Assembly: GCA_947166705.1 (NCBI GenBank)
Contig: CAMVFE010000001.1
Span: 1-64,000, forward strand
Length of the DNA: 64,000 nucleotides
Direction: 5' to 3'
Source of the DNA: an uncultured Clostridia bacterium
Lineage (GTDB): Bacteria > Bacillota > Clostridia > Christensenellales > Aristaeellaceae
In this document: positions 1 to 64,000 of the stretch, piece by piece
Numbering within the stretch: the stretch's first letter is position 1
Layout: every line of letters begins with the position of its first letter
Translations under genes and position numbers: made by a program
The notes under the pieces: model-generated
Databases searched by the model: none
Told to the model about the DNA's origin: nothing
What the model saw: the letters and a program-made list of their open reading frames with translations, nothing else

Positions 1-766
1 CCCGGATCCCCATGCTGGAAACCTCCAGGCTCATATCCAGCAGCGGATCATACAGGAGAATGTCCCCGTTCAGGTTCCAGTCGTCGTAGTCCGGCGCGCG
101 CCCGTCGTGAATCTTTCCGCTCCGGAGCGCGCCGCCGACCTGCATCAGGAAAACCGCGCCGTACTCCCTGGCCGCCAGGTACTCCCGCTCCCGGGCGCTC
201 TTTTCCGGATATCGGTCCTCCAGCTCCTGCGTCGTCACGAAGGTGATTTCGTCCGGCAGCTCCGGCTTGATGTGCGGATAATGCGCGCAGACATATCCTT
301 CCGTCTTGCGCAGCGTCAGATAGATCTTCCGGACGATCTCCCGGAGGAACTCCTCGTTTCTCTCTCCCGGCGCCATGATCCGCTCCCAGTCCCACTGGTC
401 CACGAAAATGGAGTGGATATTGTCCGTCTCCTCATCCCTGCGGATTGCGTTCATATCGGTATAAAGGCCCTCTCCTGGGCGGAAGCCGTACGTTTTCAGC
501 GCCTGGCGCTTCCATTTGGCCAGGGAGTGGACGATTTCCACCGTCCTGCCCGTCTCCAGCACATCGAAGGACACGGGGCGCTCCACGCCGTTCAGGTTGT
601 CGTTCAGGCCGCTTTCCGGCGTCACCATGATCGGCGCGGACACCCGGGTCAGGTTCAGCGCCCGGCTCAGCTCCGCCTCAAAGAAATCCTTGACCAGCTT
701 GATGGCGATTTCCGTATCCCGCAGGTCCAGCACCGGGTTATAGTCTTTCGGAATGATCAGCTGCAT
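1..766 (-). CDS. asnA: Aspartate--ammonia ligase AsnA, 3' end cut by window edge
   Basis: The reverse strand from position 766 reads an open frame beginning MQLIIPKDYNPVLDLRDTE that runs off the left edge after 255 codons. It makes asparagine from aspartate, ammonia and ATP. The family is about 330-340 residues long and has a class II aminoacyl-tRNA-synthetase-like fold, so roughly the last quarter is missing here. Recognisable AsnA stretches are TRVSAPIMV near residue 41, the GLNDNLNGVERPVSF region, EIVHSLAKWKR, and the IFVDQWDWE segment. A purine-rich AAGGAAACAGG precedes the ATG. It lies 65 bases after the L,D-transpeptidase gene and may share its transcript. Confidence 0.95.
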   Translation of the reverse strand, partial: MQLIIPKDYNPVLDLRDTEIAIKLVKDFFEAELSRALNLTRVSAPIMVTPESGLNDNLNGVERPVSFDVLETGRTVEIVHSLAKWKRQALKTYGFRPGEGLYTDMNAIRRDEETDNIHSIFVDQWDWERIMAPGERNEEFLREIVRKIYLTLRKTEGYVCAHYPHIKPELPDEITFVTTQELEDRYPEKSAREREYLAAREYGAVFLMQVGGALRSGKIHDGRAPDYDDWNLNGDILLYDPLLDMSLEVSSMGIR

Positions 767-780
767 ACCTGTTTCCTTTC

Positions 781-799
781 CGCCCGCCGGAGGCGGGCG
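781..799. other. GC-rich stem-loop just before asnA
   Basis: An 8-bp perfect inverted repeat (CGCCCGCC and GGCGGGCG, 3-base loop) sits between the L,D-transpeptidase stop and the asnA ribosome binding site. No T-run follows, so it is a weak terminator candidate. It could instead be an intercistronic RNA hairpin that tunes asnA translation or mRNA stability. Confidence 0.35.
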
Positions 800-831
800 C
801 CGTTTGATACCGTCTCCCCGGGCCGGGGATC

Positions 832-1974
832 TCACTGCCGGGTATTCTTCTCGTTGGCCCTGTCGATGCCCTCCCGGTCCGGCTCCGGCGCGCATGCGGG
901 GCAGGGCTGAAGGCCGCTGAAGGCTTCATCCTCCAGCTCTCCCCAGGTAAAGGCCCGGAGAGGCCTGTATTTTTTCAGCACCGCGAGGCATTCCGGGGAG
1001 CTGTGGTAATACTTTCCTCCCGCCGGGTTGTAGTACAGGGGATAGTCCTCATCCGGCTCCCCCAGCACCCTGCCGATCTCATCCCAGATGATGACCTTGG
1101 TCACGGGTTTCCGGCTCAGATGGTTCCACAGCCATTTCGCGTTCACGCCTTCCGGCGTCGGATCCCGCTGGATGCGGATGCAGCCGTGGCTGGCCTTCTC
1201 GCCGAGATACCTTTCGCAGCGGTGGTAATCCCGGATCTCCTGCCCCGTCGCCTGATCAGTTTCAAAGGTACAGGGTACCTCGTGCATCGCAATGCCCTTG
1301 TTGATGCGCAGCCCGTAATCGCAGTACAGGCCTCCGTCGCTCCAGAAGCCTCCCACCCAGCTCACCACGGCGAACTCTCCCGCCGGCGTCTCGTGGAAGG
1401 GCGTATCCTCCCGGGGGAATCCGGTGGAGCAGAGCAGCGTGGAAAAAAGGTGCCCGCTGCGGTAGACATACAGGCGCTGCTTCAGCTTGTCGATCACGAT
1501 GCCGTATTCGTCGTCCACCGGCACTTCCTTCAGCAGCTTCGTCTCCACATAGCCCTGGAATCTCGTCGCCCAGACCCGGACCTTCGACCCTTCCTCCGCC
1601 GAGGAATAGGCCTCGATCAGCGTCCAGTCCCCCTCCGAGGAAAGCACATGAACCCCCTGGCTGGCGCAGGTCACCACGCCCACATAGTCCTGGCAGTCCT
1701 TTTCCGGACGGGCCCGGACGCGGATCTGGTCCCGCTGGTTTCCGTTCAGCACCGTCAGGGGTTGCATCAGCACCTGCCAGACGATGTCCTCATCCAGCTC
1801 TCCCTCCGTCATCTGCCAGAAGCAGAAGTCGTGGCTGCAGGTCGTCCCGCTGTCTTCCGCAGGCGTCCGGAGCACCAGATCGTGGGCCGGGAGAGGATCC
1901 GCCAGCGCGGCGGACGAAAGCAGGCCGAGGCACAGCAGGAGGCCAGCCAGCCTTTTCCTTCCCTTTTCCTTCAT
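832..1974 (-). CDS. Secreted L,D-transpeptidase (YkuD) with Cys-rich tail
   Basis: This 380-residue protein has an N-terminal signal peptide (MKEKGRKRLAGLLLCLG, cleaved near ALA-DP). An SH3-like region at about 75-150 is followed by a YkuD L,D-transpeptidase domain at about 156-300, ending in a clear SHGCIR motif with catalytic Cys265 and a conserved histidine near 231. Such enzymes crosslink peptidoglycan stem peptides outside the membrane. After the domain comes an unusual tail of about 55 residues with YYHSSPECL and CPAC, spaced like a small metal-binding knuckle. I chose the ATG at 1974 because GGGGGTG lies just upstream and a signal peptide follows at once. An upstream in-frame start at 2028 would spoil the signal peptide. 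The substrate is inferred from the family. Confidence 0.9.
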   Translation of the reverse strand: MKEKGRKRLAGLLLCLGLLSSAALADPLPAHDLVLRTPAEDSGTTCSHDFCFWQMTEGELDEDIVWQVLMQPLTVLNGNQRDQIRVRARPEKDCQDYVGVVTCASQGVHVLSSEGDWTLIEAYSSAEEGSKVRVWATRFQGYVETKLLKEVPVDDEYGIVIDKLKQRLYVYRSGHLFSTLLCSTGFPREDTPFHETPAGEFAVVSWVGGFWSDGGLYCDYGLRINKGIAMHEVPCTFETDQATGQEIRDYHRCERYLGEKASHGCIRIQRDPTPEGVNAKWLWNHLSRKPVTKVIIWDEIGRVLGEPDEDYPLYYNPAGGKYYHSSPECLAVLKKYRPLRAFTWGELEDEAFSGLQPCPACAPEPDREGIDRANEKNTRQ

Positions 1975-2030
1975 CCTTTCACCCCCTGGCTCCGCTTCCC
2001 GGCGCGCCGGGGCTGAACGCCCCCGCACGC

Positions 2031-2063
2031 AAAAACCGTCACGCGTCCGGCACGTGACGGTTT
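2031..2063 (-). terminator. Intrinsic terminator in the ldt leader
   Basis: An 11-bp perfect stem (AAACCGTCACG and CGTGACGGTTT) with a 9-base loop is followed, on the minus strand, by TTTTTG. It lies after the stop at 2151 and could end that upstream gene. However, a consensus promoter at 2120-2148 also places it inside the leader of the L,D-transpeptidase transcript, where it could act as an attenuator. Confidence 0.7.
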
Positions 2064-2119
2064 ATCCGGTTCTTCCATCCCGTCCTGACTCAGCCCCGCG
2101 TAAATCCACAGGTCATTTC

Positions 2120-2148
2120 ATTATAGGGATTCAGAACAGGGTTGTCAA
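2120..2148 (-). promoter_or_regulatory. Consensus sigma-70-type promoter for ldt
   Basis: The minus strand reads TTGACA, exactly 17 bases, then TATAAT, both perfect. Transcription would start near 2113 and give a leader of about 140 nt before the ATG at 1974. The -35 element lies just past the stop codon at 2151 of the upstream gene. Confidence 0.85.
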
Positions 2149-2150
2149 TT

Positions 2151-4574
2151 TCATTTCGCGGCCTGCGTCGCGGCCCATCCGGCGTCGATGGTGCTCTGGT
2201 GGGAAGTCGCGTAGGGGCCGATGGCCTCAACCTCCGCCTGGGTCCTCGGGAAATGCAGGCAGGTATGGCCCTCAAAGTTATTGTCGGTAATATGCTGCAC
2301 CCCGTGCGGCATGGAGTGGGTGGAAGCCATGTAGACGCTTCCGTCCGCGAAGGTAACCCAGACGGCCCGGGCGTTCCAGGTCTGCCCGCCCATGGTCCGC
2401 TCCATCCGCGCGGTATCATTCGCCGTAATCGGCTCGTAATCCGCGTGGGCGCCCACGGAGAAGATATGGCCCTGCCAGGAAATGCCGGTGGACCGGTCAT
2501 AGATGGTCACATAGGGATATTTCCGGCAGACGTTCCTGACCGTAGTGTACCAGTTGGCATACTGCACTCTGCCGGGCGTGGGCGTCCCTGCCGGCGCGGC
2601 GCTGACCTTGGCGGGCACCTCCGGCGCGGCCGTCTTTCCGCTGTCCGCCGCCGTCCCGCCGCTCTTCAGCATTTTCAGGGTTTTCAGGCCCGCGACGCCG
2701 TCCGCTGTCAGCTGGTTGGCCTTCTGGAAAGCCACAAGCGCCGCGTAGGTTTTCGCGCCGAACTTTCCGTCCGCTTTGCCCTTCAGATATCCCAGTTCGA
2801 TCAGGGTCTCCTGCATCTCGCGGACGTCGCTTCCGCTGGCGCCCTGCTTCAGCACGCCCTTCTTCTGGGCTTCCTCCGCGGCCGCCTTCAGGCTTTCGTT
2901 CGCTGCCTGGGCCGCTTCGGCGGGGGACTGGGCCTTCACCGCGTCGATGGAATACATCATGTTCAGCGTCTGGCTTCCCGCCGTGCCGTCCACGCTCAGC
3001 CCGTTGGTTTTCTGGAAGGCGCGGACCGCTCGCTCCGTCGCCGTGCCGTAGTTTCCGTCCGGCTCGCCGGTCAGGTAACCCAGGTCGATCAGCGCCTGCT
3101 GCATCATGGCCACATCCGCGCTCACCGTTCCCCGGCGGAGCGTCTCATAGCTGGCTTCCGCCGCGATCCCGCTCTCCTCGCTTCCGGGCACCGGCGTAAC
3201 CTCGGGAACCGGGGTCGGGGTCGCTCCGGCGTGGAGGACGTCCGCGCTGAACAGAACCGCGTAGGTCGCCTTGCCGGCCACGCCGTCCGCCTTCAGGCCG
3301 TTATCCTCCTGGAAGGCCTCCAGTGCCTTCTCCGTCCATCCGTCGAACTTTCCGTCCACCGTATACTTGTAGTATCCCAGCTCCTTCAGCCGGCGCTGGA
3401 TCGTCCGGACATCCTTGCCCGAATCGTTCTTCTTCAGGGTCTTCCCCGGAACCTCGTAGGTGGGCGCCGGCGTCGGCGTTGCGGTGGGCTTCGGGGTGGG
3501 CGTGGCGTCCGCGGTCAGCGCGTCCGCCGCCACCAGCTTCTCCAGGGTATCGGCGCCCGCGGCGCCGTCCGCCTTCAGGCCGTTCTTCTTCTGGAAGGCG
3601 GTGACCGCCTTTTTCGTCGCGGCGTCATAGACGCGGGTGATCTCTCCCGTATAGTATCCAAGCGCCTGGAGCTGCTTCTGCAGATCCTCGACCGCGTCGC
3701 CGGTGGCGTTCTGCCTGATCGTCGCGCCGGAGACGGGGCTCAGGGTATTGACCTTCACCGACTTGCCGTTCGCGTCCTTGGGCTTTCCGGAGAACAGGAA
3801 GGCCAGGACGTTGGCGTCCATGACCCCCGTCGTCGGATAGTCGTTCGCCTGCTGGAAGAGCAGCACGGCGTTCTCCGTCGCCTTTCCGAATTTCCCGTCG
3901 GCCTTTCCCTTCAGGAAGCCCAGCTCGATCAGCGCCTCCTGCAGCGCCTTGACGTCCGTCCCTTCGCTGCTCTTCTGCAGGATCTGATATCCCGCCGCGT
4001 CCTCCTCGGGGCTCAGGGTCGGCACGGGCGACGGGGTCGGCGTCACCTTCACCTTTCTGATTTCCTTCAGAACGATATACTCCGTCTTCACATAGCCGGA
4101 CTTGCCCCTGTAATCCACGGCCACCCAGCTGCCGTTCTTCCCCGTGACGGTGATCTCCGCCCCCCTGGGAATCTTCCGGATCAGCCCCGAGCGGACGGAC
4201 CGGCCCTCGCGCAGGTTGACCGCCTCCCGGGTCACCGTGGTATAGGGATAGCCCTCCGCAGCCTCCAGGGGTTCCGGCGTCACGGCCGTCACGGCTTCCG
4301 CGTCCGTGCGGACATAGTCGCTCTGCATGTAGCCGGTGACATTTCCATACTTCACCTTGTAGTAGCTGCCGGTCTTTTCCAGCACCTCCACCTGCGCTCC
4401 GGCGGGTACATTCTCCAGAACCGTCGCCGTTTTCGACGCGCTGCGCCGCAGGCGGACGGATTCCTTCGTCGTGGTCAGAAAGGGGTAGTTCAGCGCCAGG
4501 GCCGCGCCGGCAGCCAGCGTGAACAGCGCTGTCAACAGCAGCCAGCGCGCCATCCTCTTTTTCCAAACGGACAT
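2151..4574 (-). CDS. Secreted protein with two SH3b and five peptidoglycan-binding repeats
   Basis: This 807-residue exported protein begins with a signal or anchor segment (about 5-30). Two bacterial SH3 domains (about 31-90 and 109-170) and five peptidoglycan-binding domain type 1 repeats follow (about 197-265, 282-352, 378-447, 477-547, 573-640). TPTP-rich linkers separate them. The last 120 residues form a different domain with THSMPHG and FEGHTCLHF (His753, His757, His770, Cys772, His774). That domain looks catalytic but I cannot name it. The protein should bind and perhaps process cell wall. The ATG at 4574 is preceded by GGAGGT at ideal spacing. The in-frame ATG 15 bases earlier overlaps that ribosome binding site and is rejected. 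Confidence 0.88.
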   Translation of the reverse strand: MSVWKKRMARWLLLTALFTLAAGAALALNYPFLTTTKESVRLRRSASKTATVLENVPAGAQVEVLEKTGSYYKVKYGNVTGYMQSDYVRTDAEAVTAVTPEPLEAAEGYPYTTVTREAVNLREGRSVRSGLIRKIPRGAEITVTGKNGSWVAVDYRGKSGYVKTEYIVLKEIRKVKVTPTPSPVPTLSPEEDAAGYQILQKSSEGTDVKALQEALIELGFLKGKADGKFGKATENAVLLFQQANDYPTTGVMDANVLAFLFSGKPKDANGKSVKVNTLSPVSGATIRQNATGDAVEDLQKQLQALGYYTGEITRVYDAATKKAVTAFQKKNGLKADGAAGADTLEKLVAADALTADATPTPKPTATPTPAPTYEVPGKTLKKNDSGKDVRTIQRRLKELGYYKYTVDGKFDGWTEKALEAFQEDNGLKADGVAGKATYAVLFSADVLHAGATPTPVPEVTPVPGSEESGIAAEASYETLRRGTVSADVAMMQQALIDLGYLTGEPDGNYGTATERAVRAFQKTNGLSVDGTAGSQTLNMMYSIDAVKAQSPAEAAQAANESLKAAAEEAQKKGVLKQGASGSDVREMQETLIELGYLKGKADGKFGAKTYAALVAFQKANQLTADGVAGLKTLKMLKSGGTAADSGKTAAPEVPAKVSAAPAGTPTPGRVQYANWYTTVRNVCRKYPYVTIYDRSTGISWQGHIFSVGAHADYEPITANDTARMERTMGGQTWNARAVWVTFADGSVYMASTHSMPHGVQHITDNNFEGHTCLHFPRTQAEVEAIGPYATSHQSTIDAGWAATQAAK

Positions 4575-4661
4575 ACTCTCGACCTCCATCCCGCGCCCGC
4601 TTCAGGGCCGCGCCGGTTTCGGCGGCATGCGGTCCCTGCGGCGGAGCGCCTCTTCTCCAAA

Positions 4662-4677
4662 ACAGGAAAAATCCTGT
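4662..4677 (-). terminator. Small hairpin with T-run in leader of the SH3b protein gene
   Basis: ACAGGA and TCCTGT form a 6-bp stem around a 4-base loop, followed on the minus strand by TTTT. It lies just downstream of the promoter at 4700-4728. It is a weak terminator or attenuator candidate, echoing the arrangement upstream of ldt. Confidence 0.3.
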
Positions 4678-4699
4678 GAGCAGACTGATACACAGTTAC

Positions 4700-4728
4700 A
4701 TTTTATGCATCCGCGCATCGTTTGTCAA
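4700..4728 (-). promoter_or_regulatory. Sigma-70-type promoter for the SH3b/PG-binding protein
   Basis: The minus strand reads TTGACA, 17 bases, TAAAAT. It sits in an AT-rich stretch between rnc and the gene at 2151-4574 and gives a leader of about 118 nt. Confidence 0.8.
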
Positions 4729-4758
4729 CAGGATTTTCATCTTTTTGTAATATTTATT

Positions 4759-5424
4759 TCATTCTTTTGATAAGATTCTCAGCGCCTGAACCGCGGCCTC
4801 CTGCTCAGCCTGTTTTTTGGTATGGCCCCGTCCCGCGGCGATGGGCTGTCCCTGCCGGTAGACCGTGGCCTCGAAAACGGGGGCATGCGCCGGGCCACTC
4901 TGCCCGGTAATCCGGTATTCGGGCGGCGCCCCGCCGCCCCGCTGCAGCAGCTCCTGCAGGGCGCCCTTGCTGTCCTGTGCCGGGCGCTGAACCTTCTCCG
5001 GATCCGGCCAGCAGCGGTTCATCACCCCGCGGGCGGCCCCGAGCCCCCCGTCCAGGTAGACCGCGGCCAGCACGGCTTCCATGGCGTCGCAAAGGACGCT
5101 GGGCTTTTCCCTGCCTCCGGTCAGCTCCTCGCCCCGGTCCATGATCAGGGCGCTGCCCAGGTCCAGCTCCCGGGCGACCTGGCTCAGAGCCGCCTCGCAG
5201 ACCAGCAGGGCCCGCAGATGCGTAAGCCCGCCCTCCCGGTCCTCCGGATGCTCCCGGTACAGCTTGTCGCTCATCAGAAACTGCAGCACGGCGTCCCCGA
5301 GGAACTCCAGCCGCTGATTATCTTCCCTGCCCACGGAGGGATGCGTCAGCGCGCGGCGCAAAAGCGCCGCGTCGCGGAAACGGTATCCCAGGGCTTCCTC
5401 CAGATTCTTCATGCCGCGGTTCAC
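4759..5424 (-). CDS. rnc: Ribonuclease III
   Basis: The 221-residue product carries the RNase III signature RLEFLGDAVL at about 38-47, with catalytic Glu40 and Asp44. The second acidic pair lies in DAMEAVLAAVYLDGG (Asp113, Glu116). A C-terminal double-stranded-RNA-binding domain spans about 150-221 and ends HTKKQAEQEAA. It cuts double-stranded RNA in rRNA and mRNA maturation. Length is normal. The GTG start at 5424 overlaps the acpP stop. An ATG at 5412 (MKNLEE) is an equally plausible start because neither has a strong ribosome binding site. The plsX-acpP-rnc order is typical of Firmicutes. Confidence 0.96.
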   Translation of the reverse strand: MNRGMKNLEEALGYRFRDAALLRRALTHPSVGREDNQRLEFLGDAVLQFLMSDKLYREHPEDREGGLTHLRALLVCEAALSQVARELDLGSALIMDRGEELTGGREKPSVLCDAMEAVLAAVYLDGGLGAARGVMNRCWPDPEKVQRPAQDSKGALQELLQRGGGAPPEYRITGQSGPAHAPVFEATVYRQGQPIAAGRGHTKKQAEQEAAVQALRILSKE

Positions 5425-5648
5425 TTCATGCTGTCGATATATCTCACAACGTCGCCCACGGTTTTCAGCTTCATGATCTGGTCATCCTCCACCGTGATGC
5501 CGAACTGGTCCTCCAGGTCCATGATCATCACCATGATGTTCGCGGAATCCGCCTTCAGGTCCTCCACCAGGCGGGTATCCTCGGTAATCGTGGAAGCATC
5601 CGCCCGCAGCTGGGACGCGATCATTTCCTTCACGGTATCAAAAGTCAT
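5421..5648 (-). CDS. acpP: Acyl carrier protein
   Basis: This 75-residue acidic protein matches acyl carrier protein in length and in the ADSANIM motif, where Ser35 would carry the phosphopantetheine arm. The usual DSL is DSA here. It shuttles acyl chains in fatty acid synthesis and feeds PlsX. GGAGGAAGAAACA precedes the ATG. It overlaps the rnc start by four bases. Confidence 0.96.
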   Translation of the reverse strand: MTFDTVKEMIASQLRADASTITEDTRLVEDLKADSANIMVMIMDLEDQFGITVEDDQIMKLKTVGDVVRYIDSMK

Positions 5649-5742
5649 TGTTTCTTCCTCCTCTTTCCGGTTCTGTGTTTTTTCGCCGTCCTGCCGCGGC
5701 CGCGCCCTGCGCGCCGCGGAAATCCGGCGTCATCTATGTTCC

Positions 5743-5764
5743 CGGCGGAAGGCTGCTTCCGCCG
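5743..5764. other. Stem-loop between plsX and acpP
   Basis: A 9-bp perfect inverted repeat (CGGCGGAAG and CTTCCGCCG, 4-base loop) lies in the 139-base gap between plsX and acpP. No T-run follows on the minus strand. An RNA processing or stability hairpin is more likely than a terminator. Confidence 0.4.
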
Positions 5765-5787
5765 CGGAGCACCGCTTTTCCCGGGGT

Positions 5788-6780
5788 TCAGATTTCCCTG
5801 ACCCCTTCCTCAATGGTTTCCGCCACCCGCCCGAGGATCATCTTCCGGCACTGTCCGATGGCGCAGGCAAAGGCGTGGGCGTTGCTGGACCCGTGAGCCT
5901 TGACCACGGCGCCCCGAACGCCCAGCAGGGGAGCGCCGCCGACCTCGGTGTAGTCCATCAGCTTCCTGACCCTGCGGAAAGCGGGCTTTCCGATCAGGCC
6001 TGAGATTTTTCCGCGGAGGTCCGCCATCATTTCCTTTTTAATGATACCCATCAGGGTGCCGGCCAGGCCTTCCATGAATTTCAGCACCAGGTTGCCGCTG
6101 AAGCCGTCGGCCACCAGCACGTCCGCCTGGTCTGCCGTGATGTCCCGGGCTTCCACGTTGCCGACGAAATGATAGGGCGCCTTTTCCATCAGCGGATAGG
6201 TTTCCTTCACCAGGGCGTTCCCCTTCTCCGCCTCGGCGCCGATGTTGATCAGGCCCACCCGGGGCTTTTCGATGCCCATGACGCCCCGCATGTAGGCTTC
6301 GCCCATCAGGCCGAACTGCACCAGGTACTCCGGCTTGCAGTCCACGTTGGCGCCGCAGTCGATCAGCAGAAAGTGCCCCTTTCCGTTGGGCAGAAGCGGC
6401 GCCAGCGCGGGCCGCTCCACCCCGGGAATCCGGCCCAGCCGGAACATGCCGCCCGCCAGCACGGCGCCGGTGCTTCCGGCGGACACAAAGCCCTCGCAGC
6501 TCCCGTCCCGGACGGCCAGCATGCCCCGGACCGTCGCGCTGTTCGTCTTCTTCCGGACGCCCATCACCGGGCTTTCATGGTTCGTAATGACCTCCGGCGC
6601 GTCGTCGAGCGCGATCCGTCCGCGGACATCCTCCGCGCCGCTCAGCAGGGGCTCCACCTCTGCGGCGGGCCCGCCCAGCACAACCTCCAGCTCCGGATCC
6701 GCCCGGAGCGCCTCGAGAGTTCCTTCCACAATCGCCCCGGGCGCGTTGTCCCCTCCCATGGCGTCAATATAAATCTTCAT
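5788..6780 (-). CDS. plsX: Phosphate acyltransferase PlsX
   Basis: The 330-residue protein begins with the PlsX hallmark YIDAMGGDNAP and contains NHESPVMGVRKK and the LVADGFSGNLVLKF region. It converts acyl-ACP to acyl-phosphate, the donor for the first step of phospholipid synthesis, at the inner membrane face. Length is normal. AAGGAG lies seven bases before the ATG, and the gene starts nine bases after the proS stop, so the two are probably co-transcribed. Confidence 0.97.
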   Translation of the reverse strand: MKIYIDAMGGDNAPGAIVEGTLEALRADPELEVVLGGPAAEVEPLLSGAEDVRGRIALDDAPEVITNHESPVMGVRKKTNSATVRGMLAVRDGSCEGFVSAGSTGAVLAGGMFRLGRIPGVERPALAPLLPNGKGHFLLIDCGANVDCKPEYLVQFGLMGEAYMRGVMGIEKPRVGLINIGAEAEKGNALVKETYPLMEKAPYHFVGNVEARDITADQADVLVADGFSGNLVLKFMEGLAGTLMGIIKKEMMADLRGKISGLIGKPAFRRVRKLMDYTEVGGAPLLGVRGAVVKAHGSSNAHAFACAIGQCRKMILGRVAETIEEGVREI

Positions 6781-6789
6781 GGCAGCTCC

Positions 6790-8235
6790 TTAATACGCCT
6801 TGGCGAAATACATGACCTTCTTCGCCTTTTTCCCGCAGCAGACGCAGGTATCTCCGAAGGTGTGTCCCTCCTGGTCGAAGGGCATGTTCCGGGAGGAGGC
6901 GTTGAACTTATCCTTGATCTCGTCCTCGCAGGCCTGCTCCCCGCACCACATGGCCTTGGCGAAGCCGTTCTGCACCGCGGCTTCCAGCTCCTCCATGCTG
7001 TGGACCTCCACGGTCCGCTCGTCCCGGAAGGCCTTCGCCTGATCATACAGCGTCCGCTGAATATCGGCCAGCAGCTCCTCCATCTTCCCCGCCAGGCCCT
7101 CCAGCGGCAGGGTGAATTTCTCCAGCGTATCCCGCCGGAACACGGTCACCACGCCGTTTTCCAGATCCCGGGGACCGACCTCCAGCCGGACCGGCACGCC
7201 CTTGAGCTCCCAGTCGTTGAACTTGAACCCCGGGGACACGGTGTCCCGGTCGTCCAGCTTCACCCGGAAGCCGGCCTGCTTTAGGTCCGCAAACAGCTTC
7301 TCACAGGCTTCCATCACGCCGCCCTTGTGGGCCGCGATGGGAAGGATCACCGCCTGGATCGGCGCAACCTTCGGCGGCAGGCGGAGCCCCCGCTCGTCCC
7401 CGTGGGTCATGATGATGGCGCCGATCAGCCGGGTGCTGACGCCCCAGGACGTCTCATGCACGTATTCCAGCCTGCCCTCCTTGCTCTGGTACTGGATATC
7501 GTACGCCTCGGCGAAATTGGTGCCGAAATTGTGGCTGGTACCGGCCTGAAGGGCTTTTCCGTCCTGCATCATGGCTTCCATGGAATAGGTCGCCCTGGCG
7601 CCGGCAAATTTTTCCTTCTCGCTCTTGCGGCCGACATACACCGGCAGCGCCAGCACGTTTTCCGCCACCTCGCGGTAGACCTCCAGCATCCGCAGGGTTT
7701 CCTCCTCCGCCTCCTCTGCGGTGGCGTGGATCGTGTGCCCCTCCTGCCAGAGGAACTCGCTGGTCCGCAGGAACGGGCGGGTAGCCTTCTCCCAGCGCAT
7801 GACGGAGCACCACTGGTTGTACATCATCGGCAGATCCCGCCAGGTCTGCACCCATTTGGAATACATCGTGCAGAAGATGGTTTCGCTGGTGGGGCGGACG
7901 GCCAGCCGCTCCTGCAGCTGCTCCGTTCCCCCCTGGGTCACCCAGGCGACCTCCGGCGCGAAGCCCTCCACATGCTCCGCCTCCTTCATCAGCAGGCTCT
8001 CCGGGATCAGCATGGGGAAATAGACATTCTGGGCGCCCGTCTCCTTGAACCGGGCGTCCATCTCCGCCTGGATCCGCTCCCAGATGGCATAGCCGTAGGG
8101 GCGGATGATCATGCAGCCCCGCACCGGCGCGTAGTCGCACAGCTCGGTCTGCTTGATGACATCCGTATACCACTGGGAAAAATCCTCGCTCCGGGGGGTA
8201 ATGTGAGTCACGAATTCCTGTTTCTGCTTTGCCAT
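6790..8235 (-). CDS. proS: Prolyl-tRNA synthetase, short (archaeal/eukaryal-like) type
   Basis: The 481-residue protein is a class II ProRS of the type without the bacterial editing insertion. Motif regions include PTSETIFCTMYSKWV (about 115-130), the FLRTSEFLWQEGHT stretch and the HGDERGLRLPP segment. A C-terminal domain has Cys pairs (WCGEQAC and DTCVCCGKK) and the protein ends in a conserved tyrosine, as is typical of this type. It charges tRNA-Pro. GGAGGA lies eight bases before the ATG. I saw no T-box leader in the 64-base upstream gap. Confidence 0.97.
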   Translation of the reverse strand: MAKQKQEFVTHITPRSEDFSQWYTDVIKQTELCDYAPVRGCMIIRPYGYAIWERIQAEMDARFKETGAQNVYFPMLIPESLLMKEAEHVEGFAPEVAWVTQGGTEQLQERLAVRPTSETIFCTMYSKWVQTWRDLPMMYNQWCSVMRWEKATRPFLRTSEFLWQEGHTIHATAEEAEEETLRMLEVYREVAENVLALPVYVGRKSEKEKFAGARATYSMEAMMQDGKALQAGTSHNFGTNFAEAYDIQYQSKEGRLEYVHETSWGVSTRLIGAIIMTHGDERGLRLPPKVAPIQAVILPIAAHKGGVMEACEKLFADLKQAGFRVKLDDRDTVSPGFKFNDWELKGVPVRLEVGPRDLENGVVTVFRRDTLEKFTLPLEGLAGKMEELLADIQRTLYDQAKAFRDERTVEVHSMEELEAAVQNGFAKAMWCGEQACEDEIKDKFNASSRNMPFDQEGHTFGDTCVCCGKKAKKVMYFAKAY

Positions 8236-8299
8236 ATATTCAGTCCTCCAGCTTTATGATGCTTGGTTGTATGCCCTGAGGTTTCCCGTTCGGATCCCG

Positions 8300-9484
8300 T
8301 CAGTGGGGCAGTCCCAGGGAAAAAACGCTTTCCCCGGAGGCCAGCAGCGCCCGGCCGTCCGAGGTGATCCCGTAAAACGCCGTGATGGGGCTGTTCTGCG
8401 GCACGGGAATGCCGCTGACAAAGAAGCGCTGGCTGTTCACGTCCGCACGGTACAGATACTCCGAACTGAAGGTGTAGATGTTTCCCCGCCAGATGCAGGC
8501 TCCCACGCACTGGCTTGGCAGCGTGTAGCGCTTGTCGCTGTTTCCCTCCAGCACCCGCAGCTCCGTGATCACCTGGGTGCTCCCTGTCTGGCTGGTCGGA
8601 GCCAGCAGCATCTTGGCCGCGCCGCGCTCCGGGATCTCGCAGTCGATCAGCTTCCACCCGTACACCAGCATGGTGGAGTTTGTGTCCTGCACGCATTTGT
8701 AGTCGTAGGAATAGCACTGCTGGGTGTTGAACACCCGCAGCCGGGCGTTTTCATAAATAACCTTGTAGGCCAGCGCCTCGCCCAGGCTCACCTCGCCGGT
8801 GTTCATCTTGCCCACCTGGAACGTGTTCAGGATGGTGTTCGGCGCCGTTCCGAAGACGTCCAGGCTCAGCGTCCACAGGTAGTCCCCCTGTTCGCCGAAG
8901 AAGCCCGTATCCAGAATCATCAGGCTGGAGAAGGCCTCCTGCTCGACGTCGATCTGGGCTCCCTGCAGGTCCTTGACGATCAGCTTCGGTTCCGTATCGC
9001 CGCCCACCACCACCGCGCAGTATCTGTCACCCACGCGGACGAACTGAACCGGCGCCTCCATGCTCTCGTTGTAGGTGGAGTTCCCGTTCTGGTCCACCAG
9101 GTACATCTGCATGCCGTTCCAGATGGCCGTATGCTTCGGTCCCGCGTAGAAGGACGCCCCTTCCCCCGCCGGAAAGCTCCATCGGATGGTTCCCGTGGAG
9201 GAAAGACAGTGCAGGTTCATCCCGTCGTAATACAGGACGCCGTCCCCGAAGGGCGTCACGTTCTGGTTCGCATAGCAGGGCAGGCGCACCACGCTGCCCT
9301 CCGAGGGACCCCGGCCCCTCAGAAAGCGGATTGCCAGCAGCGCCCCCACGACCAGCGCGATCACGATGATCCAGCTTCGGATCTGGCGGCCGCGCCTGTC
9401 TTCCTGCGCGGGCCTCCTCTCCGCCGCGTTCCGGCTTCGGGAGCGGATCAGCTGGTCGTTCTGTCTGTTCCTGTTCCTTGCCAT
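8300..9484 (-). CDS. DUF5711 membrane-anchored beta-propeller-like protein
   Basis: The 394-residue protein has a basic cytoplasmic N-terminus, one membrane segment (about 38-55), and a long extracytoplasmic part made of short beta-rich repeats such as LYYDGMNLHCLSSTG. This is typical of DUF5711 proteins of Firmicutes. No catalytic motif is visible and the role is unknown. A GAGG box overlapping the end of the mrp gene precedes the ATG, with only seven bases between the two genes, so translation is probably coupled. Confidence 0.8.
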   Translation of the reverse strand: MARNRNRQNDQLIRSRSRNAAERRPAQEDRRGRQIRSWIIVIALVVGALLAIRFLRGRGPSEGSVVRLPCYANQNVTPFGDGVLYYDGMNLHCLSSTGTIRWSFPAGEGASFYAGPKHTAIWNGMQMYLVDQNGNSTYNESMEAPVQFVRVGDRYCAVVVGGDTEPKLIVKDLQGAQIDVEQEAFSSLMILDTGFFGEQGDYLWTLSLDVFGTAPNTILNTFQVGKMNTGEVSLGEALAYKVIYENARLRVFNTQQCYSYDYKCVQDTNSTMLVYGWKLIDCEIPERGAAKMLLAPTSQTGSTQVITELRVLEGNSDKRYTLPSQCVGACIWRGNIYTFSSEYLYRADVNSQRFFVSGIPVPQNSPITAFYGITSDGRALLASGESVFSLGLPH

Positions 9485-9491
9485 GAATGCC

Positions 9492-10382
9492 TCATCCCAC
9501 CGTGCGGCCCGGGCAGTGCTCCACCGCGGCCAGCACGCCGTCCATCCAGTCCTCGCTGAACAGCTCGATCACCCCTGTGTCGCAGGCGCGGGCGAGCTTC
9601 GGATCCATGGGCAGGCTGGCCAGCAGGGGAATGGAATGCTCCTGGGCAATGCGGGCGGTCCGGCTTTCCCCGAAGGGATAGATCTTTCTTCCGCAGTCCG
9701 GGCAGGCAATCCAGCTCATGTTCTCCACGATGCCCAGCACCGGGATGTTCATCATCCTGGCCATGTTCAGCGCCTTTTCAACGATCATCCCCACCAGCTC
9801 CTGGGGGCTTGTGACGATCAGAATGCCGTCCACGGGCAGGCTCTGGAACACCGTAAGCGGCACGTCCCCGGTTCCCGGAGGCATATCCACGAACATGTAA
9901 TCCACATCGCCCCAGACCACATCCGTCCAGAACTGCTTCACCGTTCCGCTGATCAGGCTTCCCCGCCAGACCACGGGATCCGTCTCATTCTCCAGCAGCA
10001 GGTTCACGCTCATCATCCGGATTCCCGTGCGGCTCTCCGCCGGCAGGATCCCCTCGTCGCTTCCCATGGCGGGATCGCGGACGCCGAACATCTTCGGGAT
10101 GCTCGGCCCCGTCATATCCGCGTCCAGGATCGCGGTCCTGAACCCGTTCCGCTGGGCCAGCACCGCTGTCAGGCCTGTCACCAGGCTCTTCCCGACGCCG
10201 CCCTTTCCGCTGACCACGGCGATCACCCGCCTGATCCGGCTGTGGGCGTTCGCCGGCGCCAGCAGGCTTTCCGCCTGGCGGGAGGCGCATTCCGCTCCGC
10301 AGCTGGAGCAGTCGTGAGTACATTCAGACATTCCATTCACCTCGTTCTCTGGTATTCCAAACATTCTTATTTCTTTCTTCAT
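9492..10382 (-). CDS. Mrp/NBP35-type iron-sulfur carrier ATPase
   Basis: The 296-residue protein has the deviant P-loop GKGGVGKS (59-66) of Mrp/NBP35 ATPases, the FVDMPPGTGD motif, and a CPDC pair in the C-terminal part that binds a bridging Fe-S cluster. A short N-terminal Cys cluster (Cys21, Cys25, Cys28, Cys32) resembles that of NBP35 proteins. The likely role is delivery of Fe-S clusters in the cytosol. Two starts are possible: the ATG at 10382 with GGAG upstream, and an internal ATG at 10331 with GAGGTG at good spacing. The second would give a 279-residue protein that still keeps the Cys cluster. Confidence 0.93.
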   Translation of the reverse strand: MKKEIRMFGIPENEVNGMSECTHDCSSCGAECASRQAESLLAPANAHSRIRRVIAVVSGKGGVGKSLVTGLTAVLAQRNGFRTAILDADMTGPSIPKMFGVRDPAMGSDEGILPAESRTGIRMMSVNLLLENETDPVVWRGSLISGTVKQFWTDVVWGDVDYMFVDMPPGTGDVPLTVFQSLPVDGILIVTSPQELVGMIVEKALNMARMMNIPVLGIVENMSWIACPDCGRKIYPFGESRTARIAQEHSIPLLASLPMDPKLARACDTGVIELFSEDWMDGVLAAVEHCPGRTVG

Positions 10383-10430
10383 CCCCGTTTCTCCTTTTTT
10401 TGGAAAAGGGGAAGAAGGGGCGCCGCGGCG

Positions 10431-12539
10431 TCAGTATCCGAACAGGATCTGCAGGGTTTTCTCCCCGGCCACGCCGTCGGCTGTCAGCCCGTTGGCCTTC
10501 TGGAAAGCCTTCACCGCCGCCTCCGTCTCCGCGTCGTACACGCCGGTGATGCCGTCGAGATAGCCCTCCTGCACCAGGCAGTCCTGGATTTCCACGACCA
10601 GCTCGCCCCGGTCGCCCGGCCTGGAGGCTTCGTAGCTCACCTCCGCCGCCGAGGCCGGCAGCGCCTCGGGGGAATACAGCCGGCTCAGGGTGGCGCTGCC
10701 CGCGACGCCGTCCACCGGCGACAGCTTGTTCTGAATCTGGAAGGCGCGGACCGCGTCCGCCGTCGTCGCGCCGTAGCTGCCATCAATCTTTCCGTCGTAG
10801 TAGCCCAGCTCGTAGAGGGTGTACTGAAGGTTGCGGACCGCGTTCCCGTCCTCTCCCTCCCGCAGCGCGGAATAGGAGATGGCGCCGCCGTCCCCGTAAA
10901 GGACGCGCTGGGTTGCCGGGCCCGCCTTGCCGTCCACCGTCAGGTTGTTGCGCAGCTGGAAGGCCATCACCGCCGCCGCGGTGCCCTCGCCGAAGCTTCC
11001 GTCCACCGCTCCGTCGTAGTACCCCAGCTTCTTCAGCCGCTGCTGGAGGCGCCTGACCGCTTCGCCGCGGGTGCCGTCCTCCAGGGTGACGTAGCCTGTC
11101 GAAGCGATGCCGGAGGTATCCGCCCCGTAAGCCGCCCCGGCCTTCCCGGCGGAGGTGTCCACCGGAGAACCGCCGTTTCTGACCGCGTCATCCCCGTACA
11201 GGCGGTTCAGCGTGGCGTTGCCTGCCTTTCCGTCCGCCGTCAGGCCGTTGCGCTGCTGGAACGCGATCACCGCCGCTTCCGTGGCGATGCCGAAGCTTCC
11301 GTCCACGGAGCCCTTCAGGTAACCCAGCTCCTTCAGCCGCTTCTGAAGCGTCCGCACCGCGTCGCCTTCGCTCCCGTTCTCCAGGGTTTCCCCCGTGCTC
11401 GCCGCGGCGCCGGATGCCCGGGCCGCGCTGTTCGAGTAGAGGGCGCTCAGCGTATCCGGCCCGGCCACGCCGTCCTCCCAGAGACCCTTCGTCTTCTTCT
11501 GGAAGGCGCGCACCGCGGCTTCCGTCGCTTCGTCATAGGTCCCCGTCGCCTTTCCGCCCAGCCAGCCCAGCTGAATCAGGCGGTTCTGCAGGGTTCTGAC
11601 CCGCTGTCCGCTGGCGCCCGTCTGAAGATAGTATTCCTTGGTCAGGTTCGGGGTCGCGGTCGGCCGGGGCGTTGCCGTCGCCTTTTTCGTCGGCTTCGGC
11701 GTCGCGGCGGCCTTTCCGGGCTTCGGGGTCGCCGTGGCCTTTCCGCTCTTTCCGGCCTTCGGGGTCGCGGTCGCGTTCGCCTGCTTTTTGCTCACGGCGG
11801 AAGAGGAATGCAGCTTCTCCAGGGTCTTTTCTCCCGCTTTCCCGTCCGCCGTCAGTCCGTTGGCCTTCTGGAAGGCCTTGACGGCCGCCTCCGTTGCCGG
11901 CCCGAAATCTCCGTCCGCGGATCCGCTGTACCATCCCAGCTCCTTCAGCCGCTTCTGCATCGCCCGGACCTGTTCGGAGTCCGTGAAGCCGCGCTGCAGG
12001 CTCCGGGGTGTCGGCGTAGGCGTAGCCGGAGGCGCGGTAACCACCTGAATGGTGGCCCGGGGCGCCGCCGTGACTCCCGTTCCGCTCCCGCCCTGGCCGC
12101 TTCCCTCCGGGTTCGGTGTGCGCGTCTCCAGGATGATGGTACTGGGATCCGGCGTGGAGGTCGGGCTGATGGAAACCGTCCATCCGTCCCCCGGCGCCGC
12201 GGTGACGCCGGATACCGTGCCCCATTCGCTCCAGCCCCCGCTTCCGCCCGCCGGCGTCGGCGTGGGCGTTTCCGCCGGGTGCCCGTCCTGCCGGCCGGAA
12301 TCCGTCACGGAAATGGCTCCCGGGAAATTGTACAGGTTCTGGGTTTCCACCACCACCGTGTCCGGCGTCACCGCCACGGTGGCCGTCGGCGCCAGGGTCT
12401 GGAAGGGCAGGTTTCCGCTGCCCGTCTGATAGGTATTCGTGCCGCTGATGTCATCCGGAGCGATATAGCATCCCGAAAGCGTCAGGCAAAGGCCCAGCAT
12501 CGCCGCCAGGCCCAGTATTTTTCCGCTTTTCCTTCCCAT
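10431..12539 (-). CDS. Lipoprotein with six peptidoglycan-binding repeats
   Basis: The N-terminus is a lipoprotein signal peptide ending in LSGC, so Cys24 should be lipidated. After about 160 residues of Thr/Pro/Gly-rich sequence come six peptidoglycan-binding type 1 repeats, each about 70 residues with a core like LKELGYxxGxxDGxFG and AVxAFQxxNGLTxDG. Between repeats 1 and 2 lies a low-complexity linker rich in TATPKPGKA-like units. No catalytic domain is visible in the 702 residues. It is probably a structural link between the outer membrane leaflet and the wall. GGAGAGG precedes the ATG. Confidence 0.88.
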   Translation of the reverse strand: MGRKSGKILGLAAMLGLCLTLSGCYIAPDDISGTNTYQTGSGNLPFQTLAPTATVAVTPDTVVVETQNLYNFPGAISVTDSGRQDGHPAETPTPTPAGGSGGWSEWGTVSGVTAAPGDGWTVSISPTSTPDPSTIILETRTPNPEGSGQGGSGTGVTAAPRATIQVVTAPPATPTPTPRSLQRGFTDSEQVRAMQKRLKELGWYSGSADGDFGPATEAAVKAFQKANGLTADGKAGEKTLEKLHSSSAVSKKQANATATPKAGKSGKATATPKPGKAAATPKPTKKATATPRPTATPNLTKEYYLQTGASGQRVRTLQNRLIQLGWLGGKATGTYDEATEAAVRAFQKKTKGLWEDGVAGPDTLSALYSNSAARASGAAASTGETLENGSEGDAVRTLQKRLKELGYLKGSVDGSFGIATEAAVIAFQQRNGLTADGKAGNATLNRLYGDDAVRNGGSPVDTSAGKAGAAYGADTSGIASTGYVTLEDGTRGEAVRRLQQRLKKLGYYDGAVDGSFGEGTAAAVMAFQLRNNLTVDGKAGPATQRVLYGDGGAISYSALREGEDGNAVRNLQYTLYELGYYDGKIDGSYGATTADAVRAFQIQNKLSPVDGVAGSATLSRLYSPEALPASAAEVSYEASRPGDRGELVVEIQDCLVQEGYLDGITGVYDAETEAAVKAFQKANGLTADGVAGEKTLQILFGY

Positions 12540-12635
12540 GGTTCCGCCTCTCCTTTCCCCCGCCTTTCCCCTTTTCGGACGGAGCGGGCCGCTCCGCGGT
12601 TCCGGGGTGCGGAAAAAGATCGCCGCGGTCCGCCT

Positions 12636-13295
12636 TTACGTCCCGTCCGCTCCCCCGCCGGGAACGGAAGGAAACAGCTCCGTAAAGGTATTGTAGTGGT
12701 CCTCCGTATACCAGACGCGTCCTTCCGATGAGTAGATGATCCGGAAAGCGTTGCGCTTTCCCTTCCTGTAATAGCAGTCCGCCTCCCGGTAGGTCACGCC
12801 CTTCTCCGTGGGAAGCTTTCCCTCATAGTTGCCGAAATAGTCCCCGCCGATGCTCTTTCCGGGGGCGACATCGCTGACATAATTCCAGGCGCTGTCCCAT
12901 CCCAGCTGCCTGGCTTCCTTCTTGGTGATAAAGTTATCCGGCAGCCGCATGTCATGGGAAAACAGGTAGTCCGCGATGCTCTGCGGGTCGATGACCGGTC
13001 CGTCGGGAACCGGCGTAGGCGTCGGGTCCCCGGGGAACTCCTGCGACCTGCCGCTTCCCTGCCGCTCCTCCTCCGCTGCCGCTGGCATCGGCGTCGGCGT
13101 GTTCCTTTTCTTTCTGCTCTTCGCCTGCAGCCGGCTTCCGTTTTCCGTCCCCGCCGGGAGGCGCGTCTGCGCCGCGGCCAGGTCCGGCAGGCCCGCCGCC
13201 CGCTCCGGGGCTTCGCCGCCCGCTCCGGCCAGAACCGTCAGCAGGATCACCAGCGCCCCCGCCAGCGCTCCCGCGGCCCGCATGAATTTTCTCAT
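12636..13295 (-). CDS. Secreted barnase-type ribonuclease
   Basis: This 219-residue protein starts with a signal peptide, has a Pro/Thr-rich spacer (about 65-100), and ends in a barnase-like guanyl-specific RNase domain (about 104-208). Shared stretches with barnase are LPDNFITK, DVAPGKSIGGD, EGKLP, YREAD and TEDHYNTF. All barnase active-site residues have counterparts: Lys125, Glu171, Arg181, Arg185 and His200. It should cleave RNA outside the cell. The gene starts one base after the rlmH stop, so translation is coupled. No barstar inhibitor gene is visible within the window. Confidence 0.88.
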   Translation of the reverse strand: MRKFMRAAGALAGALVILLTVLAGAGGEAPERAAGLPDLAAAQTRLPAGTENGSRLQAKSRKKRNTPTPMPAAAEEERQGSGRSQEFPGDPTPTPVPDGPVIDPQSIADYLFSHDMRLPDNFITKKEARQLGWDSAWNYVSDVAPGKSIGGDYFGNYEGKLPTEKGVTYREADCYYRKGKRNAFRIIYSSEGRVWYTEDHYNTFTELFPSVPGGGADGT

Positions 13296-13296
13296 T

Positions 13297-13776
13297 CTAT
13301 TTATGGTACCTCTCTCCCGCGTTGATTTTCTCCGCCCGGTACAGCTGCTCCAGCAGCATCACCCGGGCCAGCTGATGCGGAAATGTCATCCGGCTCATGC
13401 TCAACTCCGTGTCCGCCCGGGCCAGCACGTTTTCCCCCAGCCCGAGGCTGCCGCCGATCAGAAAAACCAGCCGGCCGCATCCCCGGTTCTTCGCCTCCCG
13501 GATTTCCTCCGCCAGCTCCGGGCTGCTCCGCTGCTTTCCGGGAATGGTCAGGGCGATCACCCGGTCTCCGGGCCGCAGCCGCCCCAGGATGCTCTCTCCC
13601 TCCCGGGTTCTGATCCGCGCTTCCTCTGCCGGGGAAGCGCCCTCCCGCTCCGGAAGGTCCGGAACCTCGATCTCCTCATAGTGCCCGAAGCGGCTCAGCC
13701 GCTTCAGGTATTCGTCCGCCATCTGCCGGAAGGCCTTTTCCCGCAGCTTTCCGACAGCCAGAACCGCGATATTCAT
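13297..13776 (-). CDS. rlmH: 23S rRNA (pseudouridine1915-N3)-methyltransferase RlmH
   Basis: The 159-residue protein is a full-length SPOUT methyltransferase. It has the FLIGGSLGLG loop and the family ending LLEQLYRAEKINAGERYHK. It methylates pseudouridine 1915 in helix 69 of 23S rRNA. The start MNIAVLAVGKLREK is the expected one. No clear ribosome binding site precedes it, and the promoter at 13782-13810 would start transcription almost at the ATG. Confidence 0.97.
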   Translation of the reverse strand: MNIAVLAVGKLREKAFRQMADEYLKRLSRFGHYEEIEVPDLPEREGASPAEEARIRTREGESILGRLRPGDRVIALTIPGKQRSSPELAEEIREAKNRGCGRLVFLIGGSLGLGENVLARADTELSMSRMTFPHQLARVMLLEQLYRAEKINAGERYHK

Positions 13777-13781
13777 GCTTC

Positions 13782-13810
13782 AGTCTATGCTCCGCTTTTT
13801 CCTTTGTCAA
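13782..13810 (-). promoter_or_regulatory. Promoter for rlmH, close to the start codon
   Basis: The minus strand reads TTGACA, 17 bases, TAGACT. The expected transcription start falls at about 13775, inside the rlmH start codon (13776-13774), so the message would be leaderless or nearly so. Confidence 0.55.
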
Positions 13811-13874
13811 GGAAGGCGCCGGGAATCCTGCGCCGCCGCTCCCGCCGGCCTTCCGCGCCCGGGGCCTTCCCCCC

Positions 13875-14618
13875 TTACGGTTCCGCTTCGCGCTCCCGTT
13901 CGGAGAAGGCGTAGATCCCGATTCCCGCGGCGATGGCCAGGTTCAGGGAGTCCACCTTGTCGCTGCTCGGGATCCGGACCGGCTGACCGATGTCCGCGAA
14001 CTCCGGCGGCAGTCCCCGGCCCTCGTTGCCGAAGATCAGCGTCCTCCGGGGCGAAACGCCCCGCTCCAGCGCCTGCGCCAGTGGAACCGAGGCATCCAGC
14101 ATGAAGGGGTAAAAATCCCTTTCGCCCGCCTCCCGCCGGTAGTCCTCAAAGGAGCCGTAAACCTTTACCCGCAGCCGGAACAGGCTGCCCATGCTGGCCC
14201 GGACCGTCCGCGGGTCAAACAGGTCCGCGCACGGCCGGATCAGCGCCACGTCCTCCACTCCAAGCCCCAGGGCGGTCCTGAGAATGGTGCCGACGTTTCC
14301 GCAGTCCCCCGGCTGGTGCAGCACCACGTGCGGCCTGTCCGGATCCAGCGTGTCCTCGAACTTTTCAAACACTGCCGCGGCATAGCAGTTTTCCTTGCCG
14401 CTGATCCGGCTGAGGGCACGGTCCGCCTCCTCAGCGCGGATGCCGAGCGCCGCCGCCATGGCGGTCAGCTTTTCCAGTCCCTCCCGTCCGGCGGCGCCGG
14501 AATGCAGCAGAAGCCGCCGCACCCTTTCCGGCCGGGCCTTCATGCATTCCACGCTGGGAAAAATACCCGGCGCGTAGCTGTAATCCAGGTCTGACTTGTA
14601 TCCGCTCAGGGACGGCAT
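13875..14618 (-). CDS. SpoU/TrmH-family RNA 2'-O-methyltransferase
   Basis: The 247-residue protein has the three SPOUT motifs of TrmH enzymes: NVGTILRTALGLG (about 131-143), IFGNEGRGLP, and IPSSDKVDSLNLAIAAG near the C-terminus. It methylates a ribose in tRNA or rRNA using SAM. The exact target cannot be told from sequence. GGAGGAGAAAACGC precedes the ATG. It follows a glycosyltransferase-like membrane gene by 24 bases and may be read through from the glycan operon. Confidence 0.93.
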   Translation of the reverse strand: MPSLSGYKSDLDYSYAPGIFPSVECMKARPERVRRLLLHSGAAGREGLEKLTAMAAALGIRAEEADRALSRISGKENCYAAAVFEKFEDTLDPDRPHVVLHQPGDCGNVGTILRTALGLGVEDVALIRPCADLFDPRTVRASMGSLFRLRVKVYGSFEDYRREAGERDFYPFMLDASVPLAQALERGVSPRRTLIFGNEGRGLPPEFADIGQPVRIPSSDKVDSLNLAIAAGIGIYAFSEREREAEP

Positions 14619-14642
14619 GCGTTTTCTCCTCCCTCCGCCCGG

Positions 14643-16406
14643 TTACTTGAGATCCTCCGCCAGCGCCGTGGGATTCGGAAGGTCGAAGATCGTGTAGCCG
14701 CCGAAGGAGACCGACTCCACCGCCCCGTACTTGTTGCCTTCCTCCAGGCTGCCGGACAGGTCGAAGTTCGCCACCACGGCCGCCTTGGCTCCCGCGATGT
14801 TGTCCGGATTCCGGAGATCCCCGTCGCTCAGCCAGTCATAGTAGCGGATCGGATGCTTCCGGGTACCCGGCTCCACCGGCATGGATCTGACCTTTCCGTT
14901 GGTCAGCTCGGTCAGCACCGCCGCGTCCCAGTAGGAGGCATAGATCATCGTATAGCCGTTCTCGGTGAGATATTCGGCGATTGGCCGCATGCCCCGGATG
15001 TTATCCGTGTCGTTGTAGTTCAGCCCGTTGTACTCGATCTGGCTTCCGAAGCCCGACGGATCCCGGAAGAACGCGGTATAGTACGCGCCGTTCACCAGGA
15101 ACAGGACCAGCAGCAGCAGGGAAATCAGCCCATGGGACGACAGCTTCGCGTCCCCCGCCCGCAGCAGCCTGCTCAGGCCTTTCTGCTCCCGGCAGGGTTC
15201 CGCGCCGCCCTCCGGGCGCAGGTCCGCCTTGGCCAGGGCGGGCAGGATCCAGAAGGTGGCCGGCAGGAAATAGAGGTCCATCCGGTAGCCGTCCAGCACC
15301 AGCAGCATGAACACGCAGGCCATGACAAGCTGCGTCGTGAACATGAAAAGGCACAGGAAGCGGGAAAAGGCGTCCCGCGTGTGCCGGATGGTGTGCAGGG
15401 CCAGCAGGATGCTTCCAAGCCAGATCAGCAGGCCGCCCATCCCCAGCAGGCCGTGAAGCGAAAACAGCTCGCTCTGGTCATGGAAGCCCAGGGTGATCAG
15501 GAAATTCCTCAGGATGTTTTCCAGCATCCCGATCCCGCTCAGGGCCACGAACTGTCCGCTGTAGTCCAGATATCTGTAGTTCCCGGCAAAGGCCCGGGTG
15601 TTCACCCAGTAGCCCAGGGCGGAAAAGGCGGCGGGCGCCAGCGCCCACAGCAGCGCCGGCAGGGAAGCCCGAAGCCGGTTCTGATCCTCCTCCGTCTCCC
15701 CCCGCTCCGCCGTCAGGGCGGACAGCAGGGCCGCGGCCAGCAGCGGAACCGTGCAGACCATCAGCTGCCGCACGCCCTCCAGTCCCGCGGCAAAGGAGAC
15801 CAGCGCGAGCCCGCCGCCGAAGGCCCATACGGGCCAGCGCCGAAGGGGATGATCTCCCCGCATGCGCCGCATCACGGCGAAATACAGCCCGACGGTCAGG
15901 TTGGCCATGATCATGTGGAAGGTGTAGTAGTTGTGGTACAGCACGATCCGCCCGTAGGGCACGCTGAAGGGCAGCAGCATCGCCGCCCCGGCCAGGCAGA
16001 AGCGGTTGAAGGGAATCCGGGCCTGCCGGGACAGGAAGCCGAAGGCGCCCAGCATCATCAGCTGCATCAGGACCGAGCCCCAGAACCGCACCATGAACCA
16101 GTCGGAGGTCAGCCGGAACAGCAGCGCGTAGACGATCTGGCAGTCGATCACCTGCAGCTCCGTCGAATAGTACCAGCCAGGGGACATGATCCCGCCCTCC
16201 CTGGCCAGCTTTTCGCTCAGGATCAGCTCCGAGGAGGTGTCGCTGTCAAACAGGTTCCCTGAAACGATCCAGGTCGTGCGGATGGAAACCACCACCGCGC
16301 ACAGGAGCAGCAGCACGCACGCGATGCGCTTGGCCGCCGGGATCCAGGACGCCCGTCCCGCCCCGCTGTTTCTCTCCGGGCTCTTCGCCGCTCTGATCCT
16401 TGCCAT
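14643..16406 (-). CDS. Polytopic membrane protein, GT-C-like glycosyltransferase candidate
   Basis: The 587-residue protein has about 11 hydrophobic segments. A short acidic loop after the first segment (FDSDTSSELILSEKLA) is the kind of extracytoplasmic Asp/Glu loop that GT-C enzymes use for catalysis. A soluble C-terminal part of about 130 residues follows the last membrane segment. I do not recognise a named family. The setting, followed by two more proteins of this sort and a radical SAM gene, supports transfer of a sugar from a lipid carrier outside the membrane. The ribosome binding site is GGAGGGGGAG. Confidence 0.65.
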   Translation of the reverse strand: MARIRAAKSPERNSGAGRASWIPAAKRIACVLLLLCAVVVSIRTTWIVSGNLFDSDTSSELILSEKLAREGGIMSPGWYYSTELQVIDCQIVYALLFRLTSDWFMVRFWGSVLMQLMMLGAFGFLSRQARIPFNRFCLAGAAMLLPFSVPYGRIVLYHNYYTFHMIMANLTVGLYFAVMRRMRGDHPLRRWPVWAFGGGLALVSFAAGLEGVRQLMVCTVPLLAAALLSALTAERGETEEDQNRLRASLPALLWALAPAAFSALGYWVNTRAFAGNYRYLDYSGQFVALSGIGMLENILRNFLITLGFHDQSELFSLHGLLGMGGLLIWLGSILLALHTIRHTRDAFSRFLCLFMFTTQLVMACVFMLLVLDGYRMDLYFLPATFWILPALAKADLRPEGGAEPCREQKGLSRLLRAGDAKLSSHGLISLLLLVLFLVNGAYYTAFFRDPSGFGSQIEYNGLNYNDTDNIRGMRPIAEYLTENGYTMIYASYWDAAVLTELTNGKVRSMPVEPGTRKHPIRYYDWLSDGDLRNPDNIAGAKAAVVANFDLSGSLEEGNKYGAVESVSFGGYTIFDLPNPTALAEDLK

Positions 16407-16455
16407 GTTCAGATTTCTCCCCCTCCGTAATCCCTTTTCGTCCGATTCTGGATGC

Positions 16456-18273
16456 TCACAGGCATCCCGTTGCCGACAGCCAGTACAGCGCGTAGCTGAT
16501 GTTCACCCAGGCGCAGGCCGCAAACACCCCCGCCGTGAGAACGCCGCCCGTGGCGGGGCTGATCCGCCTCCGGATCCCCCGGGGCGCCATCAGCGCCAGC
16601 GCCAGCGCTCCCCAGAGGGGAATGAAGTACCTGGCCTGCATGCCTTCGATCCCGCCGCCGACCGGCGAGGAAACGATAAACTGGGTCATAATCAGAATCA
16701 GCTCCGCTCCCAGGGCGACGGCGGCCAGCGCCGCCCGGCGTCCCGGCGTCAGCAGGCTGCGTTCCTCCTCCCCGCTCCGGGCGCACAGCGGCGCCGCGAG
16801 CAGCAGCAGGGCCAGGTACAGCCCGCCCCGCTCCGTATCGTTTCCCAGATAGGCCCAGTGGGCAATTCCCATATTCATCAGCGTCTCCTGCCGTTCCCAG
16901 AAGTACAGCAGGGGCCTGCTCAGTCCCTCTCCGGGATGCGCCTGAATCCAGGCGATCTGTTCCGCCGCATTGGCTCCGGCAAAGCGCTCGTCCCCGCCGC
17001 TGACGGAATCGTAGGCTCCGGGAACCGCCAGGGCTGCGATGCACCAGGCAAGCAGGACCAGCACGTAAGCCCGGAAAGCCCAGGCCCGCTTTCCGCCCCC
17101 GAAGCGGTCCGCCGGAATCATCAGCAGGATCAGCAGAACCACGCTGTACGCCGGCTTCGCCACCGTCCCGAAGGCCGTCAGCCCCGCCATGAACATCGCC
17201 CGCAGCGGGGTCACCCGCTCCTCGCGCTCCATGCATTCCAGCGCCAGCGCCAGCCCCAGCAGGATGCAGCCGGTCACCACCGTGTCATAGGTCCGGCTGG
17301 TCATCTGGAACAGGATCGCGGGGAGCGTTCCTGCCACCAGAAAGGTTGCCTTATACCTGGGCGCGTGCTTCACGGCCAGCCCGGCGGCCGCCGCGTAGAA
17401 CAGGCTGCTCATCAGGATGGCCGCGCGGTAGACGGCCGCCGCGTCCGCCGTAAACAGCCCCGCCAGAGCGCCGCCCAGCGCCAGCGGAAGATATCCCGGG
17501 TACCAGGTGATGACCCGGCTCAGCCACTCAGGCAGGGATTCCGCGCCTCCCGGAAGCATTCCGGAGAGCACAAACTGATGGGCATCCTGCTCGTCCCAGG
17601 TCTTCCAGTCGCTTCCCGCGTCGGGCACGGGCTTGTTCAGGCTCAGGATCACCCCCACGGAAAGCACCAGCAGGAAGGTTCCCCAGGCGAGCAGGTTCTC
17701 CCCCGAATGCCCTTTCCGCTGTTTTCGCGCGCCCCGGCCGCTCCCGTACACCGGAATCACCGCCAGCAGCGCGAGCCCCGCCGCGAAGTAAAGCAGCGCC
17801 GGGTTCCGCGTTTCCGCCGTTCCGCTCTCCTGCAGGAGCGGCTCAAACACGCCGTCCTGCTCCGATCCCTTGACCCGGATCGTGCCCTCTCCCTCCGCCC
17901 GGAGAGACAGGGTATAGGCCTGGTTCCGGGAGAAGCTGCCCTGCAGGCTGAAATTCTCCCCGCCGTCGGCAAGCGGCAGGCTGGCCTCCGCGCAGACGGC
18001 GCCGTCCGCACCGCGCAGGGCGCCGTGAACCGTCATGCCCGCCGCCTTCTTCACGCCGGAAAGCGTCAGCGTCAGGGTGCCGACCCGCTCCAGGTGGGGC
18101 GTCCAGCTCCAGGAGATCTCCCCCTCCGTGGGAATATCCGCCTTCTTCCGCCCGCCGTCGCCCGCGTAATGCTCCTCCCGGACAAAGGGCAGGAAAAAGA
18201 AGGCCAGCAGAAGCAGTACAGCCAGCCCCGCCGCGGCTCCCCGCGCGGCCCATTCCTTCGCGTTCTGATTCAT
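16456..18273 (-). CDS. DUF2142-like polytopic membrane protein (GT-C-like)
   Basis: The 605-residue protein has one N-terminal membrane anchor, an extracytoplasmic beta-rich stretch of about 130 residues, then about 11 membrane segments. Residues around WDEQDAHQFVLSGMLP and the later TSRTYDTVVTGCILLGLAL stretch resemble the DUF2142 family, thought to be GT-C-type transferases. It is more distant from the two DUF2142 proteins at 34861 and 42096. AAAGGACGG precedes the ATG. Confidence 0.6.
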   Translation of the reverse strand: MNQNAKEWAARGAAAGLAVLLLLAFFFLPFVREEHYAGDGGRKKADIPTEGEISWSWTPHLERVGTLTLTLSGVKKAAGMTVHGALRGADGAVCAEASLPLADGGENFSLQGSFSRNQAYTLSLRAEGEGTIRVKGSEQDGVFEPLLQESGTAETRNPALLYFAAGLALLAVIPVYGSGRGARKQRKGHSGENLLAWGTFLLVLSVGVILSLNKPVPDAGSDWKTWDEQDAHQFVLSGMLPGGAESLPEWLSRVITWYPGYLPLALGGALAGLFTADAAAVYRAAILMSSLFYAAAAGLAVKHAPRYKATFLVAGTLPAILFQMTSRTYDTVVTGCILLGLALALECMEREERVTPLRAMFMAGLTAFGTVAKPAYSVVLLILLMIPADRFGGGKRAWAFRAYVLVLLAWCIAALAVPGAYDSVSGGDERFAGANAAEQIAWIQAHPGEGLSRPLLYFWERQETLMNMGIAHWAYLGNDTERGGLYLALLLLAAPLCARSGEEERSLLTPGRRAALAAVALGAELILIMTQFIVSSPVGGGIEGMQARYFIPLWGALALALMAPRGIRRRISPATGGVLTAGVFAACAWVNISYALYWLSATGCL

Positions 18274-18311
18274 GGTCCGTCCTTTCGCGGCCGCCCGCCG
18301 CGCTCCCGGCT

Positions 18312-19310
18312 TTACCGGCGGTCCTTCAGGCGGTTTTTCTCATCCCCGCCGGAGCGGTTCGCCGCCTCCTGGTTCCCGGCCAGGATATGCTTCACCAGCG
18401 TCATCCGGAAGCCGGCGTCGATAAAGTCGCAGTGCTTGCAGAAGGGATAATTCTGCCGCCCCGCCGCGATGTCCTCCCGGACCTTCCGCAGCTTCGGATT
18501 ATCCCAGCATTCCTTCAGGGGCGTGGTGTTCAGGTCCCCGAAATCCGTCACCTCGTAGTTGTCGCAGCAGCAGAGCCCGACCTTCCCGTTGGGCATGATC
18601 CACATATCCGTGAAGGGAAGCAGGCAGGTCTCCCGGATGACCTTCTCCGTCGCCTGCTTGTTCGGCGCGGAACCCGCCCGGTTCGTCAGCACTTCCTGCA
18701 GATAGCGCATCTGGATGACGATGTCGATCCCTTCGAACTCCTCCGGATGCGCCTTCGCGTAATCATGGATCTCCCGGATATTCCGGTGCATTTTGTAGCT
18801 GTTGGCATAATTGTTGATGATCAGCTGATCCAGATAGGGCTGCAGGGCTTTCAGCTTTTCCATGTTCAGGATCAGGCCGTTGGTGGACATGAAGATGAAG
18901 CTCTCCGGAAGCTTCTCCCGGGCATAGCGGTGCATCTCCACGATGCGGTCGTCCAGCAGCGGCTCATTGTTCCCGTACAGGGTCAGGTGGCCCTTGTACC
19001 CCCAGTCCGCCAGCTGATCGATGATGGATTTGTACAGCTCCATGTCGATTTTGCGGAAGGGTCTCTTCTCCGCGTGGATGTTGGCCGTGCAGAAGGCGCA
19101 GGTGGAATTGCACCGGTTGATGGTCTCGATGTTGACCACGTTGGGCATCGGCGCCTCCTTCTGGCTGAGGAAATACGCCGTATATTTCTCCTGCATCCGC
19201 CCCCGTGTCACAAACTGAAGCTTCAGATAGGCGTTGCTGGAGAGCACGGGAAACTTCACCCGCGCCCAGAAACCGAATTTACCCAGAAAGCTGCTGATCC
19301 GTACCGGCAT
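18312..19310 (-). CDS. Radical SAM protein with SPASM-type C-terminus
   Basis: The 332-residue protein has the radical SAM Cys motif CNSTCAFC (Cys67, Cys71, Cys74) and the LTLYGNNEPLLD segment. A C-terminal Cys-rich region (CLLPF near 236, VGLCCCDNYE, FCKHCDF) fits a SPASM-type domain binding further Fe-S clusters. The substrate is unknown. Its position between two GT-C-like membrane genes and close to an FAD oxidoreductase suggests a role in modifying a glycan, a sugar nucleotide or a small peptide. AAGGAG lies ten bases upstream of the ATG. Confidence 0.88.
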   Translation of the reverse strand: MPVRISSFLGKFGFWARVKFPVLSSNAYLKLQFVTRGRMQEKYTAYFLSQKEAPMPNVVNIETINRCNSTCAFCTANIHAEKRPFRKIDMELYKSIIDQLADWGYKGHLTLYGNNEPLLDDRIVEMHRYAREKLPESFIFMSTNGLILNMEKLKALQPYLDQLIINNYANSYKMHRNIREIHDYAKAHPEEFEGIDIVIQMRYLQEVLTNRAGSAPNKQATEKVIRETCLLPFTDMWIMPNGKVGLCCCDNYEVTDFGDLNTTPLKECWDNPKLRKVREDIAAGRQNYPFCKHCDFIDAGFRMTLVKHILAGNQEAANRSGGDEKNRLKDRR

Positions 19311-19326
19311 GTTTTGAAAACTCCTT

Positions 19327-20934
19327 TCATTCCTGCGGTTCCGTTTCGGCCGCGGCGTATTCCCCGTCTTCCTCCCCGCGGCGCAGCAGAATCACCAGCA
19401 GCACGGGAAGCACCCAGATGGAGTAGTGGAAGAACCTGGCGCCGTCCCACCAGGAGAACAGCACCAGCATCGTCACCAGATTATAAGCAAAAACCGACAG
19501 AGCGGGCAGGAAGCGTTTCCAGCTTTCCTTTCCGCGCAGGGGCCATCCCGCCAGGGCGGCCGTCATCAGGAGGAACAGCGTGACCCCGCTGTGCAGGAAG
19601 GCATGGGGCGCCAGGACGTACATCAGGTTCCGGTATCCATACATCAGGCTCCGGATCCAGGGAATCCCCCGGTCCTCCGCGCCCAGCTCGCCCCCGGACA
19701 GGTACACCGCCCCGTCCGCCAGATGGTCCGGCCGCAGGCCGTAGGCGATGTCCGTCGTCTCGATCAGCGCCTTCAGGCTTTCCTTCGGCGCCTCCCGGAA
19801 AGCGCGCAGCATGTATTTCAGCGCGCCGCCGGCCCCCGCCTCCGCCACGGCCTGGTGGTTGCTCCGGTCATCCCAGTCCACCCGGTTGTAATCGCCCCAG
19901 TCGTATTCCTCCTCCCAGACTTCCCGGGGCGCGACGCTCTCCGCGAAGGCGGTCACCTCCGCGTCCAGGCGTTCCGGCCTGAAGGTGTACGCGCCGCCGA
20001 TGACGGCCATGGGAAGCCCCATGGTCTGGGAGCTCCGGTCCTCCGTCCTGCGGACCCCCAGGGCGGAGGAAAGCGGTCCCCGGACGCCCGCGATCAGCAG
20101 CAGGGCCGCGCCGCCCGCCGCCAGCGTGCGCTTCCATGAAACGCAGAGCGCGGCGCCGGCCAGGCAGGGAACCGCGAACAGGATGCCGTTATAGCGCACC
20201 AGGGAGGCCGCCGCCAGCATTCCCGCGAACAGCGCCAAGTGCGCGGGCTTTTTCAGCCACGCGCCCCGGGAAAACAGGATCTCGGCGTTCATGCACACCA
20301 GGGCCATGGCGCAGATCCCGAAGGTGTTGTCCTTGTACCCGTACATCAGGTAGCTCTGGGTGATCGGGTTCAGCAGGATCAGCGCCAGGCTCCCGAAGGC
20401 CCATCCGGTGCCCGCGTATTTCCGCACCGTATCACACACCCAGGTCAGCGCCAGGGAAAACAGCAGGATCTGGAACAGCATGACGGAGGGAATCCAGCCG
20501 CCCGTCAGCGCCAGGGGCAGCCTGAAGGCGATCAGGGTGTGCAGCACCGGGTAATAATCGTCATAGGTTCCCCGGAGCGCCTGCAGCATCTGCATCCGGG
20601 GATCCCCGTCGAAACCGCCGGGGTTCACCCCCAGGAAGCAGAAGCCGAGCACCGCCAGGGAGCAGCCCACGCAGATGCAGCGGAACGCGCGGGGCGACAG
20701 GCGGCTTCCCGGTCCGCGCCGCTTCGGCCGCCAGGCCCGGACCCGTCCGAGGATCAGCGGGGCCAGCGCCGCCGCGGCTGCCAGCGCCATCCAGAGGCGC
20801 CCGGTCAGCTGATACAGCGGCGCGTCATAATGGCTGGCATAGGCGCCGGTCCCCAGGATCAGAAACAGCCAGAGCGCGTAAACAACGGCGTTCGGCTGCC
20901 AGGCCTTTCCCCGGGCCTTTCCCTCTTTTTTCAA
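19327..20934 (-). CDS. DUF6020-like polytopic membrane protein (GT-C-like)
   Basis: The 535-residue protein has about 11 membrane segments. It shows the pattern common to three proteins in this window: an acidic loop ([10 protein letters not shown]), then [11 protein letters not shown], then a YGYKDNTFG motif. This resembles the DUF6020 family of presumed membrane glycosyltransferases. The start is TTG at 20934, overlapping the stop of the upstream FAD oxidoreductase by four bases, with GGTGGG upstream. Confidence 0.7.
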
Positions 20935-22490
20935 GATTTTCCCACCTCGTGGTACTCCTGCTCCGTGTTCACGCTCCAGATATTGTCCCTGTTCTTCGTT
21001 CCGGAGAGGATATTCTTCACCGTTTCAAAGGAGGTGCACATGCTGTGGTCGATGTTGTTGTAGCGGTGCTGTCCGTTCCGTCCCACGCAGTACAGGTTCT
21101 CCACGGTGTCCAGCCACTTCCGCAGCTCGCCGATCCTGGAATAGGTGTCGAAATAGGCGGGATAGGCTTTCTTCACCCGCTCCACGTGGAAGTCGATCAC
21201 CTCGTCCTCCCGGTCGATGAGCCCCAGCTCCACCATCTCCCGGATCCCCATGCGGCCGAAGTCCTCGTCCGTCATGGACCACATGGCGTCCCCCTCGTTG
21301 CAGAAGTACTCGAGCCCCATCCACACGGTATGCTCGATGTCCTTAATCATGTAAGGGGACCAGTTGTTGTAGATCTGGAAGCGGCCCATCTGGACATGGC
21401 GGTCATGGACGTAGACCCAGTTGTCCGGCACGATGTTGCCGATGGTCTTCGTCTTCGTTTTGTTTTCCAGCTTCAGCCGCGGGATCAGCACTCCCACGGT
21501 CATGTAATCCCGGTAGGGCAGTCCCTCCGCGATCTCCCGGATCTCCGTGGGTACGTCGTTCATGCCGTGCACCAGGTCCTTCAGCGGCATGGAGGAGATC
21601 ACGCAGTCCGCCGGGAAAAGGATTTCTTTCCCGTCCTGAACCACTTTCACGCCGGTAATCCGGTTGTTTTCCTTGACGATTCCCACCGCTTTCGTGTTCA
21701 GCAGTACTTTCCCGCCTTTTTTCTCCACTTCTTCGGCGGTCAGCTCCCACAGCTGGCCCGGGCCCAGCTTGGGATAGGAGAACTCCTCGATCAGGGAGGT
21801 TTCCACCTTCCGGTTCTTCTTGTGGAACAACTTCCCGAAGATATCCTTCACGATGGCCCAGATGCTCAGCCCCTTGGTTCGCTGCGCGCCCCAGGAGGGA
21901 TCGATTTCGCTGGGATGCCGGCCCCAGAGGTTCTGCGTATAGTATTCGAAGAACATGGAGTACAGCTTTTTGCCGAACCGGTTGATATAGAAATCCTCCA
22001 GGGATTTCTCCGGCCGTTTGTGGACCACGCTCTTCAGGTAGGAAAAGCCCACCTGGATCGTCGTCCAGAACCCCATGTTCCGGATGGTTTCCATCTTCAG
22101 GCTGATCGGATAGTCGAAGAACCGGCTGTTGAAGAAGATCCGGCTCAGGCGGTTCCGCCGCAGCATGACCCGGTCCGTCTTCTCCGGATCCGGCCCGCCC
22201 TCCTTCACCTGGGACGTCCTTCCCAGCACCCGGTCGTCCCAGGGCATCGCGCCCTGCGTGGGCATCATCCGCTCCCACCACGCGTTGACCTCCGGCACCT
22301 TGGAAAAGAAGCGGTGTCCGCCCATGTCCATGCGGTTCCCGTGATAATTCACCGTCTTGGAAATGCCGCCCACCTGGGGACCCTCTTCCAGCACGGTCAC
22401 CTCGTATTCGTCCGACTGATTCAGCAGCTCGTAGGCAGCCGTCAGGCCCGCCGGGCCTCCTCCGATGATCACCGCTTTTTTCATCTTCAT
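20931..22490 (-). CDS. FAD-dependent oxidoreductase, UGM/protoporphyrinogen-oxidase-like
   Basis: The protein of about 519 residues opens with the dinucleotide fold [16 protein letters not shown] and a second FAD-contact stretch [11 protein letters not shown], as in HemY/UDP-galactopyranose-mutase-like amine oxidase superfamily members. Proteins of this type are often found in surface polysaccharide loci. The substrate is not known. The start is ATG at 22490 or 22484. A further upstream in-frame start at 22637 is rejected because it runs through the promoter at 22570-22598. The gene heads a minus-strand unit with the DUF6020 and radical SAM genes. Confidence 0.85.
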
Positions 22491-22538
22491 CCGTGCGGGA
22501 CAAAGGCCCCGCGCCTCCTTCTGTCCTTCTGCGAATCC

Positions 22539-22562
22539 GGTTTTTTGGCGCGCCAAAAAACC
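22539..22562. promoter_or_regulatory. Perfect 24-bp palindrome at the transcription start
   Basis: The half site GGTTTTTTGGCG is followed directly by its exact reverse complement. It begins about eight bases past the -10 box of the minus-strand promoter, so it covers the expected +1 region. It fits a repressor operator, or a 5'-terminal hairpin in the mRNA. Confidence 0.7.
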
Positions 22563-22569
22563 ACCTTTC

Positions 22570-22598
22570 AGTTTATCTTCCTGTAACAGTTTTGTCAA
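22570..22598 (-). promoter_or_regulatory. Promoter for the FAD oxidoreductase unit
   Basis: The minus strand reads TTGACA, 17 bases, TAAACT. The expected start is near 22562, giving a leader of about 70 nt. Confidence 0.75.
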
Positions 22599-22691
22599 GG
22601 AATCGGGGGCGGAACAATGCGGAACACGGACCCGCACGAAACAAAGGAATCCGGAGCCGGCGGGCTGCGCAGGCCGGAGCGCCGGCTGAAA

Positions 22692-22720
22692 TTGACAGCA
22701 TCAGGCGGCTGTGATATTTT
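22692..22720 (+). promoter_or_regulatory. Promoter for the GT-C gene at 22792
   Basis: The plus strand reads TTGACA, 17 bases, TATTTT, with an expected start near 22727 and a leader of about 65 nt. Confidence 0.75.
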
Positions 22721-22791
22721 GAATGGGAGATGACAGATGCGGCTGATCCGTTCGGATGAAACGGAAAAACAGGCTGCGGAGGGGCGTTGGC

Positions 22792-24159
22792 ATGGATCGG
22801 AGTATTTCTGCTGAACGAATCCGGCGAATGAGGAAGGCGCTTTGGGGCGCTGTGCTGCTGTATATCGGCTTTTTGTTTCTGACCGTTCTGATTCGAAGCG
22901 TCCTCATCGGCGTTACTTTTGATGAAACGCACACCTATCTGGCCTTCGGCCGGGCCGACCTGTTCCGCTGGCAGACGCTCATGGATCTTTTCGGGGAAGA
23001 GCACAGCGTCGCCAACAATCACTGGCTGAATTCGATCCTGATCAACCTGCTTCAGAGAATCGTCCGGGTGGAATACAATGAGTTCCTGATCCGGCTGCCC
23101 TCCCTGCTCATCTTTTTCCTTTATATTGTCGGGACCGCTGCCGGATACAGGAAGGGTTACTATTCCCTGACCGCGCTGATTTTCCTGATCAGCAATTATT
23201 ATCTCCTGGAGTATTACGGGCTTGCCCGCGGATACGGCATGGCGAACACCTGGGTGTTTTTCGCGTATCTTTCCCTGCTCAAATGGGAAAAAACGGATTA
23301 TACGCGGCCAAAGTACCTGAACTGGCTGATGCTCTCGATGAGTCTGGCGGTTCTTTCCAACACGGTCGCCCTTCTGCTGTATCCGTCCTTTGCCGCCGTC
23401 GGTCTCTATCGGCTGATTCAGCACAGGCAGTGGAAGCCCTTCTTCAGAAGATGCGCCCTGCCGTTGGTTCTGTTTCTCGCTTTCTCCCTGGTGATGCTGA
23501 AATACCACATGAATATCAGCCTGCCGGGAAAGCCGCTCTATACCGGCGGGGATGAATCCTTTTTCATCAACGTGGTCCGCGGATATGTCCAGACTTTTAT
23601 CTCGGCCGAGAAGATCACGACAGGCCTGGCGCTCGGAGCGCTCCTGCTCATCTGCGGCTGCCTGGCTGTTTCCTTCCGGGATCTTCTGAAACGAAACGGC
23701 CCGGCCATGCTCCTCCTCTTCGTGCTGGTCAATCTTCTGATGCAGCTTCTCATGCACAAGGGATACATTGCCACCCGGGTGCTGATCCCCTTCTATGCCT
23801 TTGTCGTACTCAGCCTGCAGGAACTGTTCGCGATGGCCCTGCCGAAAATCAAAGAAATACTGAGCAGGCGCTTCCGGTGTTTCTCTCCCGCCCGCATGGA
23901 TTCAGCGGTACGGTGGATCCAGGTCGTCGCGTGTGCGGCCGCCGTCATTCTGTGTGTGTCAAGGATAGACCTGTACAGCACGTACGACGACTCCATGGAC
24001 TTTAAATACAAGAACTGGGTGATCGGGGAGGAATTAACCGGTATTGATCATCCGCTGGATATGTATCCCAACATGGCTCAGACCTTTTATGAGCAGAAAC
24101 TCGAAAAGCTGAAGACGGATTACACAGAGGAAATGAAGAAATGGGGCCGGACGGAATAA
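22792..24159 (+). CDS. Polytopic glycosyltransferase-like membrane protein (GT39-like)
   Basis: The 455-residue protein has about 10 membrane segments. The first extracytoplasmic loop carries FDETHTYLAF and then NNHWLNS, a DE motif plus H/N loop like that of the PMT/ArnT superfamily. A YYGLARGYG stretch follows. It should move a sugar from a polyprenyl carrier to an outside acceptor. The start is decided by GGAGGGG seven bases before the ATG at 22792. An upstream ATG at 22756 has no such site. The coding sequence is visibly lower in GC (about half in sampled lines) than the flanking genes, which suggests a different origin. Confidence 0.75.
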   Translation: MDRSISAERIRRMRKALWGAVLLYIGFLFLTVLIRSVLIGVTFDETHTYLAFGRADLFRWQTLMDLFGEEHSVANNHWLNSILINLLQRIVRVEYNEFLIRLPSLLIFFLYIVGTAAGYRKGYYSLTALIFLISNYYLLEYYGLARGYGMANTWVFFAYLSLLKWEKTDYTRPKYLNWLMLSMSLAVLSNTVALLLYPSFAAVGLYRLIQHRQWKPFFRRCALPLVLFLAFSLVMLKYHMNISLPGKPLYTGGDESFFINVVRGYVQTFISAEKITTGLALGALLLICGCLAVSFRDLLKRNGPAMLLLFVLVNLLMQLLMHKGYIATRVLIPFYAFVVLSLQELFAMALPKIKEILSRRFRCFSPARMDSAVRWIQVVACAAAVILCVSRIDLYSTYDDSMDFKYKNWVIGEELTGIDHPLDMYPNMAQTFYEQKLEKLKTDYTEEMKKWGRTE

Positions 24160-24265
24160 AGCGGCGTGAATGCGCCGCGGGCGCGCGCCGGCAGGGGCGC
24201 GTCCGGTTATCGGTTCCGGAAAATAAAGGCGCGGAAGGCTCCCGCGGGAAAGGCGGAGGAAAAGG

Positions 24266-25846
24266 ATGGGACTGAAGGAAATCCGGCAGGCGGGTAAGCG
24301 GGCCCTGGAAAAAGCAGCCGCGGGCCGGGGGAAGCTCCGGGTTCCGCAGCCCTTTTCCGCCGCGCTCGCCGGCGCGCTGGTCTTCGGGATCCTGGCCCAG
24401 GGCATGGGGCTTTTCAATAAATTCTCCTGGCACGACGATATTTTTTCCCTGTTCATGACGGGTACGGCCGTCCAGCTGGGCCGGTGGATGCTGCATGTGC
24501 TGGGAGAGCTGGAAAAATGGTTCTACGGCAACGGGTATTTCAGCCTGCCGCTGGTGAACGGCATGCTCTCCCTGCTTTGCGTCGGGCTTTCCGCCGGGCT
24601 GCTGGCGGTCCATTTCAGGATCCGCTCCCGGATCCTCAGCGCGCTGATGGGCGGGATCATGGCGGTCTTTCCGGCGCTGACCTCTCTTTTCGGGTTCATG
24701 TACACCGTCCATTACTATATGTTCGCCCTGCTCATGATGACCGGGGGAGCAATCCTGATCTGCTCCGAAAAGCCCGGGTGGAAAACCGCGGCGGGGATCC
24801 TGCTGTGCGGATGCGCGGTGGGGGTCTATCAGGCCCTCCTTCCGTTCCTGCTGGCCATGCTCCTGATGGACCTGGTCATGACGCTCACGCGGCGGGAGGA
24901 AAAGACCGGCTTTTATTTCCGGCGGATCCTGCTGCTGGGCGTTTCCGCCGCCGCCGTCATGGGCGTGTATTTCGCCGGGAACGCACTTTTCCTCCGCTTC
25001 ACGAATCTCCGGATGGACGATTACCTCGGGCTCAACGAGATGGGCGGCGCGCCCCTGGCGCAGTACCTGGCCGGGGCCGGCAGGGCCTATCGGGAGTTCT
25101 TCTTCCCCAGCCATTTCGTCCTGTGGGATATGTATCCCCAGAGCGTGTTCAACCAGTACCGGCTGATGCTGGCGCTGGACGCGGCGCTGGGCGCCGTCTG
25201 GATCGCACGGATCTGGAAAAAGGATCCGTTCCGGGCCCTGCTGCTGGCCGCCGCGCTGGCGCTGGTTCCGCTGGCGTGCAATTTCATGTTCGTCCTGTCG
25301 GAGGAAGTGCACAGCCTGATGGTCTACGGCCAGGTCATGCAGATGGTCCTGATGGCGTGCCTGGCGGAATGGACGGAGTTCCCCCGGGCGGCCTTCCGCC
25401 GCCCCGCCGCGGCCGCCGCGGCGGCGGTCCTCGCGGTCTGCGGCGTGATGTACGTCCGCTACGACAACCAGTGCTATATGAAGACGGCCTTCCAGCAGCA
25501 GGAGGCGATCTCCTGGAACACGACCCTGGTGACCCGGATCGAGTCCGCCCCGGGGTTCCGGGACGAGCTGCCGGTCGCCTTTGTCAACCGGAAAAACATG
25601 CAGGACCGGAACCTGTACAACCTGGAGGAGCTGGATTTCCTGTCCCTGGGAACCTATGACGCGAACATCCGGGAATACCTGAACGACTGGGCCTGGGACA
25701 GCTTCCTTGCCCGGTGGTGCGGCTTTGAGCCGAAGACGGTGAAGCCCGAAAAGGTGGAGGACTGGCCGGAGGTGCGGGAAATGCCCTGCTATCCGGACGA
25801 CGGCTCGATCCGGGTGGTCCGGGACGTGGTTGTGGTGAAGTTTTAA
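24266..25846 (+). CDS. GtrII-like glucosyltransferase-domain membrane protein, copy 1
   Basis: The 526-residue protein has about 11 membrane segments and belongs to the GtrII-like glycosyltransferase family. An NKFSWHDDIF acidic pair (Asp57, Asp58) lies in the first loop, followed by GRWMLHVLG. It shares with three other proteins here the DNQCYMKTAFQQQ region and the C-terminal ending MPCYPDDGSIR...VVVKF. Family members add a sugar from a lipid carrier to a surface polymer outside the membrane. GGAGGAAAAGG precedes the ATG. It is followed by a small transporter pair on the same strand. Confidence 0.85.
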   Translation: MGLKEIRQAGKRALEKAAAGRGKLRVPQPFSAALAGALVFGILAQGMGLFNKFSWHDDIFSLFMTGTAVQLGRWMLHVLGELEKWFYGNGYFSLPLVNGMLSLLCVGLSAGLLAVHFRIRSRILSALMGGIMAVFPALTSLFGFMYTVHYYMFALLMMTGGAILICSEKPGWKTAAGILLCGCAVGVYQALLPFLLAMLLMDLVMTLTRREEKTGFYFRRILLLGVSAAAVMGVYFAGNALFLRFTNLRMDDYLGLNEMGGAPLAQYLAGAGRAYREFFFPSHFVLWDMYPQSVFNQYRLMLALDAALGAVWIARIWKKDPFRALLLAAALALVPLACNFMFVLSEEVHSLMVYGQVMQMVLMACLAEWTEFPRAAFRRPAAAAAAAVLAVCGVMYVRYDNQCYMKTAFQQQEAISWNTTLVTRIESAPGFRDELPVAFVNRKNMQDRNLYNLEELDFLSLGTYDANIREYLNDWAWDSFLARWCGFEPKTVKPEKVEDWPEVREMPCYPDDGSIRVVRDVVVVKF

Positions 25847-25869
25847 ACGCGGAAAGGCGGGGATCCGGA

Positions 25870-26256
25870 TTGCGGGAACAGGAGCGGAAAACCACGTGGA
25901 TGACCTGGCTGGGAATGCACCTGCTGTTTGTCGTCTATTCGATGTCCACGGTGATCAGCCGGAAGATCGGCGGGGCGGAGCTTTTCAGCCGGGAGTTCCT
26001 GTGGGGATACTTCCTGATCTTCCTGTGCCTGGGCATCTACGCCCTGGGCTGGCAGCAGGTGCTGAAGAGCGTGTCCCTCTCCCAGGCCTTCGCGAACAAG
26101 GCCGTGACGGTCATCTGGGGGCTCTTCTGGGGATGGACGCTGTTCGGGGAACATATCACCTTGCCCCGGCTGGCCGGCGCGGCCCTGATCATCGCGGGCG
26201 TGCTGCTTTTCGCGAGGGATGAGGCGGAGACGGAAGGGAAGGTCGGCGCGCGATGA
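25870..26256 (+). CDS. Small four-helix transporter subunit, EamA/SMR (ArnE/ArnF-like), A
   Basis: This product of 128 residues has four predicted membrane helices and the short EamA/SMR pattern ending in WTLFGEHITLPRLAGAALIIAGVLLF. The next gene encodes a matching partner and overlaps by four bases. Such paired half-size proteins are known as ArnE/ArnF, which flip an undecaprenyl-phosphate-linked sugar. Placement directly after a GtrII-like gene suits that role, but drug efflux subunits look similar. The start is TTG at 25870 (GGCGGGG upstream) or ATG at 25899. Confidence 0.75.
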   Translation: MREQERKTTWMTWLGMHLLFVVYSMSTVISRKIGGAELFSREFLWGYFLIFLCLGIYALGWQQVLKSVSLSQAFANKAVTVIWGLFWGWTLFGEHITLPRLAGAALIIAGVLLFARDEAETEGKVGAR

Positions 26257-26600
26257 AGGATACCACGCTTTACGGCGCGCTGATCGTTTTCAGCACGCTG
26301 ATCAGCTCCGTCTCCCAGATCCTGCTGAAAAAGGCGGCGATGAAAACCTATCCCTCCCGGATCCGGGAATACCTGAACGCCGCGGTCATCTTCGCCTACC
26401 TGGTCTTCGGCCTTTCGGCGGTGATGACGGCGTATTCCTACCGGGGGCTGGAGGTTTCCCTGGGGACGCTGCTGGAAACCTCGGGCTACCTGTTTGTCTT
26501 TGCCTTCGACGTGCTGATTTTTCATCAGAAGGTCACCGTGAAAAAGGCGGCAGGAACGCTCCTGATCATCGGCGGGATCCTCCTGACCGTGCTTGCGTAG
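26253..26600 (+). CDS. Small four-helix transporter subunit, EamA/SMR (ArnE/ArnF-like), B
   Basis: The 115-residue protein has four membrane helices, with SQILLKKAAM in helix 1, LETSGYLFVFAFDVLIFHQ in helix 3-4, and an ending IIGGILLTVLA. It starts with ATGA overlapping the stop of its partner, so the two are likely made in equal amounts and form a heterodimer. I infer that it flips a lipid-linked sugar for the GtrII-type enzymes. The evidence is context only. Confidence 0.75.
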   Translation: MKDTTLYGALIVFSTLISSVSQILLKKAAMKTYPSRIREYLNAAVIFAYLVFGLSAVMTAYSYRGLEVSLGTLLETSGYLFVFAFDVLIFHQKVTVKKAAGTLLIIGGILLTVLA

Positions 26601-26766
26601 GACACGCGCCGGAACGGAGCGCAGGCAGCGCCTGAAGACAAAAACCACACGAGAAATCAAATCGATCACAATCATCGATAATCCCCCCGGTAAAAATATG
26701 CATCTCTCCTAAACCCTTTCCCGGGAGAAATTCAGTTTTTCCTCGAAATGCCTTTCAACTGAACAA

Positions 26767-26795
26767 AAAATAGCACAACGGTTTCCAAAGGTCAA
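26767..26795 (-). promoter_or_regulatory. Orphan minus-strand promoter in an AT-rich convergent gap
   Basis: The minus strand reads TTGACC, 17 bases, TATTTT. It lies 3' of the minus gene that ends at 26868 and points left, antisense to the small transporter pair. No convincing gene follows it. The 267-base gap 26601-26867 holds otherwise only the A-tract array. Confidence 0.5.
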
Positions 26796-26799
26796 ATCA

Positions 26800-26850
26800 T
26801 TTTTTGTCCCGTTTTTGTCTTTTTTGTTCGTTTTTTGTTCCGTTTTTGTC
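26800..26850. repeat. Five T-tracts spaced near one helical turn
   Basis: Five runs of five or six T, each followed by GTC or GTT, start at 26800, 26812, 26820, 26831 and 26843. On the minus strand these are A-tracts directly upstream of the orphan -35 box, which resembles a curved DNA or UP-element arrangement. They also lie just after the stop of the gene at 26868. Confidence 0.65.
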
Positions 26851-26867
26851 CGCTTCCCCACGCCGGT

Positions 26868-28532
26868 TTACCAGAGCTTCGGGTTGTGGTCGCTGACGTA
26901 GACCTCCAGCCCGCCCGTGACCTTCAGCACGGTGTAGCCCAGGGAATCATCCAGCAGGGTATACTCCGCCAGGACGCTCTCCGGGACAAGGTTCTGCCCC
27001 GCGGGGCAGACCAGCAGCGTCGGCCCGGTATATTCCTCATTGGTGTCGTAGGTCAGGTAGTCCCCGAAATGATGGCGGTAATATCCGCCCGCGTCCGGAA
27101 GGGACTTGTAAACCCGGTTCGGGTCCCAGACCCGCAGCGACCGGCTGATCACCGTCAGGTCATCCCCCCAGACGTAGACGATTCCCGCGTCCTGCGATTC
27201 CGCCAGGGCCTGGATTTCATCCATCGGCCAGGCGTCGTTCGTGGCCTGCAGGTAATTGATATCCGAATGGACGTCCACCAGGAAAATGGACCCGGCCATC
27301 GCCAGGGGCAGCAGGACCGAAACCACCCGGCGCCCCTCCAGGCGGTCGAAGAACAGCGCCGTCATCATCACCGCGGCAATAAAAACGATGATCATGTAGC
27401 GCTCCTCAAAAATGACGGCTCCGTAGCTGGCGTTATGCAGGCCGAGGACCAGCAGGTTGACCGCCGCGATATTGAAAAACAGCAGCCCGGCGCCGCCGTC
27501 TTCCTCCGGTTTCCTCAGGGCTTTGACGGAAACAAGCACCGTTGAAACGGCAGTCAGGGCAAAAATGCCCAGCGCGCCCATGCGCAGGAAGCCCCTCACC
27601 GACACCACCGCGAAATCGCTCTCCGAAAGCGGCAGGACCTGGAGCAGCTTCATCAGGCCGGGAATCAGCGAGCCGAAATTGGCCCCGAGGCGCGTCAGCG
27701 CCGTCCAGGTGGCTTCGCTGTCAACGGCCTGGAAATGAAAGACTGCCTTTGCGGCGGCCTTTCCCGCCGCGACAAAGGCGCAGCAGAGGAGGACAAAGAC
27801 GCATTCCTTTCGCCATAAGATCTTCCATTCGCCGCGGATCATGGCCTTTTCCACGGCGTACGCGAGCAGGGGGCCCAGGACGATGACCGCCAGGTAAACC
27901 CCGCTGGAAAGCCCGCACAGGACGCATCCGGCCCAGATGACCCCGGCCATGGCTCCCATTTTCCGCCCTCGGGAGATTTTCAGGAACTCGCTCACGATCA
28001 GCACCGCCATCAGGATCCGCAGGCTGTAGAACGACGCGCCGGAAAGCATGCTGCTGAAGTAGCCCAGGTCGTTGTACACGGTATACCCGTTTGTCAGGAA
28101 AGGACAGAGGACCAGGTTGCACGCGGTCAGCCGCGCGGTAAGGCCCACGTCCAGCCTGTCCAGGAGCTTCCACACGGCGAGGAGCAGCAGGACCGTCATC
28201 ACCGTATTCGCGATCCCGAACGCCAGCCAGATGTTACCCGTGACCCCGTACAGGAGCGAGGCCAGCGGCATGATGGTATCCAGCTGGAGCGTGGTGTCGT
28301 CATACCAGTTGTGGAAGGTAAGCGCCTTTTCCTGCCACATCATCAGGCTTCTCAGGTAATTCCACGACGAATCGTAGCCCATATGGTTCCGGATCTGCGT
28401 GAAGTTGAACCAGCACAGCACCGCGAACTGGCAGGCCAGGATCAGGAGGAGGACCAGGGCAATGGCCCCCGGCCCGCGCCTGTTTTTCTCCCCCGGACGG
28501 ACGCGCAGCGCCTTCTGAATGGATTGAATCAT
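26868..28532 (-). CDS. Polytopic GT-C-like membrane protein, paralog of 56068-57702
   Basis: The 554-residue protein has about 12 membrane segments and a soluble C-terminal part. An acidic loop, RNHMGYDSSWNYLR, follows the first segment. It matches the protein at 56068-57702 along its whole length: CQFAVLCWFNFTQ, PLASLLYG, GIANTVM, and the ending SDHNPKLW versus SDHNPKLF. I know no family name, but fold and context suggest a lipid-sugar-dependent glycosyltransferase. GAGGAGCTCGGGAAG precedes the ATG and a promoter lies at 28580-28608. Confidence 0.7.
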   Translation of the reverse strand: MIQSIQKALRVRPGEKNRRGPGAIALVLLLILACQFAVLCWFNFTQIRNHMGYDSSWNYLRSLMMWQEKALTFHNWYDDTTLQLDTIMPLASLLYGVTGNIWLAFGIANTVMTVLLLLAVWKLLDRLDVGLTARLTACNLVLCPFLTNGYTVYNDLGYFSSMLSGASFYSLRILMAVLIVSEFLKISRGRKMGAMAGVIWAGCVLCGLSSGVYLAVIVLGPLLAYAVEKAMIRGEWKILWRKECVFVLLCCAFVAAGKAAAKAVFHFQAVDSEATWTALTRLGANFGSLIPGLMKLLQVLPLSESDFAVVSVRGFLRMGALGIFALTAVSTVLVSVKALRKPEEDGGAGLLFFNIAAVNLLVLGLHNASYGAVIFEERYMIIVFIAAVMMTALFFDRLEGRRVVSVLLPLAMAGSIFLVDVHSDINYLQATNDAWPMDEIQALAESQDAGIVYVWGDDLTVISRSLRVWDPNRVYKSLPDAGGYYRHHFGDYLTYDTNEEYTGPTLLVCPAGQNLVPESVLAEYTLLDDSLGYTVLKVTGGLEVYVSDHNPKLW

Positions 28533-28579
28533 CTTCCCGAGCTCCTCTCCGCCGTTCCGTTTCTCTTCGTCTGCCGTTT

Positions 28580-28608
28580 ATTATATCCCAGGCACCGGGA
28601 AAAAACAA
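28580..28608 (-). promoter_or_regulatory. Promoter for the GT-C gene at 26868
   Basis: The minus strand reads TTGTTT, 17 bases, TATAAT. Confidence 0.65.
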
Positions 28609-28715
28609 TCGCGCCGGCACAGGGACGGACGGTACGCTTCCGCCCGGGATGAAGCACCCGTGCCGCCGGGCGGGCAGGGGCGCCCGCGCCTCCGGCCGGG
28701 CGATGGGGCGGCAAA

Positions 28716-28744
28716 TTGACGAAGCCCCCGGTTTCCCCTATAAT
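28716..28744 (+). promoter_or_regulatory. Promoter for the GNAT-GT2 pair
   Basis: The plus strand reads TTGACG, 17 bases, TATAAT. The expected start is near 28751 and leaves a leader of about 165 nt before the ATG at 28915. Confidence 0.75.
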
Positions 28745-28914
28745 TCAGGTATCCGGCTTCCCCTCCGGCCGCTGCACGAAGCCCGGCGGCAGGCCGTGGG
28801 ACGCTTTCGTCCGCGTTTCCGGCCGGCCGGGCCGGGAACCGGAGGCGCGGAAAACCGGGAACAGGAAAAGCCTGCCGGGGCAGGACGCCCCGGCTGAATG
28901 AACGGAGTATGCCG

Positions 28915-29436
28915 ATGAAACTGCGAAAGCTGGCCCGGCGGGACGCCGCCCTGATGCTCGAATGGATGCACGATCCTTTCGTCGTCGAAAACATGAAAAC
29001 CGATTTCCGCTCCCGGACCCTCCGGGACTGCGAGCTTTTCATCGAACAGGCGCGGGACGCCTCCGAAAGCCTGCACCTGGCGATCGCGGACGACCGGGAC
29101 GAATACATGGGAACGGTCAGCCTGAAGCATATCCGGGACGGCGCGGCGGAGTTCGGCATCACGGTGCGGCGCTCCGCCATGGGAAAGGGGTTCGCCCGGT
29201 ACGGCATGGCGGAAATGCTCCGGAAGGGCTGGGAGGACCTGGGCCTGAACCGCGTCTGGTGGTGCGTGGATCCCCTGAACCAGCGCGCGCTCCGCTTCTA
29301 TGAGAAGGGCGGCTATTCCCGCTGCGCGTGTCCGGAACAGGCCGCGGGCTACAGCGCGGAGGAGCGGGAAAGGTTCGTCTGGTTTTCGGCCGAACCCGAT
29401 ACGGTTATGGAAGGAACAGGAGGCCGTCATTCTTGA
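28915..29436 (+). CDS. GNAT-family N-acetyltransferase
   Basis: The 173-residue protein has the GNAT pattern: LRKLARRDAALMLEWMHD at the start, a beta strand FGITV, then the acetyl-CoA loop RRSAMGKGFARYG, and a C-terminal WWCVDPLNQRALRFYEKGGY. It would acetylate an amino group. In a glycan locus with an aminotransferase gene (59211), an amino sugar nucleotide is a reasonable substrate, although ribosomal-protein or antibiotic substrates are not excluded. GGAG lies seven bases before the ATG at 28915. The in-frame ATG at 28909 is too close to it. Confidence 0.8.
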   Translation: MKLRKLARRDAALMLEWMHDPFVVENMKTDFRSRTLRDCELFIEQARDASESLHLAIADDRDEYMGTVSLKHIRDGAAEFGITVRRSAMGKGFARYGMAEMLRKGWEDLGLNRVWWCVDPLNQRALRFYEKGGYSRCACPEQAAGYSAEERERFVWFSAEPDTVMEGTGGRHS

Positions 29437-30380
29437 AGCTGCTGTCGATTCTGGTGCTGAGCTACAATAACCTGGACCGGGTTTACGGAACGCTGGACAG
29501 CGTTTTCATGCAGGATTACCCGGAAATGGAGCTGATCCTGTCCGACGACGCCTCCGCCGACTTTGCCGCCCTCCGGCCCCGGGTCGCCGATTATATCGAA
29601 GCCCATCGCGGGCCGAACGTCCAGGATGTACGCTGGGTTTCCCACGCGGAAAACGTGGGCACCATCCGCAACCTGAACGACGCCATCCGCGCCTCCGAAG
29701 GGGATTACCTGTATTTCTTCTCCCCCGAGGATGAGTTTGCCCATGAAAAAGCCCTGTCCCATCTGGTACAGGCGCTGGAGGAAAGCGGCCGGGACATCTG
29801 CTTCGGCCGGATGCTGGGCGTGACGCCCGACGGGCAGGAGGTGGAGCACCTGCTCAGCTGCGAATCGGATTACAGCCTGCTGAAATCCTATACCGTGGAG
29901 CAGACCCGCCGCCGGCTGTTCTCCCGGAATTTCCTGCCCGGGCCCTGCAAGATCATGACCCGGCGCCTGCTGGAGGAGAACGGCCTGTATCCGGAATCCA
30001 TCCGGCTGATCGAGGACTATCCCTACTGGCTGATCCTGACGGCCAACGGCGTCCCCTTCGCCTACCTGGACGAGGTCGTCCTCCGCTACCGGCTCAGCGG
30101 CATCAGCAGCGCCGGGCATTACAGCGAGGCGTTCATGGACGATATGTTCAAAATCTATGATCAGTTCATTTTCCCATACGACCGCCGTTTCGGCCCGCTG
30201 CAGCCCTGCTATAACCTGCTGAAGCGCGACGGGCTCCGGTTTTACCTGGCCAAGGCCCGCTGGCCGCGCTTCTCCGCGGGAAAGCGCCTGCTGCTCCGGA
30301 TCCGGTATCTGCCCTTTTTCCTCGGCACGGACCTGATGAACCGGCGGATCGCCCGGAAAAACCGGGCGCCTAAAAATTGA
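29433..30380 (+). CDS. Glycosyltransferase family 2
   Basis: The 315-residue cytoplasmic enzyme opens LSILVLSYNNLDRVYGTLDS and has the nucleotide-binding LSDDAS stretch. The usual DxD place reads FFSPEDEFAH, so the metal-binding motif is an unusual SPEDE. A membrane-interacting C-terminus is weak. The start is TTG at 29433, overlapping the GNAT stop by four bases, with AGGAGG nine bases upstream. The stop overlaps that of the convergent GtrII-like gene by 11 bases. Confidence 0.85.
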   Translation: MKLLSILVLSYNNLDRVYGTLDSVFMQDYPEMELILSDDASADFAALRPRVADYIEAHRGPNVQDVRWVSHAENVGTIRNLNDAIRASEGDYLYFFSPEDEFAHEKALSHLVQALEESGRDICFGRMLGVTPDGQEVEHLLSCESDYSLLKSYTVEQTRRRLFSRNFLPGPCKIMTRRLLEENGLYPESIRLIEDYPYWLILTANGVPFAYLDEVVLRYRLSGISSAGHYSEAFMDDMFKIYDQFIFPYDRRFGPLQPCYNLLKRDGLRFYLAKARWPRFSAGKRLLLRIRYLPFFLGTDLMNRRIARKNRAPKN

Positions 30381-31938
30381 CCACCACCGCGTCGCCCACC
30401 CGCCGGACGGATCCCTCATCCGGGTAGTGCGGCATGGCCTGCACCTCCGGCAGATTCGCGTACTCCGCCGGATCCGCGGTCTTCGGGCCGAAACCGCACC
30501 AGCGCTCCATGAAGGCGCGCCAGGCGTAGGTATTGAGGTATTCCTCCAGGTTGTACCCGTAGGGATCCAGGCGGATGAAATCCAGCTCGTCGATGTTGTA
30601 CAGCGTCTGATCCGCGATCTTCTCCGCGTTCAGGAAAACCACCGGCGTTTCGTCCGTAAACCCCGGCGCCGCCTTGACCTGCGCGGCCAGCGCCGTAAAG
30701 AATGATACCGCCTGCTGCTGCTGGAAAGCGGCCTTCAGGTAGCACTGGTTGTCAAACCGGGCGTAGCAGATCCCCGTAAAGCCCAGGATCCCCGCGGCCG
30801 CCCCGGAAACCGCCCGGCGAAGCACCGTCGCTTTTTTTTCGCCCCGGAAAAAGTCCCGGAAATCCGCCCGGTCCGCCAGCCATACAAAGAGCGCCGTCTG
30901 CATCACCAGGCTGAAGGTCATCAGCCCGTGCGTCCGGTCCGCCATGACGTAAATGAAATCGTTCGCCAGCGGGAACAGGGCCAGCAGCCCGAAAAAAAGC
31001 GCGGCCTTTGCCCGGTTTTTCCGCAGGAGGCGGATTCCCTGCAGGACGCCCAGCAGCAGGTCCAGGCAGAGCATCGCCAGGTAGGCGTAATGCGCGTGCA
31101 TGGGATACATGTCGGCGGAAACGTTCCGCGCGGGCGAGAAGAACTCCCGGTACGCCGTCCCGACCCGGGCCAGGTAATCGCCGGGGGTGGCGGACATCAT
31201 CTCGTTCATCCCCATATAGGTGTTCATCTGCAGGCCGAACTTCCAGAGGAAAAAACGGTTCATCGCGAAATAGAAGCCCATGACGCCCAGCACGCACAGC
31301 GCCTGCGCGGGCAGCCGCTTCAGGAGGGCGCCCGCCGGCTCGTCCCCCTCCGCGAGGCACATCAGGTCGTGGAGCAGGATGATGCTCAGCAGCATCGGCA
31401 CGAAAGCCTGGTAAATGCCCACGGAGCACCCGCCCAGCAGGACGGCCCCCGCCAGGATCCACCAGCGTTTCCCCCTGCAGATCAGGAAGGCGCTGACGCA
31501 CATCATCCCCATGGCCAGCATATACCAGTGAACGGTAAACATATAGCCGAACAGGCCCGCCACCGTCGGGAAAGCCGCCATCACGCAGCCCAGGCCGACG
31601 CAGCAGCTCTTCTTCCGGATTTTAAGCAGGTGCACCAGCAGCCCGGCCGCAGCCCCGATGCACACGAGGGCAAACAGCCCGTTCAACGCCGGCAGGCTGA
31701 AATGGCCGTCCCCGAAAGCCAGCGTCTCCAGCCATCCCATCACATGCAGCATCCACCTGCCGGAGGAAATCGTGCTGCCCACCCAGAAAAGCGCGATAAT
31801 GTCGTCGTGCCAGGAAAACTTGTTCCAGAGTCCCGCTCCGTGAATCAGGACGCCGGAAATCAGCGCGCTGAAAAAAGCCCATTTCACCTGCGGGGACAGC
31901 CGGTCCGGGGAGAAAAGTGCCTTCCCTTTTGCTTCCAT
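30370..31938 (-). CDS. GtrII-like glucosyltransferase-domain membrane protein, copy 2
   Basis: The 522-residue protein is a paralog of 24266, 51820 and 54475. It has NKFSWHDDIIALF, then GRWMLHVMG, the shared DNQCYLKAAFQQQ region and the ending MPHYPDEGSVR...VVVNF. About 11 membrane segments are visible. It should be a GT-C-type transferase using a lipid-linked sugar. It is the last gene of the minus unit with the flippase and a GT2 gene, 24 bases downstream of the flippase gene. Confidence 0.85.
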   Translation of the reverse strand: MEAKGKALFSPDRLSPQVKWAFFSALISGVLIHGAGLWNKFSWHDDIIALFWVGSTISSGRWMLHVMGWLETLAFGDGHFSLPALNGLFALVCIGAAAGLLVHLLKIRKKSCCVGLGCVMAAFPTVAGLFGYMFTVHWYMLAMGMMCVSAFLICRGKRWWILAGAVLLGGCSVGIYQAFVPMLLSIILLHDLMCLAEGDEPAGALLKRLPAQALCVLGVMGFYFAMNRFFLWKFGLQMNTYMGMNEMMSATPGDYLARVGTAYREFFSPARNVSADMYPMHAHYAYLAMLCLDLLLGVLQGIRLLRKNRAKAALFFGLLALFPLANDFIYVMADRTHGLMTFSLVMQTALFVWLADRADFRDFFRGEKKATVLRRAVSGAAAGILGFTGICYARFDNQCYLKAAFQQQQAVSFFTALAAQVKAAPGFTDETPVVFLNAEKIADQTLYNIDELDFIRLDPYGYNLEEYLNTYAWRAFMERWCGFGPKTADPAEYANLPEVQAMPHYPDEGSVRRVGDAVVVNF

Positions 31939-31962
31939 GTGCTCCGTCTTCCTTTCTCGCCT

Positions 31963-33477
31963 TCATTTTCTTCCGGCCCTGAGCCCTGCCAGGGCCTGCC
32001 GGATCTCCGCCTTTTCGCTCTTCCGCAGCCCCGTTCCCCAGAGGAGCAGCCCGTACAGCGCCGTATAGGCCACCACGAATCCGGCCAACCGGGGCCAGCT
32101 GTCCAGGCTGACGTTCCGCACCGCCAGCCACGCTCCCAGGCAGAGGGCCGCGGCCTGCAGCGTCCAGCGGGACAGGGCTTTCCAGAAGACCGCCACGTTC
32201 AGCCCGACCCGGAAATGGTAGTACAGGTTCATGAACAGCCCCGTGCCCAGGAGCAGCGCGGCCAGGGTGCCCAGGCTGGTGCCCACCACGCCCCACAGGC
32301 GGATCAGCCCGATGCTGGCCGCCACGTTCACGCAGGCGATCACGAAATAGATCACCGCCCTGGGCCGGTGCATGCGCCTGGCGCTCTGGATATTCACCCC
32401 CAGGGTCTGAACCGCAGGGATATATCCGGACAGCATCAGGATCACCCCGACGGGATAGGAGGTTTCGTACCCTTCGCCCGCCCACAGCTGAATAAAGGGC
32501 TTTCCCACCAGGATGAACCCGGTCAGGATCAGCAGCAGCAGGTAGTTGTTGTACCGTCCGATGCGCGTGAAGATCTCCGTCAGCTTCACGCCGTCCCGCT
32601 CCTCCACGGCGATCCGGTTGACCTCCGGGATAAACATTTCCGGAATCACCCACGAGCAGGCGGTAAAGTAGGTGCTCAGCTCGAACCCCACGCTGTAGAC
32701 CGCCACGGCGCCGGTGCCCATGAGCCGGCCCAGCAGGAACTTGTCCACATTGGTGTTCATCAGGTCCACCGCGTCGCTGAGGAAGACGAAAAAGGTGAAT
32801 CCCGCCAGCTCCGCGAACAGGGCCCGGTCGAAGCGCCCGAAGCGGAAGCGCATCCGGAGCTTTCCCAGGCAGTACCCCATGTTCAGGGCCAGCTTCAGCA
32901 CTGCCAGCCCCAGGGTAACCGCCGCCAGGCCCACGGATCCGAAGCCCGCGTACAGCACCGGCAGCCCGCACAGGGGAATCAGCACGTAGTTCAGGATGGT
33001 CATCCCCTGCTTGAACACAAACCGCTCCCTGGCCGCGATATACACCGTAAACACCGAATTGGGGAAGGAGCACACCAGGTTCAGCGCCAACAGGATCATG
33101 ATCTTCCTCGCGGCGTCGTAATCCGCCGCCGACAGGCGGGAGCCCAGCAGGTGGATGTTCTTCACCATGAAGAACCCCGCCGCCGCGCAGGCCAGCGTGA
33201 TCGTGAGGAAAATGCGCAGGAACATGCCGTTCAGCCGCGCGACGCCTTCCTCGCCGTCGTTCGCCTTCGCCCGGGAGTAGAAGCTGATGTAGGCGAATTT
33301 GAATCCGAGATCCATCAGGTTCAGGTAGTTGACCACCGAAAGCACCAGCTGGTACAGGCCGTACTCGTTCTGCCCCAGGATCCGGATCACAAAGGGGGTG
33401 TAAACCAGGTTCACCGCGACCGCGATTCCCTGGGCGATAAAGGAGAGCATCACGCCCCTGCCGATCTGTCTGTTCAC
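31963..33477 (-). CDS. Wzx-type polysaccharide flippase (MVF/MATE superfamily)
   Basis: The 504-residue protein has about 14 membrane helices and the pattern of oligosaccharide flippases, beginning RGVMLSFIAQGIAVAVNLVY and including ILGQNEYGLYQL. It moves undecaprenyl-linked repeat units to the outer leaflet. The start is GTG at 33477, overlapping the stop of the GT2 gene by four bases, with GGGAGGG six bases upstream. Longer in-frame starts lie inside the GT2 gene and are rejected. Confidence 0.9.
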   Translation of the reverse strand: MNRQIGRGVMLSFIAQGIAVAVNLVYTPFVIRILGQNEYGLYQLVLSVVNYLNLMDLGFKFAYISFYSRAKANDGEEGVARLNGMFLRIFLTITLACAAAGFFMVKNIHLLGSRLSAADYDAARKIMILLALNLVCSFPNSVFTVYIAARERFVFKQGMTILNYVLIPLCGLPVLYAGFGSVGLAAVTLGLAVLKLALNMGYCLGKLRMRFRFGRFDRALFAELAGFTFFVFLSDAVDLMNTNVDKFLLGRLMGTGAVAVYSVGFELSTYFTACSWVIPEMFIPEVNRIAVEERDGVKLTEIFTRIGRYNNYLLLLILTGFILVGKPFIQLWAGEGYETSYPVGVILMLSGYIPAVQTLGVNIQSARRMHRPRAVIYFVIACVNVAASIGLIRLWGVVGTSLGTLAALLLGTGLFMNLYYHFRVGLNVAVFWKALSRWTLQAAALCLGAWLAVRNVSLDSWPRLAGFVVAYTALYGLLLWGTGLRKSEKAEIRQALAGLRAGRK

Positions 33478-34496
33478 GGCTTTCCCTCCCGGCGGCGGAC
33501 CTGCGTCCACGCGTACAGCACCCGGGGCGGGCTCTGCAGGCCCGCCCGGAAAACCCAGCGCCGTACGTCCCGCCGCCCCTTCCGGTCCAGCGCCGGATAG
33601 CGCATCAGGTTTTCCCCCTGCCGGAATCCCGCGCGCCGGCAGATGTCCAGGTAGGTCCGGAAGCGCTCCGGATCCATCCCCCGCTCCAGCCTTTTCCGCA
33701 GGAACCAGCCCATCCACACCGCTGTGGCGAACCGCGCGGTGACGTCCTTCTCCCATTTCGGGTCCATAACGCGCAGGCCGGCGCCCAGCGCAGCCAGGTT
33801 CAGGGCCGCCCGCTCCTCCGGCCTCATGGCGGTATATACGCTCCCCTCCGCCTGGCGGTAGGCGTAGACCGGACGGTGGATTCTCACCAGCCTGCCCGCG
33901 TTCAGGGCGTTCAGGGTAATGATGTTGTCGTCGAAAAAGCCCAGCTCTTCCAGCTTCCGCAGGCTTTCGGGGCCCTGCACGTTCCGGAACACAAAGGCGC
34001 CCGCGTGGGTGTACTGCCAGCGCAGGTACTTCCTCCGGCGCGTCGGAACCGGCTCCGCCCGCTCCGGCCCGGCCGCCTTTCGGGGCTGGCCTTCCCGGTA
34101 TTTCCAGGTGTCAAAGCCCACCGCGCTGACCTCCGGCCGGCTTTCCAGCACGGCGAGGGCCTGCGGCACAAAATCCGTTTCCGAATAAAAATCGTCCCCG
34201 TCCATCAGACAGAAGCAGTCCCCGGCCGCGTGGCGCAGCAGGTTCAGCCGGTTCAGGCTGGCCCGCTCCACCGCGTTGTATTTCCGCCCGGGATCCCGGT
34301 CCATGACAAAGAGCCGGATATGCCCGGGGTCCCGGTCCGCGTAGGCCCGCGCGGCCTCCGCCGTGCCGTCCGTGGATCCGTCGTCCCCGATCAGGATCTC
34401 CCATTCTGCGGGCTTATCAAGCGCCAGCAGGCTTTCCATGCTTTCGCTGACGTACCGCGCCTGCTGATAGTAGGTCACCAGGAAGGATATCTTCAC
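33474..34496 (-). CDS. Glycosyltransferase family 2
   Basis: The 340-residue enzyme has a clear GT-A fold signature: ISFLVTYYQQARYVSESMESLL, the nucleotide-binding IGDDGSTDGT, and the metal-binding CLMDGDDFY. It adds a sugar from a nucleotide donor on the cytoplasmic side. The start is GTG with GGAG nine bases upstream. It leads a three-gene minus unit with the flippase and the second GtrII-like gene. Confidence 0.9.
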   Translation of the reverse strand: MKISFLVTYYQQARYVSESMESLLALDKPAEWEILIGDDGSTDGTAEAARAYADRDPGHIRLFVMDRDPGRKYNAVERASLNRLNLLRHAAGDCFCLMDGDDFYSETDFVPQALAVLESRPEVSAVGFDTWKYREGQPRKAAGPERAEPVPTRRRKYLRWQYTHAGAFVFRNVQGPESLRKLEELGFFDDNIITLNALNAGRLVRIHRPVYAYRQAEGSVYTAMRPEERAALNLAALGAGLRVMDPKWEKDVTARFATAVWMGWFLRKRLERGMDPERFRTYLDICRRAGFRQGENLMRYPALDRKGRRDVRRWVFRAGLQSPPRVLYAWTQVRRREGKP

Positions 34497-34607
34497 CCGC
34501 CGGCACTCCTCTCAGAATCTGACAGTCCCGCACCGCCCGTCTCCGGGGCGGATTGTCCTCCGCGCGGCGGGCGTCCGCCCGCCTCCGGCCGGGAATAAAC
34601 CGGGCTT

Positions 34608-34637
34608 ATTATACAGGGATGCCCCGGCTTCCGTCAA
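34608..34637 (-). promoter_or_regulatory. Promoter for the GT2-flippase-GtrII unit
   Basis: The minus strand reads TTGACG, 18 bases, TATAAT, with a leader of about 105 nt. Confidence 0.75.
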
Positions 34638-34735
34638 ATTCATACGGGAGGGAGATTCCTCCCCGGACCGGGGCGCCACTTTCTTCCCGGGACACGCCGC
34701 GAAATTGCGGGCGGATTCCTCCCCGGGCCGGGACT
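34630..34735. repeat. Imperfect direct repeat between divergent promoters
   Basis: Two units of about 45-50 bases share AAATT, then GATTCCTCCCCGG, then CCGGG; the GATTCCT cores start at 34654 and 34714, 60 bases apart. Unit 1 also holds CCCCGG-A-CCGGGG. Unit 1 overlaps the minus -35 region and unit 2 lies upstream of the plus -35. They could bind a shared regulator. Confidence 0.5.
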
Positions 34736-34760
34736 CCGCCCTTTCCCTGAAAGTCTTTCA

Positions 34761-34789
34761 TGGACAGAAGGCCCGCTTTTTGGTATGAT
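34761..34789 (+). promoter_or_regulatory. Promoter for the DUF2142 gene at 34861
   Basis: The plus strand reads TGGACA, 17 bases, TATGAT, with TGG directly before the -10 (extended -10). Confidence 0.65.
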
Positions 34790-34860
34790 ACCCCCGGATG
34801 GCGGGACGGCCGCGCTGCCGTGCCCGCCGAAAAAAAGACTTCCATGGCGGGGGGAACGGA

Positions 34861-36714
34861 ATGGCCGCGATCGTCACAAAACGGAACCTGCTGCGCGCCG
34901 GCGCGCTGATCCTGGCGGCGCTGATCCTGGCGGTCGGGCTGGAATGGGTCATGCAGCGGACGCTTCCCCCTGTTTTTACGGACATGAAGGTGGACCTTTC
35001 CGCCGATCCGACGCTGATGGAGCGGGGACATACGTACATGCACTTTTCCGGCCGGGAGGCGCTGGCCGAGGAATGGCACCTGCCCCGGCTGCTGGCCGCC
35101 TTTGTCCTGCAGCTGGTCCTGCTCACGGTCCTTTTTCCGCTGGGGGCGGGAAAAAGATGCCTGAAGGCCCTGAAGTCGGCGGGAAAAGGCCTGGTGCAGG
35201 GCCTCCGGGAGGACCGGAGCCGGCTCTGGAAGCTACCGGCCTGCTTCCTGCTGGCCTTCGCGGCGGTTTTCCTGCTGGCCCGGTTCCTGATCCGGGAAAC
35301 GTACGGCAGGGAAAACGGGATGACCGTCACGGTCAGCCTCTGGGCGGGGATCGGCGCGGCGTGCCTGGTCTCCTTCCGCGGCGCGCTGGGAAAGAAGCCG
35401 GAGGTCTTTTTCCTGGTCCTGACCCTGATCGTCGGCGGGATGCTGTGCTGGTTCCTTCCGGACGCGACGCAGGTCAGCCTGGACGACGGGCAGCATTTCC
35501 AGCACGCGCTGAATTATTCCATGGGCGGCCGGGTCCGGTTCACCGGAACGGACTGGGACGTCATGCAGATGGACAACAGCCGGAAGGAAATGACGGAGAA
35601 CCGGGAGGCGTTCATGGCCGCGCAGGACGCGAAGTACGCCGAAGGCGCGGTCTTCGTGACCTCCGGTTTCCACCTGAGCCTCAAGGAATCCTGGATGGCC
35701 TCCCAGGGGCTGGGCCTTTTCCTGGGCCGGCTGTTCCGCCTCCGGTACTGGGATATGTGGAGCCTCGGGAGGTTCACCGGGCTGCTGGCCTACGCGCTGA
35801 TCGGGTATTTCGCGATCCGCAGGCTGAAAAGCGGCCGGATGATCCTGGCGCTGAGCCTGATGATTCCCGCGAATATTTTCCTGGCCTCCAATTACAGCTA
35901 CGACCCGGGCGTGACCGGGGGGATTACCCTGGGCTGCGCCTACTGGATCGCCCAGTGGCAGGAAAGGGACCGGACGCTGAAGGCCGGGGACGCGGCCGTG
36001 ATGCTCCTGTCCCTGCTGTATGCCTGCTACGTGAAGGCGATCTATTTTCCCCTTTTCCTCCTTTTCCTGTTTCTGCCGGAAAGCAAGTTCCGCGGCGCGG
36101 GGCACAGGCGTGCCTGGCGTGCGGCGGTCCTGCTGGCCATGGCCGCGGTAATGCTGTATATCCTGCTGCCGCTGAAGGCCAGCGGCGGGCAGGGGGACCA
36201 GCGGGCGGAGGGGAATGTGAACACCTTCGGACAGATCCGGTTTATCCTGGCGAACCCCCTGGCCTACGCGGATTACCTGGGGCGCTATCTGCGGAAAACC
36301 CTGGATCCGAACCGCCTGGCGCCGCTGGTGAACGCCTTCGGCTACCAGGGCGCCGGGAACAGCACAAACCTGGTGCTGATCCTGCTGGCCGTCACGGCCT
36401 TCACGGACCAGCGAGAGGAAGGGCTGCTGCCGGGGCCAGGGACCCGGATCCTGTGTGAAATCCTGCTGTTCGGCTCGCTGGTCCTGATGGTGACTGCCAT
36501 GTACGTCTGGTTTTCGGAGGTCGGAAGCTCCGCGTTCCCCGGCGTGCAGGAGCGGTACATGCTTCCCTTTATCTATCCCGCCGTGGCCCTCCTGGGCTCC
36601 AACAGGATGAGGAACCGCATCCGTCCGGAGCTGTACCACGGGGTTCTTTTCGCGGGAATGTCCTTTGCCGTGATTTCCGGCACGCTGTATACCTGTATCG
36701 GGTTTTACCCCTGA
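34861..36714 (+). CDS. DUF2142-family membrane protein (GT-C-like), copy 1
   Basis: The 617-residue protein has about 13 membrane segments. Its first large loop contains LSADPTLMERG, and a second has SLDDGQHFQHALNYSM, the acidic loop expected of DUF2142 proteins. SLGRFTGLLAYA and NYSYDPGVTGG stretches follow. It is nearly collinear with the protein at 42096, which has exactly the same length. The likely role is lipid-sugar-dependent glycosyl transfer outside the membrane. GGGGGGAAC lies upstream of the ATG at 34861. An in-frame start at 34798 overlaps the promoter start region and is less likely. Confidence 0.8.
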   Translation: MAAIVTKRNLLRAGALILAALILAVGLEWVMQRTLPPVFTDMKVDLSADPTLMERGHTYMHFSGREALAEEWHLPRLLAAFVLQLVLLTVLFPLGAGKRCLKALKSAGKGLVQGLREDRSRLWKLPACFLLAFAAVFLLARFLIRETYGRENGMTVTVSLWAGIGAACLVSFRGALGKKPEVFFLVLTLIVGGMLCWFLPDATQVSLDDGQHFQHALNYSMGGRVRFTGTDWDVMQMDNSRKEMTENREAFMAAQDAKYAEGAVFVTSGFHLSLKESWMASQGLGLFLGRLFRLRYWDMWSLGRFTGLLAYALIGYFAIRRLKSGRMILALSLMIPANIFLASNYSYDPGVTGGITLGCAYWIAQWQERDRTLKAGDAAVMLLSLLYACYVKAIYFPLFLLFLFLPESKFRGAGHRRAWRAAVLLAMAAVMLYILLPLKASGGQGDQRAEGNVNTFGQIRFILANPLAYADYLGRYLRKTLDPNRLAPLVNAFGYQGAGNSTNLVLILLAVTAFTDQREEGLLPGPGTRILCEILLFGSLVLMVTAMYVWFSEVGSSAFPGVQERYMLPFIYPAVALLGSNRMRNRIRPELYHGVLFAGMSFAVISGTLYTCIGFYP

Positions 36715-36795
36715 GAATACCGCCGGCCCGGCTGAAACGGGCCCATGGCAGCGTGCCGGCCCGCGGAAGATGAAGCGCAGAGAGGAGGAGTGCCG

Positions 36796-38511
36796 TTGAT
36801 CCCGTTCCGGGTGCTTTTGCTGGTCCTTTCGACGGCCGGCTTCTGGGAGCTCCTCCGCCGCCGCTTTCCGGCCGTTCATCCATCCTTCCTGCCCGGTCTC
36901 ACGGTGGCGCTGCAGGCATGCCTCCTGCTGCTGGGCGGGCTCCTGAACGTGCTCCGGGAGACCGCGTGGCTCCTGGGCGGCGTTGGAACCGCGGCGCTGG
37001 CGTACAGCCTGGTCCGAGACAAGGGAAAAAGCCTGAAATACTGCGCGTCGCCGGAATACCTTTTCCTGGGGCTCGGCCTGGCGGTCCTGTTCTTCTGCGT
37101 GCGGGGAAAGGTTTTTACGCACTACGACAATTTCTCCCACTGGGCCCAGGTGCTCAGCAAAATGCTAAAATATGACTGTTTTCCCGGCCGGGAGTACGGG
37201 GTCCTGTTTGAGAACTATCCGCTGGGAAGCACGGTTTTCGTTTACTTTGTCGTCACGCTGACCGGCGGGGCCGGGGAGCCCCTGAGGATGCTCGCGCAGG
37301 CCTATATGCTGCTGGCCTGCGTCATGCCCCTGTTCAGCCTGTGCCGGCGGAATGCGCTGCCCGCCTTCCTCCTGATCGCCGCGGCCGCGAATTTCCTGTT
37401 TTCCTACAACATCCAGGTGACCGAGCTGCTGGTGGACACCCTGCTGCCCCTGGTCGGGATGTGCGCGCTTCTGTTCGTGTATACATACCGGGACCGGATC
37501 GCGGAAACGGCGCCCCTGACCGCGCTGTACCTGGTCTGGATGCTGCAGATCAAAAACTCGGCGGTTTTCTTCGCGCTGGCCTGCGGGATTCCGTTCCTGT
37601 ATTACGCGCGCAAAAACCGCCGGACGGTCCGGGCGCTGATCTGTCTGGGCGCGGCGCTGGCCGGCGTGTTGGCCTGGCGGTGGCACTGCTCCGCCATCCG
37701 CCCGGACGTGATGGCGACGGAGCATTCCCTGTCGATTTCCTGGTGGGCGACCGCGCTGCGGGACAAATCCACCGAGGATATCAAGCGGATCATCCTGTCC
37801 CTGGCGGAATACGCCGCCTGCTGGCGGGATCTCTGGTATTTCATGCTGTTCCCGGGCGTGACGGGGCTTTTTGCCCTGCTCCGCGGAAAGCCCTTCCGGC
37901 GGATGTGGCTCCGGACGGCGGGGGCAGCGGCCGTGCTGTACCTGGCCTACCAGGCGGGCCTCCTCCTGATGTACATTTTCAGCATGCGCCGGAGCGAGGC
38001 GATGCTCCTGTCCAGCGTCGCGCGCTATGAGAAATCAGTCCTGATCGCCCTGTATTACCTCCTGACCGCGCTGGCCGTCCGGATGATGGACGGGGAGAAG
38101 CGGGGCCGCGCCTTCGCCGCGGCGCTGGCGCTCCTCCTCAGCTTCGGCGCCGCCTCCTGGGGAACCGAATCCCCCTGGAGCGTCGCGGATTACCGGCCCT
38201 ACCGGATCGGCTCCTACGACGGCCTGGAGGTCCGGCGGTGGATGGAGGGCGTGAAGGCTGAGTACAGCCTTCCGGAGGACGGGGATTACGCGATCGTGAT
38301 TTCCGACTGGGACAGCGATTACTTCTGGTGCCTGGGAATGTACCTGTTCCCGCAAAGCGACATCGCGGTGGTCGGGGACCCGACGGAAAAGGCCCTGGAA
38401 GGGATCAAAGCCCAGCAAGTGCTGATTTATGACGGGGATCATCCGGCCGTCCGGGAATGGATTCACCGGAATTACCCCGGCCGGGAAGGGCGCGCCGTGA
38501 TCGACCGGTAA
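36796..38511 (+). CDS. Polytopic GT-C-like membrane protein
   Basis: The 571-residue protein has about 12 membrane segments and an acidic loop FTHYDNFSHWAQVL near residue 108. A soluble C-terminal part includes VISDWDSDYFWCLGMY. I do not recognise a named family. Composition and setting suggest another lipid-sugar-dependent transferase. The start is TTG at 36796 because GAGGAGG lies seven bases before it. The GTG at 36790 is too close to that site. It follows the DUF2142 gene by 81 bases with no visible terminator. Confidence 0.7.
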   Translation: MIPFRVLLLVLSTAGFWELLRRRFPAVHPSFLPGLTVALQACLLLLGGLLNVLRETAWLLGGVGTAALAYSLVRDKGKSLKYCASPEYLFLGLGLAVLFFCVRGKVFTHYDNFSHWAQVLSKMLKYDCFPGREYGVLFENYPLGSTVFVYFVVTLTGGAGEPLRMLAQAYMLLACVMPLFSLCRRNALPAFLLIAAAANFLFSYNIQVTELLVDTLLPLVGMCALLFVYTYRDRIAETAPLTALYLVWMLQIKNSAVFFALACGIPFLYYARKNRRTVRALICLGAALAGVLAWRWHCSAIRPDVMATEHSLSISWWATALRDKSTEDIKRIILSLAEYAACWRDLWYFMLFPGVTGLFALLRGKPFRRMWLRTAGAAAVLYLAYQAGLLLMYIFSMRRSEAMLLSSVARYEKSVLIALYYLLTALAVRMMDGEKRGRAFAAALALLLSFGAASWGTESPWSVADYRPYRIGSYDGLEVRRWMEGVKAEYSLPEDGDYAIVISDWDSDYFWCLGMYLFPQSDIAVVGDPTEKALEGIKAQQVLIYDGDHPAVREWIHRNYPGREGRAVIDR

Positions 38512-38665
38512 GCCCGCGGCCCAGGCTTCCCGCCGGATGCGCGCAAGAAGGCGCAGAACCGGGCCGGAACCGCATGGAAAAACACGCTGCCCGCCAAAAC
38601 CGCGCGAGGAAGCATGCTGCTGAGGGATCTGTGTGAAACAGCTTTGGATTCAGAAAGGGATAGCG

Positions 38666-38692
38666 CGGCCGGGAGGGGGATTCTCCCGGCCG
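38666..38692. terminator. Stem-loop between convergent genes
   Basis: CGGCCGGGAG and CTCCCGGCCG form a 10-bp perfect stem around a 7-base loop in the 183-base convergent gap. Only TTT follows on the plus strand and nothing T-rich on the minus strand, so intrinsic termination would be inefficient. Confidence 0.5.
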
Positions 38693-38694
38693 TT

Positions 38695-40008
38695 TCAGTC
38701 CGCCGCGGACCCGAGCGCGTCCGCCCGGATGATATCGCAGATCTTCCGGGTGGAATCGTCCCCGTTGGCTTCCCGGTACCTCCGGGCGCATTCCGCCCGG
38801 ACGTCCCGCAGGGGGTCCTTTCCCTCCCGGAGCTCATCCAGCTGCCGGTCGACCTCCTCCCAGGTGTTCAGCCTGTACAGGCCGGGCATCAGCATTTCCT
38901 CGAACCCGTCGTTTTTCCCGTCCGCCGTGCAGTAAATGATAGGCTTGCCCGTATAGTAATAGTCCACGATCATGGAGGAGTTGTCCGCCACCAGCACGTC
39001 CGAGGAGAACATCTGGGGATAAAAATCCGCGGATTCATCCAGGTGCAGGCATTCCCCGGAGAACTCCTCCCGGAGGGCCTTTTCCTGCTCCTCCGTCATC
39101 TCGCCCGTGCTCCGCCATTCCCTGAAGGCCTGCGGATGCGGCCGGAAGATCATCTCCGTATTCTCATGGGATCCGCACCACCGGACGAGCGGCTCCCGGT
39201 AGCTGAAGAAATGGCAGTTTCCCTCCCGGGTGTTCCAGCGGGGGGTCCAGAGGATCCTGAAGCTTCCGGGCCGGCGCCATAAGGCGCATTCCCCGGCGGG
39301 GCGCTGCCCCATGTTTTCCAGCCGGGGATGCCCCGTGACCCGGATCCGGCAGATATTCGGCCCGCCGATGGCCAGGCGTCCCTCCATGTACCTCCGGTCC
39401 TCCTCGTTCTGCGCGAAATAGAAGGAGAGGTCTCGCATGAAGTCCACCGGGGTATCCTGCTCCGTCCGGGCATCGATCCCGAACAGAATGTAGTAGGTCA
39501 GGTACAGGACTTTGGCGTATCGCGAAACCTCGCTGCTCAGCAGGCAGTCGGGCCGGGCGATGTTGTAGGGCTGTTGGTAAAAGACGTAATCCGGCTCCAG
39601 CGTGCGGACGTCCAGCCACCTGCCGGTTTTTTCATCGTATCCGCGGACGCAGTCCTCCCCGGTCCAGAATTTTTCCGCCCCCTCGCTTTCAAAACGGTCG
39701 TGGAACCAGCCCCGGCCTTTGACCTTGTTCCGCTGGGGAACGGCCAGGATCCGCACGCGGAAAAGCGGATCCTTCTTCAGCTCTTCGTAGACTGGACGCA
39801 GGTTGGCCCAGAGCGCGGGACGGTGGCAGATGAACAGGACGTTGACCTTTTCGCCGGAAGCCCTTTTCCGCGCCAGGCGTTCGTCAATCTCCCGCTTTGC
39901 CTTCAGCAGGCGTTCGTAATCCCTCCGCTCCCGGATTTTCAGAAGGCCTGTCCGATGCAGCGTCTTCCAGACGTAGGGGACCCTGATCAGCCGATCCGCA
40001 ATATTCAC
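38695..40008 (-). CDS. CDP-glycerol glycerophosphotransferase-like protein (TagB/TagF family)
   Basis: The 437-residue protein matches the C-terminal transferase half of TagB/TagF enzymes: VLFICHRPALWANLRPVYEE at about 55-75, VTGHPRLENM, FRPHPQAF, and SSDVLVADNSSMIVDYYYTG in the C-terminal part. Such enzymes add glycerol or ribitol phosphate to a lipid-linked wall teichoic acid precursor on the cytoplasmic face, and some related proteins transfer other polyol or sugar phosphates. It stands alone, not next to other tag genes. The start is GTG at 40008, with GGAGGT eight bases upstream. Confidence 0.85.
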   Translation of the reverse strand: MNIADRLIRVPYVWKTLHRTGLLKIRERRDYERLLKAKREIDERLARKRASGEKVNVLFICHRPALWANLRPVYEELKKDPLFRVRILAVPQRNKVKGRGWFHDRFESEGAEKFWTGEDCVRGYDEKTGRWLDVRTLEPDYVFYQQPYNIARPDCLLSSEVSRYAKVLYLTYYILFGIDARTEQDTPVDFMRDLSFYFAQNEEDRRYMEGRLAIGGPNICRIRVTGHPRLENMGQRPAGECALWRRPGSFRILWTPRWNTREGNCHFFSYREPLVRWCGSHENTEMIFRPHPQAFREWRSTGEMTEEQEKALREEFSGECLHLDESADFYPQMFSSDVLVADNSSMIVDYYYTGKPIIYCTADGKNDGFEEMLMPGLYRLNTWEEVDRQLDELREGKDPLRDVRAECARRYREANGDDSTRKICDIIRADALGSAAD

Positions 40009-40092
40009 TCGAGAGGACCTCCGTTCCCGTCCTTCCGGCGGAAGGACTTTTCCCTTCCCCGGCCGCCTTTGCCCGCGGCGGGGAACAGTCAG

Positions 40093-40121
40093 ATTATATG
40101 CGTTCCCGTCTTTTCTGGCAA
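40093..40121 (-). promoter_or_regulatory. Promoter for the TagB/TagF-like gene
   Basis: The minus strand reads TTGCCA, 17 bases, TATAAT, with a leader of about 80 nt. Confidence 0.7.
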
Positions 40122-40172
40122 GCCGGCGCCGGATGGAAAACCGGCCCGGTGCCGGGAGGAAAACAGGCACGG

Positions 40173-40220
40173 ATGGAGTAAACACTGTCTCCGGTGTGTA
40201 TGGAATAAACGCGTCTTCGG
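40173..40220. repeat. Imperfect tandem repeat upstream of the DUF6020 promoter
   Basis: Two copies of a roughly 21-base unit, ATGGAGTAAACACTGTCTCC (40173) and ATGGAATAAACGCGTCTTC (40200), are spaced 27 bases apart. They end about 30 bases before the -10 box and could be regulator sites. Confidence 0.5.
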
Positions 40221-40227
40221 GGAGCCT

Positions 40228-40255
40228 TTCTGAAAAAAGGAAACTGTGGTATAAT
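40228..40255 (+). promoter_or_regulatory. Extended -10 promoter for the DUF6020 gene
   Basis: TATAAT at 40250-40255 is directly preceded by TGG (extended -10). The -35 region is poor (TTCTGA). The expected leader is about 57 nt. Confidence 0.6.
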
Positions 40256-40318
40256 CATCCGGAACGATTCGTGCAAAAACGTGCCGGACTGGTCCGGACG
40301 GCTGAAAGGAGTGAGCGG

Positions 40319-42028
40319 ATGAAGGATAACGCTGCGGGGAAGCCCTTTCCCCGGTTCATCGCCTTCCTCAGGGTTCGCAATCCGCTGCTGGATCACCGGC
40401 TGGAATACCTCCTGGCCCTTTATTTCTCCGCCTCGACGGTTCTCGGCTTCTTCTTTGACCGGAATCTGTCCTTCGCGGAGATGGGTTTCCGGGACGCGCT
40501 GCTCTGGATTCTGATCTCCCTGGCGCTGACGGAGCCGGTCCGGAGGCTGCTCCGCCTGCTCTGCAGGGGGCTGGCCGCCTGGGCGCGGAAGGAGCGGGCG
40601 GCGGATTCCGGGAACGGGGCCCCGGGCGGGCGGAACCGCGGATTCCTGTCCGGCCGGCCCTTCGCCAGCTTCCTGTTTTCGCTGGCGGTGATCCTGGCCT
40701 GCTGGCTGCCGGTCTTCCTGGCCTACTGGCCCGGCCTGTGGAATTATGATCCCTGGCAGGCGGACCAGGTGATCACCGGGGTCTACAGCCGGCACCACCC
40801 GCTGCTGCACACGCTTCTGCTCGGGCATTGCTACCGCCTCGCGCTGGCGGCGGGCCGGCCGAACCTGGCGCCCATCCTGTACAGCGCCGTCCAGGGCGTC
40901 TCCTGCGCCGCGGTCTTCGCGCTGGCCTGCGCCCTGATCCGGCAGAAAACGCGCTCCACGGTTTTCTTTGTCCTGGCGCTCCTCTTCTTCGCCCTTTTCC
41001 CGGTTCATCCTGTCCTGGCCATGAGCACGACGAAGGACACGCTGTTCTCGGCGGCGATCCTGCTCGCGGCGCTGCTCTTCCTTTTCGCGGATGGCGCGGC
41101 GCCGTCCCGGAAGCGGCTGCTCACGGCCGCCGGGATCCCCGTGCTGGCTCTCGTCGTCCTGCTGCGGAACAACGCGGTGTACTGTCTCCTCCCGCTGGTC
41201 CTGCTCTGCCTGTTCAAGGTCCGGAAAAAGCCCTGGCGCCGGATCCTGGCCGTGCTCGCCGCGGGGACCTTCCTGGGCGTGGCGGCAGACCGGGGGCTGG
41301 CGCGCGTGCTGAACGCGTCCCCGGCGCTGACGGCGGAAATGTGCAGCGTGCCCAGCCAGATGGCCGGCAGGATCCGGGAACGGGTGGACAGCCCCGACGC
41401 GGAAACCGAAGCTTTCCTGAGGGAATTCTATGCCCTGGACGAGCTCGACTACGATCCTGCCCTGGCGGACGGCACCAAATGCTGCCTCCGGCTGGAAAGC
41501 CGGCAGGACCTGGTCCGCTACGCCATGGGCAGCCTCCGGCTGTTCCTGAGGTATCCCGCGGTCTGCGCGGATTCCCTGCTGTATACGACGCAGGGCCTCT
41601 GGAACCTCCGGGACCTGTCCCACACCCGGATTTACGGAATGAAAAACGGGCAGGGATACCTGCCCACGGATATCAAGTCCGGCTACGGGATCACGGCGGA
41701 CAGCAGGCTGCCCTTCCTGAAAAGCCTGCTGGAAAAGCTGCTGACGGACAACGCCTTCCTGAAGGTTCCGGTCCTGCGCTTCCTGTTCTCCCCCGCGCTG
41801 TACGTTGACCTGCTCCTGCTGGCGCTTGCCGTGATGCTCCGCGGAAGGAACCGGAAGCTCCTGCTGATTCCGCTTTTCCTGTTCTTCCTGGTCCTGACGG
41901 TCGTCCTGGGGCCCGGGATCCTCCCCCGCTACGCCTGGCCGCTGATGGTCTGCGCGCCGGTCCTGGTCTGGCTGACGATGCGGTCGGTTCCCGCTTCCGG
42001 GATCCGGGGCGCCGGAAAAACCGCGTGA
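40319..42028 (+). CDS. DUF6020-like polytopic membrane protein (GT-C-like)
   Basis: The 569-residue protein has about 12 membrane segments. The first large outer loop has GLWNYDPWQADQV, then SRHHPLLHTLLLGH. A later MSTTKDTLFSAAI matches the KD motif of the two other DUF6020-like proteins here. It should be a lipid-linked-sugar-using transferase. AAAGGAG lies seven bases before the ATG at 40319, which decides the start against a much longer in-frame version from 40133. Confidence 0.8.
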   Translation: MKDNAAGKPFPRFIAFLRVRNPLLDHRLEYLLALYFSASTVLGFFFDRNLSFAEMGFRDALLWILISLALTEPVRRLLRLLCRGLAAWARKERAADSGNGAPGGRNRGFLSGRPFASFLFSLAVILACWLPVFLAYWPGLWNYDPWQADQVITGVYSRHHPLLHTLLLGHCYRLALAAGRPNLAPILYSAVQGVSCAAVFALACALIRQKTRSTVFFVLALLFFALFPVHPVLAMSTTKDTLFSAAILLAALLFLFADGAAPSRKRLLTAAGIPVLALVVLLRNNAVYCLLPLVLLCLFKVRKKPWRRILAVLAAGTFLGVAADRGLARVLNASPALTAEMCSVPSQMAGRIRERVDSPDAETEAFLREFYALDELDYDPALADGTKCCLRLESRQDLVRYAMGSLRLFLRYPAVCADSLLYTTQGLWNLRDLSHTRIYGMKNGQGYLPTDIKSGYGITADSRLPFLKSLLEKLLTDNAFLKVPVLRFLFSPALYVDLLLLALAVMLRGRNRKLLLIPLFLFFLVLTVVLGPGILPRYAWPLMVCAPVLVWLTMRSVPASGIRGAGKTA

Positions 42029-42062
42029 GCCGGCCCGGATGCTTCCCGGGGATCCAAAAACG

Positions 42063-42077
42063 CCTGCCGAAGGCAGG
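42063..42077 (+). other. Short hairpin before the second DUF2142 gene
   Basis: CCTGCC and GGCAGG form a 6-bp stem around GAA in the 67-base gap, just before the ribosome binding site of the gene at 42096. It has no T-run. Confidence 0.35.
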
Positions 42078-42095
42078 TCCGGATGGAGAATGATG

Positions 42096-43949
42096 ATGGC
42101 GAAAATCCTGAACAAACGGACCCTGGCGCGGATCGGGGCGCTGGTCCTGGCCGCGCTGGTCCTGGCCGCCGGGTTGGAGCTGCTGATGCAGCATACGCTG
42201 CCGCCCATCTACCCGGACCGGGAGATCGATCTTTCCGCCGATCCGACGCTGATCGAGCGCGGCTCCTTCTATACGGATGCCTCCGGAAACCGGGTGCTGA
42301 ATGAGGAATGGGACCTGGTCCGTTTCGTTTTCACCTTCCTGCTCCAGCTCGGCATCCTCATCCTCGTTTTCCCCGTCGGGCTGGGAAAGCGGCTGCTCCG
42401 CTGGTGCCGGGAGACGCCCCGCGCCCTGGCGCGGGCCTGGAAAAAGGACGTGCGCCGCAACCTGCTCCTGCTGGGCGCGGCGCTGCTCATCGGAACGGCC
42501 GTGTTCTTCCTGTGCCGGGCCTGGGTGCTGGACGTCCATCACCGCCGGAACTGGATGGTGGACTGGCTGTGCGCCCTGGGCGGGATCTCCGCCGCGGCGC
42601 TGGTCGCCTTTCCCGGAACACTGGCAAGGAAGCCGGAGAACCTTTTCCTGGCGCTGGTCCTGATGATCGGCGGGCTGCTGTCCTTTGTGCTGCCGGACAC
42701 GACGGAGGTCAGCATGGACGACGGCTATCACGTCCAGCACGCCATCAACTATTCCATGCTCGGCCACGCGCGCTTCACCCGGGCGGAGTGGGACGTCATG
42801 CAGCCGCATCAGCCCTACGATTATGAGCTGGGCGAATGGGATTCCCTGCACCAGGCCCAGGACGGGAAGCATCGCCAGGGCGCCTATTACGTCACCTCCC
42901 GGTTCCACCTGAACCCGAAGGAATACTGGATGGCCTCCCACGGGCTGGGCTTCTTCCTGGGCCGGCTGTTCCGCCTGAGCTTCTGGGTCACCTGGAGCCT
43001 GGGCCGGCTGACGGGGCTGATCGTCTACGCCGTCGTCGGCTGGTTCGCGATCCGCCGGCTGAAAAACGGAAAAATGGTGGCGGCGCTGGCCTGGATGCTG
43101 CCCAGCGCCATTTCCCTCGCCGTCAATTACAGCTATGACGCGGGCGTCATCGCGGGGGTCTGGCTCAGCTTCTCCTTCTGGCTCGCCCAGTGGCAGGAGC
43201 CGGAAAAGAAGCTGGGGAACGGGGACACGGCGGTGATCCTGCTGGGGCTGTTCCTCGCCTGCTTCGCCAAGCAGATTTATTTCCCGATTTACCTGATCTT
43301 CCTGTTCCTGCCCCGGAGCAAGTTCCGGGACAAAAAACACCACCGGGCCTATACCGGCCTGATCCTGCTCGCCATGGCGCTGGTGGCCGCCAACATCCTG
43401 CTCCCGCTGCAGGCCAGCGGGGGCCAGGCGGACACCCGCTCGGACAACAACGCGAACACCTTCGGGCAGATCGCCTATATCCTGCGGAACCCCCTGGCCT
43501 ACGCCGAAACCCTTTTCCGCTACCTGGGGGGCTACCTGGACCTGAACGATATGTCCGGGCCCCTGCTGAACTTCGGATACCAGGGGGACAGCTTTGACGT
43601 GACGCTCTGCATGCTGGTCCTCGCGGTCGCCGCGTTTACGGATCAGCGGGAGGAGGGCCTGCAGCCCGACGGGAAGGTCCGGCTGGCGGGACAGGTCCTG
43701 CTTTTCGGAACGGTGGCGCTGATGGCCACCGCCATGTACGCCTGGTTCAGCGAGGTCGGCGAAAGCGGCTTCGGCGGCATGCAGCCCCGCTACCTGGTTC
43801 CCGTGATTTATCCGTCGCTGGCGCTGATGGGGTCAAACCGCCTGCGCAACCGGATCCGTCCGGCGTTCTATAACGGCCTGCTTTTCGCGGCCATGGCCTT
43901 CATCGGCTTCAACGGGATTATGGTCACCTGTATTGAATACTATCACTGA
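42096..43949 (+). CDS. DUF2142-family membrane protein (GT-C-like), copy 2
   Basis: The 617-residue protein is a paralog of 34861-36714, with the same length and order of motifs: LSADPTLIERG, SMDDGYHVQHAINYSM, SLGRLTGLIVYA, NYSYDAGVIAG, and MFAWFSEVG-like and RNRIRP segments near the end. About 13 membrane helices are visible. Three ATG codons stand in a row. GGAG at 42085 is best spaced for the third (42096). It follows the DUF6020 gene by 67 bases on the same strand and ends before a strong terminator. Confidence 0.85.
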   Translation: MAKILNKRTLARIGALVLAALVLAAGLELLMQHTLPPIYPDREIDLSADPTLIERGSFYTDASGNRVLNEEWDLVRFVFTFLLQLGILILVFPVGLGKRLLRWCRETPRALARAWKKDVRRNLLLLGAALLIGTAVFFLCRAWVLDVHHRRNWMVDWLCALGGISAAALVAFPGTLARKPENLFLALVLMIGGLLSFVLPDTTEVSMDDGYHVQHAINYSMLGHARFTRAEWDVMQPHQPYDYELGEWDSLHQAQDGKHRQGAYYVTSRFHLNPKEYWMASHGLGFFLGRLFRLSFWVTWSLGRLTGLIVYAVVGWFAIRRLKNGKMVAALAWMLPSAISLAVNYSYDAGVIAGVWLSFSFWLAQWQEPEKKLGNGDTAVILLGLFLACFAKQIYFPIYLIFLFLPRSKFRDKKHHRAYTGLILLAMALVAANILLPLQASGGQADTRSDNNANTFGQIAYILRNPLAYAETLFRYLGGYLDLNDMSGPLLNFGYQGDSFDVTLCMLVLAVAAFTDQREEGLQPDGKVRLAGQVLLFGTVALMATAMYAWFSEVGESGFGGMQPRYLVPVIYPSLALMGSNRLRNRIRPAFYNGLLFAAMAFIGFNGIMVTCIEYYH

Positions 43950-43990
43950 AGGGGTCCGGGTCCCCCGGTCCGCGCCTTTGGGCCGAAAAG

Positions 43991-44020
43991 AAATCCTGCC
44001 GCTGGCTGACGGCAGGATTT
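43991..44020. terminator. Bidirectional intrinsic terminator
   Basis: AAATCCTGCCG and CGGCAGGATTT form an 11-bp stem with an 8-base loop. T-rich tails follow on both strands (TCTTT on plus, CTTTTC on minus). It separates the plus unit ending at 43949 from the minus operon ending at 44079 and can serve both. Confidence 0.9.
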
Positions 44021-44078
44021 TCTTTACCGGCGGGTTTTTCCCTCCGCCCGGGAAGCCCCGGAAACCACCCATCCGCGG

Positions 44079-46640
44079 TCACGGGAGGGGAACATCGTCC
44101 TCGTCCGGCATGAAATGCCAGCGGGACCGGTCAAAGAGGGTCGTGCCGCCCGGGTCCACCGCGTACCATTTGGAAGGGATGAACCGGTTCCCGTTATTGG
44201 TGGAAACGAAGGCCTCGTGGGAGATGCTGACGTACTGGGTTCCCTCCTTGGCTTCGTCGGAAACCGGCTTCCCGGTAAAGGGATTGACCGGCGCGGCGGC
44301 GATGCCCGCCAGGGCCAGCGTCGGAACGTCCGCGTTGGTCATGAAGGCCGTGTCCGTCCTCAGGGGACCTTCCGCGCCGAAATCCTTGACCATCAGCAGG
44401 GGATTGTACCCCATAACGTCCTCGGTGGTGTCCTCGTCCTCCAGGATCCCCTCCTCGATCTGCCGGAGCCAGAAGCCGTGGTCCGCCGCGATGATAATGC
44501 GGGTATTGTCATAGACACCTTCCGCCTTCAGCTTCTCCAGCCAGTCCCCCACCTTCCGCAGGGCTGCCATGTTCACATGATAATGCGCCATGCGCAAGCT
44601 CGTGTCAGCCTTTAATTCCAGCGGGCCGGCCAGGAACCGGTCCCGGTGCGTCTCGTCATATTCCCGGTTGTCCACCCGGAAGCCGGGTTCGTACTCCGGT
44701 TCCTTCAGCAAAGCAGGCGTATGCGTTGAGGTGTTGACCATCAGCAGGAATGTGCCCTTTTTTCCCGTATCCCGGACCGCCGTGATTTCCCCCAGGTTCT
44801 TCAGCACCTCAAAATCCGCCAGGAAGGAAGGGGTCACGTCCAGTTCCTCATAGACGGGCGGAATCTCCCGGACCGCCAGCAGGCTCGGCGTCCCGTCCGC
44901 CCGGTTGTAGCTGCCCATGTTATACAGCGCTCCGTACAGGATATCCGGCGAGCAGGTGGTCAGGCTGTAGCAGAACAGGTTCCGGAGCAGGAGATCCTCC
45001 AGCCGCTCCCACTTCCCGTTCCCCGAATCCAGCCGGTGGATGATCCTTGCGTTCGTGTCCGGAAGGCTGTCGAAGAGGGAATAATCCCCCGCCTCGCTGT
45101 AATCCCCCGGATAGGGAACGTCGAAGACGGTGATTCCGTAACCGTTTTGCTGGAAAAGTGTGGGAAGCAGCAGCAGCGCCTCGTTGTGCTTCTCCCGCAG
45201 CGAAAGCTCCGGCCGGGCGTTCATCGCCGCCGGCGTGTATTCGTATCCGCCGAAAAGGGCGGGCGCGCCGATGTTGGTATGCATCCCGAAGGACAGGGTG
45301 TTGGGATAGTACGTAAAGCCGGAATAGACTTCGGCCAGTTCCGGGTTCTCCTGCAGGATGCAGGGGATATAGCTGCTGATGGCCCGGTCGAGCATCAGCA
45401 CGATGACGTTCTTTCCGTCCCTGTCCAGCGGGATCTCCGCGGCGCCCTCATAGTTTCTCTCCAGCAGCCGGAAGGTTCTCGCGCACGCGTCCTGAATCAG
45501 GAAAACATTCCAGGCGGACAGTGCGGCCATGACCCCCGCCAGAATCAGCGCGTAGATCCGCACCAGGGTTTTCTTCCTGAGGGTCAGCCAGGCCAGTCCC
45601 GCGGAAACCGCCGCCAGCACGCCGAGGTTCAGAAGCTTTCGGACGGCCGGAAACTCCGGCGGCTGGTCATACTGGAGGGAAGTTGAAATCGTACCCATCC
45701 CGCCGCGGAAAAACAGGTCGTTCACCAGGAAAACCCCCAGCAGCACCGCCAGGACGGTTTCGATCCGCCTCCGACCCGCCCGGTCGCTCAGGGCGTAAAG
45801 CAGTCCCGTCCAGAACAGGAACACGCCGGAAGCCAGCAGCGCCGTGTTCACCACCTGCCAGACAGGCGGCAGGTCGTCCACGCTGTAAATAAACTCCTGC
45901 GGGGAAGCCGCCAGCAGGCTGGAGGGAACCAGCAGGCCGGTCAGCGCGATGAGCGCCAGGGCGCAGCTGAGGAAAACAGCCGGGCCGGGCTTTTTCCCCG
46001 CCCCGGGGGAAGCCTGCCGTTCCTTCCGGCGCGGCTTCCAGGCCGCGGAAAGCGAATATCTTCCCAGCAGAAGCAGGCTGCTCAGCGTCCAGTAAAGGGC
46101 GAAGCCTGCCGGGCCGCCGTAGCAGGGAATCAGCGGAAGCAAAAGAACGCACGCGCAAAGGATCCGGCTGCCCACGGGCATTTTCCGGGTATACAGCCAG
46201 CCGGCCGCCAGGCTGAAAACCTCCGCGGTTAGCGGGAGCAGGTTCAGGGACATCCCGCCGATCCGCAGCAGCTGATCCGGCAGGCTCAGGTTTTTCAGGG
46301 GACCGACAGACGCCCACTGCATGTCGTACAGATGGCCCAGAAACCGGTACGCGGCAATCAGCACCGGAATCCGCAGGAGAAACGGAAGCACGCTCATCAG
46401 GACCGGGGGAACGTTGAAACGTTTTTCCCGGCCCGGCAGCCGGAGCGCTGCCCCTCCTTCCCCGCGCCCGGCCGCTTCCGCCCGGATGAAAAGAGGCAGC
46501 AGGATCAGGTGAACCCCCAGGGTCATCACCGCCAGCGAAAGCGCTCCGTTCAGCGCCCGGAAGCCGAGCGAAAAAAACGTTTCAAACAACAGCAGCAGCG
46601 GACCGATGATCACACGGCTGATCATACTTCCGATGGTCAC
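44079..46640 (-). CDS. YidC-like membrane domain fused to a sulfatase/LTA-synthase-like domain
   Basis: Residues 7-200 of this 853-residue protein resemble YidC/Oxa1: LNGALSLAVMTLG, LPFLLRIPVLIAAYRFL, and PAGFALYWTLSSLLLL (about 177-192). The conserved helix 1 arginine of YidC is replaced by histidine (GVHLILLPLF). Four to five further helices lead to an extracytoplasmic alkaline-phosphatase-superfamily domain (about 410-830) with KNVIVLMLDRAISSYIP and IIAADHGFWL. This resembles LTA synthase and phosphoethanolamine transferases, so transfer of a phosphoryl group to a surface polymer is likely. The start is GTG at 46640 with GGAGG seven bases upstream. It is the last gene of the long operon. 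Confidence 0.8.
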   Translation of the reverse strand: MTIGSMISRVIIGPLLLLFETFFSLGFRALNGALSLAVMTLGVHLILLPLFIRAEAAGRGEGGAALRLPGREKRFNVPPVLMSVLPFLLRIPVLIAAYRFLGHLYDMQWASVGPLKNLSLPDQLLRIGGMSLNLLPLTAEVFSLAAGWLYTRKMPVGSRILCACVLLLPLIPCYGGPAGFALYWTLSSLLLLGRYSLSAAWKPRRKERQASPGAGKKPGPAVFLSCALALIALTGLLVPSSLLAASPQEFIYSVDDLPPVWQVVNTALLASGVFLFWTGLLYALSDRAGRRRIETVLAVLLGVFLVNDLFFRGGMGTISTSLQYDQPPEFPAVRKLLNLGVLAAVSAGLAWLTLRKKTLVRIYALILAGVMAALSAWNVFLIQDACARTFRLLERNYEGAAEIPLDRDGKNVIVLMLDRAISSYIPCILQENPELAEVYSGFTYYPNTLSFGMHTNIGAPALFGGYEYTPAAMNARPELSLREKHNEALLLLPTLFQQNGYGITVFDVPYPGDYSEAGDYSLFDSLPDTNARIIHRLDSGNGKWERLEDLLLRNLFCYSLTTCSPDILYGALYNMGSYNRADGTPSLLAVREIPPVYEELDVTPSFLADFEVLKNLGEITAVRDTGKKGTFLLMVNTSTHTPALLKEPEYEPGFRVDNREYDETHRDRFLAGPLELKADTSLRMAHYHVNMAALRKVGDWLEKLKAEGVYDNTRIIIAADHGFWLRQIEEGILEDEDTTEDVMGYNPLLMVKDFGAEGPLRTDTAFMTNADVPTLALAGIAAAPVNPFTGKPVSDEAKEGTQYVSISHEAFVSTNNGNRFIPSKWYAVDPGGTTLFDRSRWHFMPDEDDVPLP

Positions 46641-46696
46641 TTTATTTCCTCCGTTTCCCCGAACGCCTGGCTGCGGGCCAGGCATCCGGCAGTTCA

Positions 46697-48727
46697 TTAT
46701 TCTCCCCCAAAGATGACAGCCTGTCCGGCCGTTTCCTTCCCACGCCTGCCTGAACCGCCGGGGTCAGCTCCCGGTTCCTCAACCAGCGTCCGGAGCATAC
46801 AGGCCAGGAAGGGCAGAAAGGCCGTCAGCGGCAGCATATACCGGCTGTAATAGGCGTTCATCGGGCCCATGAACAGAACCAGGAAGACCAGCAGGGCCGG
46901 AATCAGCAGCGCCAGCATATCCGGCCGCTTCCGGCTCCGCTTCTTCTCCAGGACCCGGAACAGCATCCAGATCAGCGTCCAGTTGTACAGCGCCGGCGTC
47001 ATCAGGATCGAGAAGGGCGGAAGGTTGAAAAGCCCCGCGTCCACCAGGGAATCGCTGATAAACCGGAGGCGCCGGTTCCATTCCGGCAGGGAAAAGCTGT
47101 CCCCCAGCCCTTCAAGCTGTTCGTTCGCGCACTCGCACATCCACGCGGACCAGCCGAAGGTATAATAATCCAGCCGGGTTTTGCCCGGATACAGGTACTG
47201 GTAGTAGTTTCCGTAGGTCGCCTGCAGGCAGGTATCGGGATATTTCAGCACAAGCCCGGCCCAGACCCGCAGATAATCGGCGAGCTCCGCGCCGGTGGAC
47301 TCCTGCCGGAACAGGTCCTTGACCTGGTCCGACGTTTCCGGATTGTACTCCTCCGCGAGCCTGTCGTAAACAAGCACCCGGTCAATGGCCTCCCTTTCCC
47401 CGGCGGAAAGCTCCGCCGAATGGTCCCGGACCACCCGGCCGGTCTGCTGAAGGGGAACGGACAGGATCTCCTGCGTGCCGCCCTTCGTGTATCCCAGCGC
47501 GGGAAACAGGCCCCGGAAAACGGCCAGGCAGAAAACAGCCGCCGCCGCGGTAAAGGCCAGGATCGCTTTCCGGTTTTTCCGGTCCGCCCAGGCCGTCAGC
47601 AGGCCGGCCAGCGGCACGATGAATTTCCCCTCGTTCCGCAGCAGGATCATCCCCGCCGCGGCCGCGCAGAGAAGGACCCGGTCCCGCCCGCGTCCCTTCC
47701 CCGCGCGCAGGATGAAAAGCGCCGATCCCAGCGTCACGAAGCTTGCGGTATAAAGCCCGTCCTTGGTCACAAGGAAAAGGAAATCCCGGATGTGCGGATG
47801 AAGGGCCGCGTACAGGATCAGCGGAATCAGCGTCCGGGGCCCCGCACCGCGGGCGGAAAGCGCGGAAACCGCGTACGCGAGGGAGGCGGTGATGACCGCC
47901 GCCTGCAGGAGGCAGAACAGGAAGATGCCCGGGTTCAGGGAACCGAAAAGGACCTGTCCCACCCGCAGGAACAGGTGCAGCAGCAGGGTATACACCGCCG
48001 GATGATGCTGGTTGATATAGACGCCGCTTCGGAGGATCCTGTCCGGGGACAGGTAGCTCACGCCCGTCATCCCCAGCTCGCTGTACCCCTGCGCGACCAT
48101 GCTCCAGGTATCCCCCATGAACATCGCGGGATAAGCGGCCGCGAACCGGGGAATGTAAAAGAGCAGGAGGGTCAGGAAGGAAACCGTGAAGGGATGCTCC
48201 CGGAGCACCCGCGCGTACCGTTCCAGCGGGCGGAAGCCCTTCCGGTGGCTTCCGGGCGCCGCGGTTTTCCTGCCCGGTTCCGTCCCGGCGCGGTCCAGCG
48301 CCGCGGACAGGAGCGTCAGCAGCGCGTAAAACACGGCGCTCCAGCCCAGGAAGACCGCCGCGGCCTTCAGCGCCTGGCCGTTCCCGAATCCCCGGAGCAT
48401 GTCCCAGCTCCGTTCCCGCTCAAAGGCGGATCCCAGTACCATGTTCAGCGCGAAAAAGCAGGCGGGAACCGCCCGGATCCGCCGCCGGCCGTCCGGGCGG
48501 GCTTCCGCCGCCTTCCGGAACAGGAAATACAGCCCCGGCAGCAGCAGGAGCCGAAGCATGTCAAAGCCGTGAAGGGAGGCCAGCAGGTTCAGGACAATCT
48601 GCTGCTTTCCCGGGTTCGCCAGGTCCAGCGACAGGCCGATCCAGGCCAAAAACGCCAGCGCCGCCGCTCCTCCCCGGCTTCCGCCCTCCCGGCGCCGTGC
48701 TGTCCGGTTCGTCCTTCTTTCCTTCAT
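46697..48727 (-). CDS. DUF6020-like polytopic membrane protein (GT-C-like)
   Basis: The 676-residue protein has about 13 membrane segments. It shares with 19327 and 40319 the order of an acidic loop (MFMGDTWSMVAQG), HHPAVYTLLLHLF, and LVTKDGLYTASF. A long outer loop follows before the last helices. It probably uses a lipid-linked sugar. The start is ATG at 48727 with GGGGGA upstream; a GTG at 48751 is a weaker alternative. Confidence 0.78.
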   Translation of the reverse strand: MKERRTNRTARRREGGSRGGAAALAFLAWIGLSLDLANPGKQQIVLNLLASLHGFDMLRLLLLPGLYFLFRKAAEARPDGRRRIRAVPACFFALNMVLGSAFERERSWDMLRGFGNGQALKAAAVFLGWSAVFYALLTLLSAALDRAGTEPGRKTAAPGSHRKGFRPLERYARVLREHPFTVSFLTLLLFYIPRFAAAYPAMFMGDTWSMVAQGYSELGMTGVSYLSPDRILRSGVYINQHHPAVYTLLLHLFLRVGQVLFGSLNPGIFLFCLLQAAVITASLAYAVSALSARGAGPRTLIPLILYAALHPHIRDFLFLVTKDGLYTASFVTLGSALFILRAGKGRGRDRVLLCAAAAGMILLRNEGKFIVPLAGLLTAWADRKNRKAILAFTAAAAVFCLAVFRGLFPALGYTKGGTQEILSVPLQQTGRVVRDHSAELSAGEREAIDRVLVYDRLAEEYNPETSDQVKDLFRQESTGAELADYLRVWAGLVLKYPDTCLQATYGNYYQYLYPGKTRLDYYTFGWSAWMCECANEQLEGLGDSFSLPEWNRRLRFISDSLVDAGLFNLPPFSILMTPALYNWTLIWMLFRVLEKKRSRKRPDMLALLIPALLVFLVLFMGPMNAYYSRYMLPLTAFLPFLACMLRTLVEEPGADPGGSGRRGKETAGQAVIFGGE

Positions 48728-48764
48728 TCCGTTTCCCCCGACCTCCGTCACGGATATCCCGCCG

Positions 48765-50201
48765 TCAGAAATTGAAATAGATAAACGGATTGTGTGCGCC
48801 CATCAGGATGGCGCCCACGCCGCACAGGAACAGGGCCAGCTGGATCACCCATGCCCCGGCTTCCGCGGCGGCGGCCCTTCCGCCTTCCCCGCTTCCCGCC
48901 AGCTTTTCCTTCAGCCGGGCGAAAAGGGGCGTGGAGCAGAGGATTCCCGCAATGATCACCCGGTGGTAATCCCGGAGCCAGTAAACCAGCGTGCCGTTTG
49001 CGAAAGGCTGCGCGTTCAGGCCGAACATCGTCCGCAGGTAAGCGCCCGCCCGGGGAAGGTCCGGCGCACGGAACAGCACCCAGCCCAGCAGCACCGCCAG
49101 CAGGGTGAACGCCCGGTACAGGAACTTCGCCGTCCCGTGCCCCGGCGCCTCCAGCTTTTCCGGGAGGCCGGAAAGCTTCTCCGCCGTGATCAGGACGCCG
49201 TACATCACGCCCCAGAGAAGGAAGGTCCATTCCGCGCCGTGCCAGATGCCCGTCAGCAGCCAGACCGTGAAAAGGTTCCGCGCCAGCAGGGCCCGGGACT
49301 TCACCCGCGACCCGCCCAGCGGGATATAGACGTAGTCCCGGAACCACCGGCCCAGGGAAATATGCCACCTTCGCCAGAATTCCGTCACGGTCCGGGAGAT
49401 ATAGGGATAGTCGAAGTTCTTTTCAAACCGGAAGCCCAGCATCTTTCCCAGGCCGATCGCCATTTCCGAATAGCCGCCGAAGTCAAAAAAGATCTGCAGC
49501 GTATAGCACAGCGCGCCCAGCCACGCCCCGCCGACGGTCAGTCCGGAGGCGCCGAAGGCCTTGTCCGCCACCTCCCCCAGCACGTTGGCCAGCAGGATTT
49601 TCTTGTTGAACCCGTGGAGGAAGTCCATCACGCCCTCCGAGAAGGACGTCAGCGTGATCTCCCGGTGCTCAAACTGCTCCGCGATGGTGCCGTAGCGTAC
49701 GATCGGCCCGGCGATCAGCTGGGGGAAAAGGGAAATGTAGAGGCCCAGCCACGCCGGGTTTTTCTGGGCCTCCGCGCCCCGGTAGACGTCGATCACGTAG
49801 CTCAGCGCCTGGAACGTGAAGAAGGAAATGCCGATGGGCAGGGCGATGGAGGTTTCCGGAACCAGGGGCACCAGCCCGGGGAACCAGCCGCGGACGGTCC
49901 GGGTCACGAAGTTCAGGTACTTGAACACGAACAGTACGGACAGGTTGCAGGCGATATCGACGGCCAGCAGGAGCTTCTTCCGGCCCGTGCGCTCCCCGCA
50001 GCGTGCGATCAGCAGGGCCATGACGTAATTCACCGCGATGGATCCGATCATCACGAAGACGAAGGAAGGCTCCCCCCAGGCATAGAACAGCAGGCTGCAG
50101 GCCAGCAGCCAGTAATTCCGTGCCTTTCCGCGCAGCAGCAGGTTGACGGCCGTCACCGCCGGCAGAAAGATAAAGATGAATTCCATGCTTGAAAAAAGCA
50201 T
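48765..50201 (-). CDS. MBOAT-family O-acyltransferase (AlgI/DltB/PatA-like)
   Basis: The 478-residue protein begins MLFSSMEFIFIFLP and has about 11 helices. Typical AlgI stretches are ALPIGISFFTFQALSYVID, SLFPQLIAGPIVRY, FWRRWHISLGRWFRDYVYIP and LTGIWHGAEWTF with the catalytic His. It would pass an acetyl group across the membrane to the AlgJ-like partner encoded just upstream (50227-51795). Length and start are normal for the family, with GGAGGGG upstream. Confidence 0.93.
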   Translation of the reverse strand: MLFSSMEFIFIFLPAVTAVNLLLRGKARNYWLLACSLLFYAWGEPSFVFVMIGSIAVNYVMALLIARCGERTGRKKLLLAVDIACNLSVLFVFKYLNFVTRTVRGWFPGLVPLVPETSIALPIGISFFTFQALSYVIDVYRGAEAQKNPAWLGLYISLFPQLIAGPIVRYGTIAEQFEHREITLTSFSEGVMDFLHGFNKKILLANVLGEVADKAFGASGLTVGGAWLGALCYTLQIFFDFGGYSEMAIGLGKMLGFRFEKNFDYPYISRTVTEFWRRWHISLGRWFRDYVYIPLGGSRVKSRALLARNLFTVWLLTGIWHGAEWTFLLWGVMYGVLITAEKLSGLPEKLEAPGHGTAKFLYRAFTLLAVLLGWVLFRAPDLPRAGAYLRTMFGLNAQPFANGTLVYWLRDYHRVIIAGILCSTPLFARLKEKLAGSGEGGRAAAAEAGAWVIQLALFLCGVGAILMGAHNPFIYFNF

Positions 50202-50226
50202 TCCTCTTTCCCCTCCTGTCCGGCCT

Positions 50227-51795
50227 TTACGGCTTCCTCAGCTCACATTCCTGAAGCCGGATTCCCCGGTATTCCAGCTCCATTCCCTCCGTCCCGCCCC
50301 GGACGCCGGCATAGAAGCGGAGCTCGTAATCCCCCTCGCCTTCCCCGTTCTCCGGGATCCGGAAGCCCCACTGAAATCCGTACCGGTTTCCGTATCCGAT
50401 GTCGAAAACCGTCTGGTCCGCCTCGGTATCCCCCCGGTACAGCACGATGTTGGCGCCGTCCGGCGTCCCGCGCTTCACGTCAACGCCCTCCAGTGTCAGG
50501 ATATAGCTCCTTCCCCCCTCCAGCCGCGCGGGCAGCGCCGCGTAATCCGCCTCCGCGTCGTCCCCGGACACGCTGAACCCGTCCCAGCAGGTTTCCGCCG
50601 TGATCTCCGGTTCTCCCCCCGGCTTCGGGAAGTAATATGGATAGTAGGCGCTCGGAAGCACCTCGGGATAAATCATCATGATCACCATGTCCGTCGGGTT
50701 CAGGGCCACGTAATCCCCCGCGGCCAGGGGAAACGTCCGCGGATCGATCACGTCCAGCGAGGTGAATTCCGTGCTCAGGAAGCATTCCAGCGGCAGCATG
50801 AAGCTGTCCCGGATGATCGTCAGCCTCCGGTGGTTCTCGGCGTTCAGGTTGCGGTGCAGCGTCTGGGCGTACGGGCCGCCCACGTACCGGGAATAGCTGT
50901 CCATCTCAAACAGGTCGGACCTCTCCATCAGCCATTCCCGCATATTGGCCTCCCGGAAATCCCCGTGGCAGGTCCATACGCCGATCGAGTACCGGGACAT
51001 CTCCGTCTCAAAGGCCGGCAGGATATAATCCAGGTCATCCGTTCCCCCGAACAGCGGCCCCACCCGGCGCCCGTCGCTGCCCAGCCACCAGTCGGGCTTC
51101 ACCGTCTTCTCCCACAGCGCCGCATCCGTACAGGTCGTCCGGGTTTCCGGAAACCGCCCGCGGATGGCCTCCATGAGGAGCTGAAACGCCCGGAAGGCGC
51201 CGTCCGCGTTCCAGTGGTGGTCCGTGCGGTAAAAATACTTCTCAATCTGCTCCCGGTTCCGGCTGATCTCCTTCCGCAGGTCCAGCGTCGGCACGCCGAG
51301 TTCCGCCAGCTCCGCCATCGCCTGGTTCGCGATGTCGTTCGCCCGGTCCTCCGCGCCCGCGGGCAGGAGGTTTTCCTCCGTCGGCAGCTTGAACGGCGCC
51401 ATCACGAACAGGAAGGGGATCCCCCGGTCCTCCAGCCAGCGGGAAAACCGGCTGAGGTTCTCCGAGAAATCGGATGTTTTCATCATGGACGCGGTCGTGC
51501 TGGTCAGCATGCCGTTCGTCATCACCTGAACCTCGTTGTACAGGGTGCGCCCCTGCAGCCGGGCATACCCTCCGTTCAGGGTAATCAGGCCGGACTTTTC
51601 CCGGAAGCGGTCGCTCAGGTAATTGTCCCGGACGGTCCGGGTCATGTCCTGAAATCCGCTGCCGCCCCGCAGGAATTCCGCCGCGGGCTCCAGCACCAGC
51701 GTCCGGTTCCGGAAGGCCGTGACGCAGACCGCCAGACAGAAAACCGCGCATCCCGCGATCTGCGCCAGCTTCTTCCCCGTCATCCTGAACCGCAT
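50227..51795 (-). CDS. AlgJ/AlgX-like SGNH-type O-acetyltransferase partner
   Basis: The 522-residue protein has one N-terminal membrane anchor and an extracytoplasmic domain. The YRTDHHWNADGAF motif is the hallmark of AlgJ/AlgX/DHHW proteins, and TIIRDSFMLP should hold the catalytic serine. A C-terminal beta-rich part of about 130 residues may bind carbohydrate. With the MBOAT protein it forms an O-acetylation system for a surface polysaccharide. The start is the second Met (51795) because GGAGG lies eight bases before it. Confidence 0.88.
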   Translation of the reverse strand: MRFRMTGKKLAQIAGCAVFCLAVCVTAFRNRTLVLEPAAEFLRGGSGFQDMTRTVRDNYLSDRFREKSGLITLNGGYARLQGRTLYNEVQVMTNGMLTSTTASMMKTSDFSENLSRFSRWLEDRGIPFLFVMAPFKLPTEENLLPAGAEDRANDIANQAMAELAELGVPTLDLRKEISRNREQIEKYFYRTDHHWNADGAFRAFQLLMEAIRGRFPETRTTCTDAALWEKTVKPDWWLGSDGRRVGPLFGGTDDLDYILPAFETEMSRYSIGVWTCHGDFREANMREWLMERSDLFEMDSYSRYVGGPYAQTLHRNLNAENHRRLTIIRDSFMLPLECFLSTEFTSLDVIDPRTFPLAAGDYVALNPTDMVIMMIYPEVLPSAYYPYYFPKPGGEPEITAETCWDGFSVSGDDAEADYAALPARLEGGRSYILTLEGVDVKRGTPDGANIVLYRGDTEADQTVFDIGYGNRYGFQWGFRIPENGEGEGDYELRFYAGVRGGTEGMELEYRGIRLQECELRKP

Positions 51796-51819
51796 CTGCA
51801 TTTCCTCCGCCGCCTCGCG

Positions 51820-53367
51820 TTAAAACTTGACCACCAGGACGCCCCGGACCATCCGGACGGAGCCGTCCGCCGGATAGGAGGGCATCTCCTTCACCTCCGG
51901 CCACTTTTCCGGGTTGTCCCTCCAGTACCAGTTCCCCTGGAACCCGCACCATTTCTGCATGAAGAATTCCTTGTAGTAGTGGATGTATTCCGTCGTGCTG
52001 TGGCCGTACAGGTTGAGGCGGATAAAGCTCATTTCCTCCAGGTCGTAGATCGTCGGATCCAGGTCGGTGTAATCGTCGACAAAGGCGATCTCCGTTTCCG
52101 GCGTGTATCCCTCCTGGGACTTGATCCGCGTGATCAGCGTCGTGTAATAGCTCACGGCCGCCTGCTGCTGCAGGGTGTCCTTCAGGTAGCACTGGTTGTC
52201 GAACCGCGCGTACATCAGGCACGCCGTGCCCAGCACCAGCGAGGCCGCCAGCGAAAGGACCCGCCTTCCCCGGAATTCCCCCTGCTCCAGCCGGTCCAGC
52301 AGGGCGGCCAGCAGGACGGCCGCCACGGCCTGCCCGTAAACCATCAGCCCGTGGACCTCCTCGGTCATCACGTAGATGAAATTGCACCCCAGCGGAAGCA
52401 GGGCGTACAGGACGCAAAGGAGCAGCGCGTTCAGGCGGCTTTCGCGCAGAGTCCGGAGGATGTGCCGGATCCCCAGGACGCCGCCCGCCGCGAGCATCAG
52501 CCGGTAAAGATGGCGCAGCGTCCCCGGATACATGTCCGCGCCGGGATTCCTGCCGGGCAGGAAAAACAGGAGATACGCCGTCTTCACCCTTCTCAGGAAG
52601 GTGTGCGGCGTCATCATGCCCATCCGGTCAATCCCCTGGTAGGAGCTCAGCTGGACCTGGAACTTCCACAGGAACACCTTGTTCACCGCGAAATAGACCA
52701 GGAAGATGCCCACGGTGCACAGCGCCTGCACGGCGGCGCGCCGCAGGATGCTCCCGGGCTTCTCCCCCGGGGCCGTCTCCAGGATGTCGTACGCCAGGAA
52801 GACCGCCAGCAGCACCGGAATAAAGCCCTGGTACACCCCGATGGAAGCAGCCCCCAGCCCGACGGCCAGCGCCTTCGCCCACCAGGGCGTCTCCCGGCAG
52901 ATCAGATACGCGGCCAGGACCGTCATCAGCAGGCCGGCCATATACGGATGGCTGGTGAACATGTAGGAGAAGAGCACCGCCATCACGGGAAAGGCGATCA
53001 TCAGGCCGCCCGCCAGCGCGGCGTACACCCGGCTCCGGATCTTCAGCAGGCTGACCAGCAGCGCGCAGGACAGCGCGACGCACAGGATGGAAACCAGCCC
53101 GTTGAACAGCGGCAGGCTGGCGTTCCCCGTTCCGAAGAAGATGCCTTCCAGCCAGCACAGGACGTGCAGCATCCACCTTCCGGAGGTCACCGTCGCGCCG
53201 AAGCCGAACAGGTTGGCGATGTCGTCCTGGTGGGACAGCTTGTTGGTGAGCCCCGTCCCGTGGCAGAACAGCCCGAACAGGACTGCGCCGAAAAAGGCGG
53301 CCCGGACCTGCGGGGTGATCCATTCCTTCCACCGGATCCGGTTTCCCGGAAACAGCCTTTGCGTCAC
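51820..53367 (-). CDS. GtrII-like glucosyltransferase-domain membrane protein, copy 3
   Basis: The 515-residue protein is a paralog of 24266, 30370 and 54475. It has NKLSHQDDIANLF (the acidic pair), GRWMLHVLC, the DNQCYLKDTLQQQ region and the ending MPSYPADGSVR...LVVKF. About 11 membrane segments are visible. The start is GTG at 53367, overlapping the acyltransferase stop by four bases, so the two are translationally coupled. Confidence 0.85.
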   Translation of the reverse strand: MTQRLFPGNRIRWKEWITPQVRAAFFGAVLFGLFCHGTGLTNKLSHQDDIANLFGFGATVTSGRWMLHVLCWLEGIFFGTGNASLPLFNGLVSILCVALSCALLVSLLKIRSRVYAALAGGLMIAFPVMAVLFSYMFTSHPYMAGLLMTVLAAYLICRETPWWAKALAVGLGAASIGVYQGFIPVLLAVFLAYDILETAPGEKPGSILRRAAVQALCTVGIFLVYFAVNKVFLWKFQVQLSSYQGIDRMGMMTPHTFLRRVKTAYLLFFLPGRNPGADMYPGTLRHLYRLMLAAGGVLGIRHILRTLRESRLNALLLCVLYALLPLGCNFIYVMTEEVHGLMVYGQAVAAVLLAALLDRLEQGEFRGRRVLSLAASLVLGTACLMYARFDNQCYLKDTLQQQAAVSYYTTLITRIKSQEGYTPETEIAFVDDYTDLDPTIYDLEEMSFIRLNLYGHSTTEYIHYYKEFFMQKWCGFQGNWYWRDNPEKWPEVKEMPSYPADGSVRMVRGVLVVKF

Positions 53368-54458
53368 TTCGCCGCCCCCTCCCGGTCCGCCGGCTTTTCG
53401 CCCAGGGCGTCGTACGCGCGGAGCAGCTGGCCGACCGTGAATTTCAGCAGCACCGCCAGCACCAGCGTGGCGGTGAAGGCGGTCAGGGCGTACACCAGCC
53501 CCGTTCCCTCCGGGGAGAAGATCACGCCGTCCCCGTGATTGTAGACCGTCTCAAAAATCAGGTAGATCTCCATGGAATACCCGCCGACCACCGTCACCGC
53601 CTTGGTCAGGAAGCCCCTCTTCCCAAGCAGGGAGAACACGCACGCGTGGGCCAGCGCGAGGCAGGGAATCAGCGCCGCGTATTCATAGAACCGGAAGTCC
53701 ATGTCCAGCGGGATATCCGCGATCAGGATCACAAGCAGCACGCTGAGCGGAACCGCGAGCAGCGGGACGGCCGCCGGCACCTTCCGGTGCTCCATGCAGA
53801 GCCTGCCCATCCAGGCGCCCAGCACAAACACGGGCATCCTGCACAGCATCAGGGCGATATGCGTGAAAAAATATTCCTCCGCGAGAAACCGGAGCGCCAG
53901 CCCGGCCGCCAGGAAGCCCAGCGCCATCCCCAGGGCGCCGGCCGTTCCCCGCCCGGCCCGGACGCCCCGGTGGATCAGCGGGAAAACCATGTACAGGACG
54001 AGGATGGCGGACAGGAACCAGAAATTGCCCCGGGTCAGCCCCGGCACAAAAAAGCCGTACAGGAAGACGCCCCCCGCCCAGTTGGCCAGGTCCGTCTTCT
54101 CCGCCATGCCGAAGGTCAGGATCGTGACGATCAGGATCGTCGGCACAACCCGCCTGTACCGGCGCCGGTAAAAGCTCCTCACAGGCCTGGGATCGCTCTC
54201 CCGCAGCCGGGTGTAGGAAAAATAGAGGCCCAGCCCCGAAAGGAAGAAGAACAGGTCGACGCCGCAGTTGCCGATCGCCTCGATCCGGGTGATCATGCCC
54301 AGCAGGCGGGTCCGGGTCAGAAAGGCGGACCGGAACAGATTCAGGTATTTGCAGTGATAAAAGGTGATCCAGAGCGTGGCGATGCCCATCAGGTACGGCC
54401 TCGCTTCGGAAACCGCGTACAGGTCAAAGGGTTTCAGCAGCTTTTCCTTCCATCGCAT
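53364..54458 (-). CDS. Acyltransferase family 3 (OafA/YrhL-like)
   Basis: The 364-residue protein has about 10 helices. It follows the acyltransferase 3 pattern: YLMGIATLWITFYHC near the N-terminus (the family usually has RGLAxxxVxxxH), then GNCGVDLFFFLSGLGLYFSY, FYRRRYRRVVP and FWFLSAILVLYMVFPL. It probably adds an acetyl or other acyl group to a surface sugar outside the membrane. It sits between two GtrII-like genes. Confidence 0.88.
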   Translation of the reverse strand: MRWKEKLLKPFDLYAVSEARPYLMGIATLWITFYHCKYLNLFRSAFLTRTRLLGMITRIEAIGNCGVDLFFFLSGLGLYFSYTRLRESDPRPVRSFYRRRYRRVVPTILIVTILTFGMAEKTDLANWAGGVFLYGFFVPGLTRGNFWFLSAILVLYMVFPLIHRGVRAGRGTAGALGMALGFLAAGLALRFLAEEYFFTHIALMLCRMPVFVLGAWMGRLCMEHRKVPAAVPLLAVPLSVLLVILIADIPLDMDFRFYEYAALIPCLALAHACVFSLLGKRGFLTKAVTVVGGYSMEIYLIFETVYNHGDGVIFSPEGTGLVYALTAFTATLVLAVLLKFTVGQLLRAYDALGEKPADREGAAK

Positions 54459-54474
54459 CCGGGCACCCCCTTCC

Positions 54475-56037
54475 TCAGAATTTCACCACCACGGCGTCGT
54501 TGATGATCCGGACGGAGCCGTCCGCCGGATAGGACGGCATCTCCAGCACCTCCGGCATGGTTTCCACCTTCGGATCCCACCCCCAGGGCATGTCGTACCC
54601 GCACCACACCTTGATGAAGGTGTTCCGGGTCGGGCAGTGCAGGTATTCCATCGTGTCATGCCAGTAGGGAACGATCCGGATGAAGTCCAGCTCGTCGATA
54701 TTGTACACGCTCGGATCGCCCTCCGGATCCTCCGCGTTGGCGAAAAAGACCGTCATGTCCGGCCGGTATCCCGGAAGGGACTTGATCTGCGTGACCAGCG
54801 TGGTGTAGAAGCTGATCGCCTCCTGCTGGTGCAGCGCGTCCTTCAGGTAGCACTGGTTGTCGTAGCGGGCGTACATGACCGCCATTACCGCCATCACCAG
54901 AGCGCCGCCGCGTGAAACCGCCTTCTTCAGCTTTCCCGGGGAAAGCTCCAGCCGGTCGAGCAGCCAGGCCAGCAGCACGAACTGCATCACCTGGCCGTAC
55001 ACCATCAGGGAATGCACCCCGTCGTCCACCATGACGTAGATCAGGCTGCACCCCATCGGGACGAGGGCCAGCAGGACGGTCAGTAGCGCCGCCTTCCCCC
55101 TGCTCTTTTTCCAGGTCAGGAAAAGGAGCCGGACGGCCAGGATGCCCCCGATCGCCAGCGTCAGCAGGTACAGGATCCGCAGCGTTCCGGGATACATGTA
55201 CGCGAACGTCCCCGGCGTGGGGCTGAAGAACTCCCGGTAAGCCCGGCCGACGCGCCCCAGCAGCTCCGGGGCGGTCATCCGCCCCATCTGGTCGATGCCC
55301 TGGTACGCAGACAGCTCCACCTGGTACTTGGCCAGGAAAAACCGGTTCCCCGCCGCGTAAACCGCCATTACCCCGACGGTGCAGAGCAGGTGGACCGCCA
55401 TGCGCCGGACCGCGGCGCCGACGGGCTCGTCCCGCTCGGTCAGCTCCATGATGTTGTCCAGCAGGAGAATCGACGCGAAAACGGAAAGATAGGCCTGGTA
55501 GATTCCCACGCCCGCGCCGCCGATGCCCACTCCCAGCAGCTTCGCCCACCAGGGCGTTTTTCCGCAGATCAGGCAGGCGCTGAGGGTCATCATCAGCAGG
55601 CCGGTCATATAGGCGTGGCTGGTGAACATGTACGCGAACAGCGAGGTGATCACCGGAAAGGCGGTCATCAGGCATCCCAGCAGGGCGCAGTGCACCGTAT
55701 TCCGGATCCTCAGCAGGCTGACCAGCAATCCGCCCACGGCGCCCAGGAGCAGCAGGGAAATCAGCCCGTTGAACAGCGGCAGGCTGGTGTTCCCGGTGCC
55801 GTAGAAGACGCCCTCCAGCCACGCGAAAATCTGCAGCGTCCACCGGCCGGAGGACACGGTGGTGCCCATGTCGAAAAGGATCGCCACGTCGTCGTGATGG
55901 GAAAACTTGTTGAACAGCCCCATTCCCTGGGAAAACAGCCCGAAAAGCAGGGCGCCCAGGAACACTGCCCGGACCTGGGGACTGATTTTCCGCATAATGT
56001 CCGTGATCAGATCCGGCTTTTCCTGCCGTTCCATCAA
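54475..56037 (-). CDS. GtrII-like glucosyltransferase-domain membrane protein, copy 4
   Basis: The 520-residue protein is a paralog of 24266, 30370 and 51820. It has NKFSHHDDVAILF, GRWTLQIFA, the DNQCYLKDALHQQ region and the ending MPSYPADGSVR...VVVKF. It is closest by eye to copy 3. The start is TTG at 56037 with GGGGGAG seven bases upstream, or ATG at 56034. It is 16 bases from the acyltransferase gene. Confidence 0.85.
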   Translation of the reverse strand: MMERQEKPDLITDIMRKISPQVRAVFLGALLFGLFSQGMGLFNKFSHHDDVAILFDMGTTVSSGRWTLQIFAWLEGVFYGTGNTSLPLFNGLISLLLLGAVGGLLVSLLRIRNTVHCALLGCLMTAFPVITSLFAYMFTSHAYMTGLLMMTLSACLICGKTPWWAKLLGVGIGGAGVGIYQAYLSVFASILLLDNIMELTERDEPVGAAVRRMAVHLLCTVGVMAVYAAGNRFFLAKYQVELSAYQGIDQMGRMTAPELLGRVGRAYREFFSPTPGTFAYMYPGTLRILYLLTLAIGGILAVRLLFLTWKKSRGKAALLTVLLALVPMGCSLIYVMVDDGVHSLMVYGQVMQFVLLAWLLDRLELSPGKLKKAVSRGGALVMAVMAVMYARYDNQCYLKDALHQQEAISFYTTLVTQIKSLPGYRPDMTVFFANAEDPEGDPSVYNIDELDFIRIVPYWHDTMEYLHCPTRNTFIKVWCGYDMPWGWDPKVETMPEVLEMPSYPADGSVRIINDAVVVKF

Positions 56038-56067
56038 TCCATCTCTCCCCCGTTCATCCGCGCGCCG

Positions 56068-57702
56068 TCAGAACAGCTTCGGATTGTGATCGCTCCCGTA
56101 GACGGCCACCTGGTCCAGCTCCTCCAGCAGGGTATACTCCGCCAGAATCCGCTCCGGAACCAGGTCCTTTCCCCGGGGGCAGACCAGCAGCGTCGGCCCG
56201 CTGTACTCCTCCTGGTTGTCGTACACCGTGTAGTCCCCCCAGTGGGTGAACCACGCGCCGTTGTCGGGCAGCTCCTTGTAGATCCGGTTCAGGTCGCAGG
56301 CGCGCAGCACGCGGCGGACCACCGCCAGGTCGTCGCCCCAGAAGTATACGACGCCCGCCTCCTGCTTTTCCGCCAGCGCCTGGATTTCCTCCGTCTGCCA
56401 TTCGTCGTTGGTGGTGCGCAGATAATTGTAATCCGAATACATGTCCACCGCCAGAACGGACCCGGTCATCGCCAGGGACAGCATCACGGCCAGAACCCGC
56501 CGGCTGTCCAGGCTGCTGAAAAACAGCGCGGTCAGGATCACCGTCATCAGGAACGCGGTGATCAGGTAGCGTTCCTCAAAAATGCTTCCGCCGTAGGCCA
56601 CGTTGTACAGCCCGAAGAACAGGAGGTTGACGCCGATCACGGTGACCAGGAACAGGCTGATCCCGCTCATGTCCTCCCGGTCCTTCGCGACGCGCCGGAA
56701 CGCCCGGACCACGGCGGCCACGAGGATCGCGAAGATAAACAGGATAAAGACCCGGGAAAGCCCCGCGGCCGTCATCAGCGGCTTGTCGTCCTCCCCCAGA
56801 GGAAGAACCTGCAGCAGCTTCATGAATCCCTGGACCACGGCCCCGAAATTCCGCCACAGGTTGGTCAGCGAGGTCCACTGCCGGGTGCTGTCCAGCGCCC
56901 TGAAGTGGACCGCGAACAGGGCCAGCGCCTTCCCCGCCGCCACAAACCCGCAGCAGGCGTAAGCGAAGAGGCTCTCCTTCCGGACCAGCTGCCGCCAGTC
57001 GTTGCGGATCGCGGCCATCTCCAGCTCGTAAACCAGGTACGGCGCCAGCAGCACGACGATCAGGTACACCCCGCTGGAAAAGCCGCACATCAGGCAAATG
57101 GGCCAGATGACCCAGGGCAGGGCGCCCATCCTTCCCTCCTGCCGGATCCGGATGAACTCGTACACGATCAGCAGGGTCACCAGGATCCGCACGGTGTAGT
57201 AGGACGCGCCGGAAAGCACGTTGCTGAAATAGCCCAGGTCGTTGAAGATGGAAAACTCCGTCGTCAGGTAGGGACAGATCACCAGGTTCAGCGCGATCAT
57301 CCGCGCGCTGAACCGCACCTCCAGCCTGCCGAGAATTTTCCAGATCACCAGCAGGATCAGGACCAGCATCACCGTGTTGGCGATCCCGAAGGAGAGCAGG
57401 ATGTTCCCCGTCAGCCCGTACAGCAGGGAAGCCAGCGGCCAGTGGGTATCCAGGTGCAGGTTCGTGGTTTCGCTCCAGGCCGGGCTGACCACCGTCTTCT
57501 CCTGCCAGATCATCGCCGCCCGGAGGAAATTCCAGGACGCGTCGTATCCCATATGGTTCCGCAGCTGGGTAAAGTTGAACCAGCACAGCACCGCGAACTG
57601 GCACACAAAGACCGCCGTCAGCGCCAGTCCCAGCGTCCCCAGCCGCGTGTCCCGCCTGCCCGCCGCCCGCGGGCTCCCGCCTTTCCGGGATAAAATCGTC
57701 AT
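56068..57702 (-). CDS. Polytopic GT-C-like membrane protein, paralog of 26868-28532
   Basis: The 544-residue protein has about 12 helices and an acidic loop RNHMGYDASWNFLR. It matches the 554-residue protein at 26868 from end to end. Its C-terminal soluble part includes VVYFWGDDLAVVRRVLRACD and ends SDHNPKLF. The function is inferred as transfer of a lipid-linked sugar. GGAGG lies 11 bases before the ATG. Confidence 0.72.
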   Translation of the reverse strand: MTILSRKGGSPRAAGRRDTRLGTLGLALTAVFVCQFAVLCWFNFTQLRNHMGYDASWNFLRAAMIWQEKTVVSPAWSETTNLHLDTHWPLASLLYGLTGNILLSFGIANTVMLVLILLVIWKILGRLEVRFSARMIALNLVICPYLTTEFSIFNDLGYFSNVLSGASYYTVRILVTLLIVYEFIRIRQEGRMGALPWVIWPICLMCGFSSGVYLIVVLLAPYLVYELEMAAIRNDWRQLVRKESLFAYACCGFVAAGKALALFAVHFRALDSTRQWTSLTNLWRNFGAVVQGFMKLLQVLPLGEDDKPLMTAAGLSRVFILFIFAILVAAVVRAFRRVAKDREDMSGISLFLVTVIGVNLLFFGLYNVAYGGSIFEERYLITAFLMTVILTALFFSSLDSRRVLAVMLSLAMTGSVLAVDMYSDYNYLRTTNDEWQTEEIQALAEKQEAGVVYFWGDDLAVVRRVLRACDLNRIYKELPDNGAWFTHWGDYTVYDNQEEYSGPTLLVCPRGKDLVPERILAEYTLLEELDQVAVYGSDHNPKLF

Positions 57703-57736
57703 GGATTCCCGAACCTCCCTCCGGAAGAAACGCCCG

Positions 57737-57758
57737 GCCCCCGCGGACCGCGGGGCCG
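57737..57758. other. GC-rich hairpin inside the long operon
   Basis: GGCCCC-CGCGG pairs with CCGCGGGGCC with a one-base bulge in the 73-base gap after the Gfo/Idh/MocA gene. No T-run follows. It may mark partial termination or an RNA processing site between the sugar-nucleotide genes and the transferase genes. Confidence 0.35.
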
Positions 57759-57775
57759 GATCCTCCGCTTTGTCG

Positions 57776-58807
57776 TCAGGGCCGCGCCTCCCGGCCGGAA
57801 AGCTCCCGGACCCGCTCCGTCAGCCTTCCCTGCAGCAGGATCCGCTCCCGCTCGGCCTCCCGGGCGTCCCCGTCCGCGGCGCACCGGCCGAACCGCTGCA
57901 AAACCCGCAGGAACTGGTCGTCCGCGGCGGTCTTTTCCACGGTGCCCTCCGCCGTCTTCAGGCGGACGGGCGCCGGATATCCGTCCGGCGCGGTGAAGAT
58001 CCGGGGCGCCGTGATCGTTCCCCGGCTTCCCCACACCTCCAGCTCGCACCGGTAGTCATGGTCCATGCCGTAGGCCAGCTCGGCGCAGACGCCGTCCTTC
58101 CGGCCCATCAGCACGCTGCCCCAGAGGTCCACCTCGTGCCCCTCCGCGGTACCGGACACCGCGGCCAGCACCTCCGCCTCCGGGCCCAGGATCTCTGTCG
58201 CCGCGCGGATCGTGTAGCCGCCGCAGTCCAGCAGGGCGCCGCCCCCCAGCGCGCGGCAGTACCGGAAATCCCCGCTGTCCCGGTGCGGGAAACCGAAGGC
58301 CGCACGCACCAGCCGCAGGCTGCCGACGACGCCGTCCGCGATCCACTGCCGGATCAGCGCCATCTGGGCGTGATCGGGAAAGCCGTAGTTCTCCGTCAGC
58401 GCCAGGCCCTTTTCCCGGGAAAGCCGGACCAGCTCCTCCGTGTCCGCCCCCCGGGTTGTCAGCGGCTTTTCCAGCAGCACGTGCTTTCCCCGCCGCAGGG
58501 CCTCCGAGGCCCAGCGGAAATGAAGCGCCGGGGGCAGCGCGATATAGACCGCGTCCACCTCCGGGTCCGCCAGCAGCTCCGCGTATCCCGTATACGTCCG
58601 GCCGCCGAAGGCGCGCTGAAAACGCTCCGCCTTCTCCAGCTTGTGCGCCAGGAGCGCCTCAAATTCCGCGTCCGTGCCCCCGAAGCCCATTTCCTCCCGG
58701 GTGGAGAAGGCCGCGCCCGCGTACAGGAAGGAGGCCTCCTTCCGGATTGCCGGAATCATCCGCCGCTCCGCGATGCCGGAGGTCCCCAGCACGCCGATTC
58801 TGATCAT
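57776..58807 (-). CDS. Gfo/Idh/MocA-family oxidoreductase, candidate NDP-sugar 3-ketoreductase
   Basis: The 343-residue protein has an N-terminal NAD(P) fold (IRIGVLGTSGIAERRMIPA) and the family motif LLEKPL with catalytic Lys114. The C-terminal half includes the ENYGFPDH stretch. Gfo/Idh/MocA proteins include the sugar 3-ketoreductases (OleW, KijD10) that act right after NDP-hexose 2,3-dehydratases in 2-deoxysugar pathways. That activity is my inference from the neighbouring dehydratase gene. It starts three bases after the cupin stop. Confidence 0.88.
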   Translation of the reverse strand: MIRIGVLGTSGIAERRMIPAIRKEASFLYAGAAFSTREEMGFGGTDAEFEALLAHKLEKAERFQRAFGGRTYTGYAELLADPEVDAVYIALPPALHFRWASEALRRGKHVLLEKPLTTRGADTEELVRLSREKGLALTENYGFPDHAQMALIRQWIADGVVGSLRLVRAAFGFPHRDSGDFRYCRALGGGALLDCGGYTIRAATEILGPEAEVLAAVSGTAEGHEVDLWGSVLMGRKDGVCAELAYGMDHDYRCELEVWGSRGTITAPRIFTAPDGYPAPVRLKTAEGTVEKTAADDQFLRVLQRFGRCAADGDAREAERERILLQGRLTERVRELSGREARP

Positions 58808-58810
58808 CGC

Positions 58811-59224
58811 TTATTCCTCTCCCGCCTCCAGCGTCCGCCGGTAGGTCTCGTAGTCGTCGATGGTTTCCTGTCCGGGGGTGAAGGGACGGTCGCAGACCGC
58901 CATCATGACGCAGTCCGGCGTGAAATTCCGCATGCTCCGCCAGACCATCGGCTCGATCATCAGCCCCCGGGCGGGATCGTCCATGTGCCAGGTTTCCCGT
59001 TCCTTCCCGTTGTCCGTCACCACGTCGCAGCTGCCGGAAACGGGAAAAAGGATCAGCCGGGTCTCCCGCGTCGCGTGGTCCCCGCGGCTGGCCCCCGCCC
59101 TCACCCGGGACACGAAGAAGATCCGCTCGATCGGAAAGGGCACCTCCCGCCCGTGCTCCATCACGAACAGGGTCCCGTCCGCCTCGGTGTTCTGCTTGAT
59201 CCGGATCAGTTCACACCCCCGCAT
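58811..59224 (-). CDS. FdtA/QdtA-type cupin (WxcM-like), sugar 3,4-ketoisomerase candidate
   Basis: The 137-residue protein is a single cupin domain. IERIFFVSRVRAGASRGDHATRET is split by the metal or active-site His in RGDHA, and LFPVSGSCDVV follows. FdtA and QdtA convert dTDP-4-keto-6-deoxyglucose to 3-keto isomers before amination at C3. Here such an activity would compete with the 2,3-dehydratase, so it may instead act as an epimerase-like or a divergent isomerase. The ATG lies inside the end of the aminotransferase gene (14-base overlap), with AGGAGGT eight bases upstream. Confidence 0.82.
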   Translation of the reverse strand: MRGCELIRIKQNTEADGTLFVMEHGREVPFPIERIFFVSRVRAGASRGDHATRETRLILFPVSGSCDVVTDNGKERETWHMDDPARGLMIEPMVWRSMRNFTPDCVMMAVCDRPFTPGQETIDDYETYRRTLEAGEE

Positions 59225-60314
59225 AGCTGTTGACCTCCTGAATCACCTTCGTGATCTCCTCTTCGCTCATCCAGTCCATCATCGGCAGCGACACCACCGT
59301 GTCGCAGATGCCCTCCGTCACCGGGAAGTCCCCCCGCCGGTACCCGAACTTCTCGGTCATGCAGGGCTGCAGGTACGGCGGCGTCTTCCACGCGATATCC
59401 GTGCCCACACCCCGCTCCTTCAGGAATTCCCGGAATCCCGCCTGGTCCCCGACCCGCACCACGAACTGGTACCAGGTATGCACGCATCCCTCCGGCACCC
59501 GGGGCAGCTCCACCAGGGGGTTCCGGATCTCCGCCAGGTACCGCTGCGCGATATGGTCCCGGTTCCGGAGCAGCTCCGGCATGTGCCGCAGCTTCACCCG
59601 CAGCAGGCCCGCCTGCAGCTCGTCCAGCCGGTCGTTATAGCCGATCACGATATTGTGGTACCGGTAATCGCTTCCGTAGTTCCGGATCACCTTCACCCGC
59701 TCGATGATCTCCGGGTTTCGGGAGATCACGCCGCCGCCGTCCCCGAACCCGCCCAGGTTCTTGGTCGGATAGAAGCTGAAGAAGGCCGCGTCGCCGAAAA
59801 GGCCGGTGTTCAACCCGTTCCACGGCGCGAAGTGGGACTGCGCGCAGTCCTCAAAAAGCATCAGCCCCCGCTTCCGGCAGATCTCCAGGATCGGGTCCAT
59901 CCGGGTGGCCAGCCCGTACAGGTGGGTCACCAGCACGGCCCGCGTCCGCTCCGTCACGGCCGCCTCAATGCGGTCCGCGTCCAGCTGGTAATATTCGTCC
60001 GGCTCCACGAACACCGGAACCGCCCCGCACTGCATGATGCCTAGCATCGTGGCGATATACCCGTTCGCCTGCACGATGATCTCGTCCCCCGGCTGAATCC
60101 CGGCGGCCATCAGGCCGACCAGGATCGCGTCCAGGCCGTTGTCCACCCCCGCGCAGAAGCAGTCCCCGCCCAGGGCGGCGGCGAACTCCGCCTCGAAGCC
60201 TTTCACCTCGTTTCCCAGGACGTACCAGCCGCTGCGCAGCACCTCCACGGCCTTGTCCTCGTATTCCTTCTGGTACAGCCGGAATCCCCGGCTCAGGTCA
60301 TTGATCGGGATCAT
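59211..60314 (-). CDS. DegT/DnrJ/EryC1/StrS-family sugar aminotransferase
   Basis: The 367-residue PLP enzyme has FFSFYPTKNLGGFGDGG with the Schiff-base lysine at 185, the FEDCAQSH motif near 155, and VDNGLDAI at the active-site entrance. It transfers an amino group, usually from glutamate, to a keto-sugar nucleotide at C3 or C4. The start ATG overlaps the dehydratase stop (ATGA), with GGAG eight bases upstream. Longer in-frame readings run into the dehydratase gene and are rejected. Confidence 0.94.
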   Translation of the reverse strand: MIPINDLSRGFRLYQKEYEDKAVEVLRSGWYVLGNEVKGFEAEFAAALGGDCFCAGVDNGLDAILVGLMAAGIQPGDEIIVQANGYIATMLGIMQCGAVPVFVEPDEYYQLDADRIEAAVTERTRAVLVTHLYGLATRMDPILEICRKRGLMLFEDCAQSHFAPWNGLNTGLFGDAAFFSFYPTKNLGGFGDGGGVISRNPEIIERVKVIRNYGSDYRYHNIVIGYNDRLDELQAGLLRVKLRHMPELLRNRDHIAQRYLAEIRNPLVELPRVPEGCVHTWYQFVVRVGDQAGFREFLKERGVGTDIAWKTPPYLQPCMTEKFGYRRGDFPVTEGICDTVVSLPMMDWMSEEEITKVIQEVNSYAGV

Positions 60315-61723
60315 ATGTCTTTCTCCTCCGTCATTCTGCTGGAATGGATGGAAAACAGCATCAGCAGGTTCCGCAGCTGGATGTTCAGGCAGTTGTTGAT
60401 CTGCGTCATGGCGTTCAGGCTGCCCAGCGTGACCCAGACGTATTTCTCCGGGTCGTGGGGAACGTCCTCCGCCCTCACGATCACGTTCCGGTTCTGCTCG
60501 TGGTAGAACCTTCCGCCCTCCTCGGACAGCACCACATCCACCAGCACGTTTTCCCGGCGCTCCAGCGCCCGGAAAAAGGCGCCGCCCACGCTGTCCCGCC
60601 GCCCGGCGGTGCCGTATTCCTCCTGCACGGAGGGTCCCAGCTCCGCCGCGTCGAAGCATCCGGGCTCGGGCTTGATGCTGACCAGCACCTCCCACCGGCC
60701 CCCGCGCTCCCGGCAGATCAGGCCGAAGACCGCCTCGCCCCGCGCCGCAAAGAGGGGCTGGTTCCACCGGTTCACCTCCCGGCCCTCGATGTTCAGCCCG
60801 CAGAAAACCACCTCGAAGGGATAGTCCTCCCGGTGCCGGAACCGGTTCCCGTCCATCACCCAGTCCCGCAGCGAAAGCAGCGGCACCCGCCGGACGGCCG
60901 GCGCCCGGAACATCTTGTAGTTGTTCATCCGCAGGTAGATTTCCGTCATGTCCTCATGCCGGATGGCGCGCATGGACCGGGCGAACTCCGGCACGTAGCC
61001 GGACACGCTGTCCATCATGAACACGTAGGGGATGCAGCTCAGCACGGTCCGGGTATCCATGTTCACCAGGTTGTCCCGCTTCATGCATTCCCGGATCTGG
61101 GACAGGGTCATCCACCGGTGGGAGGGCAGCTCCGGGATCTCCTCCTCCGTCCGGATGATCACGTTCCGGTTCCGTTTCCCCAGGAACCGGGAGGACTGCT
61201 CCGACTGGATCTGGTCCACCAGGATATCCTCCCGCCGCATCTTCAGGAAAAGCTCCAGGTACGGCGGCTCCTTGCCCCCGTGCCGGCGGGTGAAATTGCT
61301 CTTCGTCGCCTGGATGGTCGGGGAAATCTGGACATAGTTGATGTTCCCCGGCTCCGTCTTGGCCTGCATCAGGAAATGCCACACCCCGCGGATCTTCCGG
61401 CAAACGATCCCCAGGTAGCCGATCTCCGGCTGCAGGATCATCGGCTGGGCCAGCACGGTCCCATCCGGGTCCTCGGTCTCCACGCCGCCGATGCGGAAAA
61501 AGCTCCCCTGGGTGTTCCGGATGGTTCCCTCGTCCCCGTCGTAGTACCACGGCGCGCATTCCTCCAGGGAGATCATCCGGATCTCCACCTGCTGGTTCCG
61601 CTTCCGCTCCTCCAGCCATCCGTCAATCTCCGCGTCGGAATGCAGCGGCTCCCCGGACCGGGAGATCTCCGCGATCTCCTCAAAGCCCGTGATCCATCTT
61701 CCGATTCCCGTCTGTTCCGTCAT
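60311..61723 (-). CDS. NDP-hexose 2,3-dehydratase (EvaA/OleV/TylX3 family)
   Basis: The 470-residue protein is made of two similar halves. SRFLGKRNRNVIIR (about 187) in the first matches GRFYHEQNRNVIVRA (about 415) in the second, each with a preceding KTEPG or KPEPG segment. This tandem layout is that of NDP-hexose 2,3-dehydratases, which remove the C2 hydroxyl of dTDP-4-keto-6-deoxyglucose. Full length is normal. Such genes are best known from actinobacterial antibiotic clusters, so presence here is notable. GAGGAG inside the end of the GtrB-like gene precedes the ATG. Confidence 0.93.
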   Translation of the reverse strand: MTEQTGIGRWITGFEEIAEISRSGEPLHSDAEIDGWLEERKRNQQVEIRMISLEECAPWYYDGDEGTIRNTQGSFFRIGGVETEDPDGTVLAQPMILQPEIGYLGIVCRKIRGVWHFLMQAKTEPGNINYVQISPTIQATKSNFTRRHGGKEPPYLELFLKMRREDILVDQIQSEQSSRFLGKRNRNVIIRTEEEIPELPSHRWMTLSQIRECMKRDNLVNMDTRTVLSCIPYVFMMDSVSGYVPEFARSMRAIRHEDMTEIYLRMNNYKMFRAPAVRRVPLLSLRDWVMDGNRFRHREDYPFEVVFCGLNIEGREVNRWNQPLFAARGEAVFGLICRERGGRWEVLVSIKPEPGCFDAAELGPSVQEEYGTAGRRDSVGGAFFRALERRENVLVDVVLSEEGGRFYHEQNRNVIVRAEDVPHDPEKYVWVTLGSLNAMTQINNCLNIQLRNLLMLFSIHSSRMTEEKDI

Positions 61724-61726
61724 CTG

Positions 61727-62758
61727 TCAGGCTCCTCGTTCTCCCGTCCGGCTTCCGCGGCGCGGGCTCTTCTCCGTGTGCGCCTCCGGGCTTTCCTCCC
61801 CGGCCTCCGCGCCTTCCCCGGCGGCCCGGTCCTGCCCGTCGTAAATTCGGTCGATCACGTACAGGGGGCGTTTCCGGGATTCGTCCAGGTTCCGCCACAG
61901 GTATTCCCCCAGCACGCCCATCATCACCATCTGGAAGCTGGTGCTCAGCAGCAGCACCAGCATCACGGAGGCCCAGCCCGCCGGGGTATGGTTGATGATC
62001 TTGTCGAAGATGACGTAGACGCCGAAGACCAGCGCCAGCACCCCGAAGACCAGCCCAACCCCTGTCAGCAGGCGGATGGGCTTGTGGGAAAACACGATGA
62101 AGGTGTCCACGAACAGGTTGATCCGCTTGGAATAGGTCCACATGGAAACGCCCTTTTCCCGGTCCAGCCGGTCGTATTCCAGGATCGTCGGCTTGTATCC
62201 CAGCCAGATCAGCTGCAGGTAGATGCTGGAGTTCTTCTCCTGCATTTCCACCAGCTGGCGGACCACCGACCGGTCGATGACGAAGAAATCAAAGCCCCGC
62301 TCCGGATAGTCGGAAATCACCCACCGGCGGATCAGCCGGTAATAGGAATCCGCGAACCAGTTCTTCATCCGCCCCTTGTCCCGCTCCCGGCGGACGGCCA
62401 GGTTCACCTTGTTCCCCTGCTTCCAGGATTCCATCATCCGGAGGATCATCTCCGGGGGATCCTGCAGGTCCGCGCTGATGACCGCCACGGCCTCCCCCTC
62501 CGCCACGGAAAGGCCCGCGACGATGGCGCGGAACTCCCCGAAGTTCCGGGAAAGCTTGACAACCCGGATCCGCGGATCCCTGTCCCGCAGGCTGAGGGCC
62601 GTCTCCAGCGTCCGGTCCCCGGAGCCGTCGTCCACCAGCACCCATTCCCACTCCGTGTCCCCGGAAGAAGCGTCAAAGACCTTCTCCCGGATCGCCGCGT
62701 AGGTATCCTCCAGGTTTTTCTCGTTATAGTAGCAGGGGGTCACAATCGACAGCTTCAT
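61727..62758 (-). CDS. GtrB/DPM-like polyprenyl-phosphate glycosyltransferase
   Basis: The 343-residue protein has a GT2 domain (MKLSIVTPCYYNEKNLEDTY, LVDDGSGDRT, SADLQDPPE) followed by two membrane helices (about 226-290), the layout of GtrB and DPM1-type enzymes. It moves a sugar from a nucleotide to undecaprenyl phosphate at the inner face. A low-complexity acidic/arginine tail of about 45 residues (from DGQDRAAGEG) is unusual. The product would feed the GtrII-like and other GT-C transferases. GGAGGAG precedes the ATG. No GtrA-type flippase gene is adjacent. Confidence 0.92.
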   Translation of the reverse strand: MKLSIVTPCYYNEKNLEDTYAAIREKVFDASSGDTEWEWVLVDDGSGDRTLETALSLRDRDPRIRVVKLSRNFGEFRAIVAGLSVAEGEAVAVISADLQDPPEMILRMMESWKQGNKVNLAVRRERDKGRMKNWFADSYYRLIRRWVISDYPERGFDFFVIDRSVVRQLVEMQEKNSSIYLQLIWLGYKPTILEYDRLDREKGVSMWTYSKRINLFVDTFIVFSHKPIRLLTGVGLVFGVLALVFGVYVIFDKIINHTPAGWASVMLVLLLSTSFQMVMMGVLGEYLWRNLDESRKRPLYVIDRIYDGQDRAAGEGAEAGEESPEAHTEKSPRRGSRTGERGA

Positions 62759-62802
62759 CCCCGGCTCCTCCCTTTCTTCCGTCTTCCCTCCGCCGGCCCG
62801 GC

Positions 62803-64000
62803 TCAGCCTTCCCCGCCGGCCGCCGCGTATTCCTCCGCCAGCGCCAGGTCCCCCGCCGGCGTGAAGTAGAACTCCATGTCCCCCTTGCCGGCGATGCCCA
62901 GGACGGAGATTTCCAGCTCATATTCCTTTCCGGGCACCAGCTCCGCCGCCAGCGGACAGCGGGAAAAGAAATTGTCCGCGATGTCCTTCCCGGTGATTTC
63001 CGCCTCCGCGGCCGCCGCGCCGCTCCCGGCTTCCGTCAGCCGCACCCGAAGCGTCGGATCGCTCCTGCGGTTGAAGCACGCCGCGCAGAACCGGACGGCG
63101 GTCAGCCTCTCCGCCTCCGCCGTGAACCGCGCCGTCACCGCCTGCCCCGGGAAATACTTGACCGGCCGGTTCTCCGTCACGGCCTTCACGCGGGTGCGGA
63201 CCAGGTCCCCGTACCCCTCCGCCCGCAGGCGGCGCTCCGCCTCCGGCAGGAATTCGTTTGAAACCCAGATCTCCTCCGCCTGGGGCAGCCGGGTGTAGTG
63301 CTCCTCCATAAACGCGTCAAAGTCCGGCGCGTATTCCCGGAACACGTATCCCCAGATCTGCTCGTCCCCGTTGTACAGCACGACGTTGGGCAGGTCCCGG
63401 ATCGAGGCCATCTGCCGTTCCCCCCACATCTCGTAGAAATACGGGTAGCTGATCGCGCCGCAGGCCTCCTTGGGAACCAGCTCCAGGTCCATCACGTCCA
63501 GGCTGTTCACCGGGGCGTTGCAGGAAAAGACCTTTTCCCCGGGCTCGGTCAGCAGGTCCAGGATTTTTTCCTCGCACCGCGGCGTCCTGTCCAGCAGGAT
63601 CTGCGGATACAGCAGGTTGTACCCCGCCCAGACCGCGAAGGGCGCCGTCAGGATCAGCCCCGCCGCCGCGCCCGCGGCCAGGACGGCCCGCCGGACCGGC
63701 TTCCGGAGCTTCGGCAGGCGCTCCGCGCCCATGCCCGCCGCCAGCGCCAGCGCGGCCGTGGCCTGGGCATGGTAGGCCATCCCGTGGAAGCCGTCAAAGT
63801 CCCGCAGCCCGCCGTACACGGCCGCCAGCAGGATCAGCACCCCCGCGGCCGGGGATTTCCGCCCGGTCCGCGCGGCCAGGAAGAACAGCCCCGCCGCGGA
63901 AAGAAGCACCGGCACGGCTTTCCCGGGCGCGGCGGGAAGGCTCCGGATGGTATCCCACAGGTAAACGCCGTACCGCCGGACCGTATCCCAGACGACGGCT
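62803..64000 (-). CDS. Polytopic membrane protein with soluble C-terminus, 5' end cut by window edge
   Basis: The reverse strand is open from the right edge to the stop at 62803 (398 codons visible). The visible part starts with several membrane helices and continues as an extracytoplasmic domain of about 260 residues. It has EKVFSCNAPVNSLDVMDLEL, and a beta-rich end like the carbohydrate-binding tail of some GT-C proteins. An in-frame GTG at 63915 exists, but the frame stays open through VWDTVRRYGVYLWD, so that is probably not the real start. It is the first visible gene of the long minus operon. Confidence 0.7.
   Translation of the reverse strand, partial: AVVWDTVRRYGVYLWDTIRSLPAAPGKAVPVLLSAAGLFFLAARTGRKSPAAGVLILLAAVYGGLRDFDGFHGMAYHAQATAALALAAGMGAERLPKLRKPVRRAVLAAGAAAGLILTAPFAVWAGYNLLYPQILLDRTPRCEEKILDLLTEPGEKVFSCNAPVNSLDVMDLELVPKEACGAISYPYFYEMWGERQMASIRDLPNVVLYNGDEQIWGYVFREYAPDFDAFMEEHYTRLPQAEEIWVSNEFLPEAERRLRAEGYGDLVRTRVKAVTENRPVKYFPGQAVTARFTAEAERLTAVRFCAACFNRRSDPTLRVRLTEAGSGAAAAEAEITGKDIADNFFSRCPLAAELVPGKEYELEISVLGIAGKGDMEFYFTPAGDLALAEEYAAAGGEG

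Follow-up and report, generated by a model that had tools for sequence, protein, structure and literature searches.

Locus and gene content

Four adjacent genes on the minus strand fill positions 57776–61723 of the window, the 64,000-nucleotide stretch of an uncultured Clostridia contig (CAMVFE010000001.1) analysed here. Each is an uninterrupted open reading frame. They encode a predicted NDP-hexose 2,3-dehydratase of 470 residues with two PF03559 repeats (60311–61723), a DegT/DnrJ aminotransferase of 367 residues and apparent C3 type (59211–60314, ATG at 60314), a 137-residue cupin of the FdtA family (58811–59224) and a 343-residue Gfo/Idh/MocA oxidoreductase (57776–58807). Matches to all four Pfam families confirm the gene set that a preliminary description had placed here. 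That description called the genes overlapping, and two junctions do overlap (dehydratase/aminotransferase by 4 nt, aminotransferase/cupin by 14 nt), whereas the cupin and reductase genes are 3 nt apart. Other genomes contain this gene set as a group too, so its adjacency here is not mere chance.

The same strand carries, ahead of the module, a GT2 glycosyltransferase gene (61727–62758; PF00535, three hydrophobic segments) of the polyprenyl-phosphate (GtrB/PgfS/ArnC-like) kind. Behind it come a gene for a 544-residue polytopic membrane protein (56068–57702), whose membership of the cassette is unsure, and one for a GtrII-type glucosyltransferase homologue (54475–56037; PF14264), which lies outside the conserved cassette and provides a surface-glycan context. 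GC content is 61–70% over 48–64 kb of the window, with no sign there of a foreign origin for the cassette. An ordinary FdtA/QdtB pair is encoded on the same contig, about 12 kb upstream of the module.

The rmlA and rmlB genes had been expected just past the right edge, but inspection of open reading frames of at least 150 and 180 residues over the next 38 kb revealed neither. Instead, rmlA-like, rmlC-like and rmlB genes are clustered on G000:C32, a different contig of this genome. In 22 of the 23 genomes with a module, an rmlB match exceeds its cut-off; as this is also true of 10 of 14 control genomes, the count shows only that the substrate can be supplied.

The dehydratase, reductase and aminotransferase

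The dehydratase matches PF03559 over two stretches (405.7 bits, cut-off 25) and its nearest solved relative is EvaA. Loss of catalytic residues had been named as a danger to the interpretation. Glu124 and Glu175 align with Glu139 and Glu190 of EvaA pocket A, which PMC8987622 describes as essential, and these glutamates are conserved in 89/89 dehydratase rows, near-copies included. The second-pocket residues Glu353 and Glu401 are likewise conserved. EvaA differs in having Asp353 in its second pocket, where the module enzyme has glutamate, and the module dehydratases belong to other hosts: Clostridia, Erysipelotrichia, spirochaetes and Melainabacteria. The conserved residues suggest that the enzyme would catalyse 2,3-dehydration of dTDP-4-keto-6-deoxyglucose.

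The reductase (PF01408, 86.7 bits, plus PF22725) is closest to a solved sugar 3-ketoreductase, 3rbv, which we take to be KijD10 (202 bits, E 1.4e-58); the next different protein scores 91 bits (E 4.8e-25). Lys114, Asp194 and Tyr198, shared with 3rbv, are conserved in 83/83 rows, near-copies included, and Lys114 and Tyr198 are presumably the catalytic pair, as mutant chains among the matches also indicate. This comparison supports the proposed 3-ketoreductase assignment.

The aminotransferase matches PF01041 with 311.1 bits, and Lys185, by its motif presumably the PLP-binding lysine, is invariant in 21/21 sequences. Pfam matches by themselves do not distinguish C3 from C4 aminotransferases, but comparison with solved enzymes does. 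The C3 enzymes score highest (QdtB 311 bits, DesV 251, WlaRG 247, WbpE 191) and the C4 enzymes lower (PerA 152, ArnB 117, WecE 113), with labels after PMC7725333 and, for QdtB, PMC2943079; several further matches above 152 bits are to proteins without a known C3 or C4 position. This comparison supports a QdtB-like C3 type.

The cupin

The cupin matches PF05523 with 113.4 bits (cut-off 23). Its structure model (pLDDT 96) superposes on FdtA and QdtA chains with TM 0.90–0.93, and in a Foldseek search the first 42 of the 50 matches listed are 3,4-ketoisomerases, their mutants or one bifunctional enzyme, epimerases coming only after row 42. The predicted fold is therefore that of the 3,4-ketoisomerases, in keeping with the FdtA/QdtA-type label first given to this protein.

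The predicted active site departs from that of FdtA. His50 corresponds to FdtA His49, the proposed C3-H base (PMC2943079), and is present in 22/22 aligned module cupins. FdtA His51 is absent from all 22: where FdtA reads His-Ala-His, the module cupins read His-Ala-Thr (Thr52 here; threonine in 21/22, asparagine in 1/22). In addition, Arg96 sits at the FdtA His95 position, and Asp16 at that of an arginine in FdtA and Tyr17 in QdtA. The review PMC2943079 gives His49 and His51 as strictly conserved and backed by mutagenesis. Since His51 is missing, we place these cupins in a new PF05523 clade rather than with FdtA and QdtA proper, though they may work in the same way.

The missing histidine counts against a ketoisomerase role, and Campylobacter jejuni WlaRA (5tpv) offers a partial answer. 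This protein, deposited as a TDP-fucose 3,4-ketoisomerase, also lacks the second histidine, with asparagine (His-Ala-Asn) where the module cupin has threonine. Asparagine occupies this position in 28 of the 31 non-module cupin relatives examined, and 23 of the 28 have an aminotransferase match within 1.5 kb. The motif count covers 32 loci, L169 (HAN) included (3 from genomes with other dehydratases, 29 from the search of the L108 family described below). Most are those whose cupins resemble the module cupin best, and non-HAH forms are therefore over-represented. A decayed FdtA is unlikely: the module cupins are retained as one clade (in a tree with a long-branch warning) and share 32 invariant columns.

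The altered site bears on a different reading of the locus. Here the aminotransferase would act directly on the 3,4-diketo product of the dehydratase, the cupin would epimerise C3 or C5 of the resulting 3-amino-4-keto sugar and the Gfo/Idh/MocA enzyme would serve as 4-ketoreductase, giving a 3-amino-2,3,6-trideoxyhexose of another configuration. The angolosamine and epivancosamine pathways proceed by direct amination, and a cupin that keeps the C–H base His49 but has no counterpart of His51, proposed as the O3/O4 proton shuttle, is what an epimerase might look like. The ranking of folds, ketoisomerases before epimerases among the 50 matches listed, argues the other way. So does the reductase, which is closest to a 3-ketoreductase; the 4-ketoreductases known to us are SDR or AKR enzymes. 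The kidamycin angolosamine route, as described in PMC9452638, comprises a 2,3-dehydratase, a 3-aminotransferase, a 4-ketoreductase and an N-methyltransferase with no ketoisomerase named, a point for direct amination and against a ketoisomerase step. On balance we regard direct amination as unlikely, also in view of the distribution of the genes.

Distribution of the cassette

The module is a conserved cassette found across three phyla, Bacillota, Spirochaetota and Melainabacteria, often in animal-gut bacteria. Among the best 80 of 356 named relatives, 22 have the aminotransferase, the cupin or both in the locus, and 57 of the 80 loci are of other types. All 57 have related reductases and lack the module cupin and aminotransferase, a further point against direct amination.

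The cupin follows the dehydratase clade closely. Of the 24 genomes that have a dehydratase of the module clade, 23 contain it, the sole absence falling at a contig end, and a genome search found it in none of 49 genomes with other dehydratases (these 49 represent the 57 other-type loci with L071, L077, L083, L088, L090, L102, L118 and L120 left out). Within the family of the L108 genome, Butyrivibrio sp. XPD2006, a search of 397 genomes that scored at most 10 candidates per genome found the module cupin in two: L108's own, and another with dehydratase and aminotransferase adjacent. Butyrivibrio sp. XPD2006, an isolate by its name, carries all five cassette genes, the GT2 gene being the fifth.

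These counts speak to the idea that two sugars are made here, the dehydratase and reductase giving a 2,6-dideoxyhexose and the cupin and aminotransferase giving Qui3N or Fuc3N separately. The halves can certainly exist apart: in all 57 other-type loci (best 80 of 356) the dehydratase and reductase are found with neither of their module partners, and there are FdtA-like cupins, many of them next to aminotransferases, that have no dehydratase nearby. Against this stand the finding of the module cupin, among these 24 and 49 genomes, only with the module dehydratase clade, the grouping of module cupins and of module aminotransferases each in its own clade (the latter again in a tree with a long-branch warning) and the FdtA/QdtB pair that the window's contig already carries. 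The co-occurrence searches in particular make a two-sugar locus very unlikely.

Exceptions exist. In the L067 genome the module aminotransferase is present but unlinked to the locus, and in the L074 genome the cupin lies away from the module locus, beside a reductase; partners can thus be unlinked yet present. A genome-wide aminotransferase search covering 10 of the 24 genomes found no module-type enzyme in L074, which counts against a single pathway. Two Solobacterium genomes have the dehydratase, aminotransferase and cupin with no close reductase (best E 6e-14), so that 3-ketoreduction is unaccounted for there; retention of the other three genes without it fits direct amination. Nor do the reductases of module loci form a well-separated clade, another point against a single pathway; in the tree they lie near those of dehydratase loci without the module cupin or aminotransferase. 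This tree and its companion were quick ones with long-branch warnings; they omit rows under 250 and 400 residues and as many as ten loci that were cut or near-copies.

Besides the glycosyltransferase, no sixth gene family occurs in more than three of the 23 module loci (among the best 80 of 356 relatives), and no N-acetyltransferase family recurs in the 23. Within the loci, therefore, no 4-ketoreductase is seen travelling with the cassette.

Neighbouring genes and possible destination of the sugar

A polyprenyl-phosphate-type glycosyltransferase lies within 1 kb in 11 of the 23 module loci (best 80 of 356), making GT2 the fifth recurring cassette gene and bearing out the GtrB-like enzyme noted ahead of the module. 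Like the PgfS/ArnC-type undecaprenyl-phosphate sugar transferases, it is a GT2 protein with hydrophobic segments. It scores 194 bits with the PgfS model and 127 with that of the ArnC-type formamido-arabinose transferase, below the equivalog cut-offs of 500 and 529 (NCBIfam), so that the name does not tell which sugar it transfers. The 544-residue membrane protein, also found downstream in loci L047 and L048, is a possible candidate for the outer-face transferase. A fold search with its model (mean pLDDT 63) returned nothing at E 0.001 or better; the membrane arabinosyltransferase AftA appears at E 0.2, behind unrelated transporters.

Instead of reaching the surface, the sugar might be attached to a small molecule for secretion, as happens with the antibiotics of actinomycetes. 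Antibiotic clusters are the source of the 2,3-dehydratases that the review PMC8987622 names, and locus L074 has an adenylation-domain-like gene. Around the window's module, the neighbours are GtrII, acyltransferase, MBOAT and AlgX-like genes and the polyprenyl-phosphate-type glycosyltransferase, and inspection of the open reading frames at 50000–64000 revealed no polyketide or peptide synthetase. We consider a secreted product highly improbable; a lipid carrier and a surface destination would suit these neighbours better.

Discussion

Gene content and residue comparisons support a 2-deoxy amino sugar nucleotide module, and the original interpretation is, overall, partly supported. We favour, with somewhat better than even confidence, one linear pathway to a dTDP-3-amino-2,3,6-trideoxyhexose in which the cupin acts after dehydration and 3-ketoreduction. 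What the comparisons show is the gene content, its conservation and co-occurrence, the catalytic residues and the predicted cupin fold; the reactions, their order and stereochemistry, the lipid carrier and the destination are inferred. In favour of this pathway, the best solved relative of each protein (EvaA, QdtB, FdtA and a sugar 3-ketoreductase) bears the needed activity by name. RmlA and RmlB, encoded elsewhere in the genome, would supply dTDP-4-keto-6-deoxyglucose. The dehydratase would remove the 2-hydroxyl to give dTDP-3,4-diketo-2,6-dideoxyhexose, and the 3-ketoreductase would reduce C3 to give dTDP-4-keto-2,6-dideoxyhexose. The cupin would then turn the 4-ketone into a 3-ketone, probably retaining the C4 configuration because it has arginine at FdtA position 95, and the QdtB-like aminotransferase would aminate C3. 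With C4 retained, the product would be the D-arabino sugar (D-acosamine), in effect a 2-deoxy Qui3N. The GtrB/PgfS-like enzyme may then attach this sugar to undecaprenyl phosphate, from which it would pass to a surface glycan.

This order addresses what had seemed puzzling, that an isomerase and a dehydratase should share one starting substrate. An FdtA-family cupin does share the module with the dehydratase, but it need not compete for that substrate. It belongs to a clade of its own, met with in no other company than that of this dehydratase clade, and probably acts later, on the 2-deoxy 4-keto sugar. Action before the dehydratase can be set aside on chemical grounds: loss of the 2-hydroxyl needs the 4-ketone.

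Angolosamine is N,N-dimethyl D-acosamine, with the same skeleton as the proposed product. The D-angolosamine pathways (kidamycin, medermycin, angolamycin) share the 2,3-dehydratase and 3-aminotransferase with the cassette, and an engineered cassette of spnO, ang-ORF14, angB and angMI has been described as also yielding angolosamine. Those systems serve antibiotic aglycones in actinomycetes, whereas the cassette lies in a glycan locus of anaerobes. In FdtA/FdtB and QdtA/QdtB, which make dTDP-Fuc3N and dTDP-Qui3N for surface glycans, a PF05523 cupin of the same fold likewise adjoins a C3 aminotransferase, but these systems lack the 2-deoxygenation predicted here. Among the matches listed in open-licence PMC papers, we found no report of the cassette or of 2,3-dehydratases in Firmicute glycans. 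The main text of a survey of 55 monosaccharides (PMC7725333) has two instances of 'dideoxy', both in 3,6-dideoxy, and a single 'trideoxy', which belongs to a diacetamido sugar.

A bolder picture, which we think doubtful as a whole, is that of a cassette spread horizontally among gut bacteria of three phyla for an undecaprenyl-linked, free-amine 2-deoxy surface sugar (a 3-amino-2,3,6-trideoxyhexose), made by a His-Ala-Thr ketoisomerase working on 2-deoxy substrates and by a dehydratase that, unlike EvaA, may use both of its pockets. If true, the free amine would make the wall more positively charged, much as 4-amino-arabinose or D-alanyl esters do.

The cupin provides a testable case of a ketoisomerase-like site working without the second histidine, and because Butyrivibrio sp. 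XPD2006, by its name an isolate, has all five genes, the sugar could be sought directly. The predicted amino sugar is of a type known chiefly from antibiotics, and it probably passes to a lipid carrier, to be used at the cell surface. With such a cassette conserved in bacteria of rumen and gut, antibiotic-type 2,3-dehydratase chemistry would reach into surface glycans, and the list of monosaccharides would gain one for which surveys of genomes may not be searching.

Results

Five genes on the minus strand, each placed by Pfam, make up the cassette: a GT2 glycosyltransferase (61727-62758), a 2,3-dehydratase (60311-61723), a DegT aminotransferase (59211-60314), a cupin (58811-59224) and a Gfo/Idh/MocA enzyme (57776-58807). 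Taken in this order, which runs down the coordinates, their junctions are a gap of 3 nt, overlaps of 4 and 14 nt, and a second gap of 3 nt. The four-gene module recognized in the preliminary description, running from the dehydratase to the Gfo/Idh/MocA reductase, is borne out at gene level. The genes downstream (a 544-aa membrane protein, two GtrII-type proteins, an acyltransferase, an AlgX-like protein and an MBOAT protein) look like surface-glycan genes. The 544-aa protein has a paralogue at 26871-28475 (56% identity). By eye, an open reading frame in the same contig region (locus L004, 2821-4137) resembles a group II intron reverse transcriptase.

The only solved relative of the dehydratase at E 0.001 is EvaA. 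The available part of one study (PMC8987622) reports that EvaA requires E139 and E190, and that its pocket B is dispensable. These two glutamates align with E124 and E175 of the dehydratase, and both are kept in 89 of 89 dehydratase rows (near-copies included), so that the loss of catalytic PF03559 residues considered in the preliminary description is not seen. In pocket B, within the second repeat, E353 and E401 are likewise both kept in 89/89 aligned rows; in EvaA the first of these glutamates is replaced by Asp353. The aligned dehydratases may have two live sites.

QdtB is the closest relative of the aminotransferase, and named C3 sugar aminotransferases outscore named C4 ones. The reductase is closest to the solved 'sugar 3-ketoreductase' 3rbv, which we take to be KijD10, and the Lys, Asp and Tyr of the 3rbv-type site are kept in 83 of 83 rows (near-copies included). 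FdtA is the nearest sequence to the cupin. In a Foldseek search with the cupin model (pLDDT 96), the first 42 of the 50 rows listed are 3,4-ketoisomerases; sugar epimerases come next, at TM 0.71-0.76.

The active site of the cupin is less orthodox. For FdtA, the available part of PMC2943079 proposes His49 as the C-H base and His51 as the O3/O4 shuttle, and states that Arg replacing His95 accompanies C4 retention. The module cupin has His at FdtA position 49, Thr at 51 (Asn in 1 of 22) and Arg at 95, together with an invariant Asp where FdtA has Arg and QdtA has Tyr17. The Thr is the main objection to a ketoisomerase role. According to the titles of matched structures, the H51N forms of FdtA and QdtA are engineered mutants, but WlaRA, deposited as a ketoisomerase, has a natural Asn at this position, where the module cupin has Thr. 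Asn also occurs in 28 of the 31 non-module relatives examined, a sample mostly ranked by similarity to the module cupin and so over-representing forms other than His-Ala-His. Such His-Ala-Asn cupins (among L152, L153 and L155-L182) are common in the sampled genomes, with an aminotransferase match within 1.5 kb in 23 of 28. At two non-module cupin loci (L157 and L167) a PgfS-like glycosyltransferase adjoins, by eye.

Within the window's family, 4 of 250 genomes carry PF03559, and within its class 9 of 391 do, the window's genome being included in both counts; the 15 stretches around those other genes (11 genomes, several stretches cut by contig ends) contain no module cupin or aminotransferase. 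A scan of named genomes, keeping the best 80 of 356 dehydratase relatives, gave 22 loci with the module aminotransferase and/or cupin, one (L074) with a module-clade dehydratase alone, and 57 of other types. Among these 57 of the best 80, a reductase match is present in 57, some aminotransferase match in 12 and a cupin match in none. Counting the window, the 23 module loci have the dehydratase in 23, the aminotransferase in 22, the cupin in 22, the reductase in 19 and the glycosyltransferase (>200 bits) in 11. Two of the four loci without a reductase (L052 and L119) are cut by contig ends; the others are from Solobacterium, whose genomes lack a close reductase (best E 6e-14). In one of these, L049, a dehydratase-aminotransferase-cupin trio with no reductase or glycosyltransferase lies between nusA/infB/rbfA-like and WXG100/EssC-like genes (names by eye), and L050 has the same arrangement by gene cluster.

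Going by record names, the cassette is hosted by Clostridia, Solobacterium (2), spirochaetes (2) and a member of Gastranaerophilales, and many record titles point to ruminant or rabbit gut samples; L047 and L048 come from the window's own genus. Identity of the window aminotransferase to 20 relatives stays at 63-87%, and at 76-77% for those of Gastranaerophilales and Treponema, which suggests from sequence that the cassette spread horizontally. In a Lachnospiraceae locus (L053, 9956-12389) one stop codon splits the dehydratase frame and another the reductase frame. A second design, in L085, L103, L107, L116, L073, L089, L110 and L039, combines dehydratase and reductase with a different aminotransferase. 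For L085, the example taken for a search, the nearest proteins are 2po3, presumably DesI, and perosamine synthases, so this enzyme perhaps aminates at C4.

Cupin and dehydratase travel together. A profile built from 22 module cupins scores these at 213-247 bits, against at most 127 bits for other FdtA-like proteins. It finds exactly one module cupin in 23 of the 24 genomes with a module-clade dehydratase, the exception being L052, whose contig ends inside the cassette, and none in the 49 searched genomes of other-type loci (49 of 57 loci covered). Across 397 genomes of the family of L108 (Butyrivibrio sp. XPD2006), 80 have an FdtA-like cupin and only 2 the module cupin: L108's own and G1091, where dehydratase and aminotransferase are adjacent. 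In L067's genome the aminotransferase is unlinked to the dehydratase locus and lies 2 kb from a glycosyltransferase. In that of L074, cupin and reductase sit side by side on a different contig from the dehydratase, and a genome search did not find the module aminotransferase. The L074 dehydratase adjoins DltA/DltB-like and decarboxylase-like genes (3-6771; names by eye).

Trees, each with a long-branch warning, place the module cupins in one clade (100/100) separate from the His-Ala-Asn and His-Ala-His groups, and in a quick tree the module aminotransferases also form one clade. The latter clade joins the aminotransferases that neighbour His-Ala-Asn cupins in a group that leaves out the contig's own QdtB-like protein (96 SH-aLRT). 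Module dehydratases and that of L074 are split from the other 57 by a well-supported branch; the split between reductases of module and other loci is less clean. The contig's QdtB-like protein (C1:74250-75329) lies beside an ordinary His-Ala-His FdtA (C1:75341-75763), past the window's right edge and ~12 kb upstream of the cassette, and a GtrA-like gene adjoins them (L003 12247-13763 and 13846-14412; C1:74247-76412). The module pair is therefore not the organism's only 3-amino-sugar pair.

The window's genome has rmlB (G000:C32, 503.6 bits) with rmlC-like and rmlA-like genes alongside. An rmlB above cut-off is found in 22 of 23 module genomes, the exception being one Solobacterium genome. As 10 of 14 control genomes have it too, these counts speak to substrate supply and nothing further.

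Discussion

The preliminary description saw an FdtA-type cupin in a module with a dehydratase and was puzzled because the two normally share a starting substrate. That puzzle would disappear if the dehydratase acted first, the reductase next and the cupin after. We propose that, after dehydration of dTDP-4-keto-6-deoxyglucose, the reductase would reduce C3 to leave a 4-ketone and a 3-hydroxyl, the arrangement that a 3,4-ketoisomerase handles. The cupin would then form the 3-ketone and the QdtB-like aminotransferase would aminate it, giving a dTDP-3-amino-2,3,6-trideoxyhexose. Each of the four enzymes would be used once and an additional reductase would be unnecessary; the glycosyltransferase aside, any further gene family is shared by at most 3 of the 23 module loci. 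With C4 retention the product would be the D-arabino sugar, D-acosamine.

Alternatively, the 3,4-diketo sugar might be aminated directly, with the reductase as a 4-ketoreductase and the cupin as an epimerase. By analogy this gains from kidamycin, whose angolosamine is assigned direct amination in the available part of PMC9452638. Angolosaminyl products were also obtained with a cassette of spnO, ang-ORF14, angB and angMI; as the available part of PMC4644662 gives no function for ang-ORF14, this does not discriminate between the routes. The Solobacterium genomes favour neither route, because without a reductase both miss a step. The four-gene module, with our dehydratase-first order as the proposal, is worth an enzyme test.

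In L108, two EmrE-like proteins (124 and 120 aa; 19020-19728), resembling a flippase pair by eye, lie ~7 kb downstream of the cassette. The cassette glycosyltransferase has PgfS and ArnC-type enzymes as relatives but scores below both cut-offs, and it has three hydrophobic segments (towards the C-terminus by eye). At 11 of the 23 module loci it is found no more than 1 kb from the cassette. Since no recurring N-acyltransferase family was seen among the module loci, the amine may stay free. Judging from the glycosyltransferase, the likeliest use of the product would be as a lipid-linked surface sugar.
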